In this document: piece by piece, positions 1 to 64,000 of the stretch
Position numbering within the stretch: position 1 is the stretch's first letter
Layout: each line of letters opens with the position of its first letter
Assembly: GCF_004126535.1 (NCBI RefSeq)
Contig: NZ_PPCV01000001.1
Coordinates: 372,001-436,000, forward strand
Source: Propioniciclava flava
GTDB taxonomy: Bacteria > Actinomycetota > Actinomycetes > Propionibacteriales > Propionibacteriaceae
Direction: 5' to 3'
Length of the DNA: 64,000 nt
Made by a program: the position numbers and the translations under genes
Notes under the pieces: generated by a model
Seen by the model: only the letters and a program-made list of their open reading frames with translations
What the model was told of the DNA's origin: nothing
Databases searched by the model: none

Positions 1-34
1 ACTGCCCGGCGGGCGGGCCAGCGGAGGGGTCGGG

Positions 35-820
35 TCAGCGTTCGCGACGCCGCAGGTACCGCTCGAACTGCTGAGCGATCTCCTCGCCCGTGGCCTCGGC
101 CGTGTCATAGCGGGATTCGAGCTCGCGCACATACGCCATGATGTCGTCGTCGTCGGCCACCAACTCGTCGACGCGTTCCTCCCACACGGCGGCCGCGTCG
201 AGAAGGTCACCCCGTTCAATGCTCTCTCCCAGGAACTCCTCCAGCCTGCTCAGCAGGGCGAGGGTGGCCTTCGGGTTCGGCGGGTCAGAAACATAGTGCG
301 GCACCGAGGCCCACAGCGACGTCACATTGAACCCCGCGTCGGCGCACGCCGAGGCGAGCACCCCGACGATCCCCGTCGGACCGGTGTAGTCCGTGCCGTC
401 CTCGGACACAGGAACCGTCCGGCTGTGGGGGGCATCGGCGAGCATGGCGCCCATCGCGATGATGCGCTCCGGCTTGATCGAGCGAAACGCCGAAACCAGC
501 GCCGCGCAGAAGGCGCGCCAGCGAAAGCTCGGCTCCGGGCCGTTGACCAAGACCACGTCACGCTCGCTCAAGTGAGCGACCAGCACCTCGGTGGTCGCCC
601 ATTGGACGGTGCGTTCACCGTTGCCTTCGCGCACCAAGACGGGACGATTCTCGATCAGGTCGTAGTAGTCGTCGGCGTCCAAGGCGAAGGCATAGTCGGT
701 GTCGCACACCTCGCTGAGGTGATCGATCACACCCGTGGCGGCGTCACCTGCGTCGTTCCATCCACTGAACGTGAACACGACGACAGGATGCCGAAGATCG
801 GTGAGACGGACAGCAGCCAT
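35..820 (-). CDS. PAC2 family protein (proteasome-assembly-chaperone-like)
   Basis: A 261-residue cytosolic protein of the PAC2 superfamily, which in Actinomycetota is conserved but poorly characterised; some lineages without proteasomes keep it, so an assembly role is not certain. The start is placed at the ATG at 818-820 because the family-like N-terminus (VVVFTFSGWNDAGDA) follows directly; the open frame upstream looks like out-of-gene sequence. The conserved core includes the nucleotide-binding-like segment DVVLVNGPEPSFRWRAF and the motif IAMGAMLADAPHSR. The acidic, arginine-rich C-terminus (YDTAEATGEEIAQQFERYLR) is usual for the family. It is the last gene visible before the left window edge, transcribed in the same direction as the core block; the 34 bases left of it hold nothing recognisable. 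Confidence 0.8.
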   Translation of the reverse strand: MAAVRLTDLRHPVVVFTFSGWNDAGDAATGVIDHLSEVCDTDYAFALDADDYYDLIENRPVLVREGNGERTVQWATTEVLVAHLSERDVVLVNGPEPSFRWRAFCAALVSAFRSIKPERIIAMGAMLADAPHSRTVPVSEDGTDYTGPTGIVGVLASACADAGFNVTSLWASVPHYVSDPPNPKATLALLSRLEEFLGESIERGDLLDAAAVWEERVDELVADDDDIMAYVRELESRYDTAEATGEEIAQQFERYLRRRER

Positions 821-872
821 GCCCGCGAGTCTAGCCAGCCGTCCCGAGCCCCCCACCGCCCACGAGGGCGGC

Positions 873-1649
873 TCAGACGGCACGGGGAACGCGGGCGTGC
901 AGCTTGTCGTCCCACACGTCCGCGGGCGCCGCCTCCCCTCGCAACTGCTCCACCAACGCCGTGACGGCGGCCATGATCCGATCGGTCGCCACGCGGAGAA
1001 CCTCGGGGTCGTTGCTGCGGTCATAGAGGTCGGACAGATCCACCGGTGGCCCACTCAACACGGCGATGGTGCGCTTGGGGCGTAACCGGGGGAACCGCAG
1101 CTTGCGCCCCGGCATGATCTCGTGCGTGCCCCAGTGCGCCACAGGAATGACAGGAACCCGCGTCGCCAACGCCATCCGTGCCACACCGGTGCGTCCGCGC
1201 TGAGGCCACAGATCGGGATCATGGGTGCGGCCACCCTCGGGATAGATCGCGACGACCTCCCCTGCGGCCAACGCAGCCATCGCGGGCACCAGCGCATCCT
1301 TGGCGCGGTCGGTGCCCCGCTCGATCGGGATTTGCTTGCACAACCGCGCCAGCCTTCCCAGGCCTGGGATGCGCCACAGTTCGGCCTTGCCCATGTAGCG
1401 GGGCCAGCGCCCCGACCAGATGAGGTAGCGACCCACGACCGGGACGTCGAGGTAACTGACGTGATTCGACACGATGAGCGCACCCCCGGTCGCAGGCAGC
1501 GACGCGGCATCGTCCCACTCCTCGTGCGAGATCGCGCGCATCAGGGCACCCGCGAACCGGGCAAGCCTGCCGTACGCCGGATGCTCCCCCGGTGGCGGCG
1601 GCGTACGGAGTGGCTCCGCGCTGCGCCCGCGAGCCGTCAGTGCCGACAT
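873..1649 (-). CDS. 1-acyl-sn-glycerol-3-phosphate acyltransferase family protein
   Basis: A PlsC-type lysophospholipid acyltransferase of 258 residues that would transfer an acyl chain to lysophosphatidate or a related acceptor at the inner face of the membrane. The catalytic H-X4-D motif is seen as NHVSYLD near residue 62, the substrate-binding block as YPEGGRTHD near residue 137, and a third family block as [11 protein letters not shown]. No clear transmembrane helix is predicted at the N-terminus, which is common in the shorter actinobacterial members. The start at 1649 overlaps the end of rpe by 13 bases, suggesting translational coupling, although a later start cannot be excluded. Several paralogues normally exist in such genomes, so the exact acceptor cannot be named from sequence. 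Confidence 0.85.
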
Positions 1650-2305
1650 GGCACCTCAGGCCGCTCGCGCAAACCCCGCACGACCGCGTCCGGATCCTCC
1701 GCCCGGAAGACGGCCGATCCGGCCACGAACACGGTGGCCCCGGCGTCCAGGCATTGATCGATGGTGGACTCCGACACCCCGCCATCGACCTGAATCCAAA
1801 TGTCAGCGCCAGAACGCTCGACGATCTCGCGCGTGCGACGAATCTTGGGCAGCATCTCGGTGAGGAAGCTCTGGCCGCCGAACCCCGGGTCCACCGTCAT
1901 GATCAGCACCATGTCGAACTCGGTGATGATGTCGGCCAGCGGCTCAATGGGGGTCTGCGGACGCAACCCCAGCGACGCCTTCGCCCCCAGGCCGCGGATC
2001 GTGCGAGCCGTCCGGATCGGCGCGGCCGAAGCCTCCAGGTGGAAGGTCACCGACTCGCAGCCGATCTCCGCATAGCCGGGGGCGTACCGGTCCGCGTCCG
2101 TAATCATCAGGTGGACGTCCAGGAACCGGTCGGGATGGTTCGCCCGGATGCTCTCCACCACCGGCAGGCCAATGGTGAGATTCGGGACGAAGTGGTTGTC
2201 CATCACGTCAAGGTGGATGCCGTCGGCGCTCGGGATCCGTCGGATCTCGTCGTCGAGGCTGGCCAGGTTGGCGTTCAGAATGCTCGGGTGGATGCGGTGT
2301 GGCAC
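1637..2305 (-). CDS. rpe: Ribulose-phosphate 3-epimerase
   Basis: Interconverts ribulose 5-phosphate and xylulose 5-phosphate in the pentose phosphate pathway. The 222-residue TIM-barrel protein has the usual length. Metal and catalytic residues sit in the expected blocks: [10 protein letters not shown] at the N-terminus, [14 protein letters not shown] near residue 31, DVHLMI near residue 64, [10 protein letters not shown] near residue 140 and QVDGGV near residue 173, giving the two His and two Asp ligands of the family. It lies between rsmB and the acyltransferase gene in one minus-strand run, 10 bases downstream of rsmB. Nothing unusual is seen. Confidence 0.96.
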
Positions 2306-2315
2306 CTGCCCGACT

Positions 2316-3674
2316 CTACCGGCGACGCCCCCGCGGTTCGTCGTTCAGCCGCAGTAACGCACAGAACATCGCATCGGTTCCGTGGCGGTGAGGCCACAGT
2401 TGCACAAAGTCGCCGCGCTCGGCGTCCGGGACCCCGAGCAGCGCCGGGGCATCCAGGACGCTCACGTCGTCACGCCCGGCCAGCACCGCCTGAACCACCT
2501 CGGTGGTTTCGCGCCGATGCGGCGAGCAGGTGACGTAGGCGACCACCCCACCCGGCGCGGCGCTGTCCAGGGCCGCTGCCAGCAGGTCGCGTTGCAGGGG
2601 GACGAGCGCGTCGAGGTCGGCCAGGGTGCGGCGCCACCGGGCCTCTGGACGCCTGCGCAAAGCCCCCAGGCCGGTGCAGGGAACGTCGGCCATGACCCGA
2701 GCGAACGTTCCCGAAGGCCACGCCGGAGCGGTCCCGTCCGCGGCGATCACGACGGGGGCATGCTCGCCGCTGTAAACCCCGAGGGCGCGAGCGACGAGGG
2801 CCGCGCGGTGCGGCTGCTTCTCGGATGCGAGCAGGCGGGTGCCCGCGCCCATGGCCAGCCCCGCCAGCAGCGCGGCCTTGCCACCCGGCCCCGCGCACAG
2901 ATCCAGCCACGGTCCCCGCGGTGCTGGGGGCCGCGTCAACGCCGCGACCATGAGTTGGCTTCCCTCGTCCTGAACGCCGGCCCGCCCTTGCGCGACGGCC
3001 TCCACGTCAGCCGGGTTGCCTGCACGGCGCGCACCCCAAGGCGAGTAGGGGGTCGGTTCGCCGCCGAGTTCGTTCCGCTGCGCCAATCCCGGGCGGACCA
3101 CCAGCGAGGTGAGCGGCGCCACATTGTTCGCGGCCAGGGCCACCTCTGCTTCGTCCCCGAGCAGGTCGCGGTAGGCCTCGGCGATCCATCGCGGATGGTG
3201 CGTCCGCACCGCCATGGCGCCCACCGCGTCCTGGGAGCGCGCCAACTCGGCCAGCCACGCGTCCATATCCTGGGCGGCGACCTTTCGGAGGACCGCGTTG
3301 GTGAGCCCGGCCACCTTCTCCCCCACCTCCGCTGCGGCCAGGTCGACCGTCGCGCCGACGGCGGCATGCAGGGGTACGCGCATGGAGAGCAGTTGATGGG
3401 CGCCCAAACGCAGCACCTCAGCCAGCGCCGGATCCAGGTTTCGTCGACCCGACGCCGAGGCCACGATCGCGTCATAGGTGCCCGCAAGTCGGCTGGTTCC
3501 CGCGACCAACTCGGTGACGAACGCCGCATCGCGCGGCTCCAGGTGCGCCCCTTCGAGCGCGTGGGCGAGTTCCAGGTTGGCGTAGGCGCCCTCCTCGGCC
3601 ACGGCCCGCAGCACCCGCAAGGCGATCCGGCGCGGACGGTCAGGGCGGCGTCGCCGCAGCGTTCGATTCGGCAT
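2316..3674 (-). CDS. rsmB: 16S rRNA (cytosine(967)-C(5))-methyltransferase, RsmB family
   Basis: A 452-residue SAM-dependent enzyme that methylates C967 of 16S rRNA. The N-terminal third is a NusB-like RNA-binding domain ([19 protein letters not shown]) and the C-terminal part is a Rossmann methyltransferase: SAM motif [15 protein letters not shown] near residue 270, motif [21 protein letters not shown] and motif [15 protein letters not shown]. Both catalytic cysteines of the Nol1/Nop2/Sun family, PC and TC, are present. The start is taken at ATG 3674, which shares one base with the fmt stop codon (TGATG); the longer open frame upstream lies inside fmt. The product probably acts on the nascent small subunit. 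Confidence 0.93.
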
Positions 3675-4597
3675 CAGATCAGCCGGGGAGTCACGTCGCG
3701 CAGGCCACGGCTCCAGTCGGGTGCAGCCATCGCCTTCTTGCCTGGCGCTTGCACGGTGAGGAGTTCCAGCGTGCCATCTCCCGTCCCTGCCAGGACGCGG
3801 CGCTTCTCCACGCGCAGTTCTCCCGGAGCCAGTCCGTCGGCCTTCGCCGGACGAGCCAGGAGAACCTTCAACCGTTCCCCGTCCAGGGTGGTCCAGGCGA
3901 TGGGGGCGGGGTTGGCGCCGCGGATGAGCCGATCCAGCACGACGGCGGGGGCCGTCCAATCCAGTCGGACATCAGCCGCCTCCACCTTGGGTGCCAGCGT
4001 CACGCCGCGCTCGGGCTGGGCGACCGGCTCCAGGTCGGGCAGACGATCCAGAGTGCTCAAGAGCAGGTCGGCGCCGCTGGCCGCGAGGGCGTCGAGTACC
4101 TCGCCGGAGGTGTCGATCCCGGTCAGCGGCAGCGTGACCTGGTCGAAGACGGGACCGGCGTCCAGTTCGCGGACCAGCCGAAATGTGGTGGCGCCCGTCT
4201 GGGCATCACCGGCCATGATGGCGCGCTGCACGGGCGCGGCGCCTCGCCAGCGTGGCAGCAAAGAGAAGTGGAGGTTGATCCAGCCGAACCGGGGAATATC
4301 GAGCACGCGTTGGGGAATCAACGCGCCGTAGGCGACCACGGGGCACGCATCGGGAGAAAGCCGGGTCAAGGCGTCGACGAAGTCTTCGTCGCGAGGGTGG
4401 GCCGGAGTCAGGACGGGGAGACCCTGTTCGGACGCGAAGGCGGCCACATCGCTGGGCGTCGGACGTTTGCTGCGTCCGCGTGGCGCGTCGGGGCGGGTCA
4501 CCACCGCGACGACCTCATGCGAGGACGCAAGCAGCGCCTTCAAGGCTGGAAGGGCAACCGACGGCGTGCCGGCGAAAACAAGACGCACGGCTCCCAC
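3674..4597 (-). CDS. fmt: Methionyl-tRNA formyltransferase
   Basis: Formylates the initiator Met-tRNA from 10-formyltetrahydrofolate. The protein has 307 residues, the family norm. The N-terminal formyltransferase domain contains the folate-binding and catalytic block INLHFSLLPRWRGAAPVQ near residue 105, with the Asn and His of the catalytic triad, and the later LDAGPVFDQ block near residue 145 carries the Asp. The C-terminal OB-like domain is present to the end (TVQAPGKKAMAAPDW). Its stop overlaps the rsmB start by one base and its own start lies 9 bases after the priA stop, so it belongs to the same transcript. Confidence 0.96.
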   Translation of the reverse strand: MGAVRLVFAGTPSVALPALKALLASSHEVVAVVTRPDAPRGRSKRPTPSDVAAFASEQGLPVLTPAHPRDEDFVDALTRLSPDACPVVAYGALIPQRVLDIPRFGWINLHFSLLPRWRGAAPVQRAIMAGDAQTGATTFRLVRELDAGPVFDQVTLPLTGIDTSGEVLDALAASGADLLLSTLDRLPDLEPVAQPERGVTLAPKVEAADVRLDWTAPAVVLDRLIRGANPAPIAWTTLDGERLKVLLARPAKADGLAPGELRVEKRRVLAGTGDGTLELLTVQAPGKKAMAAPDWSRGLRDVTPRLI

Positions 4598-4606
4598 CCT
4601 AGGCGA

Positions 4607-6565
4607 TCAGCCGATGACCTGCGGATCGACCCGGAGACGCATCGCGCCGGGCGCCTTGCGGGCCGAACGCTCCGCGAGCAGGGCCTTCATCCCCGTCACG
4701 AGTTCGGCCCCGCGTTCAGGGGGACAGCGGACGGTCAGCCGCCACACGTCGTCCTCCACCGGGATCGGACCAAAGTGCTCGGCCCCTGCCACCTGACGCC
4801 AGGCCGCCTCAGCATCTTCCAATGCTCCCGGGGGCCCTTCCAGGAGGACCAGCCGAGCGGCGGGCGGAAAATGGGCTTGCTCGCGCTCGTGGAGTTCCCG
4901 CGCTGCCGCCCCGGGGGCATCGAGCCGGACGAGAGCCTGAACGGCCCGGTCCCCCGGCTCCCCGACGATCACGACGGTCCCTCCGCGCTCACCGGGCAGC
5001 ACGAGCGCGGACGCATCGAGCCAGCGCCGCAGCGCCTCCTCCCCGGCCCGCAGGTCGGGTCGGGCCAGCAAAACCCCCGCGTCCATCAGGACCGCGGCCG
5101 CATAGCCGGCCTCCGGACGCGGCTCAGCCCCCGGTGTCGCCAATACGAGCGCGGGCTCAGCGCCGACGGCCCCCACCAGGTGCCCCGACCACGACTGCAC
5201 CACCGGCGTGTGCGGGAAAGCGCGCCCGAGTTCCTCTGCCGTACGCGCGACCCCCACCTGCGGTGCCCGCAGGCGAGTGTCACCGCAGTGCGGGCAGCGC
5301 CAAGCGCCGGGGAGCGGGCCACACGACGCACACGTCAGCGTGAGCCCTTGAGGGCCCCGTTCGCCGCGCAACGGCAGCCCGCACCGGGGACACTCAGCCA
5401 CAGCGCGACAGGTGTGGCAGCTCAGCCGTGGGGCGTATCCCGCCCGCGGCACCTGAACCAGGACCGGGCCCGACGCCAAACCGGTGCGCAGAGCGGCGAA
5501 CACGTCATGCGGGAGGCGAGCGCCACGGGCGTGCGGATCGCGCTCGAGGGCGCGGTCGGTGTCGGTGGAGGCCCGCACCGCGGGGCCCAGTCGCCGGACC
5601 TCCCGCGAAGGCAGATCCAGGGGCACCATCCAGCCACGCGCCGCCAGCGCGGCCACCTCTGCGGTGCGTCCGTATCCGGCCAACAGCAGCGCTGCGCCCT
5701 CGCGCGGGGCGCGCAGCGCCGCGACTTCCCGGGCGTGCGGGTAGGGTGCGCGCGGTTCGGCGTAGGCGTCGTTGCCCTCATCCCACACTGCGATGAGGCC
5801 CAGGTCGCGGACCGGAGCGAAGACCGCCCCCCGGGTGCCGATGACGCAGCGGGTGTCACCACGCGAGACGGCCAAGAAGTTGCGGTAGCGGGCTGCGGGG
5901 CCCAGATCGGCCGTGAGCGTGACGAAGGATCCCTCACCGAACCGCTGCGTCGCACGCGCCGCCAACCAGGCGACCGCGTCCGCGTCGGGAACCATGAGGA
6001 TGACGCCCCGGCCACCGGCCATCGTCGCCGAGGCGGCATCGAGCAGGCCTGCGGCCCAGTCGCCCACGGGCGAGAAGACCGGCACGGGCGACCACGCCGC
6101 CCGCACGCCCTCGCCCGCCGTGAGGGCGGCCAGGAATCGTTCACCGCCGGGGTAACCGGGAAGGACCTGCGGTGGCTGGCTCGTGTCCGGATCAGGACGC
6201 TCGGGTCGCGCGGCGGCCTCGGAGGTGGCGTGACGCGGCGGGATCGCCAGCCGAACCACATCGGAGAACGTTCCGCCCCAATGGTCGGCCACCGCGCGCA
6301 CCAGCCCCGCCACCGGCGGGGTGAGGACCACCTCGGGTGAGGACACCCGCTCCAACGGCGCGGGCTTGGCCACCTCGGTGACGTGATCCACGGCGAGGAT
6401 GTACCCGTCACGCAGCTTGCCCGCGAACCGGACCCGGACGCGGGAGCCCACGGCAGCGCTGTCGGCCTGGGCCGGGGTCACGAGATAGTCGAAAACCCGA
6501 TCCAAGTGCGGCAGCGGAACATCCACCGCGACGTGCGCGATGAGCGGCGCGTCGGGGGTCGTCAT
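4607..6565 (-). CDS. priA: Primosomal protein N' (PriA), actinobacterial type without helicase motifs
   Basis: A 652-residue PriA homologue involved in restarting collapsed replication forks. The N-terminal 3' DNA-binding domain is intact (VAVDVPLPHLDRVFDYLVTP) and the zinc-binding region has clustered CxxC pairs (CHTCRAVAECPRCG, CASCG, CPHCG) around residues 380-435. What is missing is notable: where the Walker A motif should be there is no GxGKT sequence, and the DEEH box position reads VWDEGNDAY. Actinobacterial PriA proteins are known to have lost ATPase motifs and are often labelled probable replication protein N'. The gene follows metK by 40 bases and precedes fmt. Confidence 0.9.
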   Translation of the reverse strand: MTTPDAPLIAHVAVDVPLPHLDRVFDYLVTPAQADSAAVGSRVRVRFAGKLRDGYILAVDHVTEVAKPAPLERVSSPEVVLTPPVAGLVRAVADHWGGTFSDVVRLAIPPRHATSEAAARPERPDPDTSQPPQVLPGYPGGERFLAALTAGEGVRAAWSPVPVFSPVGDWAAGLLDAASATMAGGRGVILMVPDADAVAWLAARATQRFGEGSFVTLTADLGPAARYRNFLAVSRGDTRCVIGTRGAVFAPVRDLGLIAVWDEGNDAYAEPRAPYPHAREVAALRAPREGAALLLAGYGRTAEVAALAARGWMVPLDLPSREVRRLGPAVRASTDTDRALERDPHARGARLPHDVFAALRTGLASGPVLVQVPRAGYAPRLSCHTCRAVAECPRCGLPLRGERGPQGLTLTCASCGPLPGAWRCPHCGDTRLRAPQVGVARTAEELGRAFPHTPVVQSWSGHLVGAVGAEPALVLATPGAEPRPEAGYAAAVLMDAGVLLARPDLRAGEEALRRWLDASALVLPGERGGTVVIVGEPGDRAVQALVRLDAPGAAARELHEREQAHFPPAARLVLLEGPPGALEDAEAAWRQVAGAEHFGPIPVEDDVWRLTVRCPPERGAELVTGMKALLAERSARKAPGAMRLRVDPQVIG

Positions 6566-6605
6566 GGCCTCGATCCTAGAAGGCGGCCCCGACAGCGCGG
6601 CGCCC

Positions 6606-7796
6606 TCAGCCGCGGACGGCCGCCGCGAGCGCGTCGGCTCGATCCGTGCGCTCCCACGTCATCACGGGCAACTCGCGGCCAAAGTGGCCGTAGTTCGTGA
6701 TCTGGGAGTAGATGGGACGCAGCAGATCCAGGTCCCGGATGATCGCGGCGGGGCGCAGATCGAACACGGACAAGACCGCGTCGTTGATCTGGTTCAGCGG
6801 CACCTTCTCGGTCCCGAAGCATTCGGTGTAGAAGCCGACTGGATGGGCGCGCCCGATGGCGTAGGCCACCTGGACCTCGCAGCGATCGGCCAGGCCCGCA
6901 GCGACGACGTTCTTGGCAACCCAGCGCATCGCGTAGGCAGCCGACCGATCGACCTTGGAGGGATCCTTGCCCGAGAAGGCGCCGCCGCCGTGACGGGCCA
7001 TGCCGCCGTAGGTGTCGACGATGATCTTGCGGCCAGTCACCCCGGCGTCCCCCATCGGGCCACCGATCACGAACTTGCCGGTCGGGTTGACGAACGTCTT
7101 GTGCCCGGTCGAATCGATGTCGTAGCGAGCCAGGACCGGATCGATCACCAAACGCGCGATGGCATCGCTGATCACGCCGTCGTTCCATGCGGCTTCGGTG
7201 TGCTGAGTCGAGACGACCACCGTGTCGACGCGCACCGGCATGTCCCCGTCGTACTCGACCGTGACCTGGGTCTTTCCATCGGGGAGCACCCAATCGAGTT
7301 CCCCGGTGCGGCGCACCTGCGCCAACCGTTCCGAGAGCCGATGGGCGATGTCGATGGGCAACGGCATGAGCGTGGGGGTGTCGGTGCAGGCGTAACCAAA
7401 CATCAGCCCCTGATCCCCGGCACCTTGGCGATCCAGTGCGTCCCCCACCCCGCTCTCGCGGACCTCTTCGGCCAGATCGACGCCTTGAGCGATGTCGGGG
7501 CTTTGGTTGCCCAGCGACACCAGCACGCCGCAGCTCTTGCCGTCGAAGGACGCCCCGGCGTGGTCGTAGCCGATCGACAAGATCCGCTCGCGAGCGATCC
7601 CGGAGATATCCGCGTACGCCTCCGTGGAGACCTCGCCAGCGACGACGACGGTGCCGGTGGTCACCAGCGTCTCTACCGCGACGCGGCTGTGGACGTCTTG
7701 GGCCAGCAGCGCATCGAGTACGGCGTCACTGACCGAGTCGGCGACCTTGTCCGGATGTCCCTCGGTGACGGACTCCGAGGTGAACAGACGACTCAC
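6606..7796 (-). CDS. metK: S-adenosylmethionine synthase
   Basis: Makes S-adenosylmethionine from methionine and ATP, the methyl donor used by several enzymes in this window. The 396-residue protein has the ATP-binding motif [12 protein letters not shown] at residue 10, the hallmark hexapeptide in [13 protein letters not shown] near residue 125, and the glycine-rich P-loop-like block [19 protein letters not shown] near residue 265. The start overlaps the end of coaBC by 4 bases (ATGA), so no separate leader or SAM riboswitch can precede it. Confidence 0.97.
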
Positions 7797-9025
7797 GAAT
7801 CCTCCTGTGTTCGGATGGCCACGACAGCGTCCCAGATGCGGTGGGCGACCAGCGCCTTGTCCCCGCTGGCGGTCGCCACGACGCCATCGTGATCGATGAT
7901 GGTGATGGTGTTGTCGGGGTGGCCAAACACGGCCCCACCCGACACGTTATTGAGGACGAGCAGATCGCATCCCTTGCGCTCCAGCTTGGCGCGCCCCAGC
8001 GCCAGCAGGTGGGCCTCATCATCGGCGGTTTCGGCGGCAAAGCCGACGATGACCTGACCGGGGGCCTTTCTGCGGCGGGCGGCCAGCGTCGCCAAGACGT
8101 CGGTGGTCTGCACCAGGTGCAGATCCAAGCCGTCGCTGCCGTCCTTCTTGATCTTGTGCATGGCGGTCGCATCGGGGGTGAAGTCGGCTGCCGCGACGGC
8201 CATGACGATGACGTCGGCGTCCGGCGCTCGCTGCACCATCGCCTCCGCAAGGTCGGCTGTGGAACTCACCTCGACCACCTCGACCCCAGCGGGAGGCTCC
8301 TCAGACAGGTGGGCGGAGACCAAGGTGACATCAGCCCCGCGCAGCGCGGCAGCGCGGGCCAGCGCGATGCCCTGGCGCCCGCTGCTCGCATTGCCCAGGA
8401 AACGAACCGGATCCAGCGCCTCCCGTGTCCCGCCAGCGCTGACGATGACCCGCTGGCCCAGAAGGTCACGAGCCTGCACCGCCGCCACTGCGGGCGCATC
8501 CTGCAGCAGGGACTGCGCCACCGCGACGATGTCGGCGGGCTCGGGGAGGCGTCCGGGCCCAGAATCGGCCCCGGTGAGGCGTCCGCTCGCGGGATCCATC
8601 ACGACGGCTCCCCGCTCACGCAGGGTCGCGACGTTGGCGACCGTGGCGGGATGCTGCCACATCTCGGTGTGCATGGCGGGCACGAACACCACCGGGCAGC
8701 GCGCGGTCAACAAGACATTGGTCAGGAGATCGTCCGCGCGGCCAGTCGCCGCCCGGGCGAGCAGATCCGCCGTGGCGGGTGCTACCAGGACGAGATCGGC
8801 CTCGTGCCCGATCCGGACATGAGGCACCTCGTGAACGTCAGCGAAGACACCGGTCGACACCGGGTGCCCCGACAACGCGGCCCAGGTGGCCTCCCCCACG
8901 AACGCCAACGCGTTCGCGGTGGGGACCACCGTGACATCATGTCCAGCCGTGCGCAGGCGACGCACCACCTCGCACGCCTTGTAGGCGGCAATGCCGCCCG
9001 CGACGCCCAAGACGATGCGTTGCAC
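7793..9025 (-). CDS. coaBC: Bifunctional phosphopantothenoylcysteine decarboxylase/phosphopantothenate-cysteine ligase
   Basis: Catalyses two consecutive steps of coenzyme A synthesis: ligation of cysteine to 4'-phosphopantothenate, then FMN-dependent decarboxylation. Residues 1-170 form the CoaC flavoprotein domain ([17 protein letters not shown], the catalytic-His segment VPHVRIG, and PAMHTEMW). Residues from about 190 form the CoaB domain with the nucleotide-binding segment [20 protein letters not shown] and a lysine-rich block near KIKKDGSDG. At 410 residues it is full length. It sits between rpoZ and metK, overlapping metK by 4 bases, the usual actinobacterial arrangement. Confidence 0.96.
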
Positions 9026-9036
9026 GACGTCGGCGC

Positions 9037-9375
9037 TCAGGCCAGATCGTCGGGGGCGAACGGATCGTCGCCGAAGTCGGGATCAGCCTCAGCTTCGGCG
9101 CGCGCAGCGGCTTCGGCCTCGGGATCGATCTCGTTGCACTCCAGCACGTCCGCGGCAATCTCGCGCAGGGCGATCGTCAGGGGCTTTTCCTGAACGGTCG
9201 TCTCCACGAGCGGGCCCACGTTTTCCAGGAGGCCTTCGCCCAACTGGCTGTAGTACGCGTTGATCTGCCGCGCGCGCTTGGCGGCGAACAGGACGAGACG
9301 GTACTTGGAATCGACCTTGCTCAGCAGGTCGTCGATCGGAGGATTGGTGATCCCCTCAGGAACTTGGGTGCTCAA
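9037..9375 (-). CDS. rpoZ: DNA-directed RNA polymerase omega subunit
   Basis: Small RNA polymerase subunit that helps fold and hold beta-prime. The 112-residue protein contains the conserved region [20 protein letters not shown] followed by RARQIN, then the family block [14 protein letters not shown]; the acidic tail ([17 protein letters not shown]) is a lineage-specific extension. It lies between gmk, 26 bases upstream, and coaBC in the usual gmk-rpoZ-coaBC order. Confidence 0.95.
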
Positions 9376-9401
9376 CGTCCACCTTCTGTTGCGTATCGAG
9401 G

Positions 9402-9956
9402 TTACAAACCCAAGAAGTCTACCAGTTCGGCCACGGCCCGGTTCACAACGTCGTTGACGATGATCCGATCGAACTCGCCCTGCGCGGCTGCCAGTTCGAT
9501 GCGGGCGGTCTGCAGACGTCGTTCCACCTGGGCTGCCGACTCGGTGCCACGGCCTTCAAGGCGCTCGACGAGGGTGTCCCAGTCGGGCGGAGCCAAGAAA
9601 ACGTACTGGGCCGTGGGCAATGTCTCACGGACCTGCCTGGCGCCTTGGAGATCGATCTCCAAGATGACAGGGCGCCCCTCGCCTTGCACCGTGAAGACCG
9701 GGGCCGACGGGGTGCCGTAGCGATGCTTGCCGTGGACGGTGGCCCACTCCAGCATCCCTCCGGACGCGATCAACTGGTCAAACTCGGTTTCGGAGCGGAA
9801 CAGGTAGTCGACGCCGTCCACTTCCCCCGGGCGCGGGGCTCGGGTCGTTGCCGACACCGAGACCCACACTTCCGGGTGGAGCTTTCGCAATTGTCGCACC
9901 ACGGTTCCCTTGCCCACACCTGCGGGCCCTGAAATAACCGTGATGCTGCCGCTCAC
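9402..9956 (-). CDS. gmk: Guanylate kinase
   Basis: Phosphorylates GMP to GDP. The 184-residue protein has the P-loop [13 protein letters not shown] at residue 8, the GMP-binding segment [19 protein letters not shown] and the lid region around [13 protein letters not shown]. Length and motif spacing are normal. The start overlaps the mihF stop by 4 bases, and rpoZ follows on the same strand. Confidence 0.96.
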
Positions 9957-10264
9957 TTGAATTCAGCCTTCAGGCCCGCCAACTGATGACGGCCCAAGCC
10001 ACGAATACGGCGGTTGGGGGCGATGTCAAGACGCTCCATCACGCCCGTGGCGCGCTTCTCACCCACACGTGGCAAAGACTTCAACAGATCCAGCACCTTC
10101 ACGTGGGCAAGGACGTCGTCATCAGCCGCCTGATCGAGAGCCTCCGAGAGGGACAGCGCCCCGGTTCGGACCTTGGCCTTCAACTCGGCCCGCACGCGAC
10201 GAGCCTGGGTGGCGGCCGCGCGAGCGGCCTGGAGTTGTTCGGTGGTCAACTGCGGAATCGACAC
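9953..10264 (-). CDS. mihF: Integration host factor, actinobacterial type (mIHF)
   Basis: Small basic nucleoid-associated protein unrelated to the HU/IHF fold; in Actinomycetota it bends DNA and is required for phage integration and chromosome organisation. The 103 residues include a long N-terminal helix ([19 protein letters not shown]) and the helix-two-turn-helix DNA-binding segment [20 protein letters not shown] followed by the conserved [12 protein letters not shown]. The 69-base gap before it holds the probable promoter for the mihF-gmk-rpoZ run; a TACGAT hexamer on the minus strand near 10,323-10,328 is a possible -10 element. Confidence 0.95.
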
Positions 10265-10333
10265 TATTTCTCCAACGTTCGGAGGGACTCAATGCGCACC
10301 AACCGGGCGGCTGGTAGTGGGAATCGTAGCAAC

Positions 10334-11140
10334 TCAGACGCCAACATAGGACGCCACTTTTGCCCGCAACGCTGCCGGGTCGGGACCAGCTTGAAGAATC
10401 GCGCGTCCGACCATCGGTAACACCTTGTCGTGGGCGGGACCAAACATTCCGCTCAGATCCTCCATCCGGCCCCCTTGTGCTCCGATTCCTGGGACAAGGA
10501 TGGACGCGTTGAACTCGGAGAGATCGCATCCCAGGGCATGGTGGGTGCCGCCCACCACGAGTCCGATGGCCCGGGTACGCGCCCGGGAGTTGAGCTCGAT
10601 AGCGGCGTCGATGATCTCTTGCACCACCGATCCCTCGCGCCCCAGGGCGAGTTGAACCGATGCGCCCTCGGGGTTGGAGGTGCGGGCGAGCACGTAGACG
10701 CCACGATCGAAGGCGATCGCTCGTTCGAAGGCGGGCGTCAAGGCGTCGAAGCCGAGGTAGGGCGACAAGGTGACCGCATCGCCTGCCAGCGGCGATCCGG
10801 GAGCCAGATACGCCTCCGCGTAGGCCGCCATCGTCGAGCCGATGTCGCCTCGCTTGGCGTCAACGATGCTGAGGGCACCCGCGGCCGCGATGTCGCCCAG
10901 CACACGCTCCAAGACGGCTATCCCCGCCGACCCATACACCTCGAAGAAGGCGGCCTGCGGCTTGAAGACCGCCACCGACTCCCCCAGTGCCTCCACCACG
11001 ATGCGGCAGTAGCGCTCCAGGCCGTCGGCGTTCAGCGGCAGATCCCAAGCTGACAGCAAGGCGGCGTGGGGGTCGATCCCCACGCACAGATTCCCGCGTT
11101 GGGCGGTCACCGCGCTCAAGCGCTGATGGTAGGTACTCAT
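10334..11140 (-). CDS. pyrF: Orotidine 5'-phosphate decarboxylase (actinobacterial type 2)
   Basis: Last step of UMP synthesis. The 268-residue protein belongs to the longer subgroup of the family: the substrate-phosphate and first catalytic segment CVGIDPHAALLSAW is at the N-terminus, the catalytic Lys-Asp block is IVDAKRGDIGSTM near residue 93, and the C-terminal phosphate loop is LVPGIGAQGG near residue 215. It overlaps pyrD by 4 bases and closes the carA-carB-pyrD-pyrF operon. Confidence 0.96.
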   Translation of the reverse strand: MSTYHQRLSAVTAQRGNLCVGIDPHAALLSAWDLPLNADGLERYCRIVVEALGESVAVFKPQAAFFEVYGSAGIAVLERVLGDIAAAGALSIVDAKRGDIGSTMAAYAEAYLAPGSPLAGDAVTLSPYLGFDALTPAFERAIAFDRGVYVLARTSNPEGASVQLALGREGSVVQEIIDAAIELNSRARTRAIGLVVGGTHHALGCDLSEFNASILVPGIGAQGGRMEDLSGMFGPAHDKVLPMVGRAILQAGPDPAALRAKVASYVGV

Positions 11141-12200
11141 CGGACCTCCTCGTTGATGGCCGCGATCAAAGCGGGCCCGCTATAGATGAAGCCCGTATAA
11201 ATCTGCACGAGGCTTGCCCCGGCGTCCAGCAGCGCGACCGCATCGTCGGCGTTCATCACCCCTCCAGAACCGATGATCGGCAACGCACAGTGTCGGTTGA
11301 CGTAGCGCACGACCTCCCGTGCGCGCGCCGTCAACGGTGCGCCGGAGAGGCCCCCCTCCTCGTGGGCGAGGTGTCGATCCGGTGCGGCGAGCCCGTCGCG
11401 GGCCAAGGTGGTGTTGGTGGCGATGATGCCTGCTGCCCCGGCTGCCTCCGCGGCGGCCACCACCTCGTCGATCTGCGCCCAGGTGAGGTCGGGAGCCACC
11501 TTGACGAAGATCGGCACGGGCGCCCCGGGGGTCACCTGTCGCGCTCGGGTGGTCAACGCTGCAACGAGATCAGCCAGTGCGCCGCCGTCCTGCAGGGAAC
11601 GCAGGCCGGGCGTGTTGGGGCTGGAGACGTTGACGGCGATGTAATCAGCGTGCGGGCTCACCTGGTCGAAGGAGGCCAGGTAGTCAGGAATGGCCTGCTC
11701 GAGCGGGGTCGTCTTCGTCTTGCCCAACGAGATCCCCACAGGGATGCCCGCCGCGCCGTTCCCGCGCAGGATGCCCGCCACCGCGAGACGGTTGGCCATC
11801 GCCTGCGCGCCCGCATTGTTGAAGCCCATGCGGTTCACCAGCCCCGAGGACGCTGTCGCCCGGAACACGCGCGGGCGGGGGTTGCCCGGCTGCGCGTGCG
11901 CGGTGACGGTCCCGAGTTCGGCAAACGCGAACCCGAGGTACTGCCAGGCCAAGACCGCGCGGGCGTCCTTGTCCATGCCTGCGGCCAGCCCAACGCGTCC
12001 GGGGAACCGAACCCCCGCCACCGTCACGGGCTCACCCGTGGTGCGGGTGAGCATCCCCACGAGGTGGCGGGCACAGGGCAGCGAACCCAACACTGACAGC
12101 CCGGCAATCATGTCCTCGTGGATGGCCTCCGGATCGCCCCGGTGCGCGCGGAACAGAACCGGGCGCAGGAAACCCGCGTACCCGTCGCGCACCAGCGCCG

Positions 12201-12204
<4 letters not shown>
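11137..12204 (-). CDS. pyrD: Dihydroorotate dehydrogenase (quinone), class 2
   Basis: Oxidises dihydroorotate to orotate and passes electrons to membrane quinones. Start at ATG 12204 gives 355 residues and a 4-base ATGA overlap with the carB stop; the frame upstream lies within carB. Class 2 features are an N-terminal membrane-associating helix region ([19 protein letters not shown]), the FMN-binding block [14 protein letters not shown], the catalytic-serine loop [14 protein letters not shown] near residue 205, and [20 protein letters not shown] near the C-terminus. Confidence 0.95.
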
Positions 12205-15547
<3,343 letters not shown>

Positions 15548-15548
<1 letters not shown>

Positions 15549-16696
15549 CAGGCGTTCTCTCCCGTCGTGCGGTGGGCGTCCATGACCTCGATGAAACGGT
15601 CGAACAGGTAGGCGGAGTCGTGGGGGCCGGCTGCGGCCTCGGGGTGGTACTGAACCGAGAAGCCGAGCACCGTCCCGTCGGCGTCGGTGAGTTCGAGACC
15701 CTCCACGACGTCATCGTTCAAACACACGTGGCTGACGCGGGCAGCGCCCCAACGCGTCGGCGTGTCGTGCTCCAGCGGCGCGTCCACCGCGAACCCGTGG
15801 TTCTGCGCGGTGATCTCGACCTTGCCGGTACGACGATCTTGGACGGGCTGGTTGATCCCGCGGTGCCCGTACTTCAGCTTGTAGGTGCCAAACCCGAGCG
15901 CCCGTCCGAAGATCTGATTACCGAAGCAGATCCCGAAGTAGGGCAGGCCCGCGTCCAAGACGCCAGTCAGCAAGGAGACAGCCTCATCGGCGGTGCCCGG
16001 GTCCCCTGGCCCGTTGCTGAAGAAGACACCGTCGACGCCCAACGCCGTGATGTCGTCCAGGGTTGCCGTGGCGGGCAGGACGTGCACCTCGATGCCCCGA
16101 CGCGCCATCAGTTCGGGCGTCATCTCCTTGATGCCCAGGTCGATCGCAGCCACCTTGTGCGTCCGCGTCCCCTGGGCGGGGATCACGACGGGAGCGGTCA
16201 GCGTCACGTCGGCGACCAGGTTGGCCCCGGACATGCGTGGCTGTTCCAGCACCCGTTGCACAAGAACGTCGGGGTCCAGTTCCGTCGTCGAGATCGCGGC
16301 TCGCATGGAGCCGCGTTCGCGCAGGTGGCGTGTGAGGGCCCGCGTGTCGAGTTCGCAGATGCCTACGACGCCTTGGGCGCGCAGTTCCTCATCCAGGCTG
16401 CGGTTGGAGCGCCAGTTCGAGCGGACGCGGGAGGCGTCCCGGACGACGTAACCCGCGACCCAGATGCGGCGCGATTCGTCGTCCTCGTCGTTCCAGCCGG
16501 TGTTGCCTATCTGGGGGGCGGTCGCCACCACAATCTGGCGACGGTAGGAGGGATCGGTGAGGGTCTCTTGATAGCCCGTCATGCCCGTGGAGAACACGGC
16601 TTCGCCGAAGGTTTCCCCGGTGGCCCCGAAGGACGAACCACGGAAAAACCGACCGTCCTCCAGTACGAGCAGTGCGGGGGTGTCGGTGCGTTCCAT
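15548..16696 (-). CDS. carA: Carbamoyl-phosphate synthase small subunit
   Basis: Glutaminase subunit that supplies ammonia to CarB. I chose ATG 16696 (382 residues, beginning [15 protein letters not shown]) because a good ribosome-binding site, AGAAGGGA, lies 8 bases ahead of it. An in-frame ATG at 16714, overlapping the nusB stop by 4 bases, would add six residues. The class I glutamine amidotransferase domain has its nucleophile in [11 protein letters not shown] and its His-Glu pair in [14 protein letters not shown]. The gene follows nusB directly; pyrR, pyrB and pyrC, which often lie between nusB and carA in actinobacteria, are absent here. Confidence 0.95.
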
Positions 16697-16710
16697 GGTT
16701 GCGTCCCTTC

Positions 16711-17313
16711 TCATCCTTGGGCCGGGTCCCCCGTCGGGTCCGGAGCCGAGTGGCTGACGTCGCTACCGCCGGACGCGGTGGACGTTGATGGTGTCGAATG
16801 GCCCGTTGCCGCAGCGTCGTCCGTTGCGGTCTCCGACGCCTCAGCGGCTGCGGAGTCGGGCGTGCGTCGTCGCAGCACGTCGGTGGCACGCGCCAAGACA
16901 GCATTGACGAACGCCGGGGAGTCGTCGGTCGACAACTCCGCAGCCAGGTCGACCGCCTCGGCGATCGCTACCCGCTGCGGGGTGTCGGTGTGCATCATTT
17001 CGTAGATTGCGATGCGCGCCAGGTTACGGTCGACCCGGTTCATGCGGTCGAGCGTCCACCCATCGGCGAGGCTGTCGACCAGCACGCTGTCGATCACCTC
17101 GGCGAATTCGAGATAGCCGTTGACCAGGTCGATCGTGAACGGGCGCACCGGCGGCTCGGCCAGCGCAACCCGATCCGCGAGGGTTTCGACAGTCGGCCGT
17201 TCCCGCAACTCGCTCTCGAACAAGATGTCGAGAGCGCGTTTGCGAGCCTTCGTCCGGGGCGAATTGTCGCGGTTCGCGATCCGGCCGTGCGGGGGAAGAG
17301 CGGGCTCGGTCAC
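16711..17313 (-). CDS. nusB: Transcription antitermination protein NusB
   Basis: RNA-binding subunit of the rRNA antitermination complex. The 200-residue protein has the all-helical NusB core in residues 20-145, with the arginine-rich RNA-binding start [20 protein letters not shown] and the core block [20 protein letters not shown]. The final 50 residues are a low-complexity Ser/Thr/Ala tail, longer than in most homologues and probably disordered. It overlaps efp by 4 bases. Confidence 0.93.
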
Positions 17314-17879
17314 CCGTTGATCCGGCCGAGGTAGCTACCGTCGCGGGTGTCGACCTTGACCTTGGTGCCAGCCTCGATGAACAGCGGCACCTGGATCTGC
17401 TTGCCGGTCTCCAGCGTGGCGGGCTTGGTACCCGCGGAACTGCGGTCGCCTTGGAGGCCGGGTTCGGTGTAGGTGATCTCCAACTCGACCGAGGCCGGGA
17501 GTTCGATGTAGAGCGGGTTTTCGTCGTGGAGCGCGACCATGGCGTTCTGGTTCTCCAGCATGTAGTCGGCCGCATCGCCGACCGTGTCCGAGGGGATGCT
17601 CACCTGCTCGTAGCTGGTCGTGTCCATGAAGACGTAGGAGTCGCCGTCGTTGTAGAGGTACTGCATCTCGCGGCGGTCCACCTGGGCGCTCTCGACCTTG
17701 GTGTCGGAGTTGAACGTCTTGTCCACGACTTTGCCGCTCAGCACGTGCTTGAGCTTGCTGCGCACCACCGTGTTGCCCTTGCCAGGCTTGTGGTGCTGGA
17801 ACCAAATGACCTGCCACAGCTGGCCATCGAGGTCGAGGACCGTGCCGTTCTTGAGGTCGTTGGTCGAAATCGTGGGCAT
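17310..17879 (-). CDS. efp: Elongation factor P
   Basis: Binds the ribosome between the P and E sites and relieves stalling at polyproline stretches. Start at ATG 17879 gives 189 residues beginning [20 protein letters not shown]; the upstream part of the frame is not EF-P-like. The loop that carries the functional lysine reads [17 protein letters not shown]. The three beta-barrel domains are complete, ending [12 protein letters not shown]. The 100 bases upstream, to 17,980, contain the promoter region and the ribosome-binding site GAAGGACA ahead of the ATG; I see no riboswitch. Confidence 0.95.
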
Positions 17880-17979
17880 GGAGTGTCCTTCCGGCGTGAC
17901 GTTTCCGACGGGCCACTCTACCGGATGCCGGGCCTCGTGCGTCCCCGTGACCCCTGTGTGGCGTCGGTCCTTCCTCAGA

Positions 17980-18657
17980 TTAGGTGCGCGGGACGCCGGG
18001 CCTCTTCCTCTGCCCCAGATCACGCAACAACCGATAGCGCGCCTCGGCGTGCGGAACGCTGACCTCGGTCATGGCATCGGCCAGACTCTCGTTGCCAGTG
18101 GCGCGGACGCCGTCGATGGCACCCTGAACGTCCTCAGGGGAGCGGTTCTGGCTCAACTTGTCCTTCGCTTCGACGCGGGTGATGCGCAGTTCGATGCCGA
18201 CGATGGCGCGCAGCATCTTCTCCACGGCATCCGGATCGACCAGATCCAGGTCGGCGCCGTGCCGCGATGACAGTTGGCGCGAGGCGGCGAGCACCCAGGC
18301 GGGATCCTCGTGGATCACCAGTGGCCCGTACGCGTGCACGGTGGCGTAGTTCCAGGTCGACACGCCGGGTGAGGCCTGCTGGGAGGAGAACCAGTCCGCG
18401 TGAATGTAGCCCTCGGGCCCCGAGAGGATCGCCAAGGCCTCCCCCAGGTACGGGCGCTTCCACAGGGGGTTGACGCGTGCCACGTGGAAGATCAGGGAGC
18501 CCCAACCCTCACCTTCAGCGTCGGGGCGCCACAGGAGCGGCAACAGCGTCGCCGCCGGGCCGTCCTCGTGCGCGGTCACGACTTGGGCCGTGGTCGCCGC
18601 CTGGAGCAGTTCCGTCACCCGTGCGGGGTTCATGGCGAAGTGCCGGGGAATGTACAT
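17980..18657 (-). CDS. FMN-binding negative transcriptional regulator (PaiB-like)
   Basis: A 225-residue protein of the PaiB/FMN-binding split-barrel family; the founding Bacillus member represses sporulation and protease genes, but the biochemical role of most homologues is unknown. Characteristic segments are [19 protein letters not shown] at the N-terminus, [20 protein letters not shown] near residue 75 and [17 protein letters not shown] near residue 112. The stop-side gene efp is 100 bases away, and its own start shares one base with the aroB stop, so it may be carried on the shikimate transcript. No DNA-binding motif is visible. Confidence 0.85.
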
Positions 18658-19745
18658 CAGCGCGTCAACTCCTTATATGTCGCCCGCAGCACCGCCTCAT
18701 CGGGTGCCTGCGCGATGAACGGCGACCCGACCTCGTCCAACAAGACGAAGCGCAGCGCATCGCCTCGGGTCTTCTTGTCCAGGCTCATCGTGGCGCGCAG
18801 ATCGTCGTAGGCCGCGGGATCGTAGGTGGTGGGCAACCCCACCGAGGTCAACAGGCGCTGGTGGCGCTGCACGAACGCCTCATCGGCGTGACCCAGGTTG
18901 CGCGAGAGCAGCGCCGCAAACACAACGCCGACCGACACCGCATACCCGTGCCGCCACCTGAAATGCTCGCGCCTTTCAATGGCGTGCCCGAGGGTGTGCC
19001 CATAGTTGAGCAGTTCGCGCCCCACGTGTGTGCCGTGGCTGGTTGCCTCGCGCAGGTCACCGCTCACCACGCCCGCCTTGACGTGCATGGACCGGGTCAC
19101 CGCCTCGGCCAGCGCATCGGAGGCGGGATCGAGCATGGCCGCCGGATCGTTCTCCACCAGTTCCAGGGTGCGCTCATCGGCGATGAGACCGTGTTTGATC
19201 ATCTCGGCCAAGCCGCCGCGCAGGTCGTCGACGGGGAGGGTGGCGAGCACGTCGAGGTCGGCCAGCACCGCAGCCGGCTCCCAAAACGCCCCCACCAGGT
19301 TCTTGCCGGCTGGCAGGTTGATCCCGGTTTTGCCCCCCACGGCGGCATCCACCATGGCCAGCAAGGTGGTGGGCACCGACACGTAGCGGACGCCGCGCAG
19401 CCACGTCGCCGCGACAAAGCCCGCCACATCCGTCGTGGCACCGCCACCAAACCCGACGACCGAGTCGCTGCGAGTGAAACCCGCCCCGGCCAGGGCATCC
19501 CAACAATCGGCGAGGAAACTCGTCGTCTTCGCCGCCTCTCCCGGCGGTGCCGCCAGGAGCAGCACCTCGGCGTCCACCTGCCCCGCGAGCGCCTCCGCCT
19601 GGTCGCTGAGTTCGACCGGATGGATCAGCGCCACCCGATCACTGCTTGCCACCAGGCCGGGCAGCAGAGCCGTCGCCCCACGGCCCACGGTGACGTCGTA
19701 GGGCCGCTCCGCGGCAACAGGGACGGTCTCGAGGGTCGAACTCAT
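18657..19745 (-). CDS. aroB: 3-dehydroquinate synthase
   Basis: Second step of the shikimate pathway, NAD- and metal-dependent cyclisation of DAHP to 3-dehydroquinate. The 362-residue protein has the NAD-binding block VVGFGGGATTDVAGFVAATW near residue 98, the active-site loop VDAAVGGKTGINLPAGKNLVG near residue 132, and the metal ligands Glu (LAEMIKHGLI) and His (NYGHTLGHAIE). It overlaps aroK by 4 bases, and aroK overlaps aroC, so aroC-aroK-aroB are one operon. Chorismate made by this pathway is also the precursor for the aminobenzoate cluster at the far end of the window. Confidence 0.96.
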   Translation of the reverse strand: MSSTLETVPVAAERPYDVTVGRGATALLPGLVASSDRVALIHPVELSDQAEALAGQVDAEVLLLAAPPGEAAKTTSFLADCWDALAGAGFTRSDSVVGFGGGATTDVAGFVAATWLRGVRYVSVPTTLLAMVDAAVGGKTGINLPAGKNLVGAFWEPAAVLADLDVLATLPVDDLRGGLAEMIKHGLIADERTLELVENDPAAMLDPASDALAEAVTRSMHVKAGVVSGDLREATSHGTHVGRELLNYGHTLGHAIERREHFRWRHGYAVSVGVVFAALLSRNLGHADEAFVQRHQRLLTSVGLPTTYDPAAYDDLRATMSLDKKTRGDALRFVLLDEVGSPFIAQAPDEAVLRATYKELTR

Positions 19746-20245
19746 GCTTCCTCCAATGCGGCGACGATCACGTCAACCAGAGCGTCGGGTTCGCGTCCGT
19801 TGGTGTCGACCGACACCGTAGCCAGTGAGGCATACACGGGCGTGCGAGCCTTCAGCAAGGCAATCAAGGTGCCCCGGATGCCCCCACCGGCGAGCAGCGG
19901 ACGCCCTTGGTCCAACCCGATGCGCGTCACGGCGTGATGCGCATCCACCTGCAGCCAGACGGTGGGCACCCCATCGAGCGCCTCGGCGATCTGCGGGGTC
20001 AGCGGTGCGCCCCCACCCAAGCTCACCACGCCTGAACCCGTCAGGAGTTCGAGTGTGACGGTGGCCTCCAGCGCACGGAAGGCGTCCTCGCCGTCATCGG
20101 CGAAGATGTCGCGGATGCTGCGGCCTTCGCGCTCCTCAATCACGGCGTCCACATCGACGAACGGGACGTCGAGCCGCTGGGCCAGCAAGGGCCCTAGCGT
20201 TGACTTGCCACTCCCGGGGGCGCCGATCAGCGCGATGGCGCTCAC
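19742..20245 (-). CDS. aroK: Shikimate kinase
   Basis: Phosphorylates shikimate at the 3-hydroxyl. The 167-residue P-loop protein begins with [20 protein letters not shown]. It has the shikimate-binding [15 protein letters not shown] block and the GGG(A) motif [11 protein letters not shown] near residue 78. Length is typical. It overlaps both neighbours by 4 bases. Confidence 0.95.
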
Positions 20246-21429
20246 GCGAGCCGCCGGGCCGCCAGCCGGTCGAGGTAGGCCTGGTGGTTGCGGGAGGTCT
20301 CCCCCAGCGAATCACCGCCGAACTTCTCCAGCATCAGTTCGGCGAGCACGAGAGCCACCATGGCCTCGGCCACCACACCCGCGGCGGGCACCGCGCAGAC
20401 GTCGGAGCGCTGATGGTGGGCCGCGGCGGGCTCCAAGGTGGTGGTGTCGACCGTCCGCAGGGCGCGCGGCACGGTGGCGATCGGCTTCATCGCGGCACGG
20501 ACCCGCAGGAGTTCGCCGGTGCTCATGCCACCTTCGGTGCCCCCGGATCGGTTGGAGACGCGGGCGATGTGCTCGCCGTGGAGCACCATCTCGTCGTGGG
20601 CGGCGGACCCGCGCGTGCGCGCCAGGGCGAAACCGTCGCCGATCTCCACGCCCTTGATCGCCTGGATCCCCATGAGCGCCCCGGCCAACCGGGCATCCAG
20701 CCGCGTGTCGCCTTGGGAATGCGACCCGATGCCAGGAGGCATACCCGTCACGACGACCTCGACGACGCCACCCAGCGTGTCTCCAGCCGCCTTCGCCGCA
20801 TCGATCTCTTCCAGCATCCGGGCCGAGGATGCGGGATCGAAACACCGGACCGGATCGGCGTCGATCGCGTCCCGGTAGGCAACCGTGGGCACCGCAGTGC
20901 CCTGGCTGACGACCGGACCGATCTCAACGACGTGGCTGACCACACCGATCCCGTACGCCTGCTCCAAGAAGTTGGTGGCGACACGACCCAGCGCCACCCG
21001 CGCAGCGGTCTCGCGCGCGGACGCCCGCTCAAGGATGGGACGTGCCTCGTCCCAGTCGTACTTTTGCATGCCCGCCAGGTCCGCGTGCCCGGGACGCGGC
21101 CGCGTCAACGCCGCATTGCGGGCTTGGGCGGCCAAGACGTCCTCATCGACCGCGTCGGGGGCCATGACGGTCTCCCACTTGGGCCATTCGGTGTTGGCGA
21201 TCATGATCGCCAACGGCGAGCCCAGCGTCTCGCCGTGGCGCACGCCGGTCAGCAACGTGACCTCGTCGACCTCGAACTTCATCCGGGCGCCTCGCCCCAC
21301 CCCCAGTCGTCGGCGACGCAACGCATCGGCGATGTCGGCGGTGGACACGGACACGTGGGACGGAATGCCCTCCAGGGTGGCGACCAGCGCCCGCCCATGA
21401 GATTCCCCCGCCGTTAGGTAACGCAGCAT
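20242..21429 (-). CDS. aroC: Chorismate synthase
   Basis: FMN-dependent final step of chorismate synthesis (EPSP to chorismate). The 395-residue protein starts [20 protein letters not shown], the classic family signature. It also has the second signature with [12 protein letters not shown] and, near the C-terminus, the block [20 protein letters not shown]. It is the first gene of the aroC-aroK-aroB run, with 72 bases separating it from mltG. Confidence 0.96.
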
Positions 21430-21461
21430 GTCGGCAACTTTGCCACAGGGGCCGAGGCGGA

Positions 21462-21483
21462 CCGCACCCGGGGCGAGGTGCGG
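21462..21483. terminator. Short GC-rich hairpin between mltG and aroC
   Basis: A 7-bp perfect inverted repeat (CCGCACC at 21462-21468 and GGTGCGG at 21477-21483, 8-base loop) lies in the 72-base gap between mltG and aroC. No T-run follows on the minus strand, so it would be a weak terminator or a processing/attenuation hairpin at best. Confidence 0.35.
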
Positions 21484-21501
21484 ACGCCCCTTAGCGCCCG
21501 T

Positions 21502-22650
21502 TCAGCACTTGTCGGAGGTCTTGCAGAACTCCTGGAACTTGGCCACCGCCGCCTGATGCTGCTCGTAGGTGTCGCTGAACACGGTCTCCCCCGTATCCAG
21601 GTTGACCACGACGAAGAAGAGCCAGTTCCCCTCGGCCGGGGTCACGGCCGCTTCCATCGCATCCTCCGAGGGCGACGTGATGGGCGTGGGGGGCAACTTG
21701 CCTGCGTTCTTGTCCAGGTAGGTGTTGTAGGGGGAGTCGATCTTGCGCTCTTCAGGGCTCGTGGTGACCCTGCCGGTGATGTTGTTGGCGTAGGCCACCG
21801 TGGCATCCGATTCCAGCTTTTGGCCCTTGGCGAGACGGTTGTAAAACACTCGCGCGACCTTTTGCCGGTCCTCGGTGGTCATCGCCTCCCGCTCCACCAG
21901 GCTGGCCATCACCAACGCGGTGTAGGGGTCTTTGGCCGGGGAGTTGGTGGCCTGGGTGACCCAGTCGTTGCGTTCCACCACCTTGTTGAAGTTGTCCACG
22001 GTCACCTTCATGGTGCCCAACGCGGTCGGGGTGCTGCCCAACTCGTAGGTGTCGGGGAACAGGAAACCGTCGACATTGCCCTTGCCCCACGCGGGGAGCC
22101 CGAGATTCCCGGGGGCTGCGGCGATCGCCTGGAAGTCGGCCACCGGCAGCTTCGTCGCCGCCGCCATAGCCGCCAGTTGCTCGCTGGTCCGTTGCCCTTC
22201 GCGCAACTGCATCGTGTTACGGACCAGGTTGTTGGAATCCAGCAGCGCGTCGAACGCGGCCATCACCGACATCTGCGTTTTCAGGTTGTACTGCCCCGCT
22301 TGCACACGCGAGGACTCATCGGGCCGGGATTGGGCGTACCGACGAAACGCGTCGGAGGATTTGACGACGTCCTTGTCCTGCAAGAGCTTGCCGACAGCCG
22401 TCATCGAGGCGCCGCGAGGGATCTCTACCTGGATCGGATCGACGCCAGTCCCGATGTAATCGTCCTTCGTGCGGAACGACATCCAGGCGTCCCACGCCTT
22501 GCCTCCCACGAACCAGATGCCACCGAAGACGATGACGAGCGCCAAGGCGACGGCGATCCAGCCCTTCGCCCGGTGCTTGACCTCGGGGAAGTCCCACTCC
22601 CCGGTCTCGGGATCCCGAAGCCGGGGCTCGCGCGCGCGTCGAGGTTTCAT
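21502..22650 (-). CDS. mltG: Endolytic murein transglycosylase MltG (YceG-like)
   Basis: Membrane-anchored enzyme that cuts nascent glycan strands and limits peptidoglycan chain length. The 382-residue protein has a short basic cytoplasmic tail (KPRRAREPRLRDPETGEWD), one transmembrane segment at about residues 33-52 (VALALVIVFGGIWFVGG) and an extracytoplasmic YceG domain. The catalytic glutamate lies in MASLVEREAMTTEDRQKVA near residue 230, and the family block SPYNTYLDKNAGKLPPTPI follows. The two C-terminal cysteines (FCKTSDKC) could form a disulfide. It overlaps ruvX by 4 bases. Confidence 0.92.
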   Translation of the reverse strand: MKPRRAREPRLRDPETGEWDFPEVKHRAKGWIAVALALVIVFGGIWFVGGKAWDAWMSFRTKDDYIGTGVDPIQVEIPRGASMTAVGKLLQDKDVVKSSDAFRRYAQSRPDESSRVQAGQYNLKTQMSVMAAFDALLDSNNLVRNTMQLREGQRTSEQLAAMAAATKLPVADFQAIAAAPGNLGLPAWGKGNVDGFLFPDTYELGSTPTALGTMKVTVDNFNKVVERNDWVTQATNSPAKDPYTALVMASLVEREAMTTEDRQKVARVFYNRLAKGQKLESDATVAYANNITGRVTTSPEERKIDSPYNTYLDKNAGKLPPTPITSPSEDAMEAAVTPAEGNWLFFVVVNLDTGETVFSDTYEQHQAAVAKFQEFCKTSDKC

Positions 22651-23129
22651 CGGAGATTCCTTCCATCGATGCGCTCGCCGACGCGGGCCATCGCCACCCG
22701 TTCGCCATCGAGCGCCTGGTTCAAGATTGCCACGGCGGCAGCCTGGTCGATCACGGAACGCTGCGTGCGGCTGGAGCGCCCCGCATCGTGCAGTTGTCGC
22801 GTGGCCGTCACCGTCGTGAGTCGTTCATCCACCAGCCGCACCTCCAGGTCGGGGAACAGCCGCGACACCAGTTCGGCGCCGTCACGCGCCATCGCGGCTG
22901 CCTCGCCTTCACCGCCACGAAGGTGCCGCGGCAACCCCAGGTAGGCCACCACGGGCTCGTACTCGGCGACGATGGCACGCAGGCGTTCAGTGACGACGCG
23001 CCGGTCCGACGCTGGAGTGATCGTCTCGACGGGGTAGGCCAAGACGCCCGCGGCGTCACACGCGGCGACCCCGATACGCGCCTTGCCCCAGTCCAGCCCC
23101 AACCGGACCCCGTAGGTGCCGTCGGTCAT
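22647..23129 (-). CDS. ruvX: Holliday junction resolvase-like protein RuvX/YqgF
   Basis: A 160-residue RNase H-fold protein of the YqgF family, involved in 16S rRNA 5'-end maturation in Escherichia coli and proposed as a resolvase elsewhere. Catalytic acidic residues are visible in VRLGLDWGKARIGVAACD at the N-terminus, DERLTTVTAT near residue 100 and VIDQAAAVAILNQAL near residue 125. The alaS-ruvX-mltG-aroC order is conserved in many actinobacteria. It overlaps alaS and mltG by 4 bases each. Confidence 0.93.
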   Translation of the reverse strand: MTDGTYGVRLGLDWGKARIGVAACDAAGVLAYPVETITPASDRRVVTERLRAIVAEYEPVVAYLGLPRHLRGGEGEAAAMARDGAELVSRLFPDLEVRLVDERLTTVTATRQLHDAGRSSRTQRSVIDQAAAVAILNQALDGERVAMARVGERIDGRNLR

Positions 23130-25804
23130 GACTGCGGCAACGCCGCCCGGATCGCCGCCAACGCCTCATCGCTGCGGGAGGCATCCGCGCCGCCGCCTTG
23201 GGCGAGATCATCCTTGCCGCCGCCCTTGCCCCCCAGTTGGGCCGCCCCGAGCCCCACCAGCCGACCAGCCGCAGCACCCAATTCGCGGGCAGGCCCGGTC
23301 GTGGCAACGACCAGCGCAGGCTTGGCGTCGCCGCCGATCAGGGCGATCACGGCTGGCTGAGCGGCGAGCTTGTCCCGCAGCGCCATGGCGAGGGTGCGAG
23401 CATCCCCGCCCGAGACTCCCGGGAGGCGCGTGCCGATGTACGTCACCGCTCCGGCCTGGACCCCCGCCGCCACCAAGGCGTCAAGGTTGCTGAGCAGTTC
23501 GCGCTGCCGCAGGTCGGCAATCTGCTTCTCGGCGGCTTTCAACTGGCCCAGGAGCTTCTCCACCCGGTCGACCAGTTGGTCGGGTTGCGTCTTGAGGGTG
23601 TCTGCCAGCGTGCTGACCAGGGCCCGCTCGCTCGCGAACTGCGAGAACGCGTCGGTGCTCACCAGCGCCTCGACGCGACGGATGCCCGATCCGACCGAGC
23701 CCTCACCGATCAGATCGACCAGGCCGATCTGGGCGGTGCTGCGCACATGCGTGCCACCGCACAGTTCCCGCGACCAGGGGCCGTTGAGCTCGACCATACG
23801 AACGACCTCGCCGTACTTCTCCCCGAACATGGCCTGCGCGCCGAGCGCCTTCGCCTGGGCGAGCGGCATTTCGGTCGCCGTCACCGCAAAGTCGTCGCGG
23901 ACGGCCTCGTTGACGATGCCCTCCAACTCCGAGCGCATCGTGGAGCTGAGCGCCTTATGCGCGTTGAAGTCGAATCGCAGGTACCCGGGCTTGTTGTACG
24001 AGCCAGCCTGGTGCGTCGCATCTCCGAGGAGTTGGCGCAGCGCCGCGTTGACCACGTGAGTAGCCGTGTGGGCCTGCGAGGCGCCAAACCGGGCGTCCGG
24101 GTCGACCTCGGCGCGGATCTCCGCGCCGGTGACCAGTTCGCCCTCGTTCACGACGGCCTTGTGCACCACGAGTCCCTGGACGGGACGCTGCACGTCCAAC
24201 ACATCGAGTTGGAGACCCGAGGCGGTCAACACGCCCGCGTCGGCGTCCTGGCCGCCCGCTTCGGCGTAAAACGGCGTCTCGTCCAAGATGACCTCGACGA
24301 TGTCGCCGGGTCGCGCGCTGGTCACCAGTTCGCCGTTGGCGACGATACCGCGCACACGGCTGGTGACGTCCAACTCGGTGTAGCCCAGGAACGGCGTCTC
24401 GCCCGCGTCGCGCAACGTTCGGTAGGCGGCGACGTTGGCCGCGCCGCCCTTCTTGGCGCGGGCATCGGCCTTCGCGCGGGCCTTCTGCTCGCCCATGAGG
24501 CGAGTGAACTCGGCGCGATCCACCGCCAGGCCAGCCTCGGCGGCCATCTCCAACGTCAGGTCGATGGGGAACCCATAGGTGTCATGCAGTTGGAAGGCCT
24601 GATCACCGCCCAACGTGGAGGCGCCGGATTCCTTCGCCTTGGTGACGGCCACGTCGAAGATCTGCGTGCCCGCGGCCAGAGTACGGCGGAACGACTCCTC
24701 CTCGGCGTACGCCGACGACGACGTACGCGCCCACTCAGTGGCGATCTCGGGGTAGGACTCCTCCATCAACGCCTTGCTCACCGGCAACAACTCAGGCAGC
24801 ACCGGATCGTGGACGCCCAGCAAACGCATCGCGCGCACGCTGCGGCGCAGCAGGCGGCGGAGCACGTAGCCGCGCGCCTCGTTACCGGGAGTGACGCCAT
24901 CAGTCATCAGCATCAGACCGGAGCGCACGTGATCGGCGACGACCCGCATCCGCACGTCATCGTCGTGGTTGGTGCCGTAACGCTTCCCCGACAGCTCAGC
25001 GGCCTTCTCGATGACCGGGAAGATCTGGTCGATCTCGTAGAGGTTGTCCTTGCCCTGCATCAGGTAGGCGACCCGCTCCAGACCCATGCCGGTGTCGATG
25101 TTCGGCTTGGGCAGCGGACGCAGGACATCGAAGTCGTCCTTCGCGCGCACCGCAGACAACTCCTGCTGCATGAACACGAGGTTCCAGATCTCCAGGAACC
25201 GGTCCTCGTCCACCGCAGGACCGCCCTCAGGCCCAAACTCGGGGCCGCGGTCGATATAGATCTCCGAGCAGGGACCACCGGGGCCGGGGACGCCCATGTT
25301 CCAGTAGTTGTCCTTCAGATCGCGCAACTGGATGCGCTCAGCGGGCAGCCCCATCTGCTTCCACAGTTCGATCGCCTCAACGTCGCCGTCGGGGAAGTCG
25401 GGGTGGAAGCCGGGCCCCAGCACGGTCACCCAGACCTTGTCTCCGTCGAACCCGAGGCCACCGGATTCCTGCGATCCCGTGATGAGCCCCCAGGCGTGCT
25501 TGATCGCACCTTCCTTGAAGTACTCCCCAAAGCTGAAGTTGCCGTTCATCTGGAAGAACGTCCCGTGCCGCGTGGTCTTGCCGACTTCCTCGATGTCAAG
25601 GGTGCGGACGCACTTTTGGCAGCTAGTCGCGGTGTGGAAGGGGGGCGTCTCGGCGCCGGTGAAGTAGGGCTTGAATGGCACCATGCCTGCATTCACGAAC
25701 AGCAACGTGGGGTCGTTGTAGACCAGGGACGCGGACGGCACCAGGGTGTGGCCGGCGCGTACGAAGTGGTCGAGGAACCGGCGCCGGATCTCAGCGGTCT
25801 TCAT
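23126..25804 (-). CDS. alaS: Alanyl-tRNA synthetase
   Basis: Charges tRNA-Ala and edits misacylated Ser and Gly. The 892-residue class II enzyme is complete: catalytic domain starting EIRRRFLDHFVRAGHTLVPS, with FVNAGMVPFKPYFTG and the motif 2 block around RHGTFFQMNGNFSFGEYFKE; a central tRNA-recognition region; an editing domain with the zinc-site residues HTATHVVNAALRQL near residue 560 and CGGTHVRSTAQIG near residue 665; and a C-terminal C-Ala domain rich in Gly and Lys (QLGGKGGGKDDLAQGGGADA). It leads the alaS-ruvX-mltG run and overlaps the small DUF6167 gene by 4 bases. Confidence 0.97.
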   Translation of the reverse strand: MKTAEIRRRFLDHFVRAGHTLVPSASLVYNDPTLLFVNAGMVPFKPYFTGAETPPFHTATSCQKCVRTLDIEEVGKTTRHGTFFQMNGNFSFGEYFKEGAIKHAWGLITGSQESGGLGFDGDKVWVTVLGPGFHPDFPDGDVEAIELWKQMGLPAERIQLRDLKDNYWNMGVPGPGGPCSEIYIDRGPEFGPEGGPAVDEDRFLEIWNLVFMQQELSAVRAKDDFDVLRPLPKPNIDTGMGLERVAYLMQGKDNLYEIDQIFPVIEKAAELSGKRYGTNHDDDVRMRVVADHVRSGLMLMTDGVTPGNEARGYVLRRLLRRSVRAMRLLGVHDPVLPELLPVSKALMEESYPEIATEWARTSSSAYAEEESFRRTLAAGTQIFDVAVTKAKESGASTLGGDQAFQLHDTYGFPIDLTLEMAAEAGLAVDRAEFTRLMGEQKARAKADARAKKGGAANVAAYRTLRDAGETPFLGYTELDVTSRVRGIVANGELVTSARPGDIVEVILDETPFYAEAGGQDADAGVLTASGLQLDVLDVQRPVQGLVVHKAVVNEGELVTGAEIRAEVDPDARFGASQAHTATHVVNAALRQLLGDATHQAGSYNKPGYLRFDFNAHKALSSTMRSELEGIVNEAVRDDFAVTATEMPLAQAKALGAQAMFGEKYGEVVRMVELNGPWSRELCGGTHVRSTAQIGLVDLIGEGSVGSGIRRVEALVSTDAFSQFASERALVSTLADTLKTQPDQLVDRVEKLLGQLKAAEKQIADLRQRELLSNLDALVAAGVQAGAVTYIGTRLPGVSGGDARTLAMALRDKLAAQPAVIALIGGDAKPALVVATTGPARELGAAAGRLVGLGAAQLGGKGGGKDDLAQGGGADASRSDEALAAIRAALPQS

Positions 25805-26052
25805 GACAGTTGTCTTCTTTCGTCCTTGGTCAGCAGGGCTGTCAGCTCGGACTGCTTCGCAGCCCGCGCCGCCGCATAGGAGGCGGCGAAGTCATCGACC
25901 CAGACCTTGGCCTGATCGGCCACGCCTTCGGCCTTGCGCTCCAACTCCTCGGCCATCCCTGCCGGTGTCAGTCGCCGATAATACTGCCGCCCCTTCACTG
26001 CGACGAACGCGGAGGCCGCGACGCCGGTCAGGAACCAGAACGTGCGGCTCAT
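25801..26052 (-). CDS. Small conserved protein, DUF6167-like
   Basis: An 83-residue protein seen next to alaS in many actinobacteria; function unknown. The N-terminus (TFWFLTGVAASAFVAVKG) is a hydrophobic segment that could be a single membrane anchor, followed by a basic YYRRL and a charged helical region (AEELERKAEGVADQAKVWVDDF). It overlaps alaS downstream and the DUF948 gene upstream, each by 4 bases, so the three are translated together. Confidence 0.75.
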   Translation of the reverse strand: MSRTFWFLTGVAASAFVAVKGRQYYRRLTPAGMAEELERKAEGVADQAKVWVDDFAASYAAARAAKQSELTALLTKDERRQLS

Positions 26053-26450
26053 CGGGAACCGCTCACCTTGCTGGTGATGGCGGCGCGGAAGCCGTGCAGC
26101 GCGGACGCAAGCGCGATCAGGGGGCGGCCGAAAGCGGCCAGCCAGATCGAAGACAAGGTGGCCGTGTTCTCCGCGACGCGAGACGCATGCCCGCTCACCT
26201 TGGCGACATCAGCGGTCACCTTCTCCACCTCACTGGTGACTCCGCCGAGGCGGTCCAGTTCGGCATTGGCGGCTTCAACGGTGCCGTGGAGTTCGCTCAA
26301 GATCGGCGCCGTGGCAGCGTTCACGTCCTTGACCGCAGCCACGAGTTCGTCGAGCAATGTGCCGAGCTTCAGCAGGGGAATCGCGCACATGCCTACCAGG
26401 AGGACGAACGCACACGCGGCAATGAGTCCGGCGATCTCTGCGACAGTCAT
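26049..26450 (-). CDS. DUF948 domain-containing membrane protein
   Basis: A 133-residue protein with one transmembrane helix at residues 6-27 (AGLIAACAFVLLVGMCAIPLL) and a long amphipathic helical region with coiled-coil character (AVKDVNAATAPILSELHGTV and on to KVSGHASRVAENTATLSSI). This matches the DUF948 family commonly found upstream of alaS in actinobacteria. The function is not known. The 70 bases between it and rarA contain a 6-bp hairpin (26500-26516) that could end the rarA transcript. Confidence 0.8.
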   Translation of the reverse strand: MTVAEIAGLIAACAFVLLVGMCAIPLLKLGTLLDELVAAVKDVNAATAPILSELHGTVEAANAELDRLGGVTSEVEKVTADVAKVSGHASRVAENTATLSSIWLAAFGRPLIALASALHGFRAAITSKVSGSR

Positions 26451-26520
26451 GCCCGCGAGCCTAGTGCAGGCCAGACAACGGGGAGCGGCCAGGCAAGGAT
26501 CACGGTGGGCCCGTGACGGG

Positions 26521-27909
26521 TCAGTCCGCCGCAGAGGCGTCGTCGCGCCCGAGCAATGAGCGGATCGCTGCTAACCGTTCGGTGAGCTGCGCTTCGTTGC
26601 CGTGCTGGGTGGGCTCGTAGTACCGAGCCTGCGTCAGTTCGTCGGGCAGGTACTGCTGAGCGGCGACGCCATGCGGGAAGTCGTGGGCATACCGGTAGCC
26701 GCCCCCGTGCCCGAGCTTTTCGGCACCGGAGTAGTGGGCGTCGCGCAAGTGGGGCGGCACGCTGCCGGAGTGTCCTTGGGCGACGTCGGCCTTGGCTGCG
26801 GCAATGGCCCGGTACACCGCGTTCGACTTTGGTGCGGTGGCGCAGGCGACGGTGGCGTGGGCCAACGTGAGCTCGGCCTCGGGCAAGCCGATGAGCTGGA
26901 CGGCTTGCGCGGCGGCCACGCAGGTCTGCAACACCGACGGCGCCGCCATCCCGATGTCTTCGCTGGCGGAGATGATGAGCCGTCGGGCGATGAAGCGCGG
27001 ATCCTCGCCGCCCGCGAGCATGCGTGCCAGGTAGTGGAGCGCGGCGTCCACGTCAGAGCCACGCACCGACTTGATGAAGGCACTGATGACATCGTAGTGC
27101 TGATCCCCGTCTCGGTCGTAGCGCAGCGCTGCGCGGTCCACGGCCAACTCCACCGCTTCGGGCGTGATCGCGTCGGTGCCCAAGGCGGACGCCGAGGCTG
27201 CTGCTTCTTCGAGGTAGGTGAGGCTGCGACGGGCATCGCCCCCCGCCAGCCGCACCAGGGTCGCCCGGGCGTCGGCGTCGAGCGTGAACAGCCCGCCCTC
27301 GGGTGTGCGGAGCCCACGCTCATCGGTCAGGGCCCGATCCAGCAGGGCGTTGATGTCGTCGTCGGTCAGCGGCTTCAAGGTCAGCAGAAGCGAGCGTGAG
27401 AGCAGCGGGGAGATCACGGAAAAGGAGGGGTTCTCGGTGGTGGCAGCGATCAAGGTCACGAGCCGGTTCTCCACTGCGGGAAGCAACACGTCTTGTTGCG
27501 CCTTGTTGAAGCGGTGGACCTCGTCGACGAACAGCACCGTGCCGACCCCGCGTGCCAGATGCTGGCGAGCCGCATCCAACTCGGCACGCACCTCTTTCAC
27601 GCCCGCGGTCACACCGGAGAGTTCGACAAAGCGTCGGCTGGTGGCATGAGAGACGACGGCGGCGATCGTGGTCTTGCCGACTCCCGGTGGCCCCCACAAG
27701 AAGACCGACATCGCCTGCCCGGAGGCCAGCCGACGCAGCGGCGAGCCTGGCCCCAACAGGTGTTGTTGCCCGACGATCTCGTCCAGCGACGTGGGACGCA
27801 TCCGCACAGCCAAGGGACCTGCACCGTGCCCGGCGCCGGAGAGTGAACCGCCTGTCCGTGCCACCGCAGCCGCTTGTGCAGGATCGGGATTGCCAAACAG
27901 GTCGGTCAC
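26521..27909 (-). CDS. rarA: Replication-associated recombination protein A (RarA/MgsA), AAA+ ATPase
   Basis: Clamp-loader-like AAA+ ATPase acting at stalled forks. The 462-residue protein has Walker A in [17 protein letters not shown] near residue 75, Walker B in [19 protein letters not shown] near residue 128, sensor 1 in [20 protein letters not shown] and arginine finger region [11 protein letters not shown]. The C-terminal oligomerisation domain is complete ([19 protein letters not shown], then [18 protein letters not shown]). It stands alone between aspS and the alaS group. Confidence 0.95.
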
Positions 27910-28042
27910 GTCTCGAGGTTAGCGGTCGGCCCCGACGGTTGCGCCGCCACCGTTTCCCTGAGGGCGATCACGGGGAGCGGGGCGATCACCACCCGCCACG
28001 AGGCCGAGCAACGGGGGTGAACTCCGACTCAACGAGCCGAAA

Positions 28043-28085
28043 CCAGGGGCGGCGCCCCACCGTCAAGGTGACGCGCCGCCCCTGG
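28043..28085 (-). terminator. Intrinsic terminator downstream of aspS
   Basis: A 12-bp perfect inverted repeat (CCAGGGGCGGCG at 28043-28054 and CGCCGCCCCTGG at 28074-28085, 19-base loop) lies 15 bases past the aspS stop. Read on the minus strand the stem is followed by TTTCGG, a short T-run. The rest of the 190-base gap between rarA and aspS shows nothing else. Confidence 0.7.
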
Positions 28086-28100
28086 AGCCATGGCAGACGA

Positions 28101-29912
28101 TCAGGCCGAGGCGTCGGCCTTCGGCTCGGCGGCTGCCTTCTCCGCCTCGGGCTTGGCGTCGACGCCCGTCTCCTTGCGCTGGAGCGCCGAAACCGGCGCC
28201 GGGGCTCCGGTGAGCGGATCGGAGCCACCTCCGGACTTCGGGAAGGCGATCACGTCGCGGATGGTGTCGAAGCCGCCCAGCAGCATGACGAGCCGGTCCA
28301 GACCAAACGCGATGCCGCCGTGCGGCGGGGCCCCGAAGGCGAAGGCGTCCAGCAGGAAGCCGAACTTCTCCTGCGCCTCCTCAGCGTCGATGCCCATGAC
28401 GGCAAAGACCCGCTCTTGGACATCGCGGCGATGGATACGGATCGAGCCTCCGCCCACCTCGTTGCCGTTGGCGACGAAGTCGTAGCCGTAGGACAACGCG
28501 GAGCCGGGGTCGGTGTCGAAGGCGGCCAACGACTCGGGCTTAGGCGAGGTGAAGGCGTGGTGCACGGCCGTCCACTTACCCTCCCCGACCGCGACGTCAC
28601 CGGAGGCAACGGCTTCGGCGGTCGGCTTGAACATGGGCGCGTCCACCACCCACAGCAGAGCCCAATCGTTCGGGTCGAACAGATTGCAGCGGCGTCCGAT
28701 CTCCAAGCGGGCTGCCCCCAGCAACTCCTGGGAGGTTTCCCGCGGTCCTGCAGCGAAGAAGATGGCATCGCCAGGGTTGGCGCCCATGGCTGCGGCAATG
28801 CCGTCGCGTTCGGCGTCCGAGATGTTCTTGGCGACGGGCCCACCCAGCGTGCCGTCCTCGCCCACCGTGATGTAGGCCAGCCCGCGTGCGCCACGCTGCT
28901 TGGCCCACTCCTGCCACGCATCGAACTGGCGACGCGGCAGCGACGCTCCCCCGGGCATGACCACGCCACCGACATAGGGGGCCTGGAACACACGGAAGGG
29001 CGTGTCGGCGAAGAACGAGGTGAGCTCGCGGATCGTGTTGCCGAAACGCAGATCGGGCTTGTCCGAGCCATAGTTGTCCATGGCGTCGTGCCAGGTCATC
29101 CGTGGCAGCGGCAGGGCTACGTCGACCCCGATGAGCTTCCAGCACGCGGCGATGATCCGCTCAGCGACGGCGATGACGTCGTCTTGATCGACGAAGCTCA
29201 TCTCGACATCGAGTTGGGTGAACTCGGGTTGGCGATCGGCACGGAAGTCCTCATCGCGGTAACAGCGCGCGATCTGGTAGTAGCGCTCCATGCCAGCCAC
29301 CATCAGCAGTTGCTTGAACAACTGCGGGCTTTGGGGCAGCGCGTACCATTTGCCAGGGTGCAGCCGTGCGGGAACCAGGAAGTCGCGGGCACCTTCGGGG
29401 GTGGAGTGCGTCAGGGTCGGCGTCTCGACATCGTAGAAATCAAGATCGTCGAGCACGTCGCGGATGACATGGGTGACCTTCGAGCGCAGCACGAGTGCGT
29501 CGTGCTGGCGCGGGCGCCGCAGATCCAGGTAGCGGTACTTCAGGCGGGCGTCTTCCCCGACGGTGGTGCGCTCGTCGATCTGGAAGGGTAGCGGCGCCGA
29601 GGGGTTGAGCACCTCGAGTTCGCGGATCGCCACCTCGACCTCGCCGGTGGGGATGGTGGGGTTCACATTCTCCGGGGTCCGCGCGTCGACGACGCCGGTC
29701 ACCTGAATGCAGAACTCGTTGCGCAGGTCGTGGATGCCCGCAGAGGCCAGGTACTCGTCCCGGACGACGACCTGGCAGATTCCCGAAGCGTCTCGCAGAT
29801 CGATGAAGGCGACCCCGCCGTGATCTCGACGCTTGGCGACCCACCCCGCCAGGGTGACGGTCGAGCCGACATCGGCGAGCCCGAGGGTGCCTGCGTTGCG
29901 CGTTCGCAGCAT
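28101..29912 (-). CDS. aspS: Aspartyl-tRNA synthetase
   Basis: Class II synthetase of 603 residues of the long bacterial type. Start at ATG 29912 is preceded by AAAGGAA; the frame upstream is not family-like. It has an N-terminal OB-fold anticodon-binding domain ([20 protein letters not shown]), class II motif 1/2 blocks including [18 protein letters not shown] near residue 218, the bacterial GAD insertion domain (residues about 285-420), and motif 3 [16 protein letters not shown] near residue 540. The last 30 residues are an Ala/Glu/Lys-rich tail. It has its own terminator at 28043-28085 and about 100 bases of upstream space. Confidence 0.96.
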
Positions 29913-30014
29913 GCGTGTGTTCCTTTCTTCGCCCCGCATAGACGGTGCGGGCACGTCAGGCCAGCCTACCGCCGCCGCCATGGCCCCGGCGGCGGCAGGC
30001 GGCCCGAGCCCCCG

Positions 30015-31070
30015 TCAGGCGTTCGGGAGGACTGCGGTGCCCGCTCCGCGCGCCCGCGCGACGGCGGATACCCCGGCACCGACTGGCTCGAGGGAGTGAT
30101 CCTCCACCGTGAAACCGTTGTCGGCGATGAGCGCGAGATCGTCGGCTGCCGCCTGGCCTTCTGCCGTGAGGTAGTCCCCCAGGAACAGCGAGTTCGCCGC
30201 ATGCAGCGCGATCCCCTGCAGCCCGCGCAGATGGATCTCTCGGCCGCCCGCCAGCCGGATTTCCGTGTCGGGACAGGCCAGCCGGGCCAGCGCGACGATC
30301 GTGAGGCAACGCAGCGGGGTGAGCTCCCATTGTCCCGCCCGGGGCGTCCCATCGAAGGGGACGAGGAAGTTGATCGGGATCGAATCCGCACCCAGATCAC
30401 GCAGCGCGAGAAGTGCCTCCACGATCTGGGCGTCCGTCTCCCCCAGCCCGACGATGAGGCCGCTGCACGCCGACACCCCCGCGCGCTTCACCTTCTCGAT
30501 GGTCTCGACGCGATCGCTGTAGTGATGCGTCGAGACGATCTCATCATGATGGGACTCTGCGGTGTTGATGTTGTGGTTGTAGGCATCAATGCCAGCCTCC
30601 GCGAGTCGTTCGGCCTGCCCGTCGCGGAGGAGGCCCAGACATGCGCACAGTTCCACGTCGGGGTGCTCGTGCTTGAGCGCCTCGGCGATGCCAAAGACTC
30701 GTTCGATGTCGCGATCCATCGGGCCTCGCCCACTCGCCACCAGGCACACGCGCGCAGCCCCGCCCGCGATCCCGGCCTCTGCTTGGCGCACGGCCTCCTC
30801 GGGTTCCAGCCAGCTGTACTTGAGGATGGGTGCCTGTGAGCCCAAAGCCTGGGAGCAATAGCTGCAGTCCTCCTGGCACAGGCCTGATTTCAGGTTGACC
30901 AAGTAGTTGAGCCGGACGCGGCGTCCGAAGTGCTCGCGGCGCAGCAGGCTCGCGGCGTAGACCAGGTCGAGCACCTCTGACTCAGGAGTCTGCATGAGTT
31001 CCAGCGCGGTCGTCTGATCCAGGACCGCCCCGGCGCTGATATCGCGGGCCAAGCGCACATAGTCCCTCAC
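30015..31070 (-). CDS. bioB: Biotin synthase
   Basis: Radical-SAM enzyme that inserts sulfur into dethiobiotin. The 351-residue protein has the CX3CX2C cluster motif [12 protein letters not shown] near residue 62, a SAM-binding region and the conserved [19 protein letters not shown] block near residue 160 with the cysteine and asparagine ligands of the family. The C-terminus has the family block [16 protein letters not shown]. It overlaps bioY by 4 bases, so it is transcribed from the BioQ-controlled promoter. No bioA, bioD or bioF is nearby. Confidence 0.96.
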
Positions 31071-31669
31071 CGCGCACCGGCCCGATCATCGGGGCGAATC
31101 CGGGCCACCAGGCGCCACAGCGAGGGCAGCAGCCCGGCGAGGGCGAGCACCTTGAGGGTGTCTCCGATCAGGAAGGGGACCACGCCCAGTTGGATGGCCA
31201 TGCCCAGGTCGATCCCCAGGGACACCGCCAGCCAGGGGACACCGCATGCGTAGAGGATGAGCGTCCCCAATGCGCCCAGCGCCAGGGTCGTCCCGACGCG
31301 TCGATCGGCTTGATGGCGGGCGAGTTGCCCCACGACCCACGCCGCGATCACGTACCCGATCAGGTATCCGAACGTCGGGAACGCGACCCCCGAGTGACCA
31401 TTCGCGAACACCGGTGCGCCCAGCATGCCGATGAGTACGTACAGCGCGGCGCTCAGCGTCCCGCGCAGAGGGCCCAGCGCCGCGCCGGTGGCCATGACGG
31501 TGAACGTGGAGAGGGCGATGGGAACCGGGGTGAAAGGCAGCGGAACAATCACGAACGCTGAAGCGGTGATGAGGGCGGTGCCTCCGAGCACGAGCGCGAT
31601 GTCGGCCACCAGGCTCGCGTCGCGAGCGGTGGCGAGGTAGCGCGGTGGCGCGATCACCTGTGTGGACAT
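31067..31669 (-). CDS. bioY: Biotin transporter substrate-binding subunit BioY
   Basis: Integral membrane S-component that binds and imports biotin, alone or with an ECF energising module. Start at ATG 31669 (200 residues, [17 protein letters not shown]) has AGGAGG 7 bases ahead; the longer frame overlaps the regulator region. Five to six hydrophobic helices are visible, for example [20 protein letters not shown], and the family motif [20 protein letters not shown]. Neither bioM nor bioN lies in the window. Cotranscription with bioB and the operators upstream point to control by BioQ. Confidence 0.94.
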
Positions 31670-31679
31670 AGAAGCCTCC

Positions 31680-31706
31680 TGAACGATGTTCATTGAACAG
31701 TGTTCA
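31680..31706. promoter_or_regulatory. Tandem BioQ operators in the bioY/bioQ divergent region
   Basis: Two perfect palindromes of the form TGAAC-N3-GTTCA lie at 31680-31692 and 31694-31706, one base apart, with centres 14 bp apart. This closely matches the known 13-bp BioQ box of corynebacteria and mycobacteria (TGAAC-N3-GTTAC type). Site 1 is next to the bioY ribosome-binding site and site 2 overlaps the likely bioY transcription start. A TATCTT hexamer on the minus strand near 31,707-31,712 may be the bioY -10. Confidence 0.88.
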
Positions 31707-31754
31707 AGATAGCAGCGCGGCATCCCGCCCGTGGCCACCGGTAGAATCTGGCGG

Positions 31755-32405
31755 GTGCAGAGCCCGAAGCTGTCCCCCGACGATGTCGTCACCGCGGCAC
31801 TGGACATCCTCGACCGGCAGGGGCTGCCCGACCTCACGATGCGCCGCGTGGCTTCGGCGCTCGACGTACAGGCCAGCGCGCTGTATTGGCACTTCCCCAA
31901 TAAACAGACGTTGCTGGCCACCCTCGCCGACCGCATCGTGCTGGCCGGCCCACAGCCCCACCCGGAATCCGCCTGGGACAAGCATCTACGAGCCGAAGCA
32001 TTCGCCCTCCGCGACGCCTTGCTGGCCCACCGAGACAGCGCCGAAATCGTGTCCAGTTCGCTCGCCCTCGGGCTCGGCGACAACCCCGCCCTCACGCGCC
32101 TGATCGCCGCCCTACGCAGCAGCACGTTCGACGCCCTCACCACACGCCGAGCGGCATCCACCCTGCTTCATTTCGTCCTTAGCCACGTCTCCTTGGAGCA
32201 GCAGCGACGGCAATACGACTCCCTGGGGGTGCGGCCCGGCCAGCCCACCCCCCTGCATCCCGACGTCACCGAGGCGGACTTCCGTTTCGGGGTCGACACC
32301 CTGATCGCCGGGCTGCAGCAGCGCGACACGACCCTGCTCCCGGCCTCCGCAGACCCGGGGGCTACGCCTTCGCGTGATGCAGGCGCAGCCACCGGAAGGG
32401 CCTGA
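31755..32405 (+). CDS. bioQ: TetR-family regulator of biotin genes (BioQ-like)
   Basis: A 216-residue TetR-type repressor. The helix-turn-helix is at residues about 20-50 (LPDLTMRRVASALDVQASAL, then YWHFPNKQTLLATLADRIV) and a TetR_C-type ligand domain follows. Identification as BioQ rests on divergence from bioY-bioB and on the two BioQ-box operators between them. The GTG start at 31755 is preferred over GTG 31731 because a TAGAAT -10 hexamer at 31742-31747 would place transcription start at the GTG, giving a leaderless mRNA, a common actinobacterial arrangement. It ends 11 bases from the ABC-F remnant, convergent with it. Confidence 0.85.
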   Translation: MQSPKLSPDDVVTAALDILDRQGLPDLTMRRVASALDVQASALYWHFPNKQTLLATLADRIVLAGPQPHPESAWDKHLRAEAFALRDALLAHRDSAEIVSSSLALGLGDNPALTRLIAALRSSTFDALTTRRAASTLLHFVLSHVSLEQQRRQYDSLGVRPGQPTPLHPDVTEADFRFGVDTLIAGLQQRDTTLLPASADPGATPSRDAGAATGRA

Positions 32406-32415
32406 TCGCTGGCCC

Positions 32416-32601
32416 TCACGACGGCAGGTCGGTGGGCAGGAGGTTCCCCTCGGCGTCGAGTTCCAAGACGACGTCGAGGTGGATCCGACCCAGAAATCCC
32501 TGGTCATGGCTGACCACCACCAAGGCTCCGCGGTAGGCCGACAGTGCCGCGACCAGAGCATCGATGCTGGCCAGGTCGAGATTGTTGGTCGGCTCAGCGA
32601 G
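32416..32601 (-). pseudogene. ABC-F family ATPase, C-terminal remnant cut by integration
   Basis: Read on the minus strand, 61 codons remain: the Walker B-like block [20 protein letters not shown], then [16 protein letters not shown] and a short tail to the stop at 32416-32418. An ABC-F protein would normally be over 500 residues with two ATPase domains; everything before the second Walker B is missing. An in-frame TGA (32602-32604) lies immediately upstream, and the serine recombinase gene starts 36 bases later. The junction near 32,600 is therefore the probable left attachment site of the integrated element. The missing 5' part should lie at the other end of the element, outside this window. 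Confidence 0.82.
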
Positions 32602-32637
32602 TCAGGAGGTAGGGGGTAGGGAAGGCAGGCGTACCTC

Positions 32638-34191
32638 ATGTCCATGACCACCACTACTGACTCCATGCTCGAAGCCCCCGAACTCTCCACCTCGCTGGAA
32701 GCCTCGATCGCACGGCTCCGCGAGGTCGCGGACGACGACTGGACGCCGGCCATCGTCTACGGACGAGCGTCCCAGGACCGCAAGAAGCTCATGCGCTCGA
32801 TCAACGACCAGCTGCTGGACTGCGTGTCCTGGTGCGAGCCCTTGCGCTGGTACCCGGACGTGATCGTGCGTGACTCCGACCGCTCCGCCTCCCAGTGGCG
32901 GAAGAAGATCCGCGAGGGCTTCGACGAGGTGATGGCCCTGATCGAGGAAGGCAAGCACGGCGGGTTCGTCACCTGGGAACCCTCCAGGGCCGCGCGTGAC
33001 CTGGAGGTCTACGTGCAGCTGCGCAAGGCCTGCCGCCGAGCCAACGTCCTCTACCTCACCCACGGACGCGTGTACGACTTCACCCGATCGGATGACTCGT
33101 TTGCGATGGGCTGGGAGTTCTTACGGGCCGAAGCCGACGCGGACACGATGCGCGAACGCCAGTTGCGCACCGTGAAGCTCAATGCCGAGCGCGGCCGCCC
33201 CCACGGCCGTCTCCCGTATGGGTACCGGCGGATCTATGACCAGCTCACCGGGGTGTTGCTGCGGCAGGAGCCTGATCCGCACAAGGGCCAGATCGTCAGG
33301 GATGCGGCCCGTGACGTGCTGGCGGGTAAGTCGCTGCACTCGGTGGCGATGCGGCTCCAGGATGCCGGGGAGCCAACCCCGATGAAGTCCTGGACCGAGG
33401 CCCCGCGCGGGTGGGAGGCGAACACGGTCCGCCAGGTGCTGGAGAATCCCACGATCGCTGGTAAGCGGGTCTATCAGGGCGAGATCATCGGGGAGGCGCA
33501 GTGGGAGCCGCTGATCGATTGGGAGACGTTCCAGAGGCTTCAGCGCCTGTTCGCCGACCCCGGCCGCAGGGTCAAGGGCGGCGGCGGTACACAGGCGAAG
33601 ACGCTGATGACCCACATCGCCAAGTGCCACTACTGCGGACGCCCCTTGAAGCGGGCCGTGCTGCGGCGGAAGAAGCAGGCGGATGCGGTGAAGTACTACT
33701 GCGGCTTCCGCGGCTGCTACAAGACGACCATCGCCCAGCAGGGCCTGGACGACTACGTCGAGGAGGCAGTGCTGGCCTGGTTCGAGAGACCTGAGAACCT
33801 CGCCCGGCTCACCGGCGACGACGGGGGCGAGTGGGTCGCGAAGGCCGATGCGGCGCAGGATCGCCGGGCGGCGTTGCAGACCCGGCTGGATGAAGCGATC
33901 GCCCAGTACACAGCCGGGGAGCTGAATCTGGACACGCTGACGAAGGTCGAACAGACCCTGCGTCCGCAGATTGCGGACGCAGAGCGGGAGCTGATCCCGC
34001 CGATTACCGACGCCCGCGTCAAGGCTCTGGTCACGGCCCCGGACCTGCGGGCGGCCTGGAGCGAGCTGTCACTGGCGGAGCAGCGGGCGATCATCAAGGC
34101 CGGGTTCGACATCCGTATCCAGCAAACGCAGAACCGCGGCCAGAACGCCTTCGAACCGGGCCGGGTGCTCATGGAGCCCCGCACCCGATGA
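32638..34191 (+). CDS. Large serine recombinase (site-specific integrase)
   Basis: A 517-residue large serine recombinase that would integrate or excise the element by recombination at short att sites. The N-terminal resolvase domain starts at about residue 38 (VYGRASQDRKKLMRS) with the catalytic serine in GRASQD, followed by the active-site block TWEPSRAARDLEVY near residue 120. The recombinase domain follows (LPYGYRRIYDQLTGVLLRQE), then a zinc-ribbon-type domain with CHYCGRPLKRAV and YYCGFRGCYK around residues 328-365. A C-terminal coiled-coil region closes the protein. Its position beside a truncated ABC-F gene fits the usual layout of integrase next to attL. Confidence 0.93.
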   Translation: MSMTTTTDSMLEAPELSTSLEASIARLREVADDDWTPAIVYGRASQDRKKLMRSINDQLLDCVSWCEPLRWYPDVIVRDSDRSASQWRKKIREGFDEVMALIEEGKHGGFVTWEPSRAARDLEVYVQLRKACRRANVLYLTHGRVYDFTRSDDSFAMGWEFLRAEADADTMRERQLRTVKLNAERGRPHGRLPYGYRRIYDQLTGVLLRQEPDPHKGQIVRDAARDVLAGKSLHSVAMRLQDAGEPTPMKSWTEAPRGWEANTVRQVLENPTIAGKRVYQGEIIGEAQWEPLIDWETFQRLQRLFADPGRRVKGGGGTQAKTLMTHIAKCHYCGRPLKRAVLRRKKQADAVKYYCGFRGCYKTTIAQQGLDDYVEEAVLAWFERPENLARLTGDDGGEWVAKADAAQDRRAALQTRLDEAIAQYTAGELNLDTLTKVEQTLRPQIADAERELIPPITDARVKALVTAPDLRAAWSELSLAEQRAIIKAGFDIRIQQTQNRGQNAFEPGRVLMEPRTR

Positions 34192-34207
34192 CCCGATGGC
34201 GGGCTGG

Positions 34208-34408
34208 TCACCGGGTGCGCCCACGCAGGGTGTTGCGCACCAGGGTGACCAGCTCGCTGCTCATCGGCGGGAACTGGGCCGCTGCCTCACGCGCAGCGGC
34301 CCGGATGCGTTCGCGCTCCGCCTCGGCGACGGTGCTCGCCGAAGCCTCCTCGGACTCGGCGTGGTCTCGATCGGTGGTCTGGGTCTGAAGTGTCCGGATG
34401 CTGCTCAT
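34208..34408 (-). CDS. Small hypothetical protein
   Basis: A 66-residue charged, mostly helical protein (EEASASTVAEAERERIRAAA, then ELVTLVRNTLRGRTR) with no recognised domain. It lies convergent with the serine recombinase gene, 16 bases from its stop. The ATG follows directly on an 11-bp palindrome at 34409-34419, which could be an operator or part of the leader. Codon use looks coding-like, but the gene is short and unproven. Confidence 0.5.
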   Translation of the reverse strand: MSSIRTLQTQTTDRDHAESEEASASTVAEAERERIRAAAREAAAQFPPMSSELVTLVRNTLRGRTR

Positions 34409-34419
34409 ACCTGTCAGGT
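34409..34419. promoter_or_regulatory. Perfect 11-bp palindrome abutting a start codon
   Basis: ACCTG-T-CAGGT sits immediately upstream of the ATG of the small gene at 34208-34408. A second inverted repeat, CATCC-N4-GGATG, lies at 34466-34479, next to an AT-rich TACTAT hexamer (34485-34490) that could act as a -10 element toward the hairpin array on the plus strand, or TATAGT toward the small gene on the minus strand. Confidence 0.4.
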
Positions 34420-34510
34420 ACGCTCATACACCCGCGCACAGAAAAAAGCAACCACTGCATCTAGCCATCCAAACGGATGCGAGCTACTATATGTGCATGT
34501 TCAGTGCTGT

Positions 34511-35076
34511 CGTGCCCGTCAAGACCCCCAGGTCGGGGTCGGGCACGGGGGTGCCGATTCGGCACCCCCGTGACGGCCACCGCTCAGGCTTCACGGTGGG
34601 AGAAGTTTTCCCGCACCGTCCGCACCCGAACAGCGAGGGTTCCACGGTGCCTGCAAGTTGCCGTCACCGTCAGCCCGCCCCTATGTTCCACGGTGGTGCC
34701 ATTTTGGCACCACCGTCAGACGTTGTTGACGGGGGTGAAAATTTTTCACCACCGTGCCCCGGTGCACGGTCCTGCAAATTTTGCGGGACCGCACACGCCC
34801 CGGCTGCGGCAGGCGAACGGTACCGGAAATTTTCCGGCCCCGTTGACCTTCCTCCGTCTCGCGCACGCAGGTGGCGTGGTGGTGCCGAATCGGCACCACC
34901 ACAGCCCACCCACCTGGGGGGTGCCGGTGCCGCCACGGTAGCGGCACCGTAGTCGAACGGGCTGCGAAAATTTCCCGCCCCGTTCCACTCGGCGTCTCGC
35001 CGTGACCAACGGGTCCGCACATTTTGCGGACCCGTCCCCATGGCCGGGTGACGCGGCCGCCGATTCGGCGTACCCG
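34511..35076. repeat. Array of about twelve diverged, individually palindromic units
   Basis: At least twelve inverted repeats of about 25-31 bp stand 30-60 bp apart, filling a 570-base gene-free stretch. Positions: 34511-34547, 34544-34572, 34593-34619, 34644-34670, 34690-34716, 34729-34755, 34767-34791, 34816-34844, 34876-34902, 34925-34949, 34955-34985, 35009-35035, 35045-35076. Arms differ between units (for example ACGGTGGTGCCA, ACGGGTCCGCA, GTGGTGGTGCCGA, AACGG..CCGGAAA) but each arm matches its own partner. Many units share CGG at the outer edge and a central A/T core such as AATTTT or GATTC. Spacers are unrelated to each other. Open frames on both strands here are by-products of the palindromes. 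Function unknown. Confidence 0.85.
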
Positions 35077-35086
35077 TTGCGGGGTG

Positions 35087-35290
35087 TCACCGCGTGATCC
35101 CATGAGCACGGTCGATCTGGGCCAGCCGGATCGCGATAGCCTCATCCGCGGTGAGTTCCCCGGCCAGGTCCCGGCGGCCCAGGGCACGGTCGGCGTCGGT
35201 CTCCTCGGCCCCAGCCATCCGCTGCCCGGCCGTCACCTGCGCCTCGACCCAGTCGATACCGACCCGCGAGGCCGGTCCGGTACTGTCCAT
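35087..35290 (-). CDS. Small VbhA-like antitoxin-domain protein
   Basis: A 67-residue protein whose second half (ADRALGRRDLAGELTADEAI followed by AIRLAQIDRAHG) resembles the VbhA antitoxin fold (G-x-L-T-x-[DE]-E-[AL] then a helix). VbhA-type antitoxins normally inhibit Fic-domain AMP transferases, but no Fic gene is in the window. It lies downstream of the zeta toxin gene on the same strand, separated by 98 bases, and ends 11 bases from the hairpin array. It may be an orphan or a third member of the toxin module. Confidence 0.55.
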   Translation of the reverse strand: MDSTGPASRVGIDWVEAQVTAGQRMAGAEETDADRALGRRDLAGELTADEAIAIRLAQIDRAHGITR

Positions 35291-35388
35291 CGCGCCTGCT
35301 TCCTTCCTTTACCCCTCTGGTGCCGTGATTCTCCTGGTCGCTGTTCTCCCGAATCCCATAGGTACGGGGCGCTTCCGGACTGTTACGT

Positions 35389-36453
35389 TCAGAGGCTGCG
35401 GCCGGGCGGGTCACGGCGGTCCGGTCCGGACCTGCCCGGTGCCTGCCACGGGTCCTCCCGGCCGGGATTGCGGCCACCGGTCAGGCGGCGCAGCGCCCGC
35501 CTGGCCTTGGTCCGGGCCGGTTCGGGGGCGACCTGCTCCACGTAGAGCCTGCGCCAGCGCTGCTGCTGGTCCAGCTCCGCAGTGTCCACACCGGGCACTG
35601 TCGTGGCGGTGTCGATCATGGTCTGGGCATCGGCTTGCAGGAGCCGGAACGCCGGTGCCGTGACCGGGCCGAGATAGCCCGGCCGTGCCCGAGCCAGAGC
35701 GAAGACCTGCTCATACCGGGCCAGCCACGCCAGCGCCTCGCCCGGGGCCAGGCGGCGGGTCTGCTCGCCCTGGAGCACGTCGGCGGCCGAGACCGACCCT
35801 GCCGCCGACTCGCCGGTGGTGTCGTGGAGAAGCCGTTCGCGGGAGAACACCCGCACCCTGGTGATGAACGGCAACGCCTCCAGCGCGGCCACAACCTTTG
35901 GAGAGCCCGCCAATGCGGTCTCGTGCGCCTGTGGTGGGGTCCACCGGCCGATCCCGGGATACGCGGCCGCCAGCGCCCGCTGCTGGGCCGATAGGCGTGA
36001 GACCGCCGCCGGGGTCGCCACGGCGACGACTTCGACCCGGTACCCGGCCTCGGCGAACCGCGAGGCGGTGCCGGTGACCATCTCCGGGTCACGGAACGTG
36101 CCCTCCAACAGCACCGAGAACCGGTGTGCCAACGCATGATCGAGAGCGAGACGCACCAGTCCGCCCGAGACCGGTGCTGTCTTCTCCGGCATCGCCAAGG
36201 GTTCCTCGACCATCAACCGGGCGTAGTCCGGGTGGTACTCGCGTAGGTCATCCCCGGTGATCGGCACCAGGGTCGGGTCTTCTGCCAGGATCGCGTCCTG
36301 AGCGACGGTCTTACCCGCCGCCGGCTGCCCGCCCAGCAGCACCAGCCGCGGACTCTCTGGGGTCGGGGCGTAGTCGCCGAAGATGTCTTCACGGGCGATG
36401 TGCTCGAACTGCCACGCCAGCCACTGAGGGCTGTCGAACTCCGGCGCGGCCAC
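35389..36453 (-). CDS. Zeta toxin family protein
   Basis: A 354-residue kinase of the zeta-toxin family; characterised members phosphorylate UDP-N-acetylglucosamine or other nucleotide sugars and poison cell-wall synthesis. Walker A is LLGGQPAAGKTVAQD near residue 40, the substrate region is ITGDDLREYHPDYARLM near residue 65, and the family block SVLLEGTFRDPEMV is near residue 113. The C-terminus is a long basic, Pro/Arg-rich tail. It begins at a GTG 18 bases after the stop of a 101-residue gene that probably encodes its antitoxin. Such modules stabilise plasmids and integrative elements. Confidence 0.88.
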   Translation of the reverse strand: MAAPEFDSPQWLAWQFEHIAREDIFGDYAPTPESPRLVLLGGQPAAGKTVAQDAILAEDPTLVPITGDDLREYHPDYARLMVEEPLAMPEKTAPVSGGLVRLALDHALAHRFSVLLEGTFRDPEMVTGTASRFAEAGYRVEVVAVATPAAVSRLSAQQRALAAAYPGIGRWTPPQAHETALAGSPKVVAALEALPFITRVRVFSRERLLHDTTGESAAGSVSAADVLQGEQTRRLAPGEALAWLARYEQVFALARARPGYLGPVTAPAFRLLQADAQTMIDTATTVPGVDTAELDQQQRWRRLYVEQVAPEPARTKARRALRRLTGGRNPGREDPWQAPGRSGPDRRDPPGRSL

Positions 36454-36471
36454 CCCGTTCTGCCCCGTCGG

Positions 36472-36777
36472 TTAGGTCAGGGGCAGGTCGGTCAGGGCCT
36501 GCGCCTCGTGCACCCATGCCTGCTGCTGGGCGATCAGCCCGGCACGGTCGGCCGGGTCGAGGGCCTTGGTCTGCTGCTTGACAAGACGACGGCGGGCGGC
36601 CCAGTGCTCACGGGCACCGTCGTCGGTGGCCTCGCTCATGCGGGTGAGCAGGAGGGAGGAGAGCACGGTCGCGGCCTCACGCGTGATGTCATAGACCATC
36701 GCGTCCTCGACCAGCGCCTGGTCGTACCAGGCGCGCACAGAATCCGTGGACGGGGCCACCGGTGCTGTCTGACTCAT
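36472..36777 (-). CDS. Hypothetical protein, probable antitoxin partner of the zeta toxin
   Basis: A 101-residue helical protein (VRAWYDQALVEDAMVYDITR, then RLVKQQTKALDPADRAGLIA). No sequence motif is diagnostic. Its position, directly upstream of and probably cotranscribed with a zeta toxin, and its size are those of an epsilon-type or other cognate antitoxin; the assignment is inference from context. The 136 bases upstream hold no other gene. Confidence 0.6.
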   Translation of the reverse strand: MSQTAPVAPSTDSVRAWYDQALVEDAMVYDITREAATVLSSLLLTRMSEATDDGAREHWAARRRLVKQQTKALDPADRAGLIAQQQAWVHEAQALTDLPLT

Positions 36778-36913
36778 CGGGCATCAACCTCCTACACCCT
36801 CCATTCTACCGTCTCGGCCGATCTCCGCACCGGTGTGGCTCCCGTGAACTCTCCGAGCCCGTGCACCCGCCTCGAAGACCGGACGGCGATACAGGCCCGC
36901 GTCGTCTTCCCGG

Positions 36914-37177
36914 TCAGGCTCTGAGTAGTGATCGGGCCGTGAGGAAGATCCCGCGCTGCCGGAACGCCCGCGGGCTTTCCCGGTCCGCATCCGCGCGGAA
37001 GATCGCGGGCACCGAGGGATACCAGGCCGTGGTGCGCCGTGCCGGGTCGAGAGCCCACACCGGTGCCGTCCAGCCGTCGCGCTCGGCCAGATGATCGGCC
37101 AGCGCCGCGAACGCGGCATCAAGCTCACCGGCTCCGGTCGGCTCCCGCTCGTCAACGAACGCCCCCGCCGAGTCCGA
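36914..37177 (-). pseudogene. C-terminal remnant of a conserved actinobacterial protein
   Basis: About 88 codons read as a C-terminal domain seen in many actinobacterial HTH-associated hypothetical proteins: VDEREPTGAGELDAAFAALA, then WTAPVWALDPARRTTAWYPS and FRQRGIFLTARSLLRA to the stop. No start codon or N-terminal domain belongs to it; the open frame continues upstream only as antisense to the TetR gene at 37292. It is therefore a truncated relic, and the break near 37,180 marks an old rearrangement boundary. The 113 bases from there to the TetR start contain the TetR promoter and operator. Confidence 0.55.
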
Positions 37178-37260
37178 CCGCACCGGTTTCCGCGGGCCCG
37201 GGCTTCGCCCGCGGACGCCGAGCAGAGTGCGTGAGCATAACCGGCTGGTAGTGTGGTGGG

Positions 37261-37282
37261 ATACTCGTCGGCCGGTCAGTGA
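37261..37282. promoter_or_regulatory. Putative TetR operator (copy 1)
   Basis: ACTCGTCGGCCGGTCAGT (37263-37280) is an imperfect palindrome, 12 of 18 positions symmetric, located just before the TetR gene at 37292 and overlapping a GATACT hexamer that may be its -10. An almost identical element lies ahead of the KAS III gene at 46009-46026. Confidence 0.6.
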
Positions 37283-37291
37283 AGGTGTGGT

Positions 37292-37897
37292 GTGCAAACA
37301 ACCCTGCGTGAGCAGCAACGTGTCCGCACCCGTGCGGGCATCCTCCGAGTGGCTGCCGAGGAGTTCGACCAGCGCGGCTACGCTTCTGTCGCTCTTAGCG
37401 AGATCGCTGCTCGCCTTGAGGTAACCAAGGGCACGGTGTACTTCCATTTCCCGTCGAAGGCGGCCCTCGCCAGTGCCGTGGTCGACACCTACTTCTCCGC
37501 GTGGGAAGCAGTTTTAGCCGAAGTCGCGCGTCAGAGTTTGCAAGGCCTCACGGCGCTGCGCTGGCTCTCGGCCCAAGTTGCGCAGAGTTACCGCGATGAG
37601 CCAGGTGTGCGCGCGCCCTTGCGGTTGATGCGTGAGGCGGATGTCATCGGGATTGATCTACCGACCCCGTTCTTGCCGTGGGTCGAGACAGTGGCCGGGC
37701 ATGTCCGTGAAGCCCAGGACCTCGGTGAAGTACGGCGCGGGCTCGATGTCGAGGCTGTGGCCTGGCAGATCGTGGCAGGATTCTTCGGGGCTCAGGAGAT
37801 CTCACATCAGCTCACCGGGAGCGCCGACATCGTCGAGCGAGTCGAAGCCATGTGGGATCTGCTTCTGCCCGGAATCGAAGCCCGCGACTCGGCCTGA
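37292..37897 (+). CDS. TetR-family regulator, butyrolactone-receptor (ScbR/ArpA) type
   Basis: A 201-residue TetR protein. The N-terminal helix-turn-helix (EEFDQRGYASVALSEIAARL, then EVTKGTVYFHFPSKAALASAV) closely resembles gamma-butyrolactone receptors of streptomycetes. The C-terminal half has the matching pattern SYRDEPGVRAPLRLMREADV. It lies at the left edge of a transport module, convergent with the interrupted permease gene and 71 bases from its end. A shared operator-like element in front of this gene and of the KAS III gene at the other edge of the module suggests it represses both. Its ligand is unknown. Confidence 0.82.
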   Translation: MQTTLREQQRVRTRAGILRVAAEEFDQRGYASVALSEIAARLEVTKGTVYFHFPSKAALASAVVDTYFSAWEAVLAEVARQSLQGLTALRWLSAQVAQSYRDEPGVRAPLRLMREADVIGIDLPTPFLPWVETVAGHVREAQDLGEVRRGLDVEAVAWQIVAGFFGAQEISHQLTGSADIVERVEAMWDLLLPGIEARDSA

Positions 37898-37968
37898 CCG
37901 CGCTCCTGTTTCCCGTTCCTGCGGAGGCTGCCTCATGTGGCTGATTGAGGCAGCCCCCGCCCGTGGTC

Positions 37969-38387
37969 TTATTCGACGCCCTTGAGGGCGCTGGTCATGT
38001 CGATGCCCTTGATGCGTCGCGTCAGCAACAGTGTCGCGGTCATCGCGAAAACGATGGTGATGGCCGAGGCGATGGCGAGGCTGGCTGTCGAGATGCTGGG
38101 TAGGTAGCTGGCCCGGTCGGTGCTGAATAGGCCGACGTATTGGCCGAGGAACCACCAGCCGGCGGGGATGCCGGCAAGCCACCCGATGAGGGTGGTGGTG
38201 ATGTTCTCTCGGCTGGCCAGGGATCGCAGTTCCCCGTGGTGGAAGCCGAGCACGCGCAGGGTCGCGTAGTCGCGGACGCGTTCGGTGAAACTCAGCGCCC
38301 CCAGGTTGTACAGGACCACGACGGCGAGGATGATCGCGAAGGTCTTGATGAGGGTGAACACGCTGTCCAGTGAGTCCACGAGCGACT
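37969..38387 (-). pseudogene. FtsX-like ABC permease, C-terminal part (split by IS21 element)
   Basis: The last 139 codons of the permease gene whose 5' part is at 42416-44279. They encode SLVDSLDSVFTLIKTFAIIL and three transmembrane segments around the FtsX block TERVRDYATLRVLGFHHGEL, ending RRIKGIDMTSALKGVE. The IS21 insertion ends at 38396 after an 8-bp target duplication at 38388-38395. Removing the insertion and one duplication copy restores one frame of 761 codons exactly. Alone, this fragment has no start and is probably silent. Confidence 0.88.
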
Positions 38388-38475
38388 GCGCGTTGAGAAT
38401 GTCAATCTGTTCTGAGACCGGTGTGTCACTTTGATTCGGGACCACCACGTCGGCCGGCGAAGGGGGCGCGTGGGT

Positions 38476-38931
38476 TCATCGGGGTTGCTGATGGGAGTGC
38501 CGCAGGGTTGCCAGGAGGGCGGTCAGTTGGTGGGTGCCTGTTGCGCCGAGCGCGGCGAAGAAGGACTCGTCGGCATCCTCGACCGAGCGGTTCGCGTTGG
38601 TGATGAGGTCCTTGCCTCCTGTGGTGGGCGCGAGGAGGATTGCCCGGCCGTCCTTTGGGTGGGGCTGTCGTTCCAGAAGTCCCTTTTTCTCGAGTGCGCG
38701 GACCACTTGTGAGGTCATCATGGGGTCGGTCGAGGCCGACTCGGCGAGCTGGCGTTGCGTCAAAGGCGTTTCATGCGCGGTGAGAGTTGCCAGGAGTACG
38801 AACTGCACGTGTGTCAGGTCGTGTGGCGTGAGCGCCGCGCGAACTGTGCGCTGCCAAGCGTGGGTGAGGTGCCAGAGGATGAATCCAGGGCTCTGCTCGG
38901 GGCTTGGGAATCGGCTCGCGAGGGGGGTCAT
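38476..38931 (-). CDS. MarR-family transcriptional regulator (IS21 passenger)
   Basis: A 151-residue winged-helix protein. The recognition region is LTQRQLAESASTDPMMTSQV followed by RALEKKGLLERQPHPKDGRA, the wing typical of MarR. It is the last gene of a three-gene run in which each start overlaps the previous stop by 4 bases (ATGA). The gene lies inside the IS21-type element, between istB and the left end. A TATGC-N2-GCATA palindrome at the start of the run is a plausible autoregulatory site. Confidence 0.88.
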   Translation of the reverse strand: MTPLASRFPSPEQSPGFILWHLTHAWQRTVRAALTPHDLTHVQFVLLATLTAHETPLTQRQLAESASTDPMMTSQVVRALEKKGLLERQPHPKDGRAILLAPTTGGKDLITNANRSVEDADESFFAALGATGTHQLTALLATLRHSHQQPR

Positions 38932-39338
38932 GACGTCATCGTCCCTCGCAGGGTTTTCACGTCATCGGCGTCCAGGGGAATGAGGCCGAAGCGCAGTTGG
39001 TGGCCCCAGCCCGGGGCGGATGTGAGCGCGAGTCGGCTGCGGAGTTCGGTCAGAGGGACAGGCTTGCTCGCCAGGTAGTCGATACGACGGCGGAAAGGCC
39101 TGAATGATCCCTCGTCGGTTTGCCAGATGTCGTCGTCCGGAAACGTGCCGATCGCTGTGAAGGATCGATAGTTGTCGGCCACTCCGCGCGTGACGGTCGG
39201 CGAGTAGTAGACGAGCGTGTCGCCACTTCTCATCCGCGCCAAAGGACCACGCTTGCCGTGATTGATCTGAGCGATGCCGAGGCCGACACCTCGCGCAACG
39301 TGTTCGGCAGACACCACGCCGAGCCAGCCGCGGCTCAT
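38928..39338 (-). CDS. EVE domain-containing protein (IS21 passenger)
   Basis: A 136-residue protein with the EVE/PUA-like fold, which in other systems recognises modified bases in DNA or RNA or accompanies them. The N-terminus GWLGVVSAEHVARGVGLGIA and the strand LARMRSGDTLVYYSPTV are typical; the later block FRPFRRRIDYLASKPVPLTE is seen in standalone EVE proteins. Start at ATG 39338 overlaps the SRPBCC stop by 4 bases. No restriction or methylase gene is adjacent, so its target cannot be inferred. Confidence 0.8.
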   Translation of the reverse strand: MSRGWLGVVSAEHVARGVGLGIAQINHGKRGPLARMRSGDTLVYYSPTVTRGVADNYRSFTAIGTFPDDDIWQTDEGSFRPFRRRIDYLASKPVPLTELRSRLALTSAPGWGHQLRFGLIPLDADDVKTLRGTMTS

Positions 39339-39769
39339 GCGGCATCCAAGTAGTCGATCAGCCCGCGAACGTTGCGTTCCGCGGCACCGGCGAAACTCTT
39401 TCCCAAGACTCGCCGCCAGAACCACCTCAGTGGCCCGTCAACGCCGATCGTCACCGTCACTCGCGTGCTGGCGTCAAGAGGTTCTGCCCGGTGCTCGAAG
39501 AGCAACTTTGCCCCCGGCATTCGAGACGTCGTCGTCAAAAGTCGATCCGTCTCCAGTGCCACGATCTCAAAGGTCGTCGCGGGGCCCGATGAAGGCCGCA
39601 TCCACCCGCTCGCTCCGAGGATCGCCTCTCCCGAGAATTGGACCTCGGCGACGTCCGGGTCCCACGACGCCCAGGTCATCGGAGCCGCCCAGAGCCGGTA
39701 GAGGGTCTCGGGTGGGTGCGGCGTTTCAGCAACGTGCGTACTTATCTTCTCCATCCATTTAGTATGCAC
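39335..39769 (-). CDS. SRPBCC (START/Bet v 1-like) domain protein (IS21 passenger)
   Basis: A 144-residue polyketide-cyclase/SRPBCC-like protein, possibly binding a small hydrophobic ligand. Segments PETLYRLWAAPMTWASWDPD and EHRAEPLDASTRVTVTI followed by the long C-terminal helix (RVLGKSFAGAAERNVRGLID) match the helix-grip fold. The start is GTG 39769 or ATG 39754; a perfect TATAAT hexamer on the minus strand at 39774-39779 lies just upstream. It is the first gene of the passenger operon. Confidence 0.75.
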   Translation of the reverse strand: MHTKWMEKISTHVAETPHPPETLYRLWAAPMTWASWDPDVAEVQFSGEAILGASGWMRPSSGPATTFEIVALETDRLLTTTSRMPGAKLLFEHRAEPLDASTRVTVTIGVDGPLRWFWRRVLGKSFAGAAERNVRGLIDYLDAA

Positions 39770-39774
39770 GCATA
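39763..39774. promoter_or_regulatory. Palindrome at the passenger operon promoter (MarR-site candidate)
   Basis: TATGC-AC-GCATA, a perfect 5+5 inverted repeat, begins next to the TATAAT -10 hexamer (39774-39779, minus strand) and covers the presumed transcription start of the SRPBCC-EVE-MarR operon. MarR proteins usually bind such short A/T-edged palindromes. Confidence 0.5.
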
Positions 39775-39814
39775 TTATATTGATTGCGAATCCTGCCCGA
39801 CTTCGCGTCAGATG

Positions 39815-40618
39815 CTAGTTCACTGATTGTCGAGTGTGGGCGAGGCGATAGGAGTCGGTGCCGGTCTCGATGATCGTGCCGTGGAAGGTGAGCCGGTCGA
39901 CGATCGCGGCGCAGAGGCGGGGGTCTGTAAAAGTTCTCGTCCATTCACTGAAGGGCTGGTTCGTGGCGATCGCGACGGAGGCTTTCTCTTCGCGTTCGGT
40001 GAGGACTTGGAAGAGGAGCTCGGCTCCTCGTTTGTCGAGTTCCATGTAGCCGAGCTCGTCGATGATGAGGAGATCGACTCTTCCATAGCGGGCAATCGTG
40101 CGCGCGAGTTGCATCTCGTCGGCGGCTTCGACGAGCTCATTTACGAGCCGCGTCGCGAGCGTGTATTTGACCCGGAACCCTTTCTCCGCAGCGGCGGTGC
40201 CGAGCCCGATCAGCAGATGGGATTTGCCGGTGCCGGAGTCGCCGATCAGGCAGAGCGGGTCGCCGCGGCGGACCCAGTCGCCTTGCGCGAGAGTGTTGAT
40301 CGTAGCGGCGGTGAGGTGAGGGTTGGCGTCGTAGTCGATGTCGTCGAGGAATTTCGGACGTGGGAAGCCTGCTGTGGCGACGCGGCGGATGGTGGAGCGG
40401 CGGTCCCGATCATCGACTTCGGCGAGGAGGAGCTCAGCGAGGAATCCGATGTAGGACAGCTGTTCCTTCTCCGCGGTGCTGACGGCTTCATCGAGGACCC
40501 CTCGCATGGTCGGCAGCCGTAGCCGCCTCAAAGCGCTGTCAGTAGCGGCCGCGGCGGCTTCGTCGGTCATCGGGCGTCGGCGGCGCAGCAGCGGGGTCAC
40601 GGATGTGGTCGTGCTCAT
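39815..40618 (-). CDS. istB: IS21 family helper ATPase IstB
   Basis: A 267-residue AAA+ ATPase that assists the IstA transposase in target selection. Walker A is CLIGDSGTGKSHLLIGLG near residue 122, Walker B LLIIDELGYMELDKRGAEL near residue 183, and the arginine-containing C-terminus is DRLTFHGTIIETGTDSYRL. It overlaps istA by 4 bases. Complete and presumably functional. Confidence 0.95.
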   Translation of the reverse strand: MSTTTSVTPLLRRRRPMTDEAAAAATDSALRRLRLPTMRGVLDEAVSTAEKEQLSYIGFLAELLLAEVDDRDRRSTIRRVATAGFPRPKFLDDIDYDANPHLTAATINTLAQGDWVRRGDPLCLIGDSGTGKSHLLIGLGTAAAEKGFRVKYTLATRLVNELVEAADEMQLARTIARYGRVDLLIIDELGYMELDKRGAELLFQVLTEREEKASVAIATNQPFSEWTRTFTDPRLCAAIVDRLTFHGTIIETGTDSYRLAHTRQSVN

Positions 40619-42270
40619 GCGGGGTGTGCTCCTTCGTTCGAGTTCCGGGCCGCGTCTTTCGCGGTCCGGCGTTTCAACAGTTCGTCGTAAGCGGCAACCG
40701 ATGGTGTCGGCCGCCGGTCCCGGGGCAACCCGGCGATCACGGCGAGAGGGTCCATCAGACGACGCTGCGTGAGCGAGACCACGTTCGCCGTGACCACGGA
40801 GGACGGCGCAGGAACGGTGGGGTCGGTGGTGGCCGCGCGGCGCGCTTCGACGGCGACGACCTCGGCGAGCACCGAGCCGACGCTCATCGCCGCGCGGATC
40901 CCCGCAATAACCGCAGAGGCGGGGAGATGCCGGTGCAGGAGGAGGACATCGAGCAGCTCGCGGGTGCCGGCTGCGTCACCGTTGACGCGGCGAGACGCAT
41001 CCCAGAACGCCTCATGCTCGGCCGTGAACGCCCCAGTGGTCCGGGCATGCGAGAGGACCGTGGAGCCGGAGAGCGCGCCGGGTTTGATTCGGAGGACCTC
41101 GAGGTAGTGGTCCAGGAGCACGGCCTGCCCGTTGCGGACAGCGACGCGTTCATGACGGGCGACGAGGCGACGCCCATCGAAGATCAGCACCTCTGATGCG
41201 CGCAACAGCGCCCGAACTCTTCGGCCAATCAACGACGCGGGAACGGAATACTTCGCCTGCCGGATCGTGACCAGCGCGGAGTGATCGACCATCGGAGTGA
41301 GCGGCTGCCCCGGCTCGAACCGGTCGGCCGGCAACGGGGCGAGCCTGGTCCGTTCTCGTTCCCAGTCTTGTCCGACCGTCGACAACCGGCCCGTGATGCG
41401 GCGGTCGTCGTCGCGGGCCTCGCAGCGTTCGATATAGCCGTTGAGCTCCGCCAGGGACGTGACTTTCGGGACCGGGGTGAGCCAGCTGCGACGAAAACGG
41501 CCGACCTCACCCTCAACACCGCCCTTCTCATGCGCTCCCCGCTCACCCGGTTCGCAGTAGAACGCGTCGAACCCGTAGTGCGAGCGGAACAACGCCCACC
41601 GGTCGTTCTCCTCTCGCCGCCGACCGACACTGAGTACCTTCTTCACTGCCTGCCCGAGGTTGTCGTACTTGATCTGCATCGTCGGAATCCCGCCCAACTC
41701 CTCGAACGCGGTGACATGCCCCTCCAGGAACGCTTCCTGCGACAACGTCGGATATGCCCGGTGGATCGCCTTCCCCGAATGCGACATCCGGAACACGAAG
41801 ATGAACACCTTCGTCCGTGTCCCCGCGAGGTCGATCCAGAACTCCCCGAAATCGACCTCCGCTTCCGCGCCCGGCGCGTGCTCCTGTGGCACGATCGCGA
41901 CCGACGCAAGTACGTCGGCCTCCGCAGCGATCTGCGAGCGACGAGCGCGCACGTAATCCCGCACGGACGGATACCCGACCTCCGCGGCGTGCTCGTCGAT
42001 GAGCCGGTTCCAGATCCGCGTCGCGGTGTGGCGCTGCTTCCGCGGGGCAGCCAGATCTTCCCGCAGCATCGCATCGATCGCGTCCTTGAACGGCCCGAGC
42101 TTCGGCGCAACCCGATCAGGGACCTTCCGCGCCGGCGGCTCCGCGGACTGCAAGGCCCGACGCACCGTGTTCCGTCCCACACCAAATCGCGCAGCAAGCT
42201 TGCGCGTGCCTAACCCCTCGATCCGCGCGTCCCGCCTGATCCTCGCGAACAGATCCATCCGACTCTCCAC
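40615..42270 (-). CDS. istA: IS21 family transposase IstA
   Basis: A 551-residue DDE transposase. The N-terminal HTH (MDLFARIRRDARIEGLGTRK, then LAARFGVGRNTVRRALQ) is followed by an rve-type integrase core starting AEVDFGEFWIDLAGTRTKVF with the first catalytic Asp in EVDFGEF and the final Glu in ERGAHEKGGVEGEVGRF. The C-terminal beta-barrel region (YSVPASLIGRRVRALLRASE) binds the ends. The ATG at 42258 is an alternative start. It transcribes towards istB and the passenger genes. Confidence 0.95.
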   Translation of the reverse strand: MESRMDLFARIRRDARIEGLGTRKLAARFGVGRNTVRRALQSAEPPARKVPDRVAPKLGPFKDAIDAMLREDLAAPRKQRHTATRIWNRLIDEHAAEVGYPSVRDYVRARRSQIAAEADVLASVAIVPQEHAPGAEAEVDFGEFWIDLAGTRTKVFIFVFRMSHSGKAIHRAYPTLSQEAFLEGHVTAFEELGGIPTMQIKYDNLGQAVKKVLSVGRRREENDRWALFRSHYGFDAFYCEPGERGAHEKGGVEGEVGRFRRSWLTPVPKVTSLAELNGYIERCEARDDDRRITGRLSTVGQDWERERTRLAPLPADRFEPGQPLTPMVDHSALVTIRQAKYSVPASLIGRRVRALLRASEVLIFDGRRLVARHERVAVRNGQAVLLDHYLEVLRIKPGALSGSTVLSHARTTGAFTAEHEAFWDASRRVNGDAAGTRELLDVLLLHRHLPASAVIAGIRAAMSVGSVLAEVVAVEARRAATTDPTVPAPSSVVTANVVSLTQRRLMDPLAVIAGLPRDRRPTPSVAAYDELLKRRTAKDAARNSNEGAHPA

Positions 42271-42415
42271 CTACCACCTCGATCCCGCACCCCCGATGGG
42301 CACGGAACCAGCGATACAGGTGGTCCCGAATCAGACCGACACGACCCACCGAAAACACCAAGGGTGGTCCCGAATCAGAGTGACAAACCGGTCTCAGATC
42401 AAACTGACATAGTCA

Positions 42416-44279
42416 GCGCGTTGGCCTCCTGCTCCTCAAGAGTCAGCGACCCGGTGACTCCTGGCATCTCGCGGACGTCCTCGGTGGTCGGTTCTTCGGT
42501 CAGGTAACTGGTCGGTGTGAAATCGCCGCCGACCTCGCCCCATGCTTCCTCGGACAGCACGATCCCCTGCGGCTCGGAGATCGCACTCACTGCGGTGATC
42601 GTGACCTCGTGGTCCGCATTATCGGAGGTCGTGATCGTGACCGAGTCGCCGACGTCGAGGTCAAGACTCTGGCTGAGCCGGTCGGTGATGACGGCGCCGT
42701 CGTCTGTCGCGGGGATGACCTCGGCATCGCGATCCAGTACGCGGAAGAGGTCTCCGGTGCCGAGCACGGTCAGCATATGGTCCGTGCTGTCGTCTGCGCC
42801 GAGCTGGACCGAGCTCTGTTGCATCCATTGCCCTTCTCCGGCTTCGTCCTCGATTCCCTCCCGCATCGCCTCGCTGGCCAGAGGTGAAATCGACAACCGC
42901 GTGTCGTACCGGTATTGCTCGGAGTAGGACAGTTTCACCTGCTGGTTGAGGGTGTCGGGCATGCCGAACCCGGTGACCAGCAGCATCATGCACCCGGTCG
43001 TCGCCACGATCCCCATGACGATCCGGACCGGGTTGCCGGAGGCGTCGCGGATCGCCCAGCGGCTTCCGTACGGCAGGCGCTGCCACAGGGTCCGGAGCCG
43101 CTCGAGCAGGCTCCGTCGGGCTCGTCCGACGTCTGGGCGCATCCCCTCGGCCGGGGTCGCCTTGCGCATGGGGCGGGTGGCCGTCCAGGACGCGAGAATG
43201 CACACCACGACCAGCAGCACCGGCAGAACGGCACTCGCTGGGGTGTAAGCAGTCGTCCATTCGGGCAGGCTGAAACTGCCTTGCTGAGTGCTGAGCACGT
43301 ATCGCGACAGGAATGGCGTGAGCCCGAGCCCGACCAGGACACCGATGAGGACAGCGACGATGCCCACCGCCGTGAAATACGTGCCGATGAGTCGGTTGGA
43401 GTGGCCGAGCGCCTTCAGGGTCGCGACCTCGCCGCGTTGGATGTCGGTCAGGCGTCTGACCGAGGTGAAGATCGATAGCAGCGCGACGAGGAGGAACAGC
43501 GAGGAGAACAGGTAGGACAGGCTCTGGATCTGTGTGACGCGTTCATAGGCGGTCGCCACATGCGGATGCGTGTCGCGGTCGGAGAACGATCCGTAGCGGT
43601 CACCCAGGATGCCAGGTGCTTCAGCGTGGACCACGTCCGGGTCACCGAGGATCGGGATGGTCTGCTCGACCGGTTCGGTGCCAGCCAGCTCGGCGGCCGT
43701 TTGGTCGTTGACGATGCCGTAGCCGAACGACACGGGGTCAGGGGCGACCAGACCGGTGCCGGTGTAGGCGATCTTGTCCGGCTGCAAGATCAGCCCGTTG
43801 ACCTCCAGACTTGTGTCTGTGCCACCGCGGGAGACGGTGATCTCGTCACCGGTACCGATATCGTTTGCCTCGGCGTAGGCCTCGTCAAGCCAAACCCCGT
43901 CCTCGTCAGACACTGGTGCGCCGTCGACGATGTACGAGGCGTTGATTCCGGCGTCATCGCGGGTGCTCAGTGACAGCTCGCCTTCGGACGACGCGTCGGT
44001 CCGAGTCACCGGCACCGAGGTCACGAGGGAGGCCTGGTCGACACCGTCGAGGTCTTCGATCTGCTCGGCGTCGTCCTCGGTCAACGAGTATCCGGTGACC
44101 CAAGCGTCGGGCATCTCCTGCTCCGTGGCGAAAGAATCAAGCTCGGCCTGGATGCCTCGCCAGCCGCCTTCCAGCCCGGAGAAGATGAGCACGCTCAGCG
44201 CTGCCATCAGGGAGACAGCGATGAACTGGGTCCAGTGCTCGCGCAGGTCACGGCCAAGCTTGCGTCCGAACAAGATCAT
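42416..44279 (-). pseudogene. FtsX-like ABC transporter permease, N-terminal part (split by IS21 element)
   Basis: The first 621 codons of an exporter permease of the MacB/FtsX type, reading into the IS21 element at its 3' end. A transmembrane helix near the N-terminus (LIFSGLEGGWRGIQAEL region), a large extracytoplasmic domain, a bundle of helices near residues 255-360 (LSYLFSSLFLLVALLSIF, then VRRLTDIQRGEVATLKALGH) and a second extracytoplasmic domain are visible. The final FtsX domain lies across the insertion at 37969-38387. The ancestral protein had 760 residues. The start overlaps the ABC ATPase stop by 4 bases. The truncated product would lack its last FtsX domain. Confidence 0.88.
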
Positions 44280-45007
44280 GACGCCGCTTCCTCCGCCCCG
44301 ATCGTCTCAGGGGTCTCGTTGAGGCGGTTCTCGACGACGCGCCCGTCGCGCAGACTGATCAACCGGTCGGCCGCCTCAGCAAGCGTGTGCTCATGGGTGA
44401 CGACCACGACGGCAGTCTCGGTACTGCGAGCGGTCTCCTGCAACTGCGCGAGCACCTGCGTGCCGGTCACAGTGTCCAACGCGCCGCTGGGCTCATCGCA
44501 CAGCAGAAGTGCGGGCCTCTTCGCCAGAGCACGGGCGATCGCCACACGCTGCATCTCCCCGCCCGAGAGATGTCGCGGGAACTGATCGAGCCGATGCCCG
44601 AGCCCGACCCGTTCCAGCAGACCCGTCGCAGTATCGGCGGCTTCCCGCCGCGGCATGACCAGCGAGGCGGCCAGGGCCACGTTCTCCACAGCGGTCAGAT
44701 TCGGGATGAGATTGTAGAACTGGAAGACGAACCCGACCCGTTCCCGGCGATACCCCGTCAGGTCACGGTCGGACAGCGTCTCGATGGGCTCACCATCGAC
44801 GCGGATCGACCCGGTGCTGGGTCGGTCCATCCCACCGAGCAGGTTCAGCAGAGTGCTCTTGCCCGATCCGGAGGGGCCGAGGATCACAGTGAACTCGCCA
44901 GTGGCAATCTCGACGTCCACATCGGCAAGCGCGATCACCTGGGCGTCACCGGCGCCGAAGGTGCGTCCGACGCCGGTGACGGAGAGGAAGGGCGCACGGT
45001 CTACCAC
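44276..45007 (-). CDS. ABC transporter ATP-binding protein (MacB/LolD type)
   Basis: A 243-residue ATPase energising the neighbouring FtsX-like permease. Walker A is ILGPSGSGKSTLLNLLGG near residue 42, the signature motif HLSGGEMQRVAIARALAKRP near residue 143 and Walker B LLLCDEPSGALD. The MacB/LolD subgroup is indicated by GTG start context and the block RRERVGFVFQFYNLIPNLTA. GTG 45007 is preferred because it overlaps the KAS III stop by 7 bases; the upstream frame lies in KAS III. With the permease broken, the transporter is presumably inactive unless another permease substitutes. Confidence 0.9.
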   Translation of the reverse strand: MVDRAPFLSVTGVGRTFGAGDAQVIALADVDVEIATGEFTVILGPSGSGKSTLLNLLGGMDRPSTGSIRVDGEPIETLSDRDLTGYRRERVGFVFQFYNLIPNLTAVENVALAASLVMPRREAADTATGLLERVGLGHRLDQFPRHLSGGEMQRVAIARALAKRPALLLCDEPSGALDTVTGTQVLAQLQETARSTETAVVVVTHEHTLAEAADRLISLRDGRVVENRLNETPETIGAEEAAS

Positions 45008-45969
45008 TGAACGATCAGCGCTCCGTAGTGGGTGCCCGACCCGGTGCCGACCAACAACGCGGTCTCGCCCTGCTGCATACCCGCGCGGTGCAGCGCCAGC
45101 GGGATGCTCGCTGCGATCGTGTTCACCTCCCCGAGGGTAACGACCATCTTCTCCCACCCCCAGAACCGGGCCATCATCTCCATGCCGGCCTTGCTGGTCT
45201 GGTGAGGGATGACCCGGTCGATGCCCTCGGCGCTCGTGCTGAGGCCTGGGCGGATGGATTCGAGGAATGGCGGGAACCAGCTGATTGCCCCGCGCAGCAG
45301 TTTCAGCCCCTGCATGTCGAACTTGAAGTCGTCGAGGTGGTCGGCGGCGTTGTCGACTCGCAAGCGGCTGCCGAACCCGCGGATCTCCGCGTCGTGGATG
45401 CCATGGGTGTCGGTGGAGAACCCCGAGGCAACGATGCCCTGGTCCTCGTTGACCGGCTTGCCCACGACCACGGCCGCAGCGGCATCGCCGATGAGGATCG
45501 CGCTCTCGGCCTGATTGAAGTTCAGGCCCCGGCTCCCGGCCTCCGTCGACACGATGAGGATGTGCTCGGCTCTGCCGGAGTCGAGGTAGAAAGCCGCCTG
45601 CTGGAAGGCGACGAGGAACGAGATGCAGGTCGCGTGTACCGAGAACGCGAACTTGCCCCGCATCCCCAACTCCGCGGCGATCAGCGCTCCACCGTCCGGG
45701 ATCGCCTGCATCGGCGTGCCCGAAGCGTTGAGCACCAAGTCGATGTCCGACACGCTCAGCCCGGCTGCCTTGATCGCCTTCTGCGCTGCCGACACTCCTT
45801 GCAGCAGCGGGTCTTCCTCTTCGCTGAGCCAGCGGCGGGTCTTCACCCCCGTCCGTTGCACAGCCTCCTCAGCAGAGATGCCGCACAACGCGGCGACCTC
45901 TGCTGTGGGCACCACCCTCTCGGGCAGCGTCTCCGCTGACCCCAGCACTCTTATTCCCAGCGTTCCCAT
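45001..45969 (-). CDS. 3-oxoacyl-ACP synthase III (FabH/KAS III-like)
   Basis: A 322-residue thiolase-fold condensing enzyme. The catalytic triad is complete: Cys in FSVHATCISFLVAFQQAAF near residue 112, His in RVIPHQTSKAGM near residue 243 and Asn in GEVNTIAASIPLALHRAG near residue 273. It is a specialised member rather than a housekeeping FabH, as it is the first gene of a transport operon and is preceded by an operator-like repeat shared with a butyrolactone-receptor-like TetR gene. It may build a short acyl or beta-keto product exported by the ABC system. The ribosome-binding site GAGGAGGG lies 8 bases ahead of ATG 45969. Confidence 0.87.
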   Translation of the reverse strand: MGTLGIRVLGSAETLPERVVPTAEVAALCGISAEEAVQRTGVKTRRWLSEEEDPLLQGVSAAQKAIKAAGLSVSDIDLVLNASGTPMQAIPDGGALIAAELGMRGKFAFSVHATCISFLVAFQQAAFYLDSGRAEHILIVSTEAGSRGLNFNQAESAILIGDAAAAVVVGKPVNEDQGIVASGFSTDTHGIHDAEIRGFGSRLRVDNAADHLDDFKFDMQGLKLLRGAISWFPPFLESIRPGLSTSAEGIDRVIPHQTSKAGMEMMARFWGWEKMVVTLGEVNTIAASIPLALHRAGMQQGETALLVGTGSGTHYGALIVQW

Positions 45970-46006
45970 GACTACCGCCCTCCTCTACTGATGTCGTACA
46001 CAGCCC

Positions 46007-46028
46007 ATACTAGCCGACCGGTCAGTGA
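46007..46028. promoter_or_regulatory. Putative TetR operator (copy 2) at the KAS III promoter
   Basis: ACTAGCCGACCGGTCAGT at 46009-46026 matches the element before the TetR gene at 37263-37280 in 15 of 18 positions, with identical flanking AT and GA. It overlaps a TAGTAT hexamer on the minus strand (46007-46012) that is a good -10 for KAS III. Confidence 0.62.
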
Positions 46029-46150
46029 GATGCAGACACTACACGCGCGACCTCGCGCAGGCAGGCAGCACCGTCCTGCGCTGCCGTCAGCCGTTGGACT
46101 GATACGCGACGAGCCCGGCTTGGCCAGACGTATCGCTGTGCTTTTCCGAG

Positions 46151-46435
46151 ACGCCACGACACCGACCCGCTGCCACGGACGATCGGGGCACCGTCCGCCG
46201 AGACGGCCGCGTGAGTATCCGCGACGTGGTCTACGGCATCGGTAAGCGTCACGCCGGAACCGAGCTCCACGTCATCGTCGGCGAGACGACCGCAGCGTTC
46301 TGGAGCACCAGCAGCGGGGAACTCGTCGCCGAACAGACGCTCCCCGCACCCGGCACTAAACACGTCGGCTACGTCCGCAAGAACCCGACCCCCGGCCAGA
46401 CCCCGCCGACCCCCGAAGTGTCACCGAGGTCCTGA
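46151..46435 (+). pseudogene. IS481-type transposase, C-terminal remnant
   Basis: About 95 codons end in a sequence typical of the C-terminus of IS481 transposases: VSIRDVVYGIGKRHAGTELH, then FWSTSSGELVAEQTLPAPGT. The catalytic DDE core is missing, and no start codon belongs to it (GTG 46208 is internal). It lies between the KAS III promoter and two IS481-like end repeats. The left border is approximate. Confidence 0.6.
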
Positions 46436-46494
46436 GACATCAACCGTCCGAGAGGTCCTGATACAGAACTGTCACCAGCGTCCTGAGACATCAC
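46419..46494. repeat. Two direct copies of an IS481-like terminal repeat
   Basis: TGTCACCGAGGTCCTGAGAC at 46419-46438 and TGTCACCAGCGTCCTGAGAC at 46470-46489 are near identical, both continue with ATCA, and stand 51 bases apart in the same orientation. A weaker third match (GAGAGGTCCTGATACAGA) lies between. These look like stacked ends of IS481-family insertions after deletion. Confidence 0.55.
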
Positions 46495-46528
46495 AAGCGA
46501 GAAACGAATGGAATCTCAATGACTTTCG

Positions 46529-47731
46529 TCAAGTGGTCGAGGCGGCGACGGCTGCGGGGTGCTGGAAAGTGGTGCGGTCACGCAACATGGCCCAGATGAC
46601 GTTGATGCGTCGCCTGGCCAGGGCGAGGACGGCTTGGGTGTGAGACTTGCCCTCGCCGCGTTTGCGTTCATAGAAGGCTCTGGAGGTCGGGCACCAGATG
46701 GCGGCGACCTGCGCGGAGAGGTAGCAGGCCCGCAGCAGCCTGCGATCGTAGCGTTTGGGCCGGTGGTTGTTGCCGCTGATCCTGCCGGAGTCTCGTGGGG
46801 CCGGTGCCAGGCCCGCGACCCCGGCCAGCCGGTCTGCTGTGGCGAACCGTGTCATCGAGCCGCCGGTCGCGGCCGTGAACTCCGCAGCCAGCATGGGACC
46901 AAACCCCGGCACTGAGAGCAGCAGCTCTGCGTCGGCGTGCTCACGCAACCGGGCCTCGATACGCTTCTCGATCTCGGCGGCATCGGCTGTCAGTCGCAGG
47001 ACATCGGTGGCGAGCTTGGCCACGATCACTGCGGCCGCGCTCTGGCCGGGCAGGACGGTGTGCTGGGCGTGAGCGGCATCCACGGCGGCCTGAGCGACTC
47101 GCTCGGGGCGGTGGTACCCACGGCGGCGTAGCCACGCCGACAGGCGCGTAACGCCCATCCGGCGCAGGCTCGCGGCGTCTTGGTAGCCGGTCAGCAGGGT
47201 CAGTCCGGCAGGTGATTTCGCGAAGTCCAGGGCGGCATCCAGCCCGGGGAAGTACTCCAGCAGCGTGGCCCGCAGACGGTTGAGGATCCGGGTGCGGTCG
47301 GTCATGAGGTCGGTTCGGTGGGCGCAGAGCAGGCGCAGGTCGGTGGCGATCTCGTCGCTGATGCTGATCGGGTACAGGTCACGGCGCATGCGCGCCTGAT
47401 CGGCGATGATCCAGGCGTCCTTCGCATCGGTCTTGGCATCGCCACGGTACGTGCGGGCGGCGGTGTAGACCGTGCGTCCTGGCAGGTAGAGCACGTTCTG
47501 GCTATGCGCCGTCAACACGGCGATCAGCAGTGCGGCACCGCCCTGGTTCAGGTCGGTTGCCCAGGTCAGCTCGTGGCCGTCTGCGAGGCCCGCGACGTGG
47601 GCGAGGAGGTTCAGGATGTCGGTCTCGGTGTTCGGGACCTTCTTCGAGTAGAGCCGGTTTCCCTCGGCGTCGACGACAACGCAGTGATGATGAGCTTTAC
47701 CGGCATCGATACCGGCCCAGATCCGGGGCAT
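46529..47731 (-). CDS. IS110 family transposase (DEDD recombinase)
   Basis: A 400-residue IS110-type transposase. The N-terminal RuvC-like DEDD domain begins PRIWAGIDAGKAHHHCVVVD and contains TDLNQGGAALL and the pair in GDAKTDAKDAWIIADQARM. The C-terminal Tnp domain has LLSVPGFGPMLAAEFTAATG with the conserved serine region, and SGRISGNNHRPKRYDRRLLR. Start at ATG 47731 is chosen because the family begins there; the frame upstream is leader. IS110 enzymes are guided by a bridge RNA encoded in the non-coding end next to the gene. Confidence 0.92.
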   Translation of the reverse strand: MPRIWAGIDAGKAHHHCVVVDAEGNRLYSKKVPNTETDILNLLAHVAGLADGHELTWATDLNQGGAALLIAVLTAHSQNVLYLPGRTVYTAARTYRGDAKTDAKDAWIIADQARMRRDLYPISISDEIATDLRLLCAHRTDLMTDRTRILNRLRATLLEYFPGLDAALDFAKSPAGLTLLTGYQDAASLRRMGVTRLSAWLRRRGYHRPERVAQAAVDAAHAQHTVLPGQSAAAVIVAKLATDVLRLTADAAEIEKRIEARLREHADAELLLSVPGFGPMLAAEFTAATGGSMTRFATADRLAGVAGLAPAPRDSGRISGNNHRPKRYDRRLLRACYLSAQVAAIWCPTSRAFYERKRGEGKSHTQAVLALARRRINVIWAMLRDRTTFQHPAAVAASTT

Positions 47732-47990
47732 GTTCAGTTTTCCTTTCAGTCGGGTGCCCCGTTCACCCGGACCACGGCCACGCTGTCGCGTCCCTAACCA
47801 GCGATCAGCCCCCAAGCACAGAGGCGCCGCACTTCTCAATCAGCAGTCGAGCCGGCCGAAGACCCCCGGCGGCCAATCCATTCCAGCCCTCTGCCGGGCA
47901 GACGCATGTAAGCCATACCCGGGGTCTCCCCGAGTGAACCTGGAACCTCTGACCGGCTCCTGGAGCACCCTTGAAAGTTTAGGGACGCAT
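47732..47990 (-). ncRNA. Candidate bridge-RNA region upstream of the IS110 transposase
   Basis: About 260 bases without a gene precede the IS110 start on its 5' side. In the IS110 group (as opposed to IS1111) the bridge RNA is encoded in this left non-coding end. Several short complementary segments are present (for example CGGGTGCCCCG...ACCCGG and CCGGCCG...CCCCCGGCGG), but I cannot fold it or find the target and donor loops by eye, so the call rests on position. Confidence 0.35.
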
Positions 47991-48051
47991 GTTACCGGCG
48001 GTAGTGCCCGCGCACCTTCCTCACGAAGCGACTCGTGAGGAAGGCGGTAAC
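47991..48051. other. Nested inverted repeats ahead of the relaxase gene (oriT candidate)
   Basis: A perfect 12-bp stem (CCTTCCTCACGA at 48015-48026 and TCGTGAGGAAGG at 48033-48044, 6-base loop) is enclosed by a second perfect pair, GTTACCG (47991-47997) and CGGTAAC (48045-48051). The structure ends 4 bases before the relaxase ATG at 48056. Relaxase genes often lie beside their own oriT or are repressed through such repeats. Confidence 0.5.
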
Positions 48052-48055
48052 CGGC

Positions 48056-51000
48056 ATGAAAGGCGGCGTAACCCTCTACCGCGGACCGGGCACGGCCGCC
48101 CGCCGCTACCTCGAATCCGACCGGTCCACCGCGGACGACTACTACCTCGAAGGCGGCACCGCCCTGGCGGACTTCACCATCACCAACGCCGCCGGTGAGG
48201 TCGTCGCCAATACCGGGCTGGACCCGGAGCAGTACGCGGGCTGGGTCGACTGGATCCATCCGCTGACCGGGGAGCAGATGGGCATCCCGCGTGAGGCTGG
48301 CGAGGTCCGGAAGGGCTCCCCGCGGTTCGCGGAGATGGTCGTCAACACCCCCAAGAGCCTGTCGATCGCTGCTGCGTTGCATCCGGAGGTCTCTGACGCC
48401 CTCGATGCCGCGCAACAGGACGCGGTGGCCGAGATTCGGCGGTGGCTGGCACAGCACGCCTACACGCGGGTCGGCCCGCGCGGGCAGCAGGAAATCATCC
48501 CCGCCGAGTCGGTGCAGACCGTCGCCGTCGTGCACCGCACGTCGCGGGCGGGTGATCCGCACCGGCACGTGCACTTCCAGATCGGCACTCGCGTTCCCGC
48601 CGCGGGCAAATGGCGTGCCCTCGATACCGCGGTCCTGTTCAAGCAACAGGGCGCCATCCGTGCACTCGGTGCTGCGGTGATCGCCGCGCACCCGCAATTG
48701 GCTGCAACCCTGGACGCGCACGGCCTCACCCTCGATCCCGTCACCGGGGAGGTCACGGAGTTAGAGCGGTTCAACCCGGTGATGAGCAAGCGGGCCCATC
48801 AAGTCGAACGCAACGTGAAGCGGTTGGAGGCCGAGTGGGAGGCCGCGCACCCCGGCGAGGAGCCCGGCCCCGTGGTCCGCGCGCGGCTGTTGCACAAGGC
48901 GTGGGCGCATGAGCGGCCGAACAAGAAGCCCACCGACCTCGGCGACGAGGAAGCGTGGCGGGCCGAGCTGGTCGAGGCCGGGTACGACCCCGAGACCCTG
49001 CACCGTGCCCCGGCTCCCGAGCGGGTCTCCGTCGATGACCTCAGCGTGCAGGAGGTCGCCAACCGTGCCCTGGACCGGGCTGCGGCGGGTGGGTCAACGT
49101 GGACGGTGCACACCATCCGCGAGCACGTCACCACCGACCACGGCGTGCAAGCAACCGGCGAGGAGTTGCGCGAGTTCGTGCAACTCGCCACCGACCTTGC
49201 AATAGGCGATTGCTTCTCGGTGCTCCCGCCCGGTGCGGTGCAGCCTGAGCATGTTGCACACCTCACCTCGCTGCGGGTGGTGGAGGCCGAGACGCAGTTG
49301 CGTGACCGGCTCGAAGCGCAGGCACCGAACCGCGAGCCTCGCCGCCCCGACCTCAGCGACCTCGCCGCCGAACACGGCCTCGATGCCGGGCAGGCCGAGG
49401 CCGCTGCCGCGGTCGCCTCCCGCGACTCGCTCGTGGTCGTCGAGGGGGCGGCCGGGTCCGGGAAGACCACCATGCTCGCCACCGCCATCGAAGCCCTCGA
49501 CCACGACGGCCGGGCCGCGCGGGTGGTTACGCCGACGAAGAAGGCCGCCCAAGTCGCGGGAGAGACGCTAAAGGTGCCCGCGGATTCCGTGGCCGCGCTC
49601 GTCTACGCGCACGGGTTCCGGTGGAATGACGACGGCGTCTGGACCCGCCTCACGCGCGGCGACACCGACCCCACCACCGGCCGCATCTATACGGGTCCAC
49701 CGGAGGGGGCACGGCTCACTCGGGGTGAGCGGGTGATCGTGGACGAGGCCGGGATGCTCGACCAGGACACCGCCCTGGCCCTCCTCACCGTCATCCGCGA
49801 AGCGAGGGCGTCGGTGGCGCTGGTCGGCGATCGTGCCCAACTGCCCGCGGTTGGTCGCGGCGGCGTGCTCGACATGGCCGCCCACATCCGCGGTGCAACC
49901 GTGGATATGAGCGAACTGCACCGCTTCGCTGACGACCAGTATGCGGCGCTGACGTTGCGCATGCGCGAGGGGAAGAACCCGGCGGCGATCTTCGACCAGT
50001 TGCACGCCCTCGGCCTGATCCGGTTGCATGCCGACGATGACGCGCTGCGCGAGCACATCGCCGAGCACACGGCCCCAGAGGATGCGGTGACCGTGGCGAC
50101 CAACGACGAAGCCACCGCGCTCAACGAGCGCATCCGCACCCTCCGTGTCGAGCGAGGCGAGGTCGATGACGCCCGCACCGTGACCGGCTCGGATGGTCTG
50201 CCGATCGGTGTGGGGGATCTGGTGCAGGCGCGGCAGAACGACGCCGAGCTGCGGGTGGCGAACCGGCAGACTTTCACCGTCCAACAGATCAGCGAGGACG
50301 GTACGGTGCACGCAATCGAGACTGGCACCGACCGGAAGCACAACGTCACGGTCACTCTCCCGGCCGAGTATGTGGCTGAGCATGTGCACCTGGCCTACGC
50401 TGCCACTGCCTACGGCGTGCAAGGCGCAACCGTGAACAGTGCGCACACGGTGCTCTCCGACACCCTCGACGCCGCAGCCGTCTACGTCGGCCTCACCCGC
50501 GGCAGCGGCCGCAACGAACTCCACGTGATCGCCGCCGACCTCGCGGAGGCGAAGGCGCAGTTCGTCGAGGCGATGGGCCGCGACCGCGCCGACCGCGGCC
50601 TCGATGATGCCACCGCCCGAGCGCACGAGGCCATTGCCGGTCTGGTCAAGGACGGGCCAGTCTCGATGGTCACCAGAGAGCTGGCCCGCCTGGAAGGGCT
50701 GGCGGAGAAGGCTGAGCAGCGGGCGGCCTGGTGGGAACAGGTCGGTGACCAGCTTACTGCGCTCTCGGCGCGGCATCGGGAGGAGACGGACGAGAGCACC
50801 ACCGCACTAACTGCCGCGGAGGAGCACGCCGCGAGGGTGCGGACCGAGACCGTCGCGCCCCTGGAGACACGCGCCGAGGCCGAAGGCCGGGAGTACCTCG
50901 ATGCTGTCGGCGAGGAAGCTCAGGCGGCCGGACGACTCGCCACGGCCGGGTGGTTCGGCAAGCGGCGTGCCCAGCGCGAGCACGACACCGCCCGCGACCA

Positions 51001-51496
51001 CGCCCAGGCGCTGCGCGATCGCCTGTCCGCGGAGTGGGGCACTCTCCCGCGGCATCCGGGTGACCTTCATGCGTGGGCGGGTCGTGTCGCCGCCCAGCAG
51101 GCCGAGGAGGCTCCCGAGGTGGTGGAGGCTGACGAGGCCGTGGTCGAGGCGCGGCAGGCGCGTACCGGGTTGCAGGAGCGGCAGCGCCGCGACCGGCTCA
51201 CCCTTCTGGCACGCCTCCACGGGGCGGACAACGTCCGCCGTGACCCCGACCGGTACCTGCGCACCAGCCCCCGGAGGCAGGCGGCGAAGTGGAGGGCCTC
51301 GGCGGAGGAGGCATGCGCTGAGGCCGCCGAGCTCCGCGGCGTGCCGCCGGATCAGGCGGTGTATCTCATCGAGATCAAACGCGCCGCCGCCGAAGCCCGC
51401 GAGGCAGCCCTGCGTGACCGGCAACGACAGCTCCCCGACGAGCAACACCCCGACCGGATTACACCCCGTCGAGACGGGCCGGCACGCGGTCTTTAG
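48056..51496 (+). CDS. MobF-family relaxase-helicase (TrwC/TraA-like)
   Basis: A 1,146-residue conjugative relaxase fused to a RecD-like helicase. The relaxase domain has a tyrosine pair (DDYYLEGG, near residue 29) and the three-histidine metal site in DPHRHVHFQIG (residues about 169-173). From about residue 430 a helicase follows, with Walker A EGAAGSGKTTMLATAIEAL near 462, VIVDEAGMLDQDTA, ALVGDRAQLPAVGRGGVLDM, and a C-terminal AYAATAYGVQGATVNSAHTV motif. A coiled-coil tail closes the protein. ATG 48056 is preferred over GTG 48035, because the GTG lies inside a hairpin. It shows that the element is or was conjugative; no coupling protein or type IV secretion genes appear in this window. Confidence 0.92.
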   Translation: MKGGVTLYRGPGTAARRYLESDRSTADDYYLEGGTALADFTITNAAGEVVANTGLDPEQYAGWVDWIHPLTGEQMGIPREAGEVRKGSPRFAEMVVNTPKSLSIAAALHPEVSDALDAAQQDAVAEIRRWLAQHAYTRVGPRGQQEIIPAESVQTVAVVHRTSRAGDPHRHVHFQIGTRVPAAGKWRALDTAVLFKQQGAIRALGAAVIAAHPQLAATLDAHGLTLDPVTGEVTELERFNPVMSKRAHQVERNVKRLEAEWEAAHPGEEPGPVVRARLLHKAWAHERPNKKPTDLGDEEAWRAELVEAGYDPETLHRAPAPERVSVDDLSVQEVANRALDRAAAGGSTWTVHTIREHVTTDHGVQATGEELREFVQLATDLAIGDCFSVLPPGAVQPEHVAHLTSLRVVEAETQLRDRLEAQAPNREPRRPDLSDLAAEHGLDAGQAEAAAAVASRDSLVVVEGAAGSGKTTMLATAIEALDHDGRAARVVTPTKKAAQVAGETLKVPADSVAALVYAHGFRWNDDGVWTRLTRGDTDPTTGRIYTGPPEGARLTRGERVIVDEAGMLDQDTALALLTVIREARASVALVGDRAQLPAVGRGGVLDMAAHIRGATVDMSELHRFADDQYAALTLRMREGKNPAAIFDQLHALGLIRLHADDDALREHIAEHTAPEDAVTVATNDEATALNERIRTLRVERGEVDDARTVTGSDGLPIGVGDLVQARQNDAELRVANRQTFTVQQISEDGTVHAIETGTDRKHNVTVTLPAEYVAEHVHLAYAATAYGVQGATVNSAHTVLSDTLDAAAVYVGLTRGSGRNELHVIAADLAEAKAQFVEAMGRDRADRGLDDATARAHEAIAGLVKDGPVSMVTRELARLEGLAEKAEQRAAWWEQVGDQLTALSARHREETDESTTALTAAEEHAARVRTETVAPLETRAEAEGREYLDAVGEEAQAAGRLATAGWFGKRRAQREHDTARDHAQALRDRLSAEWGTLPRHPGDLHAWAGRVAAQQAEEAPEVVEADEAVVEARQARTGLQERQRRDRLTLLARLHGADNVRRDPDRYLRTSPRRQAAKWRASAEEACAEAAELRGVPPDQAVYLIEIKRAAAEAREAALRDRQRQLPDEQHPDRITPRRDGPARGL

Positions 51497-51580
51497 GAGG
51501 CAGGCGGCTTGCCCCAACTGCGTCGTTTGGTCAGGTGCCACGACCCACACGATGGGCATTCATAGATTCGCAACGGACCG
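51493..51580 (-). pseudogene. Small zinc-ribbon protein, C-terminal part (split by ISL3 element)
   Basis: After removing the ISL3 insertion, this piece continues the frame from 53048-53178 and completes a 72-residue basic protein. It encodes GPLRIYECPSCGSWHLTKRR and a short tail, with the CPSCGSWH zinc-ribbon half-site common in small proteins of actinobacterial elements. The stop at 51493-51495 overlaps the relaxase stop convergently by 4 bases. Confidence 0.7.
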
Positions 51581-51588
51581 GCATAACG

Positions 51589-53047
51589 GGCTCTTGGGAC
51601 ATTCGGTGGGGGTAGGGCTCGCCGGGCGATGATCGGCGGGTAGGGGTCGAGGTCCCCGAGGATCAGAAGCGCTAACCACCTGATCGATCACGAGGACCTC
51701 GACGTGCTTCACCCTACTTCGGGGTGCGCTGACGCGCCCTCTGCCGCTGATCCGTGTTCCCGCTGTGACTTGCTGCTCGGTCTGGACGGGGTCCATGTCG
51801 AGCACGTCGACCGTCGCGACGGGCTGCTGGTGGTGACGGTCTCGACGCCGGCGGCGCCGATCGGCTGCCCTTCGTGCGGGGTCGTCGCGACGGGTCGTGG
51901 GCGTCGACGCCGGCTGCTGCATGACGTGCCCGGGACGACGCGGGTGCGGATCGTGTGGCGGCAACGCGTGTGGCGGTGCGGTGACGATGGTTGCGCGAAG
52001 AAGACGTTCGTGGAGCAAGTGCCCACTTTGGTCGCTCGGCGCGGGTCGATCACGAAGCGCGCCGTCGGCTGGGCGATCGGGCAGCTGCGTCGTGAACACG
52101 CCACGGTTCATGGCTTGGCTCGGCAGCTGGGGACGTCGTGGAAGACGGTGTGGCGCGCGGTCGAACCCGAGCTGGTGCGGCTCGCCGCCGACGAAGCCCG
52201 GTTCGAGGGTGTCACGACGCTTGGCGTCGATGAGCATGTCTGGCATCACGTCGACCCGCGCAAACGGGGCCCGAAGGAGCTGACCGGGATGGTCGACCTG
52301 AGCCGCGATAGTGCGGGAAAGACGCGGTCCAGGCTGCTGGATCTGGTGCCGGGCAGGTCCGGGAAGGCGTATGCGTCCTGGCTCGCAGACCGCGGCGACA
52401 CCTTCCGCAAGAACGTGCGGGTGGCAGCTCTCGATCCGTTCGCCGGCTATAAGACCGCGATCAACGACAAGCTCGAGGACGCCACAGCGGTGCTCGACGC
52501 GTTCCACGTCGTCAAGCTCGGCACCGCCGCGGTCGACGAGGTCCGCCGTCGGGTGCAACAGGACACCCTCGGGCATCGGGGACGGAAGGGCGATCCGCTC
52601 TACGGGATCCAGACCATCCTCCGCGCCGGAGCGGAGAACCTCACTGACAAGCAGCAAGTCAGGCTGACCACCGCGATCGAGGCCGACCCCGCGCACGACG
52701 AGGTGTTCGTCGCGTGGCAGTGCGCGCAGCAGCTGCGCTCCGCCTACCACACGAAGGACCTCGCCGAAGGGCAGCGGATCGCCGAGAAGGTCGTCGACAC
52801 GTTCCACACCTGCCCGATCCCCGAGATAGCCCGCCTCGGCCGGACGTTGCGCCGCTGGCGCTCAGCATTCCTGGCGTACTTCACGACCGGGCGATCATCG
52901 AACGGGGGCACCGAAGCGGTGAACGGGATCATCGAGCTCCACCGACGCCTCGCTCGCGGCTACCGCAACCGAGACAACTACCGGCTCCGGATGCTCCTCG
53001 CCGCCGGCGGACTCACCCAATGACCCCCACCGGATGTCCGAAGAGCC
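51589..53047 (+). mobile_element. Complete ISL3-family insertion sequence
   Basis: 1,459 bp bounded by 25-bp imperfect inverted repeats (left GGCTCTTGGGACATTCGGTG, right end reading GGCTCTTCGGACATCCGGTG on the minus strand). It is flanked by a perfect 8-bp target duplication GCATAACG at 51581-51588 and 53048-53055, the size expected for ISL3. One transposase gene fills it. The intact duplication and frame-restoring excision suggest a recent insertion. Confidence 0.93.
51704..53023 (+). CDS. ISL3 family transposase
   Basis: A 439-residue DDE transposase. The N-terminal zinc finger (GCPSCGVVATGRGRR, then RVWRCGDDGCAKKTF) is followed by a helix-turn-helix (HATVHGLARQLGTSWKTVWR) and the catalytic core with Asp in TTLGVDEHVWHHVDPRK and AALDPFAGYKTAINDKLED and Glu in SSNGGTEAVNGIIELHRRLA. 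The protein is full length, starting at GTG 51704, 115 bases inside the left end. Confidence 0.95.
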   Translation: MLHPTSGCADAPSAADPCSRCDLLLGLDGVHVEHVDRRDGLLVVTVSTPAAPIGCPSCGVVATGRGRRRRLLHDVPGTTRVRIVWRQRVWRCGDDGCAKKTFVEQVPTLVARRGSITKRAVGWAIGQLRREHATVHGLARQLGTSWKTVWRAVEPELVRLAADEARFEGVTTLGVDEHVWHHVDPRKRGPKELTGMVDLSRDSAGKTRSRLLDLVPGRSGKAYASWLADRGDTFRKNVRVAALDPFAGYKTAINDKLEDATAVLDAFHVVKLGTAAVDEVRRRVQQDTLGHRGRKGDPLYGIQTILRAGAENLTDKQQVRLTTAIEADPAHDEVFVAWQCAQQLRSAYHTKDLAEGQRIAEKVVDTFHTCPIPEIARLGRTLRRWRSAFLAYFTTGRSSNGGTEAVNGIIELHRRLARGYRNRDNYRLRMLLAAGGLTQ

Positions 53048-53178
53048 GCATAACGTGAGCGGCGCAAGGCAACGTGCGTTGCGTCACCGTAGTCGTGGTA
53101 CTGACGCTTGCCCGTCTCGTCGCAGAAAACGCGCGAAAAGGACGGCTGCCACTTTTTCTTGCGCCGACGACGGCTCAC
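53048..53178 (-). pseudogene. Small zinc-ribbon protein, N-terminal part (split by ISL3 element)
   Basis: The first 43 codons and two bases of the gene completed at 51493-51580. It starts MSRRRRKKKWQPSFSRVFCD and continues TGKRQYHDYGDATHVALRRS. The lysine/arginine-rich start suggests nucleic-acid binding. In its present state translation would run into the ISL3 end and stop at 52978. The gene lies 11 bases from the stop of the receptor-like TetR gene, on the same strand. Confidence 0.7.
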
Positions 53179-53189
53179 GGTTCACTCGC

Positions 53190-53786
53190 TTAGATGGTCG
53201 TGTTCGTTCCTGAGTCGGTTATTATTTCAAGAATAGAATCAAGGCAGGTGGACATTTTCACCGATATGTTGTCGCAATCCTGAGTCATTTCGGCAATCTC
53301 CTTTGCGCCCAGGAGTGCGAGAAAGATGAGATCAGCAACTCGCGACACTTTTATTTGCGTGGATACGCTACCTTGTTGATATGCGATTTGAAGCTGCTCT
53401 TCTATGAACCCCCGCCAAGTTCGACGCGGGTCAATGTGTCGTTCCGGGAAGTGCTCGGAGGACCTGGCCGCGAGGTGGAGCCCGGCTCTCACCTCCGGGA
53501 TCGTTTGGATATGTGACCCAACCAACGCGACGACGCAACGAAGGCGTTCGATCGGCCTGTCCTCGGTGCGTCGCGCTTGGGCTTGTGCATCGCGCATCGT
53601 TTGGCCTTCGACATCGAGGATATCTCTTGCGACCGCGGAGACGCTTGAGTAAGCGCTACGAGCCGTCTCTTCACTGACTCCCGCCCCACGAGCAATGTCG
53701 GACAGACTAACTTTCTCATACGGCAAGACGGCGAAGATATTAGCTGCGGCCTTACGTACATCCTGTTTGAGATTAGAATGAGTCAT
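53190..53786 (-). CDS. TetR-family regulator, butyrolactone-receptor-like
   Basis: A 198-residue protein. The HTH region (YEKVSLSDIARGAGVSEETA, then RSAYSSVSAVARDIL) is somewhat divergent from the TetR consensus. The ligand domain has the receptor-type pattern TIPEVRAGLHLAARSSEHFP and TWRGFIEEQLQIAYQQGS that ArpA/ScbR proteins share. It starts 4 bases inside the end of the AvrD-like gene, so signal synthase-like gene and receptor-like gene are one operon. Base composition is clearly less GC-rich than the core, as in the rest of the cluster. Confidence 0.75.
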   Translation of the reverse strand: MTHSNLKQDVRKAAANIFAVLPYEKVSLSDIARGAGVSEETARSAYSSVSAVARDILDVEGQTMRDAQAQARRTEDRPIERLRCVVALVGSHIQTIPEVRAGLHLAARSSEHFPERHIDPRRTWRGFIEEQLQIAYQQGSVSTQIKVSRVADLIFLALLGAKEIAEMTQDCDNISVKMSTCLDSILEIITDSGTNTTI

Positions 53787-54754
53787 GCGTCACCTCGCAA
53801 CGTTTTCGTGTAGGCCAGAGAGGCACCTGCACGCACTCCGTTGCTAGCTGTGCAAGTTACCCGAAGATCGTGGACCAACTGCCCTTGTCTGCGTAGGACG
53901 TTGTTTCGATCCAAGCGAGTCTCGATTCGAACTTGTGTAGGTATCGTCTCGGAGCCGATCCGCTCGCGGTTGATGAACATTGACCGCATCCACAGGTCTC
54001 CCAACCTCGACCGATCAGAGTTGTTGGCATAGGAGGCCGCCGCTTGAGATGTCTGGCCCATCGCAGTGACGTAGTCGACCATGGTGAGGCGAGGCTACCT
54101 CTCTGAGTCGATACCGCCAACCCGGGGGATACGGCTCCCCGTGTTGTACTCATGGACCGTGGTCAACAATCGTCGCCATGGATCGTACGTCTCTATGTGG
54201 GCGGTCGAGTGGATGTACCTGAAACCGTCTTCGTAGACACTTCGGAGTCTTTCCATGTTCTGTGATTGAGTATCACCAAGCGGTGCTTCTGCGAGCCAAG
54301 CCTTGACCCGTATGTTCCCCGCAACTGCATCCACCATAAGCGACGGTCCATGTTCATCTTGTCGCAGCGTGAGGTCAATCGGGACCTCATTGAGCTTTGT
54401 CCAGGGGCGGGAAGCAGACTTGAGTGAGACAGCGCGGAGGCCAAGGCTGTTCCCAGTCGGAAACCTGGGCAGCCGACCAAGCGCCGACTCGCAACCTTGA
54501 GCAACAAGGCTAATGGCGTCTACGGAACTGAGATGACGCTCGCGCTCAACCCCGTCGGTGGTCAACGACCAGTCCGCCGGGTACCGAACGTCGGCAATCA
54601 GCGTGCACCTAACGCTCGCGGACAGTTTGTCTTCCAATCGGTTAATTTCGGTGCGGTAGGCGACAGACCGGTACCCTTGCGCGAAGTACCTACTGCGTTC
54701 CGGTCCAAGAACCTCAGCCAAGGGCACGAACGTTTCTGTAGGCCTATGCGTCAT
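53783..54754 (-). pseudogene. AvrD-like (butyrolactone/syringolide-type) biosynthesis gene with in-frame TAG
   Basis: Read through the TAG at 54095-54097 the frame has 323 codons, about the length of AvrD proteins (pfam AvrD), which make butyrolactone-containing syringolide precursors and are related to A-factor-type hotdog proteins. Family-like segments are VLGPERSRYFAQGYRSVAYR at the N-terminus, the block RERHLSSVDAISLVAQGCES near residue 75, and, after the stop, MVDYVTAMGQTSQAAASYA and RLGDLWMRSMF. The upstream part has 219 residues and the downstream part could restart at ATG 54082 (99 residues), but its ribosome-binding site is poor. RBS AGGAGG precedes ATG 54754. It could be a nonsense mutation, a true two-gene split, or a sequencing error. 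The family assignment is from memory of the family and moderately sure. Confidence 0.55.
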
Positions 54755-54780
54755 CGGGCCCTCCTCGCGACTGGTCTACG

Positions 54781-54798
54781 TTACACAGCCTACTGTAT
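54781..54798. promoter_or_regulatory. Operator-like inverted repeat, avrD/TetR intergenic (site A)
   Basis: TTACA-N8-TGTAT in an 18-base element TTACACAGCCTACTGTAT, in the 78-base gap between the divergent AvrD-like and TetR genes. It matches site B at 56662-56679 in 15 of 18 positions. A TATAGC or TACTGT hexamer within it could be part of the TetR promoter. Confidence 0.65.
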
Positions 54799-54832
54799 AG
54801 CCTCAGAAGAGCCGGCTTGGTACAGTTGCCCT

Positions 54833-55471
54833 GTGATGATGAACCGAGCTGGCCGCCCTCTGGCCCCAGGCATCTCGTCCGCCCTTCTCGCCGCCGCGGA
54901 AGACATCATGACTGAACGCGGCTACAGCGAGCTATCAGTTGACCTCCTCACCAATACGGTAGGAATCACGCGTCCGACGTTTTATCGGCGCTTTAGAAAT
55001 ATTGCTGACCTGGCCTTCGCCGTCATCCAGCAACGGTTCGGCAAGGGAGAAGAGGTTAACACTGGAAACCTAATGGGTGACCTGTTCGAGTTGCAGAAAT
55101 ATGAACTTGATATGATGGCAGACCCCTTGATCATCAAGAACCTGCCCGGCCTAATTCTTTCATTCAAGGCTGATCAACAGATCGAGGACTTGTACCAAAA
55201 ACACTTTATCGAGCCACGGCGTGACAAAGTGTCTGAAGTCGTGAAGCGGGCTATAAGCAGAGGCGAAATATCAGACGAGACCTACGACTATGATTATCTC
55301 TGCGACATTCTCCTCGGGCCGTTTCTGACCAGAATTCTGATGCCGGTCGAGGGGACGCTGAGTATTGATTTAGCTTATCAGACAGCGATCACTGTGTGGA
55401 GTCTACTCACCACTTCCTCAGATGTTCTAAATCGGTCACGTGTATCCGAGCTACTGTCTGAAGTCAACTAG
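54833..55471 (+). CDS. TetR-family regulator of the aminobenzoate cluster (putative)
   Basis: A 212-residue TetR protein. The helix-turn-helix is TERGYSELSVDLLTNTVGIT followed by RPTFYRRFRNIADLAFAVIQ. The C-terminal domain (KNLPGLILSFKADQQIEDLY) resembles TetR_C families with an aromatic ligand pocket, but this is uncertain. Start is GTG 54833 or the ATG triplets right after it. It is divergent from the AvrD-like gene and shares with the biosynthetic operon an 18-bp operator-like element, so it is the best candidate for the cluster repressor. Confidence 0.8.
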   Translation: MMMNRAGRPLAPGISSALLAAAEDIMTERGYSELSVDLLTNTVGITRPTFYRRFRNIADLAFAVIQQRFGKGEEVNTGNLMGDLFELQKYELDMMADPLIIKNLPGLILSFKADQQIEDLYQKHFIEPRRDKVSEVVKRAISRGEISDETYDYDYLCDILLGPFLTRILMPVEGTLSIDLAYQTAITVWSLLTTSSDVLNRSRVSELLSEVN

Positions 55472-55478
55472 TCGAGCG

Positions 55479-56507
55479 TCAAGCAACCGTTATTCTGAAG
55501 AGCCGCCGCGCATTTCCACTGCAAAACTTCCGACGATCCGACACGCTTATCGGTGCATGTTCGATCCAGTTCGCGGCAGGCTGGTTTTCGGAATACGGAT
55601 AATCAACCGAGAACATGATTCGGTCGCTGCCGATCGCCAATATCGCGTTGGTGAGAGAACTATCCGAAAACGATCCGCTTGTGGTGATCCAAATGTTATC
55701 CGCAAAATACTCCTCAAGGGTTTTCTGCGGACGCTTGTCAAACGGGTTGAGATCGAACATGTTCTGAGTGCGCCACAGCAACGCAGGCAGTGCTTCGCCC
55801 ATGTGTCCCACTATAAGCTTCGCGTCTGGGAAGCGGTCAAACACGCCGGAGAATATAATTCTAAGCACGTGCGTAGCCGTCTCTGCACCGAACCCCCAAG
55901 TCGCACCCTTCAACTCAGGATGGCCCTCGTACAGTCTTAAACCCCCACTGAGTGCGGACCTGGGATGAAGGTAAAGAGGTACGTCCAACTCACACAGCTT
56001 CTCCCAAAACCGATCGTTTGCTGCCTCATCCAGATAGATTCCTCTTTCTGGATGCTGCGTACTCGTATATCCATTAACCATGGCACCTTTGAAGCCGAGA
56101 TCAACGACGGCTCTTTCAAGCTCCTGCGCTGCCGCACCGGCGTTCTGCAACGGAACCGCCGCGAATCCTGAGTACCGAGACGGATGCCGACGGACTACTT
56201 CTGCAAGAAAGTCGTTCTCAGAGCGCGCTTTCTTTTCTGCGTCCGCACTGTCGACGATGGCTTGGATGCCGGGTGCCGTCAGCGACAAGATCGCATGGTC
56301 GATGCCCGCGGCATCCATGCGGGTGAGGCGGATCTCGTCAAATTCAGCCAATAGACTTTGGATGGGGCGATAGTACGACGGCATAACACCGCCACCGTCA
56401 GAGACCCTAGCTAGTTCAGTCTCGTCACTAAGAATTCTCTTGGAGTCGTTGGGGTGCTGATACGCCTCTTCGACTGCGATCTTGCCGAGTTGCTGCGGTT
56501 CCTGCAT
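55479..56507 (-). CDS. Amidohydrolase-family aromatic acid decarboxylase (LigW/gamma-resorcylate type)
   Basis: A 342-residue TIM-barrel metalloenzyme of the amidohydrolase 2 superfamily. The N-terminus GKIAVEEAYQHP carries the Glu ligand seen in non-oxidative decarboxylases (gamma-resorcylate, 2,3-dihydroxybenzoate, 5-carboxyvanillate) in place of the usual HxH. Further metal residues are in LYLHPRSALSGG near residue 180, LIVGHMGEALPALLW near residue 230 and RIMFSVDYPYSENQPAANW near residue 300. It would remove CO2 from a hydroxylated or amino-hydroxylated benzoate. It is divergent from the biosynthetic operon and convergent with the TetR gene (7-base gap). A good RBS (AGGAAGG) precedes ATG 56507. 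Confidence 0.8.
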   Translation of the reverse strand: MQEPQQLGKIAVEEAYQHPNDSKRILSDETELARVSDGGGVMPSYYRPIQSLLAEFDEIRLTRMDAAGIDHAILSLTAPGIQAIVDSADAEKKARSENDFLAEVVRRHPSRYSGFAAVPLQNAGAAAQELERAVVDLGFKGAMVNGYTSTQHPERGIYLDEAANDRFWEKLCELDVPLYLHPRSALSGGLRLYEGHPELKGATWGFGAETATHVLRIIFSGVFDRFPDAKLIVGHMGEALPALLWRTQNMFDLNPFDKRPQKTLEEYFADNIWITTSGSFSDSSLTNAILAIGSDRIMFSVDYPYSENQPAANWIEHAPISVSDRRKFCSGNARRLFRITVA

Positions 56508-56661
56508 TGATGCCTTCCTACTGTGATCGTGCGCACCACCCGGGGATGCGGTCCGCGGCTGAGCGGGTACGCCGGGTGGCTCTTACCCGCTACCGGTCGG
56601 GACACCAAGAACGGGGTAGGACCTGGTTCTTTGCCCTCGATCGCGCCGCGCGTGCTAGTCT

Positions 56662-56679
56662 TTACACACCCGACTGTAA
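56662..56679. promoter_or_regulatory. Operator-like inverted repeat upstream of the biosynthetic operon (site B)
   Basis: TTACACACCCGACTGTAA, a TTACA-N8-TGTAA inverted repeat, lies 103 bases before the GTG of the luciferase-like gene, in the 274-base divergent region with the amidohydrolase. It matches site A at 54781-54798. A TAGTCT hexamer at 56656-56661 could be a -10 element directly next to it. The rest of the gap shows no other structure. Confidence 0.68.
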
Positions 56680-56781
56680 GTCAACCTACCACGTACCGGA
56701 GAGAGACGACGCTAGGCCCTGAACAGGCGGCCGAGCCGACTTCCTTCCACCGGGCTGATGTGGGCAAGAGAGGAGCTCATC

Positions 56782-57855
56782 GTGGAGTTCGGAGTGAATT
56801 TTTTCCCCGACGTGCAACCTGCCGAGAAGTCCGGCAAGACCTACTTCGAGGAGTGCCTCGAGGTAGTGCGAATGTTGGAGCCACTGGGCTACACACACGC
56901 GAGAATTGTTGAGCACTACTTTCGCTCATACGGCGGATACTCGCCCAATCCCATGCTTTTTCTCTCCGCGGCGGCGATGTGTACCGAGAAGCTGCGTTTG
57001 GTTACGGGCGCCGTTCTGCCCGCCTTCAATCATCCTCTGAAGCTGGCTGGCGAGGCGGGAATGCTCGACGCCTTGTCGGACGGTCGGCTCGAAGTGGGCT
57101 TTGCCCGAGCGTTCTTGCCGCACAAATTCGAGCGCTTCGGGGTTGATATGGATACCAGCCGTGACCGCTTCGAGGAGGGAGTGGATGCAGTTGTCGACTT
57201 GCTTGAGAACGACAGCGCCTCCCTGGATGGTAAGTTCCATTCCTTCCCAGCGACAACTTCTCTGCCTCGTCCCACCCAGATGCCGCGTCCGCCGATGTGG
57301 GTAGCCGCGCTTAGCAGTCCTAAGAGTTTCCGAAGGGCGGGAGAACGAGGGTTTGGCGTCATGGCTAATCCGATCGCTCCGGATTCTCTTCGAGAGAATA
57401 TTGCGGAGTACCGCGATGCTTGGCGCATGGCTGGGCACACAGGAGAAGGTCGCGTGATGCTCGCCTTCCACATGTACTGTGCCGATGACACCGAGACCGC
57501 GGTGGCTGACGCCACTGCTCCAATCAACGGTTACCTCAAGAGCCTTGTTGATGCCGCGTCTGAGTGGGTCGAAGGTAGCACAAGCGATGACTATCCGGGC
57601 TATGATCACATGATTGCGAGCATGGCTCAGGACGACTGCCAGAGTCTCATGGAGCGCAGCGCCGCCCTCGTCGGCACACCTGACGATATAGTGCGGCAGT
57701 TCTCGAAATTCTACGAGGATTGTGGAGGGTTCGATATCGCGAGCCTTCAGGTCAACTTCTCCAGTCTTGATCCCGAGAAAGCGAAGGCCTCTCTCGAACG
57801 CTTCTCGCGAGAGGCGCTTCCGCGGCTAGTGACGCTCGGTGAAACGGAGAACTAA
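56782..57855 (+). CDS. LLM-class flavin-dependent oxidoreductase (luciferase-like monooxygenase)
   Basis: A 357-residue TIM-barrel flavin enzyme of the bacterial-luciferase superfamily, using FMNH2 or F420H2. Start at GTG 56782 has AGAGGAG 7 bases ahead. Landmark segments are VEFGVNFFPDVQPAEKSGKT, then LSAAAMCTEKLRLVTGAVLP, EAGMLDALSDGRLEVGFARA near residue 95, and RPPMWVAALSSPKSFRRAGE near residue 165. Substrate cannot be read from sequence; in this context an N- or ring-oxygenation of an aminobenzoate-derived intermediate is possible. It is the first gene of the plus-strand biosynthetic operon and its stop overlaps the next start (TAATG). Confidence 0.85.
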   Translation: MEFGVNFFPDVQPAEKSGKTYFEECLEVVRMLEPLGYTHARIVEHYFRSYGGYSPNPMLFLSAAAMCTEKLRLVTGAVLPAFNHPLKLAGEAGMLDALSDGRLEVGFARAFLPHKFERFGVDMDTSRDRFEEGVDAVVDLLENDSASLDGKFHSFPATTSLPRPTQMPRPPMWVAALSSPKSFRRAGERGFGVMANPIAPDSLRENIAEYRDAWRMAGHTGEGRVMLAFHMYCADDTETAVADATAPINGYLKSLVDAASEWVEGSTSDDYPGYDHMIASMAQDDCQSLMERSAALVGTPDDIVRQFSKFYEDCGGFDIASLQVNFSSLDPEKAKASLERFSREALPRLVTLGETEN

Positions 57856-58571
57856 TGTCCAACGCTGGTGGGGAGGAAAGGGAGCTTGCAGATTACCGAC
57901 GCTCCCTCATGCGTAGTCGGGAAGCCGCGAGGCAAGAGCCGAACCCCACTTTTATGCTCGGCGGCTACAGGTGGTCTCAGTTTGCGGGTGTCTTCCCACC
58001 GGAACGTTCGCCCTCAACGGGAGCCTTCCTTAAGCTGCTCGAAGTACCGGGAAACGCAAGCGTATTAGAAATCGGCTGCGGTACGGGTGTTATTTCGGTG
58101 CACGCGCTCCTCAGAGGCGCTGCCCATGTTGTCGCTACTGACTTGAGTGCTGAGGCGGTTGCGAACACGCTGGACAACGCGGCGAGGCACGGTGTCGAGG
58201 ATCGACTCGATGTCCGCCAAGGAAACATGTTCTCCGCGATCCGTGAGCATGAGGCATTCGACATCGTGTTTTGGCATTCAAGTTTCGTTAAGGCCCCCTC
58301 CACCCTAACTGGATTGACCGACCTCGATCTTGCTTACGTCGATCCGGGGTATCGTTCGCATTTAGCGTTCCTGAGCACAGCGCTTCAGCATACTAACGGA
58401 GGCGGTGTGGCATTTCTAGGTTTCAGCAGCAGAGGAGACCGCCAGCTACTCGATGAGCTGGCCGCAGACAACGGCGTCGCGCTAAACCCATATGACCAGA
58501 CGACAGTCCTTGAGGATGACGGCGAAGTCAAGTACGAACTCTTGAAACTCGAAGAGCCCGCGGGACGGTGA
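57855..58571 (+). CDS. SAM-dependent methyltransferase
   Basis: A 238-residue class I methyltransferase. The SAM motif is VLEIGCGTGVISVHALLRGA near residue 72, followed by VVATDLSAEAVANTLDNAAR. Overall it resembles the PrmC/HemK group (for example DPGYRSHLAFLSTALQHTNG), but where N5-glutamine or N6-adenine methylases have NPPY it reads IVFWHSSFVKAPS, so a small-molecule substrate is more likely. It overlaps the oxidoreductase stop by one base and is followed after 3 bases by the exporter gene. Confidence 0.82.
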   Translation: MSNAGGEERELADYRRSLMRSREAARQEPNPTFMLGGYRWSQFAGVFPPERSPSTGAFLKLLEVPGNASVLEIGCGTGVISVHALLRGAAHVVATDLSAEAVANTLDNAARHGVEDRLDVRQGNMFSAIREHEAFDIVFWHSSFVKAPSTLTGLTDLDLAYVDPGYRSHLAFLSTALQHTNGGGVAFLGFSSRGDRQLLDELAADNGVALNPYDQTTVLEDDGEVKYELLKLEEPAGR

Positions 58572-58574
58572 AGC

Positions 58575-60026
58575 ATGTCGTCACCTTCTCAGCCCACAGG
58601 CCTCACCAGAACGAACGCACAGCATGCGCTCGTCCTTCTTGTGCTGTTCCTCGGCGAGTTCATCGCAATCTTTGATATCTCAGTAGCCAACGTTCTGCTT
58701 CCCACCATTCAGCGTGAGCTGCACGTCGGCGGCTCCACTGCTTCACTCGTGATTGCCGCTTACAGTGCAGCGTATGCCAGCTCGGTACTACTCTCCGGCA
58801 GGCTCGGCGACACTTACGGATTCGCCCGCATATTCCAGTGGGGTGTTGGGCTCTTCGGGCTCTCATCACTGCTCTGCGCCTTCGCACCTACCCTCCCTAC
58901 CCTCGTGGTCGGACGGGTTTTGCAAGGTCTCGGAGCTGCGCTCCTATTCCCACAGGTTTTAGCCGGCGTCCAAACTGCCGTTCCACCACACTGGAGGGGA
59001 GCCGGCGCCGGGATCTTTGGCGCTGTGCTTGGTATCGGCTCCACCCTGGGTCAAATCGGCGGCGCCTGGCTTGGCCGGATCGAGTTCCTCGGGTCCGGAT
59101 GGAGGTTTGCGTTCTTTGTCAACGTACCCATTTGTGCCGCGATTCTGCTCGTCGGTGTCTTCGCTCTCCGCAATCCCGACAGACGACCCCGCTCCTTGGA
59201 CGTACTTGGGGCTATCTACTCGGGCGTCGGCATCGGTGCGCTCGTGGTGGGCTTGGCACTGATTAACACTGGCGCACTTCTTTGGAGCTGGCTGTCGCTG
59301 CTCGTCCTAGCGGTCGTCGCCTTGGTACTGTTTGCGTGTCGACAGCGATTCTTGTGGCGGTTTCAGGACAAGGCGCTTATCAGTCGAGAAGTTCTTCGCT
59401 CAACAACCTTCATCAGGGGCTTGGGACTGGCGCTGGCGTTCTACCTGACGCAGGTACCATTCTACGTCGTTCTCACCCAGGCTGCCCAGTCCGGGACAGG
59501 TCTCACACCCACTCAGTCGGCGAATCTCTACGCAGTACTCGGGGTCGCCTTCTTACTCACCTCTATAGCCACCGCTCGATTGTCCCAACGCGTCACCCCC
59601 GTGGTGGCCAGTATTGCGTCCGTCGTACTCCTTGCGAGCTTCGTGTTCCTCATGTATATACCAATTGATCAACTGCGCCCCGGTAACGTCGTCGTTTTCA
59701 TGGTTCTTGCCCTTAACGGGTTGGCTGGCGGATGCATCGCCCCCTCGATAGTGCGGCTGGCTTTGACCGACGTGCCGAAAGACCACGCCAGTTCAGCCTC
59801 CGGAATGGTCTCCATGAGCCAACAACTCGCAAACTCGATCGGTACCACACTCACCGCCGTCGTTTTCGTAGCAGGTAATTCTGCCTACGGTGTCGCGCGA
59901 GGATTTGGTTTCAACCTGCTTCTCTTTACAGCAGCGTCGATCGTGGTTCTTGCCCTTACAGGAAGCTTCGCCTGTCATCGCCGGTCTCGCCGGATCGCGA
60001 CTACTAACGCAGGCCGACAGAAATGA
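58575..60026 (+). CDS. MFS transporter, DHA2-like drug/metabolite exporter
   Basis: A 483-residue membrane protein with about 14 hydrophobic helices, as in the DHA2 (drug:H+ antiporter-2) group. The motif at helix 1, EFIAIFDISVANVLLPTIQR, and motif A, SGRLGDTYGFARIFQWG, are clear, and motif C-like GIGSTLGQIGGAWLGRIEF follows. Placement in a biosynthetic operon suggests export of the product or self-resistance. The short spacing on both sides indicates cotranscription. Confidence 0.9.
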   Translation: MSSPSQPTGLTRTNAQHALVLLVLFLGEFIAIFDISVANVLLPTIQRELHVGGSTASLVIAAYSAAYASSVLLSGRLGDTYGFARIFQWGVGLFGLSSLLCAFAPTLPTLVVGRVLQGLGAALLFPQVLAGVQTAVPPHWRGAGAGIFGAVLGIGSTLGQIGGAWLGRIEFLGSGWRFAFFVNVPICAAILLVGVFALRNPDRRPRSLDVLGAIYSGVGIGALVVGLALINTGALLWSWLSLLVLAVVALVLFACRQRFLWRFQDKALISREVLRSTTFIRGLGLALAFYLTQVPFYVVLTQAAQSGTGLTPTQSANLYAVLGVAFLLTSIATARLSQRVTPVVASIASVVLLASFVFLMYIPIDQLRPGNVVVFMVLALNGLAGGCIAPSIVRLALTDVPKDHASSASGMVSMSQQLANSIGTTLTAVVFVAGNSAYGVARGFGFNLLLFTAASIVVLALTGSFACHRRSRRIATTNAGRQK

Positions 60027-60072
60027 TCCCCTACTCCGCGCGGCCACTGATTCACTATAAGGACGTGGAACG

Positions 60073-62187
60073 TTGATACGCACACTTCTCATCGACAACT
60101 ACGACTCGTTTACATTTAATCTCTACCAATACCTGTCGGAGGTGAACGGATGCCCTCCGTTCGTTGTGCCAAACGACTGGGACGAATTCACGCCGGAAGA
60201 GCTCTCGCGGTTCGACAACATTGTTATATCCCCAGGTCCGGGTACTCCTGAGAAATCGGGTGACTTTGGCATCTGCTCTGTTGTAATCAGAGACGCAACG
60301 GTACCCGTCCTCGGTATCTGCCTTGGTCATCAAGGCATTGCTTACGTACACGGGGGTTCAGTCGATCACGCACCCGAGCCTATGCATGGCCGACCGTCAC
60401 AAATCTGGCATTCCGAACAGGGTCTTTTCGATGGCATCCCATCGCCTTTCCGAGCCATTCGATACCATTCGTTAGCCGTCTCGGAGGTGCCACCCATCCT
60501 AGAAGTAACGGCCCGGTCTGAGGACGGCATTGTCATGGGCCTGCAACACCGAGAACGCCCTCAATGGGGCGTGCAGTTCCACCCCGAGTCTATCGAGACG
60601 GAATACAGCCTCCAACTGCTACGCAACTTCGCGCGACTGACTCAGAGAGCTGAAACGTCAGAGAGGCGCGTAAATATCCCTACGCAGTCCAATAGTCTTA
60701 CACCTCGAAGTCGTGAATCTGAACAAGCCAAGACCGAATACGATGTTCATGTCGACACATTGCCCTTGCACTGTGGTGACGAGCAGTTGTTCTCAGCAAT
60801 TTTCGCCGACGAGGTCAACTCAATCTGGCTCGATGGCAACCAACCTGAAAATGCCGCGTCTCGGTTTTCTATCATGGGAAGCCCCACAGGTCCGAATGCT
60901 AGTATCGCGACGAGCGACACTAGTGCGGGCACGGTTACGGTCACCGGAGCCGATGGGCACGCGCAGACGTTCGAGCGCGGATTCTTCGACTGGCTCAAAT
61001 CGGCGATGGAGTCGGTTGACGTCGAAACCCCGTCATTACCGTTCGAATTTGCCCTCGGCTGGGCAGGCTACCTCGGCTACGAGTTGAAATCAGAAGTCGG
61101 TTCCCCGAACCAACACCAATCAGCCATCCCAGACGCCTGGGTGATGTTCTTGGATCGCGCGCTCGTCGTCGACCACCTAACGAACACGATCTATTTGCTG
61201 GGCCTCGCGCAGCGCGGATCGCGCGGCGACGACTGCCGCGAATGGTTCGAGCGAACGAAGGAGCAGATTGCAAGCTGCAAGGTGGCTGCTCGGTTGCCGG
61301 AGGAACCGTCCGAAGTTGAATTGTGGGCTCGGCACTCTCATGCCGACTATCTCGGGCTGATTCGGGAAGCGAAGCAAAACATCATCGATGGGGAGTCGTA
61401 CGAGGTGTGTTTGACAAACATGCTGTCGGGCGAATCCTCGCTGAAGCCTCTTGACACCTACCTTCGACTCCGCGAACAGAATCCAGCGCCGTTCGGTGCA
61501 TTCCTGCGTTCTCCCCAAGTGCAGGTCCTCAGTACCTCTCCGGAGAGGTTCGTGAGCATCTCAGGGGACCGCCATGTCGAGTCCAAGCCGATCAAGGGCA
61601 CTCGTCCACGTGGCAACACCGAAGCGGAGGACGTCCAGATCAGAAGTGAGCTGCAGAACGCGGAAAAGGATCGCGCTGAGAATCTGATGATTGTCGACCT
61701 TGTCAGGCACGACCTGTCGCGAACGGCAAGACTTGGTTCCGTAAGGGTCGAGCGCCTCTTTGACGTCGAATCATATGCGACTGTGCACCAGCTTGTCAGC
61801 ACAATCTGTGCGGAACTGGACCCGAACGTGGATCCAGTTACCTGTGTCAAGGCCGCGTTTCCGCCTGGGTCCATGACGGGAGCCCCAAAACTCAGGACAA
61901 TGGAGATCATTGACAAGCTCGAAGGCGGAGCTCGCGGAGTCTACAGTGGGGCGATCGGGTATTTTTCTCTCTCTGGAGCCGTGGACCTCAGCGTCGTCAT
62001 TCGAACGCTCGTTCTTTCCCGAGGGGAAATCCAGTACGGCGTCGGAGGTGCCATTATATCTCTCTCCGACGAGCAAGCCGAGTACGACGAAACCGTGGTC
62101 AAAGCTCGCCCTCTCCTCCACGTCCTCCGCGACACACCCTTTCCCGAAGGACTAGATCCTGCGAACCCTACCGGAGAGGCACTCTGA
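60073..62187 (+). CDS. pabAB: Fused 4-amino-4-deoxychorismate synthase (PabA-PabB)
   Basis: A 704-residue fusion. Residues 1-190 are a class I glutamine amidotransferase (LLIDNYDSFTFNLYQYLSEV; nucleophile in VLGICLGHQGIAYVHGG; His-Glu in WGVQFHPESIETEYS). Residues 230-704 are the chorismate-binding domain (YEVCLTNMLSGES, RFVSISGDRHVESKPIKGTR, FPPGSMTGAPKLRTMEII). The PIKGT motif carries the lysine of PabB-type enzymes; anthranilate synthases have PIAGT. The product should therefore be aminodeoxychorismate. Such fusions occur in secondary-metabolite clusters (chloramphenicol, pristinamycin, candicidin). Start is TTG 60073 with AAGGA ahead. It abuts pabC. Confidence 0.92.
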   Translation: MIRTLLIDNYDSFTFNLYQYLSEVNGCPPFVVPNDWDEFTPEELSRFDNIVISPGPGTPEKSGDFGICSVVIRDATVPVLGICLGHQGIAYVHGGSVDHAPEPMHGRPSQIWHSEQGLFDGIPSPFRAIRYHSLAVSEVPPILEVTARSEDGIVMGLQHRERPQWGVQFHPESIETEYSLQLLRNFARLTQRAETSERRVNIPTQSNSLTPRSRESEQAKTEYDVHVDTLPLHCGDEQLFSAIFADEVNSIWLDGNQPENAASRFSIMGSPTGPNASIATSDTSAGTVTVTGADGHAQTFERGFFDWLKSAMESVDVETPSLPFEFALGWAGYLGYELKSEVGSPNQHQSAIPDAWVMFLDRALVVDHLTNTIYLLGLAQRGSRGDDCREWFERTKEQIASCKVAARLPEEPSEVELWARHSHADYLGLIREAKQNIIDGESYEVCLTNMLSGESSLKPLDTYLRLREQNPAPFGAFLRSPQVQVLSTSPERFVSISGDRHVESKPIKGTRPRGNTEAEDVQIRSELQNAEKDRAENLMIVDLVRHDLSRTARLGSVRVERLFDVESYATVHQLVSTICAELDPNVDPVTCVKAAFPPGSMTGAPKLRTMEIIDKLEGGARGVYSGAIGYFSLSGAVDLSVVIRTLVLSRGEIQYGVGGAIISLSDEQAEYDETVVKARPLLHVLRDTPFPEGLDPANPTGEAL

Positions 62188-62987
62188 TGCCCGTCTGGAC
62201 CTGGAACACCGAACGCGCCACATTCGACCCTGTAGAAAGTGCCGGGCCACTCCTACTGGCAGACTCCTGGTACTTGCGCGAAGGTCGGGTCAGGGCGCTA
62301 CCCCGGCATCGGGCTCGGTTCGCTGCTGCCGCGCAACAGCTAGAACTGCCCAGTCCCGACGCACCGGAGATCTGGTCGCAGATCGTAGATCTGCTGCCCC
62401 CTACCGGTGAGTGGTTTCCTCGAATCGAATTCGTGGGCGGAGCCCAGCCAACGTTAGGGATCCGGCCTCGCCCCGCCCCGGCACGCACACAGGAAATCAG
62501 CGTATGGGTGCCAGCATTCCCCGACATCCGCCGGTCACCCCACTTCAAAGGCCCAGACATCGAACGGCTTGAAGATCTCCGCATGCACGCTCGGGACAAA
62601 TTCGGATGCCAGGAAGTCCTCCTCCTTAGCCCAGATGGGTACGTCATCGAAGGTGCGACATCCAACATACTTTGGTGGGAGAACGGCAAGATCTGCGTGC
62701 CCGACATCGACCTTGAGCCATTTTCTGGAATTACCACAACGTTGTTACAAGAGGAAGCGCGTTCATGTTCCCTTCCCGTGGAACACCGAAGAGCTGTGCC
62801 CGACGACCTCAAGGACAAAGAAGTGTGGATGCTCAACGCCCTGCACGGAGTTCGCCGTGTCGCCCGATGGTCAGGATCGACAACGGCTCCGTCCACCCCG
62901 CCGTCGTTCTGGACCTGGCGCGAGTGGCTGGATTCGCTCATGGTTAACGTCGCGGGAGGAAGGCAAACTCACGATGCCCTCGACTAG
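62187..62987 (+). CDS. pabC: Aminodeoxychorismate lyase-like class IV PLP enzyme
   Basis: A 266-residue fold-type IV PLP enzyme that would release pyruvate from aminodeoxychorismate to give 4-aminobenzoate. The PLP lysine is probably in SPHFKGPDIERLEDL near residue 120, and the conserved glutamate in DGYVIEGATSNILWWENGKI near residue 160. The start follows directly on the pabAB stop (TGATG). Its end overlaps the next gene by 14 bases. Confidence 0.87.
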   Translation: MPVWTWNTERATFDPVESAGPLLLADSWYLREGRVRALPRHRARFAAAAQQLELPSPDAPEIWSQIVDLLPPTGEWFPRIEFVGGAQPTLGIRPRPAPARTQEISVWVPAFPDIRRSPHFKGPDIERLEDLRMHARDKFGCQEVLLLSPDGYVIEGATSNILWWENGKICVPDIDLEPFSGITTTLLQEEARSCSLPVEHRRAVPDDLKDKEVWMLNALHGVRRVARWSGSTTAPSTPPSFWTWREWLDSLMVNVAGGRQTHDALD

Positions 62988-64000
62988 GAGTTCTTCTGCG
63001 CCTAAGAAACAACAGAGTGGCACCTCCCCGTTCCCTCGTCTTGACGCCGAACGGAAGACGCAAGTATGCATCATAGGAGCGGGGCCAGCCGGCCTCACGG
63101 TGCATCAAGCGATGGCACAGATCGGTGTAACGTCCGTCGTTATCGAGGCTCGATCACGACAGTATGTCCAGAACCGAGTCCGCGCAGGTCTAGTTGAGCC
63201 TGGGACTGTGCGCATACTAGACGATCTAGGCGTCGGTCAGAAGCTTCTTCGCGACGCAGCCTGTCACAAAGGCTTGCTGCTCCAACTCGACGACACTTCG
63301 GCACGGGTACCCTTCGGTGACATCACCGGCGAGCCAGTCTATATGTATCCCCAGCAACACATAGTCCGCGATCTCATTTCAGCCTCTGACCCGCAACGCA
63401 TTCTGTTCGATACGGAGGCAGTGAACGTCGAAACTGGTTCCTTAGATGCCGCAGTAACAGTCAACCATGCCGGACGACACTTCCGCGTGAAATGCGACTT
63501 CATTGTGGGCGCCGACGGTGCCCATGGAGCATCCAGACGCTCCCTACCCGACGAACGGAAGAAGTCCTACGAGCGAGATTATGGTATCGACTGGTTAGGC
63601 ATCCTTGCAGAAACCGCACCCCTCGCCGACGAACTTATATATTCTTGCTCGGCCCGCGGATTCGCGCTCCACAGCATGAGGGGCGAGTCCCAAAGTCGGC
63701 TCTACTTGCAGGTCCCCCGCGGGTCCAGTCCCTCGTGGACAGACGACCGGATCTGGCAGGAACTTGACTATCGTCTCTCTCCCGGAGCGGCTCGCATCCG
63801 TCGAGGAGACATCACTGAACGCACAGCGGTGAAACTCAAAGCGTTTCAGCTCGAGAACCCACAGTATCGAAGGCTCTTCCTGATCGGCGATGCTGCGCAT
63901 ACGGTACCTCCCAGCGCGGCAAAAGGGTTGAATCTAGCCGTTGAGGACGCGGCGTGCCTGGCACAGGCCTTGTGGGCTTGGTACCAGGACCACGAACGAG
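62974..64000 (+). CDS. p-Hydroxybenzoate 3-monooxygenase-like FAD hydroxylase (partial, runs off window)
   Basis: 342 codons to the window edge of a class A flavoprotein hydroxylase. The FAD motif is VCIIGAGPAGLTVHQA near residue 33, the NADPH/FAD arginines lie in NRVRAGLVEPGTVRILDDLG, the DG motif in VGADGAHGASRR, and the second FAD motif in LFLIGDAAHTVPPSAAKGLN. Residues that bind substrate in p-hydroxybenzoate hydroxylase appear conserved: Tyr in ELIYSC (Tyr201), Ser and Arg in ALHSMRGE (Ser212, Arg214) and Tyr in SRLYLQVP (Tyr222). So a 4-hydroxy- or 4-aminobenzoate is a likely substrate. About 30 extra residues precede the FAD motif. It overlaps pabC by 14 bases. Confidence 0.85.
   Translation, partial: MPSTRSSSAPKKQQSGTSPFPRLDAERKTQVCIIGAGPAGLTVHQAMAQIGVTSVVIEARSRQYVQNRVRAGLVEPGTVRILDDLGVGQKLLRDAACHKGLLLQLDDTSARVPFGDITGEPVYMYPQQHIVRDLISASDPQRILFDTEAVNVETGSLDAAVTVNHAGRHFRVKCDFIVGADGAHGASRRSLPDERKKSYERDYGIDWLGILAETAPLADELIYSCSARGFALHSMRGESQSRLYLQVPRGSSPSWTDDRIWQELDYRLSPGAARIRRGDITERTAVKLKAFQLENPQYRRLFLIGDAAHTVPPSAAKGLNLAVEDAACLAQALWAWYQDHER

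Follow-up and report, generated by a model that had tools for sequence, protein, structure and literature searches.

A conserved palindrome array beside a serine recombinase gene is a candidate cluster of binding sites for ParB-like proteins of conjugative elements

Gene content of the locus and limits of the element

The window is the whole stretch of DNA that was analysed (64,000 nt of contig NZ_PPCV01000001.1), taken from a genome of 3.0 Mb (G000). The features of the locus are as follows.

32590..32595: left attachment core CGGCTC and start of the element, inside the LDEPTN-motif codons of an ABC-F-like gene (read by eye)
32638..34191, plus strand: large serine recombinase of 517 aa, with Resolvase and Recombinase domains
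34208..34408, minus strand: small ORF of 66 aa between the recombinase gene and the array, with counterparts at related loci and on plasmid pNAPH (coordinates by hand)
34458..34493: site CATCTAG-N20-TACTATATG between the small ORF and the array; pNAPH also has one
34545..35077: palindrome array
35087..35290, minus strand: 67-aa protein, putative VbhA, a name taken from the original prediction; a similar ORF in Brevibacterium linens (L013) has no Pfam match (coordinates by hand)
35389..36453, minus strand: zeta toxin family protein (Pfam Zeta_toxin)
48035..51496, plus strand: MobF family relaxase, inside the element bounds

The other half of the interrupted gene lies 34.65 kb to the right in G000, i.e., 3.2 kb past the window. 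In Brevibacterium sp. CS2 the two halves of such a gene are 24.7 kb apart, and both elements have the core CGGCTC on either side. The right core of the G000 element is at combined coordinate 67242 (about 439242 on C11). By eye, LDEPTN-type codons are present at the left ends of eight recombinase loci, in different ABC-ATPase-like genes from strain to strain. The recombinase elements seem to target DNA that encodes a conserved protein motif (LDEPTN).

Towards the right of the window the GC content drops to 55–59% (past 54 kb), and the region 53000–64000 carries genes for an anthranilate-synthase-like enzyme, an aminotransferase, a luciferase-like monooxygenase, a methyltransferase and an MFS transporter. 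These are apparently element cargo resembling a biosynthetic cluster.

Architecture of the palindrome array

Twelve palindromic units, each of 27 bp and with start-to-start spacings of 33–59 bp, occupy positions 34545–35077, which bears out the original prediction of about twelve palindromes in this gene-free stretch. The units have in common their 27 bp length and, with few exceptions, the ends ACGG/CCGT, and they diverge most in mid-arm. They had been described as diverged, which is correct for the mid-arm, but their length and mostly shared ends show that they are not unrelated; the claim that each is self-complementary likewise stands for the palindromes as such, but pairing is complete (13/13) only in units 1 and 8, and units 2, 10 and 12 reach 10/13.

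The density of palindromes is well above that of shuffled sequence, as had been anticipated. A palindrome finder reports eight units at a score of at least 8 between 34511 and 35080, against zero, one or two units (133, 53 and 14 shuffles, respectively) in 200 Markov shuffles. With a score of at least 10, 112 consecutive 570-bp segments gave 100 with no unit, ten with one, one with two, and the array segment with four. A strict test (27 bp, at least 10/13 pairs and at least 6/8 end bases) finds 11 matches in the 64-kb window, all 11 of them within the array, while Markov shuffles of 63.4 kb (n = 5) give a mean of 0.8; this test misses the unit at 34876, which has the ends GTGG/CCAC. A CRISPR array is ruled out, in agreement with the original prediction, since the repeats are not near-identical and their spacing is irregular.

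The site CATCTAG-N20-TACTATATG recurs 5′ of the arrays, that of pNAPH included, with one or two changes in some. The columns corresponding to 34459–34510 show 85% identity across four arrays.

Arrays in related elements

The recombinases of the window and of Brevibacterium sp. CS2 share 96% identity, and a protein search with the former retrieved eight loci. Five of these (L011, L013, L014, L015 and L018), all from other Brevibacterium strains, carry an orthologous array, as had been expected for related elements; the three without one are L012, L017 and L016, the last on a contig that ends about 430 bases past the recombinase gene. Unit order is largely kept among the Brevibacterium arrays, and in four of them column identity is 86.5% in the palindromes versus 58.3% in the spacers.

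A nucleotide search with the array found a similar array on the Rhodococcus pyridinivorans plasmid pNAPH, the sole match among plasmids, and no match among phages. The pNAPH array also lies behind a large serine recombinase gene, whose product is about 29% identical to that of the window over part of its length, and an IS481 element separates the two. Clusters of the strict pattern were found in two of 391 genomes of the order, G000 and G342, and no array accompanies the distant or fragmentary serine recombinases of ten further regions (L019–L028). In scans of IMG/VR, neither MobF nor one palindrome pattern gave a match; another palindrome pattern gave a single match with 11/13 pairs, on a contig with neither MobF nor a ParB-like gene. 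The origin with telomere-like palindromes suggested in the original prediction is disfavoured, and an actinobacterial telomere is ruled out, since arrays occur within an integrated element and on circular pNAPH and not at a replicon end.

The stretch between the small ORF and the array is split by foreign DNA in pNAPH (IS481, L010 4856–5924) and in CS2 (L011 7786–11317), and in L016 foreign DNA occupies the corresponding place from 7789 onwards. In two of these three the break falls within or beside CATCTAG. In B. luteolum (L017, about 5884–7876) the element has seemingly shrunk to about 2 kb, comprising the recombinase gene, the small ORF and a right-end-like sequence, with no array or cargo.

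Mobilization genes of array-bearing elements

MobF relaxases 88–92% identical to that of the window are present in CS2, B. linens, B. aurantiacum and S111. The CS2 gene is 2.0 kb from the array, and in the other three it was placed by genome and not by contig. Both pNAPH and G342 encode a more distant MobF protein (about 61% identical) some 5 kb from their array, and B. iodinum has an array with no MobF match at E 1e-30. No TraG-D_C coupling protein was found inside the element bounds in G000 or CS2. With its recombinase, its MobF and no TraG-D_C match within bounds, the Brevibacterium carrier has the predicted make-up of an integrative mobilizable element. Both pNAPH and the G342 contig have a coupling-protein match about 44–49 kb from the array, so the argument that the carrier needs a helper is limited to Brevibacterium.

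Among the matches listed in a search with 83 matching genomes, G417 has a MobF 65% identical to that of the window, and two palindromes of different specificity lie 223 bp further on. This mini-array (L208 9469–9538, contig C59) stands behind the MobF gene in a genome of another family. It is an independent link of this relaxase with such sites, though the link is not general, because six plasmid MobF regions (L210–L215, 15 kb on each side where the record allows) carry no array; pLW1 and a Microbacterium paraoxydans plasmid encode MobF proteins 60% identical to that of the window, without an array nearby.

One single palindrome with 12/13 pairs was also seen elsewhere in G000 (L077 6353–6379, C11:21352). 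About 95 bp downstream of it begins a stretch that matches large serine recombinases (22–25% identity), and a gene that by eye resembles a DNA methyltransferase is nearby.

Palindromes inside ParB-like genes

When 391 genomes of the order were scanned for the palindrome pattern, 77 had matches; many of these matches are perfect, their stems differ and most are single. The context of 34 loci was examined, and in 32 the site lies inside a called ORF, most of these sharing ParB-like sequence around the site. At E 1e-20 a ParB-like gene is present in 56 of 293 genomes, and G000 has none.

The palindrome occupies one fixed codon position. At least 10/13 pairs are formed there in 63 of 64 distinct ParB-like genes, a figure that uses only genes found by protein search, as 40 loci had been selected by the palindrome pattern itself. 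In those 63 genes the fixed position outscores every other position of the gene, and when the pattern-chosen loci are included, 80 of the genes for all 81 distinct proteins have at least 10/13 pairs at the same place. The position corresponds to a linker just before a presumed helix-turn-helix (HTH, placed by eye). About 15 bp separate the end of the site from the downstream codon of one of the presumed reading residues, and about 60 bp separate it from the codons of the recognition helix.

ParB_N scores 21.8 bits in the ParB-like protein, against a Pfam cut-off of 26.3. A profile of the family weakly resembles Spo0J and Noc chains in the N-domain (best E 4.7e-7), and its alignment with the chromosomal ParB of G000 spans the N-domain only. 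One such element that was annotated (L066) has as neighbours of the ParB-like gene a primase-polymerase, an ArdC-like protein, a DUF2637 protein and an M23 peptidase. Of the seven copies of the ParB-like gene that were compared, five have a coupling protein encoded 11–12 kb away (two copies in G278 and one each in G006, CS2 and S111); in B. linens the distance is 22 kb, and for the second G006 copy it is about 12 kb if the contig is circular. By this gene content the carriers of the ParB-like gene look like conjugative elements.

A classical ParABS partition locus does not fit, as no ParA ATPase gene stands beside the ParB-like gene: for 11 copies in eight genomes, no ParA-type gene (PF13614) was found within 30 kb on the same contig, the nearest being 31 kb away (CS2). 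Since no ParA-type gene lies within this distance, the ParB-like protein may be a regulator or loading clamp and not a partition protein.

Two variants of the intragenic site were observed. In L073 (6635–6715, G390 C34) the linker contains two different tandem palindromes and the protein is lengthened accordingly. In the subgroup L140–L146 the sites mostly end in CCGG and are rich in G/C at the centre, and the proteins have N, S or H at residue 170 together with R at residue 174; array unit 11 shares AC at positions 11–12 with several of these sites.

Covariation between protein residues and site bases

Two ParB-like genes of one genome encode proteins of 94% identity; their sites read CCC..GGG and GGT..ACC, and residue 154 is D in one and K in the other. 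Across 57 genes less than 90% identical (78 with at least 11 pairs before the identity cut), with descent partly corrected, the top corrected mutual-information couplings join residue 154 to bases 8 and 7, residue 170 to base 10, residues 174 and 171 to base 12, and residue 125 to bases 5 and 6. Columns outside the HTH appear lower down the list.

Individual residues go with particular bases: D154 with CC (21/21) and K154 with GT (12/12), K170 with G (17/17) and N170 with C (6/6), and K174 with AA (25/25). Residue 125 is looser, with Q going with TG in 26 of 29 cases and K with TC in 12 of 16. These tables read almost as a code for residues 154, 170 and 174, and more loosely for residue 125 and for R at 154.

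The same trend appears in pairs that are at least 85% identical elsewhere, which are not independent of one another: bases 7–8 differ in 30 of 31 pairs that differ at residue 154 and in none of 53 that agree there, and base 10 differs in 16 of 20 pairs that differ at residue 170 and in none of 64 that agree. Residue 125 does not predict bases 5–6, the site being different in 24 of 82 near pairs with an identical residue, and residues 171 and 174 are invariant among near pairs. For pairs at least 70% identical, residue 169 is a better predictor of base 10 than residue 170.

This pattern is what would be expected if a dimeric DNA-binding protein and its site had co-evolved. The intragenic palindrome is most likely the binding site of its own ParB-like protein, because its stem bases stay symmetric and covary with presumed HTH residues.

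The structured RNA offered in the original prediction is disfavoured by the same coupling, as a bare hairpin would not covary with residues of a protein. Such an RNA, of about 580 nt with twelve hairpins and acting, e.g., as a sponge for an RNA-binding protein, would agree with the stable folding of the array (z = −10.7; none of 100 shuffles as stable), with the TACTAT upstream of it and with the occurrence of the same hairpin within the coding sequences of ParB-like genes. Good folding is expected of palindromes anyway, however, and the unit length is a constant 27 bp. In a consensus scan there is no terminator, and the sole sigma-70-like promoter match is on the minus strand; a known structured RNA is ruled out by the lack of any Rfam match at gathering score in the window. 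Mismatches also argue against RNA pairing: on the coding strand of the ParB-like genes there are 18 A-C and 3 G-T (n = 47), and in the array units 13 A-C and 13 G-T, with C-T (18) the commonest (n = 70). An RNA function is thus most improbable.

Hairpins of single-stranded DNA, acting in conjugation (priming, single-strand promoters) or in recombination, would suit the conjugation or mobilization genes found on the array elements and the ParB-like elements checked. They are very unlikely given that the bases track HTH residues of the ParB-like protein and that no strand rule governs the centre base (A 33, T 18, C 17 and G 12 in 80 sites).

Half-sites of the array units

Half-sites of the array units (positions 5–12) were compared with natural ones, i.e., those of the intragenic sites. 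For the array of the window the results are as follows.

Unit 1, 34545..34571: GGGTGCCG/GGGTGCCG, identical to the intragenic site of L166
Unit 2, 34593..34619: right half-site TGCGGGAA, identical to that of L110
Unit 3, 34644..34670: nearest natural half-site two mismatches away
Unit 4, 34690..34716: TGGTGCCA/TGGTGCCA, identical to L136
Unit 5, 34729..34755: GGGTGAAA/TGGTGAAA, a natural half-site one mismatch away
Unit 6, 34766..34792: hybrid TCCTGCAA/TCCCGCAA, both half-sites natural
Unit 7, 34817..34843: TACCGGAA/GGCCGGAA; the left half is TCCCGGAA in L011, L013 and L018
Unit 8, 34876..34902: perfect palindrome with ends GTGG/CCAC and half-site TGGTGCCG, dropped by the end filter of the strict test and from the half-site table
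Unit 9, 34924..34950: TGCCGCCA/TGCCGCTA, one mismatch from natural
Unit 10, 34957..34983: GCTGCGAA/GGCGGGAA, one mismatch from natural
Unit 11, 35009..35035: hybrid GTCCGCAC/GTCCGCAA, both half-sites natural (L146, L170)
Unit 12, 35051..35077: GGCCGCCG/GTACGCCG, one mismatch from natural

Seven different natural half-sites are found in this array, and units 3, 9, 10 and 12 have no exact one. The half-site table has 69 unit rows from seven arrays, with orthologous units counted separately; 47 rows contain an exact natural half-site, 17 are one mismatch away and 5 are two away. The table includes two weak units with 8/13 pairs (34795 in the window and L011 11636) and omits 34876; without the weak units the counts are 47 of 67 exact, 16 with one mismatch and 4 with two. 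Taken as 49 distinct half-sites, the mean distance to natural ones is 1.10 mismatches versus 1.69 when columns are shuffled, with none of 500 shuffles as low, and 13 match exactly (shuffled mean 4.1, maximum 12).

Symmetry combined with a natural half-site on both sides is seen in only 11 of the 69 rows, and ten rows are hybrids of two natural half-sites. The hybrid TCCTGCAA/TCCCGCAA occurs in all six Brevibacterium arrays examined (that of the window counted), in reversed order in L014 and L015. Asymmetry of the units may reflect decay, or it may allow a unit to serve two proteins.

The original prediction had also offered a multi-site protein-binding locus tied to the toxin module. A protein-binding locus is supported, but not as part of that module, and an operator of the toxin module is ruled out, the palindromes matching candidate sites of ParB-like proteins of other conjugative elements. 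The toxin neighbour is exchangeable: the gene to the right is that of a zeta toxin in the window and of a Fic protein in B. linens (L013).

Nothing found in G000 reads the array now, because its only ParB_N protein is of the chromosomal type. A ParB-like gene is present in three of seven array-bearing genomes searched (S111, B. linens and CS2); none was found at 1e-5 in pNAPH, G342, G394 or G395. The S111 ParB-like gene has the site TGGTGCAA, which is a half-site of the S111 array. The site of the B. linens gene is GTCCGCAA, and its array has GTCCGCAC and ATCCGCAA. In CS2, where the ParB-like gene is 1.4 Mb away from the array, the site is TGGCGGAA/TGCCGGAA and the nearest array half-site is GGCCGGAA.

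The array could instead be a centromere or regulatory region of its own element, with one element-encoded protein reading only the shared ends and centre. The nearly constant ends and length of the units would agree with this, as would the conservation of unit order between Brevibacterium species. A search with ParB_N found no second such protein in the genome, however, and a single tolerant protein leaves the mid-arm matches to foreign specificities unexplained, which makes an own centromere quite unlikely.

A proposed function for the array

The array, its conservation, the intragenic sites, the residue–base covariation, the shared half-sites and the missing ParB-like gene were all computed directly. 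They suggest that the units of the array are probably clustered dimer-binding sites, recognised by ParB-like proteins that other, conjugative elements encode, and that the mobilizable element may exploit or compete with these proteins. An element with a recombinase and MobF but no ParB-like gene would have gathered sites of several specificities beside its recombinase gene. The likeliest mechanism is that, while the cell contains a conjugative element of one of several types, the ParB-like protein of that element loads onto the matching units; we infer this binding from the site matches. The mobilizable element might then gain stability, timing or transfer from the loaded protein, and/or the array might draw the protein away from the conjugative element. 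Any benefit to the array element, and its direction, is hypothetical.

The second outcome could also stand alone, the array titrating ParB-like proteins of incoming conjugative elements and so disabling rivals, with no gain from hijacking. The candidate-binding evidence (covariation and shared half-sites) is the same for such a decoy, a broad decoy needs several specificities, and the parS mimics of the mobilizable element SGI1 are described as destabilising its helper (PMC10954446). Against this, the elements of G000 and CS2 are without a coupling-protein match, and pure antagonism would be costly because they seem to need foreign transfer machinery. Defence alone is therefore rather unlikely.

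A bolder form of the proposed exploitation is tentatively put forward, as a possibility of limited probability. The array would act as an address book, holding sites for the ParB-like proteins of many helpers in a fixed order, with hybrids that carry two specificities, and the arrival of a helper would be sensed at the recombinase end and lead to excision, maintenance and transfer. As part of the same tentative scheme, the helpers' site and reader residues, which change together, would behave like a lock-and-key cassette.

The proposal connects an unexplained, gene-free palindrome array with naturally occurring genes that each encode a DNA-binding protein together with its presumed site, the two covarying residue by base. 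It would provide a readable recognition code for a ParB-like family and a testable prediction of which mobile elements can interact; if the binding is true, pairings of mobilizable and conjugative elements in Actinobacteria would be predictable from sequence.

Comparison with known systems

The spo0J gene of Bacillus subtilis contains an intragenic parS, which has the common parS sequence. ParB-like genes are similar in having the presumed site of the protein within its own gene, and differ in that the site changes with the protein.

For ParB/parS and Noc/NBS, a few residues in or around the HTH are described as determining base preference in the palindrome (PMC7383237). The ParB-like family resembles these in a predicted ParB-type N-domain, a few candidate specificity residues around the presumed HTH and a palindromic site; it differs in that the 27-bp site is inside the linker of its own gene and in its many natural specificities. 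BreLI, a conjugative island of Brevibacterium, likewise has a ParB gene together with conjugation genes (PMC6579920); it was compared by description only, and that description reports no palindrome array.

The closest parallel is SGI1, an integrative mobilizable element described as hijacking the ParABS system of IncC plasmids through the parS-like sites DR1 and DR2, which bind IncC ParB, stabilise SGI1 and destabilise the plasmid (PMC10954446). Common to both cases are inverted repeats that resemble a conjugative helper's ParB sites, here as candidate mimics, on a mobilizable element, here a predicted one, with no Par system of its own. As in a parS mimic, the array sites match the candidate sites of foreign ParB-type proteins (47 of 69 rows), and the carrier is without such a protein in G000, pNAPH, G342, G394 and G395. 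In the account of SGI1 there are two sites of one specificity, with binding demonstrated and a helper that has ParABS; here there are about ten to twelve sites of several specificities, in Actinobacteria, with binding inferred and no ParA found near the ParB-like genes.

In the open-access literature, no multi-specific ordered array and no intragenic covarying site was found, and only SGI1 comes close. Site mimicry on a mobilizable element is known already from SGI1, while the combination of several specificities in one ordered array is apparently new, as apparently is the coupling of site and reader inside one gene. The array carrier may be a satellite element that handles many helpers at once, as against the one type handled by SGI1.
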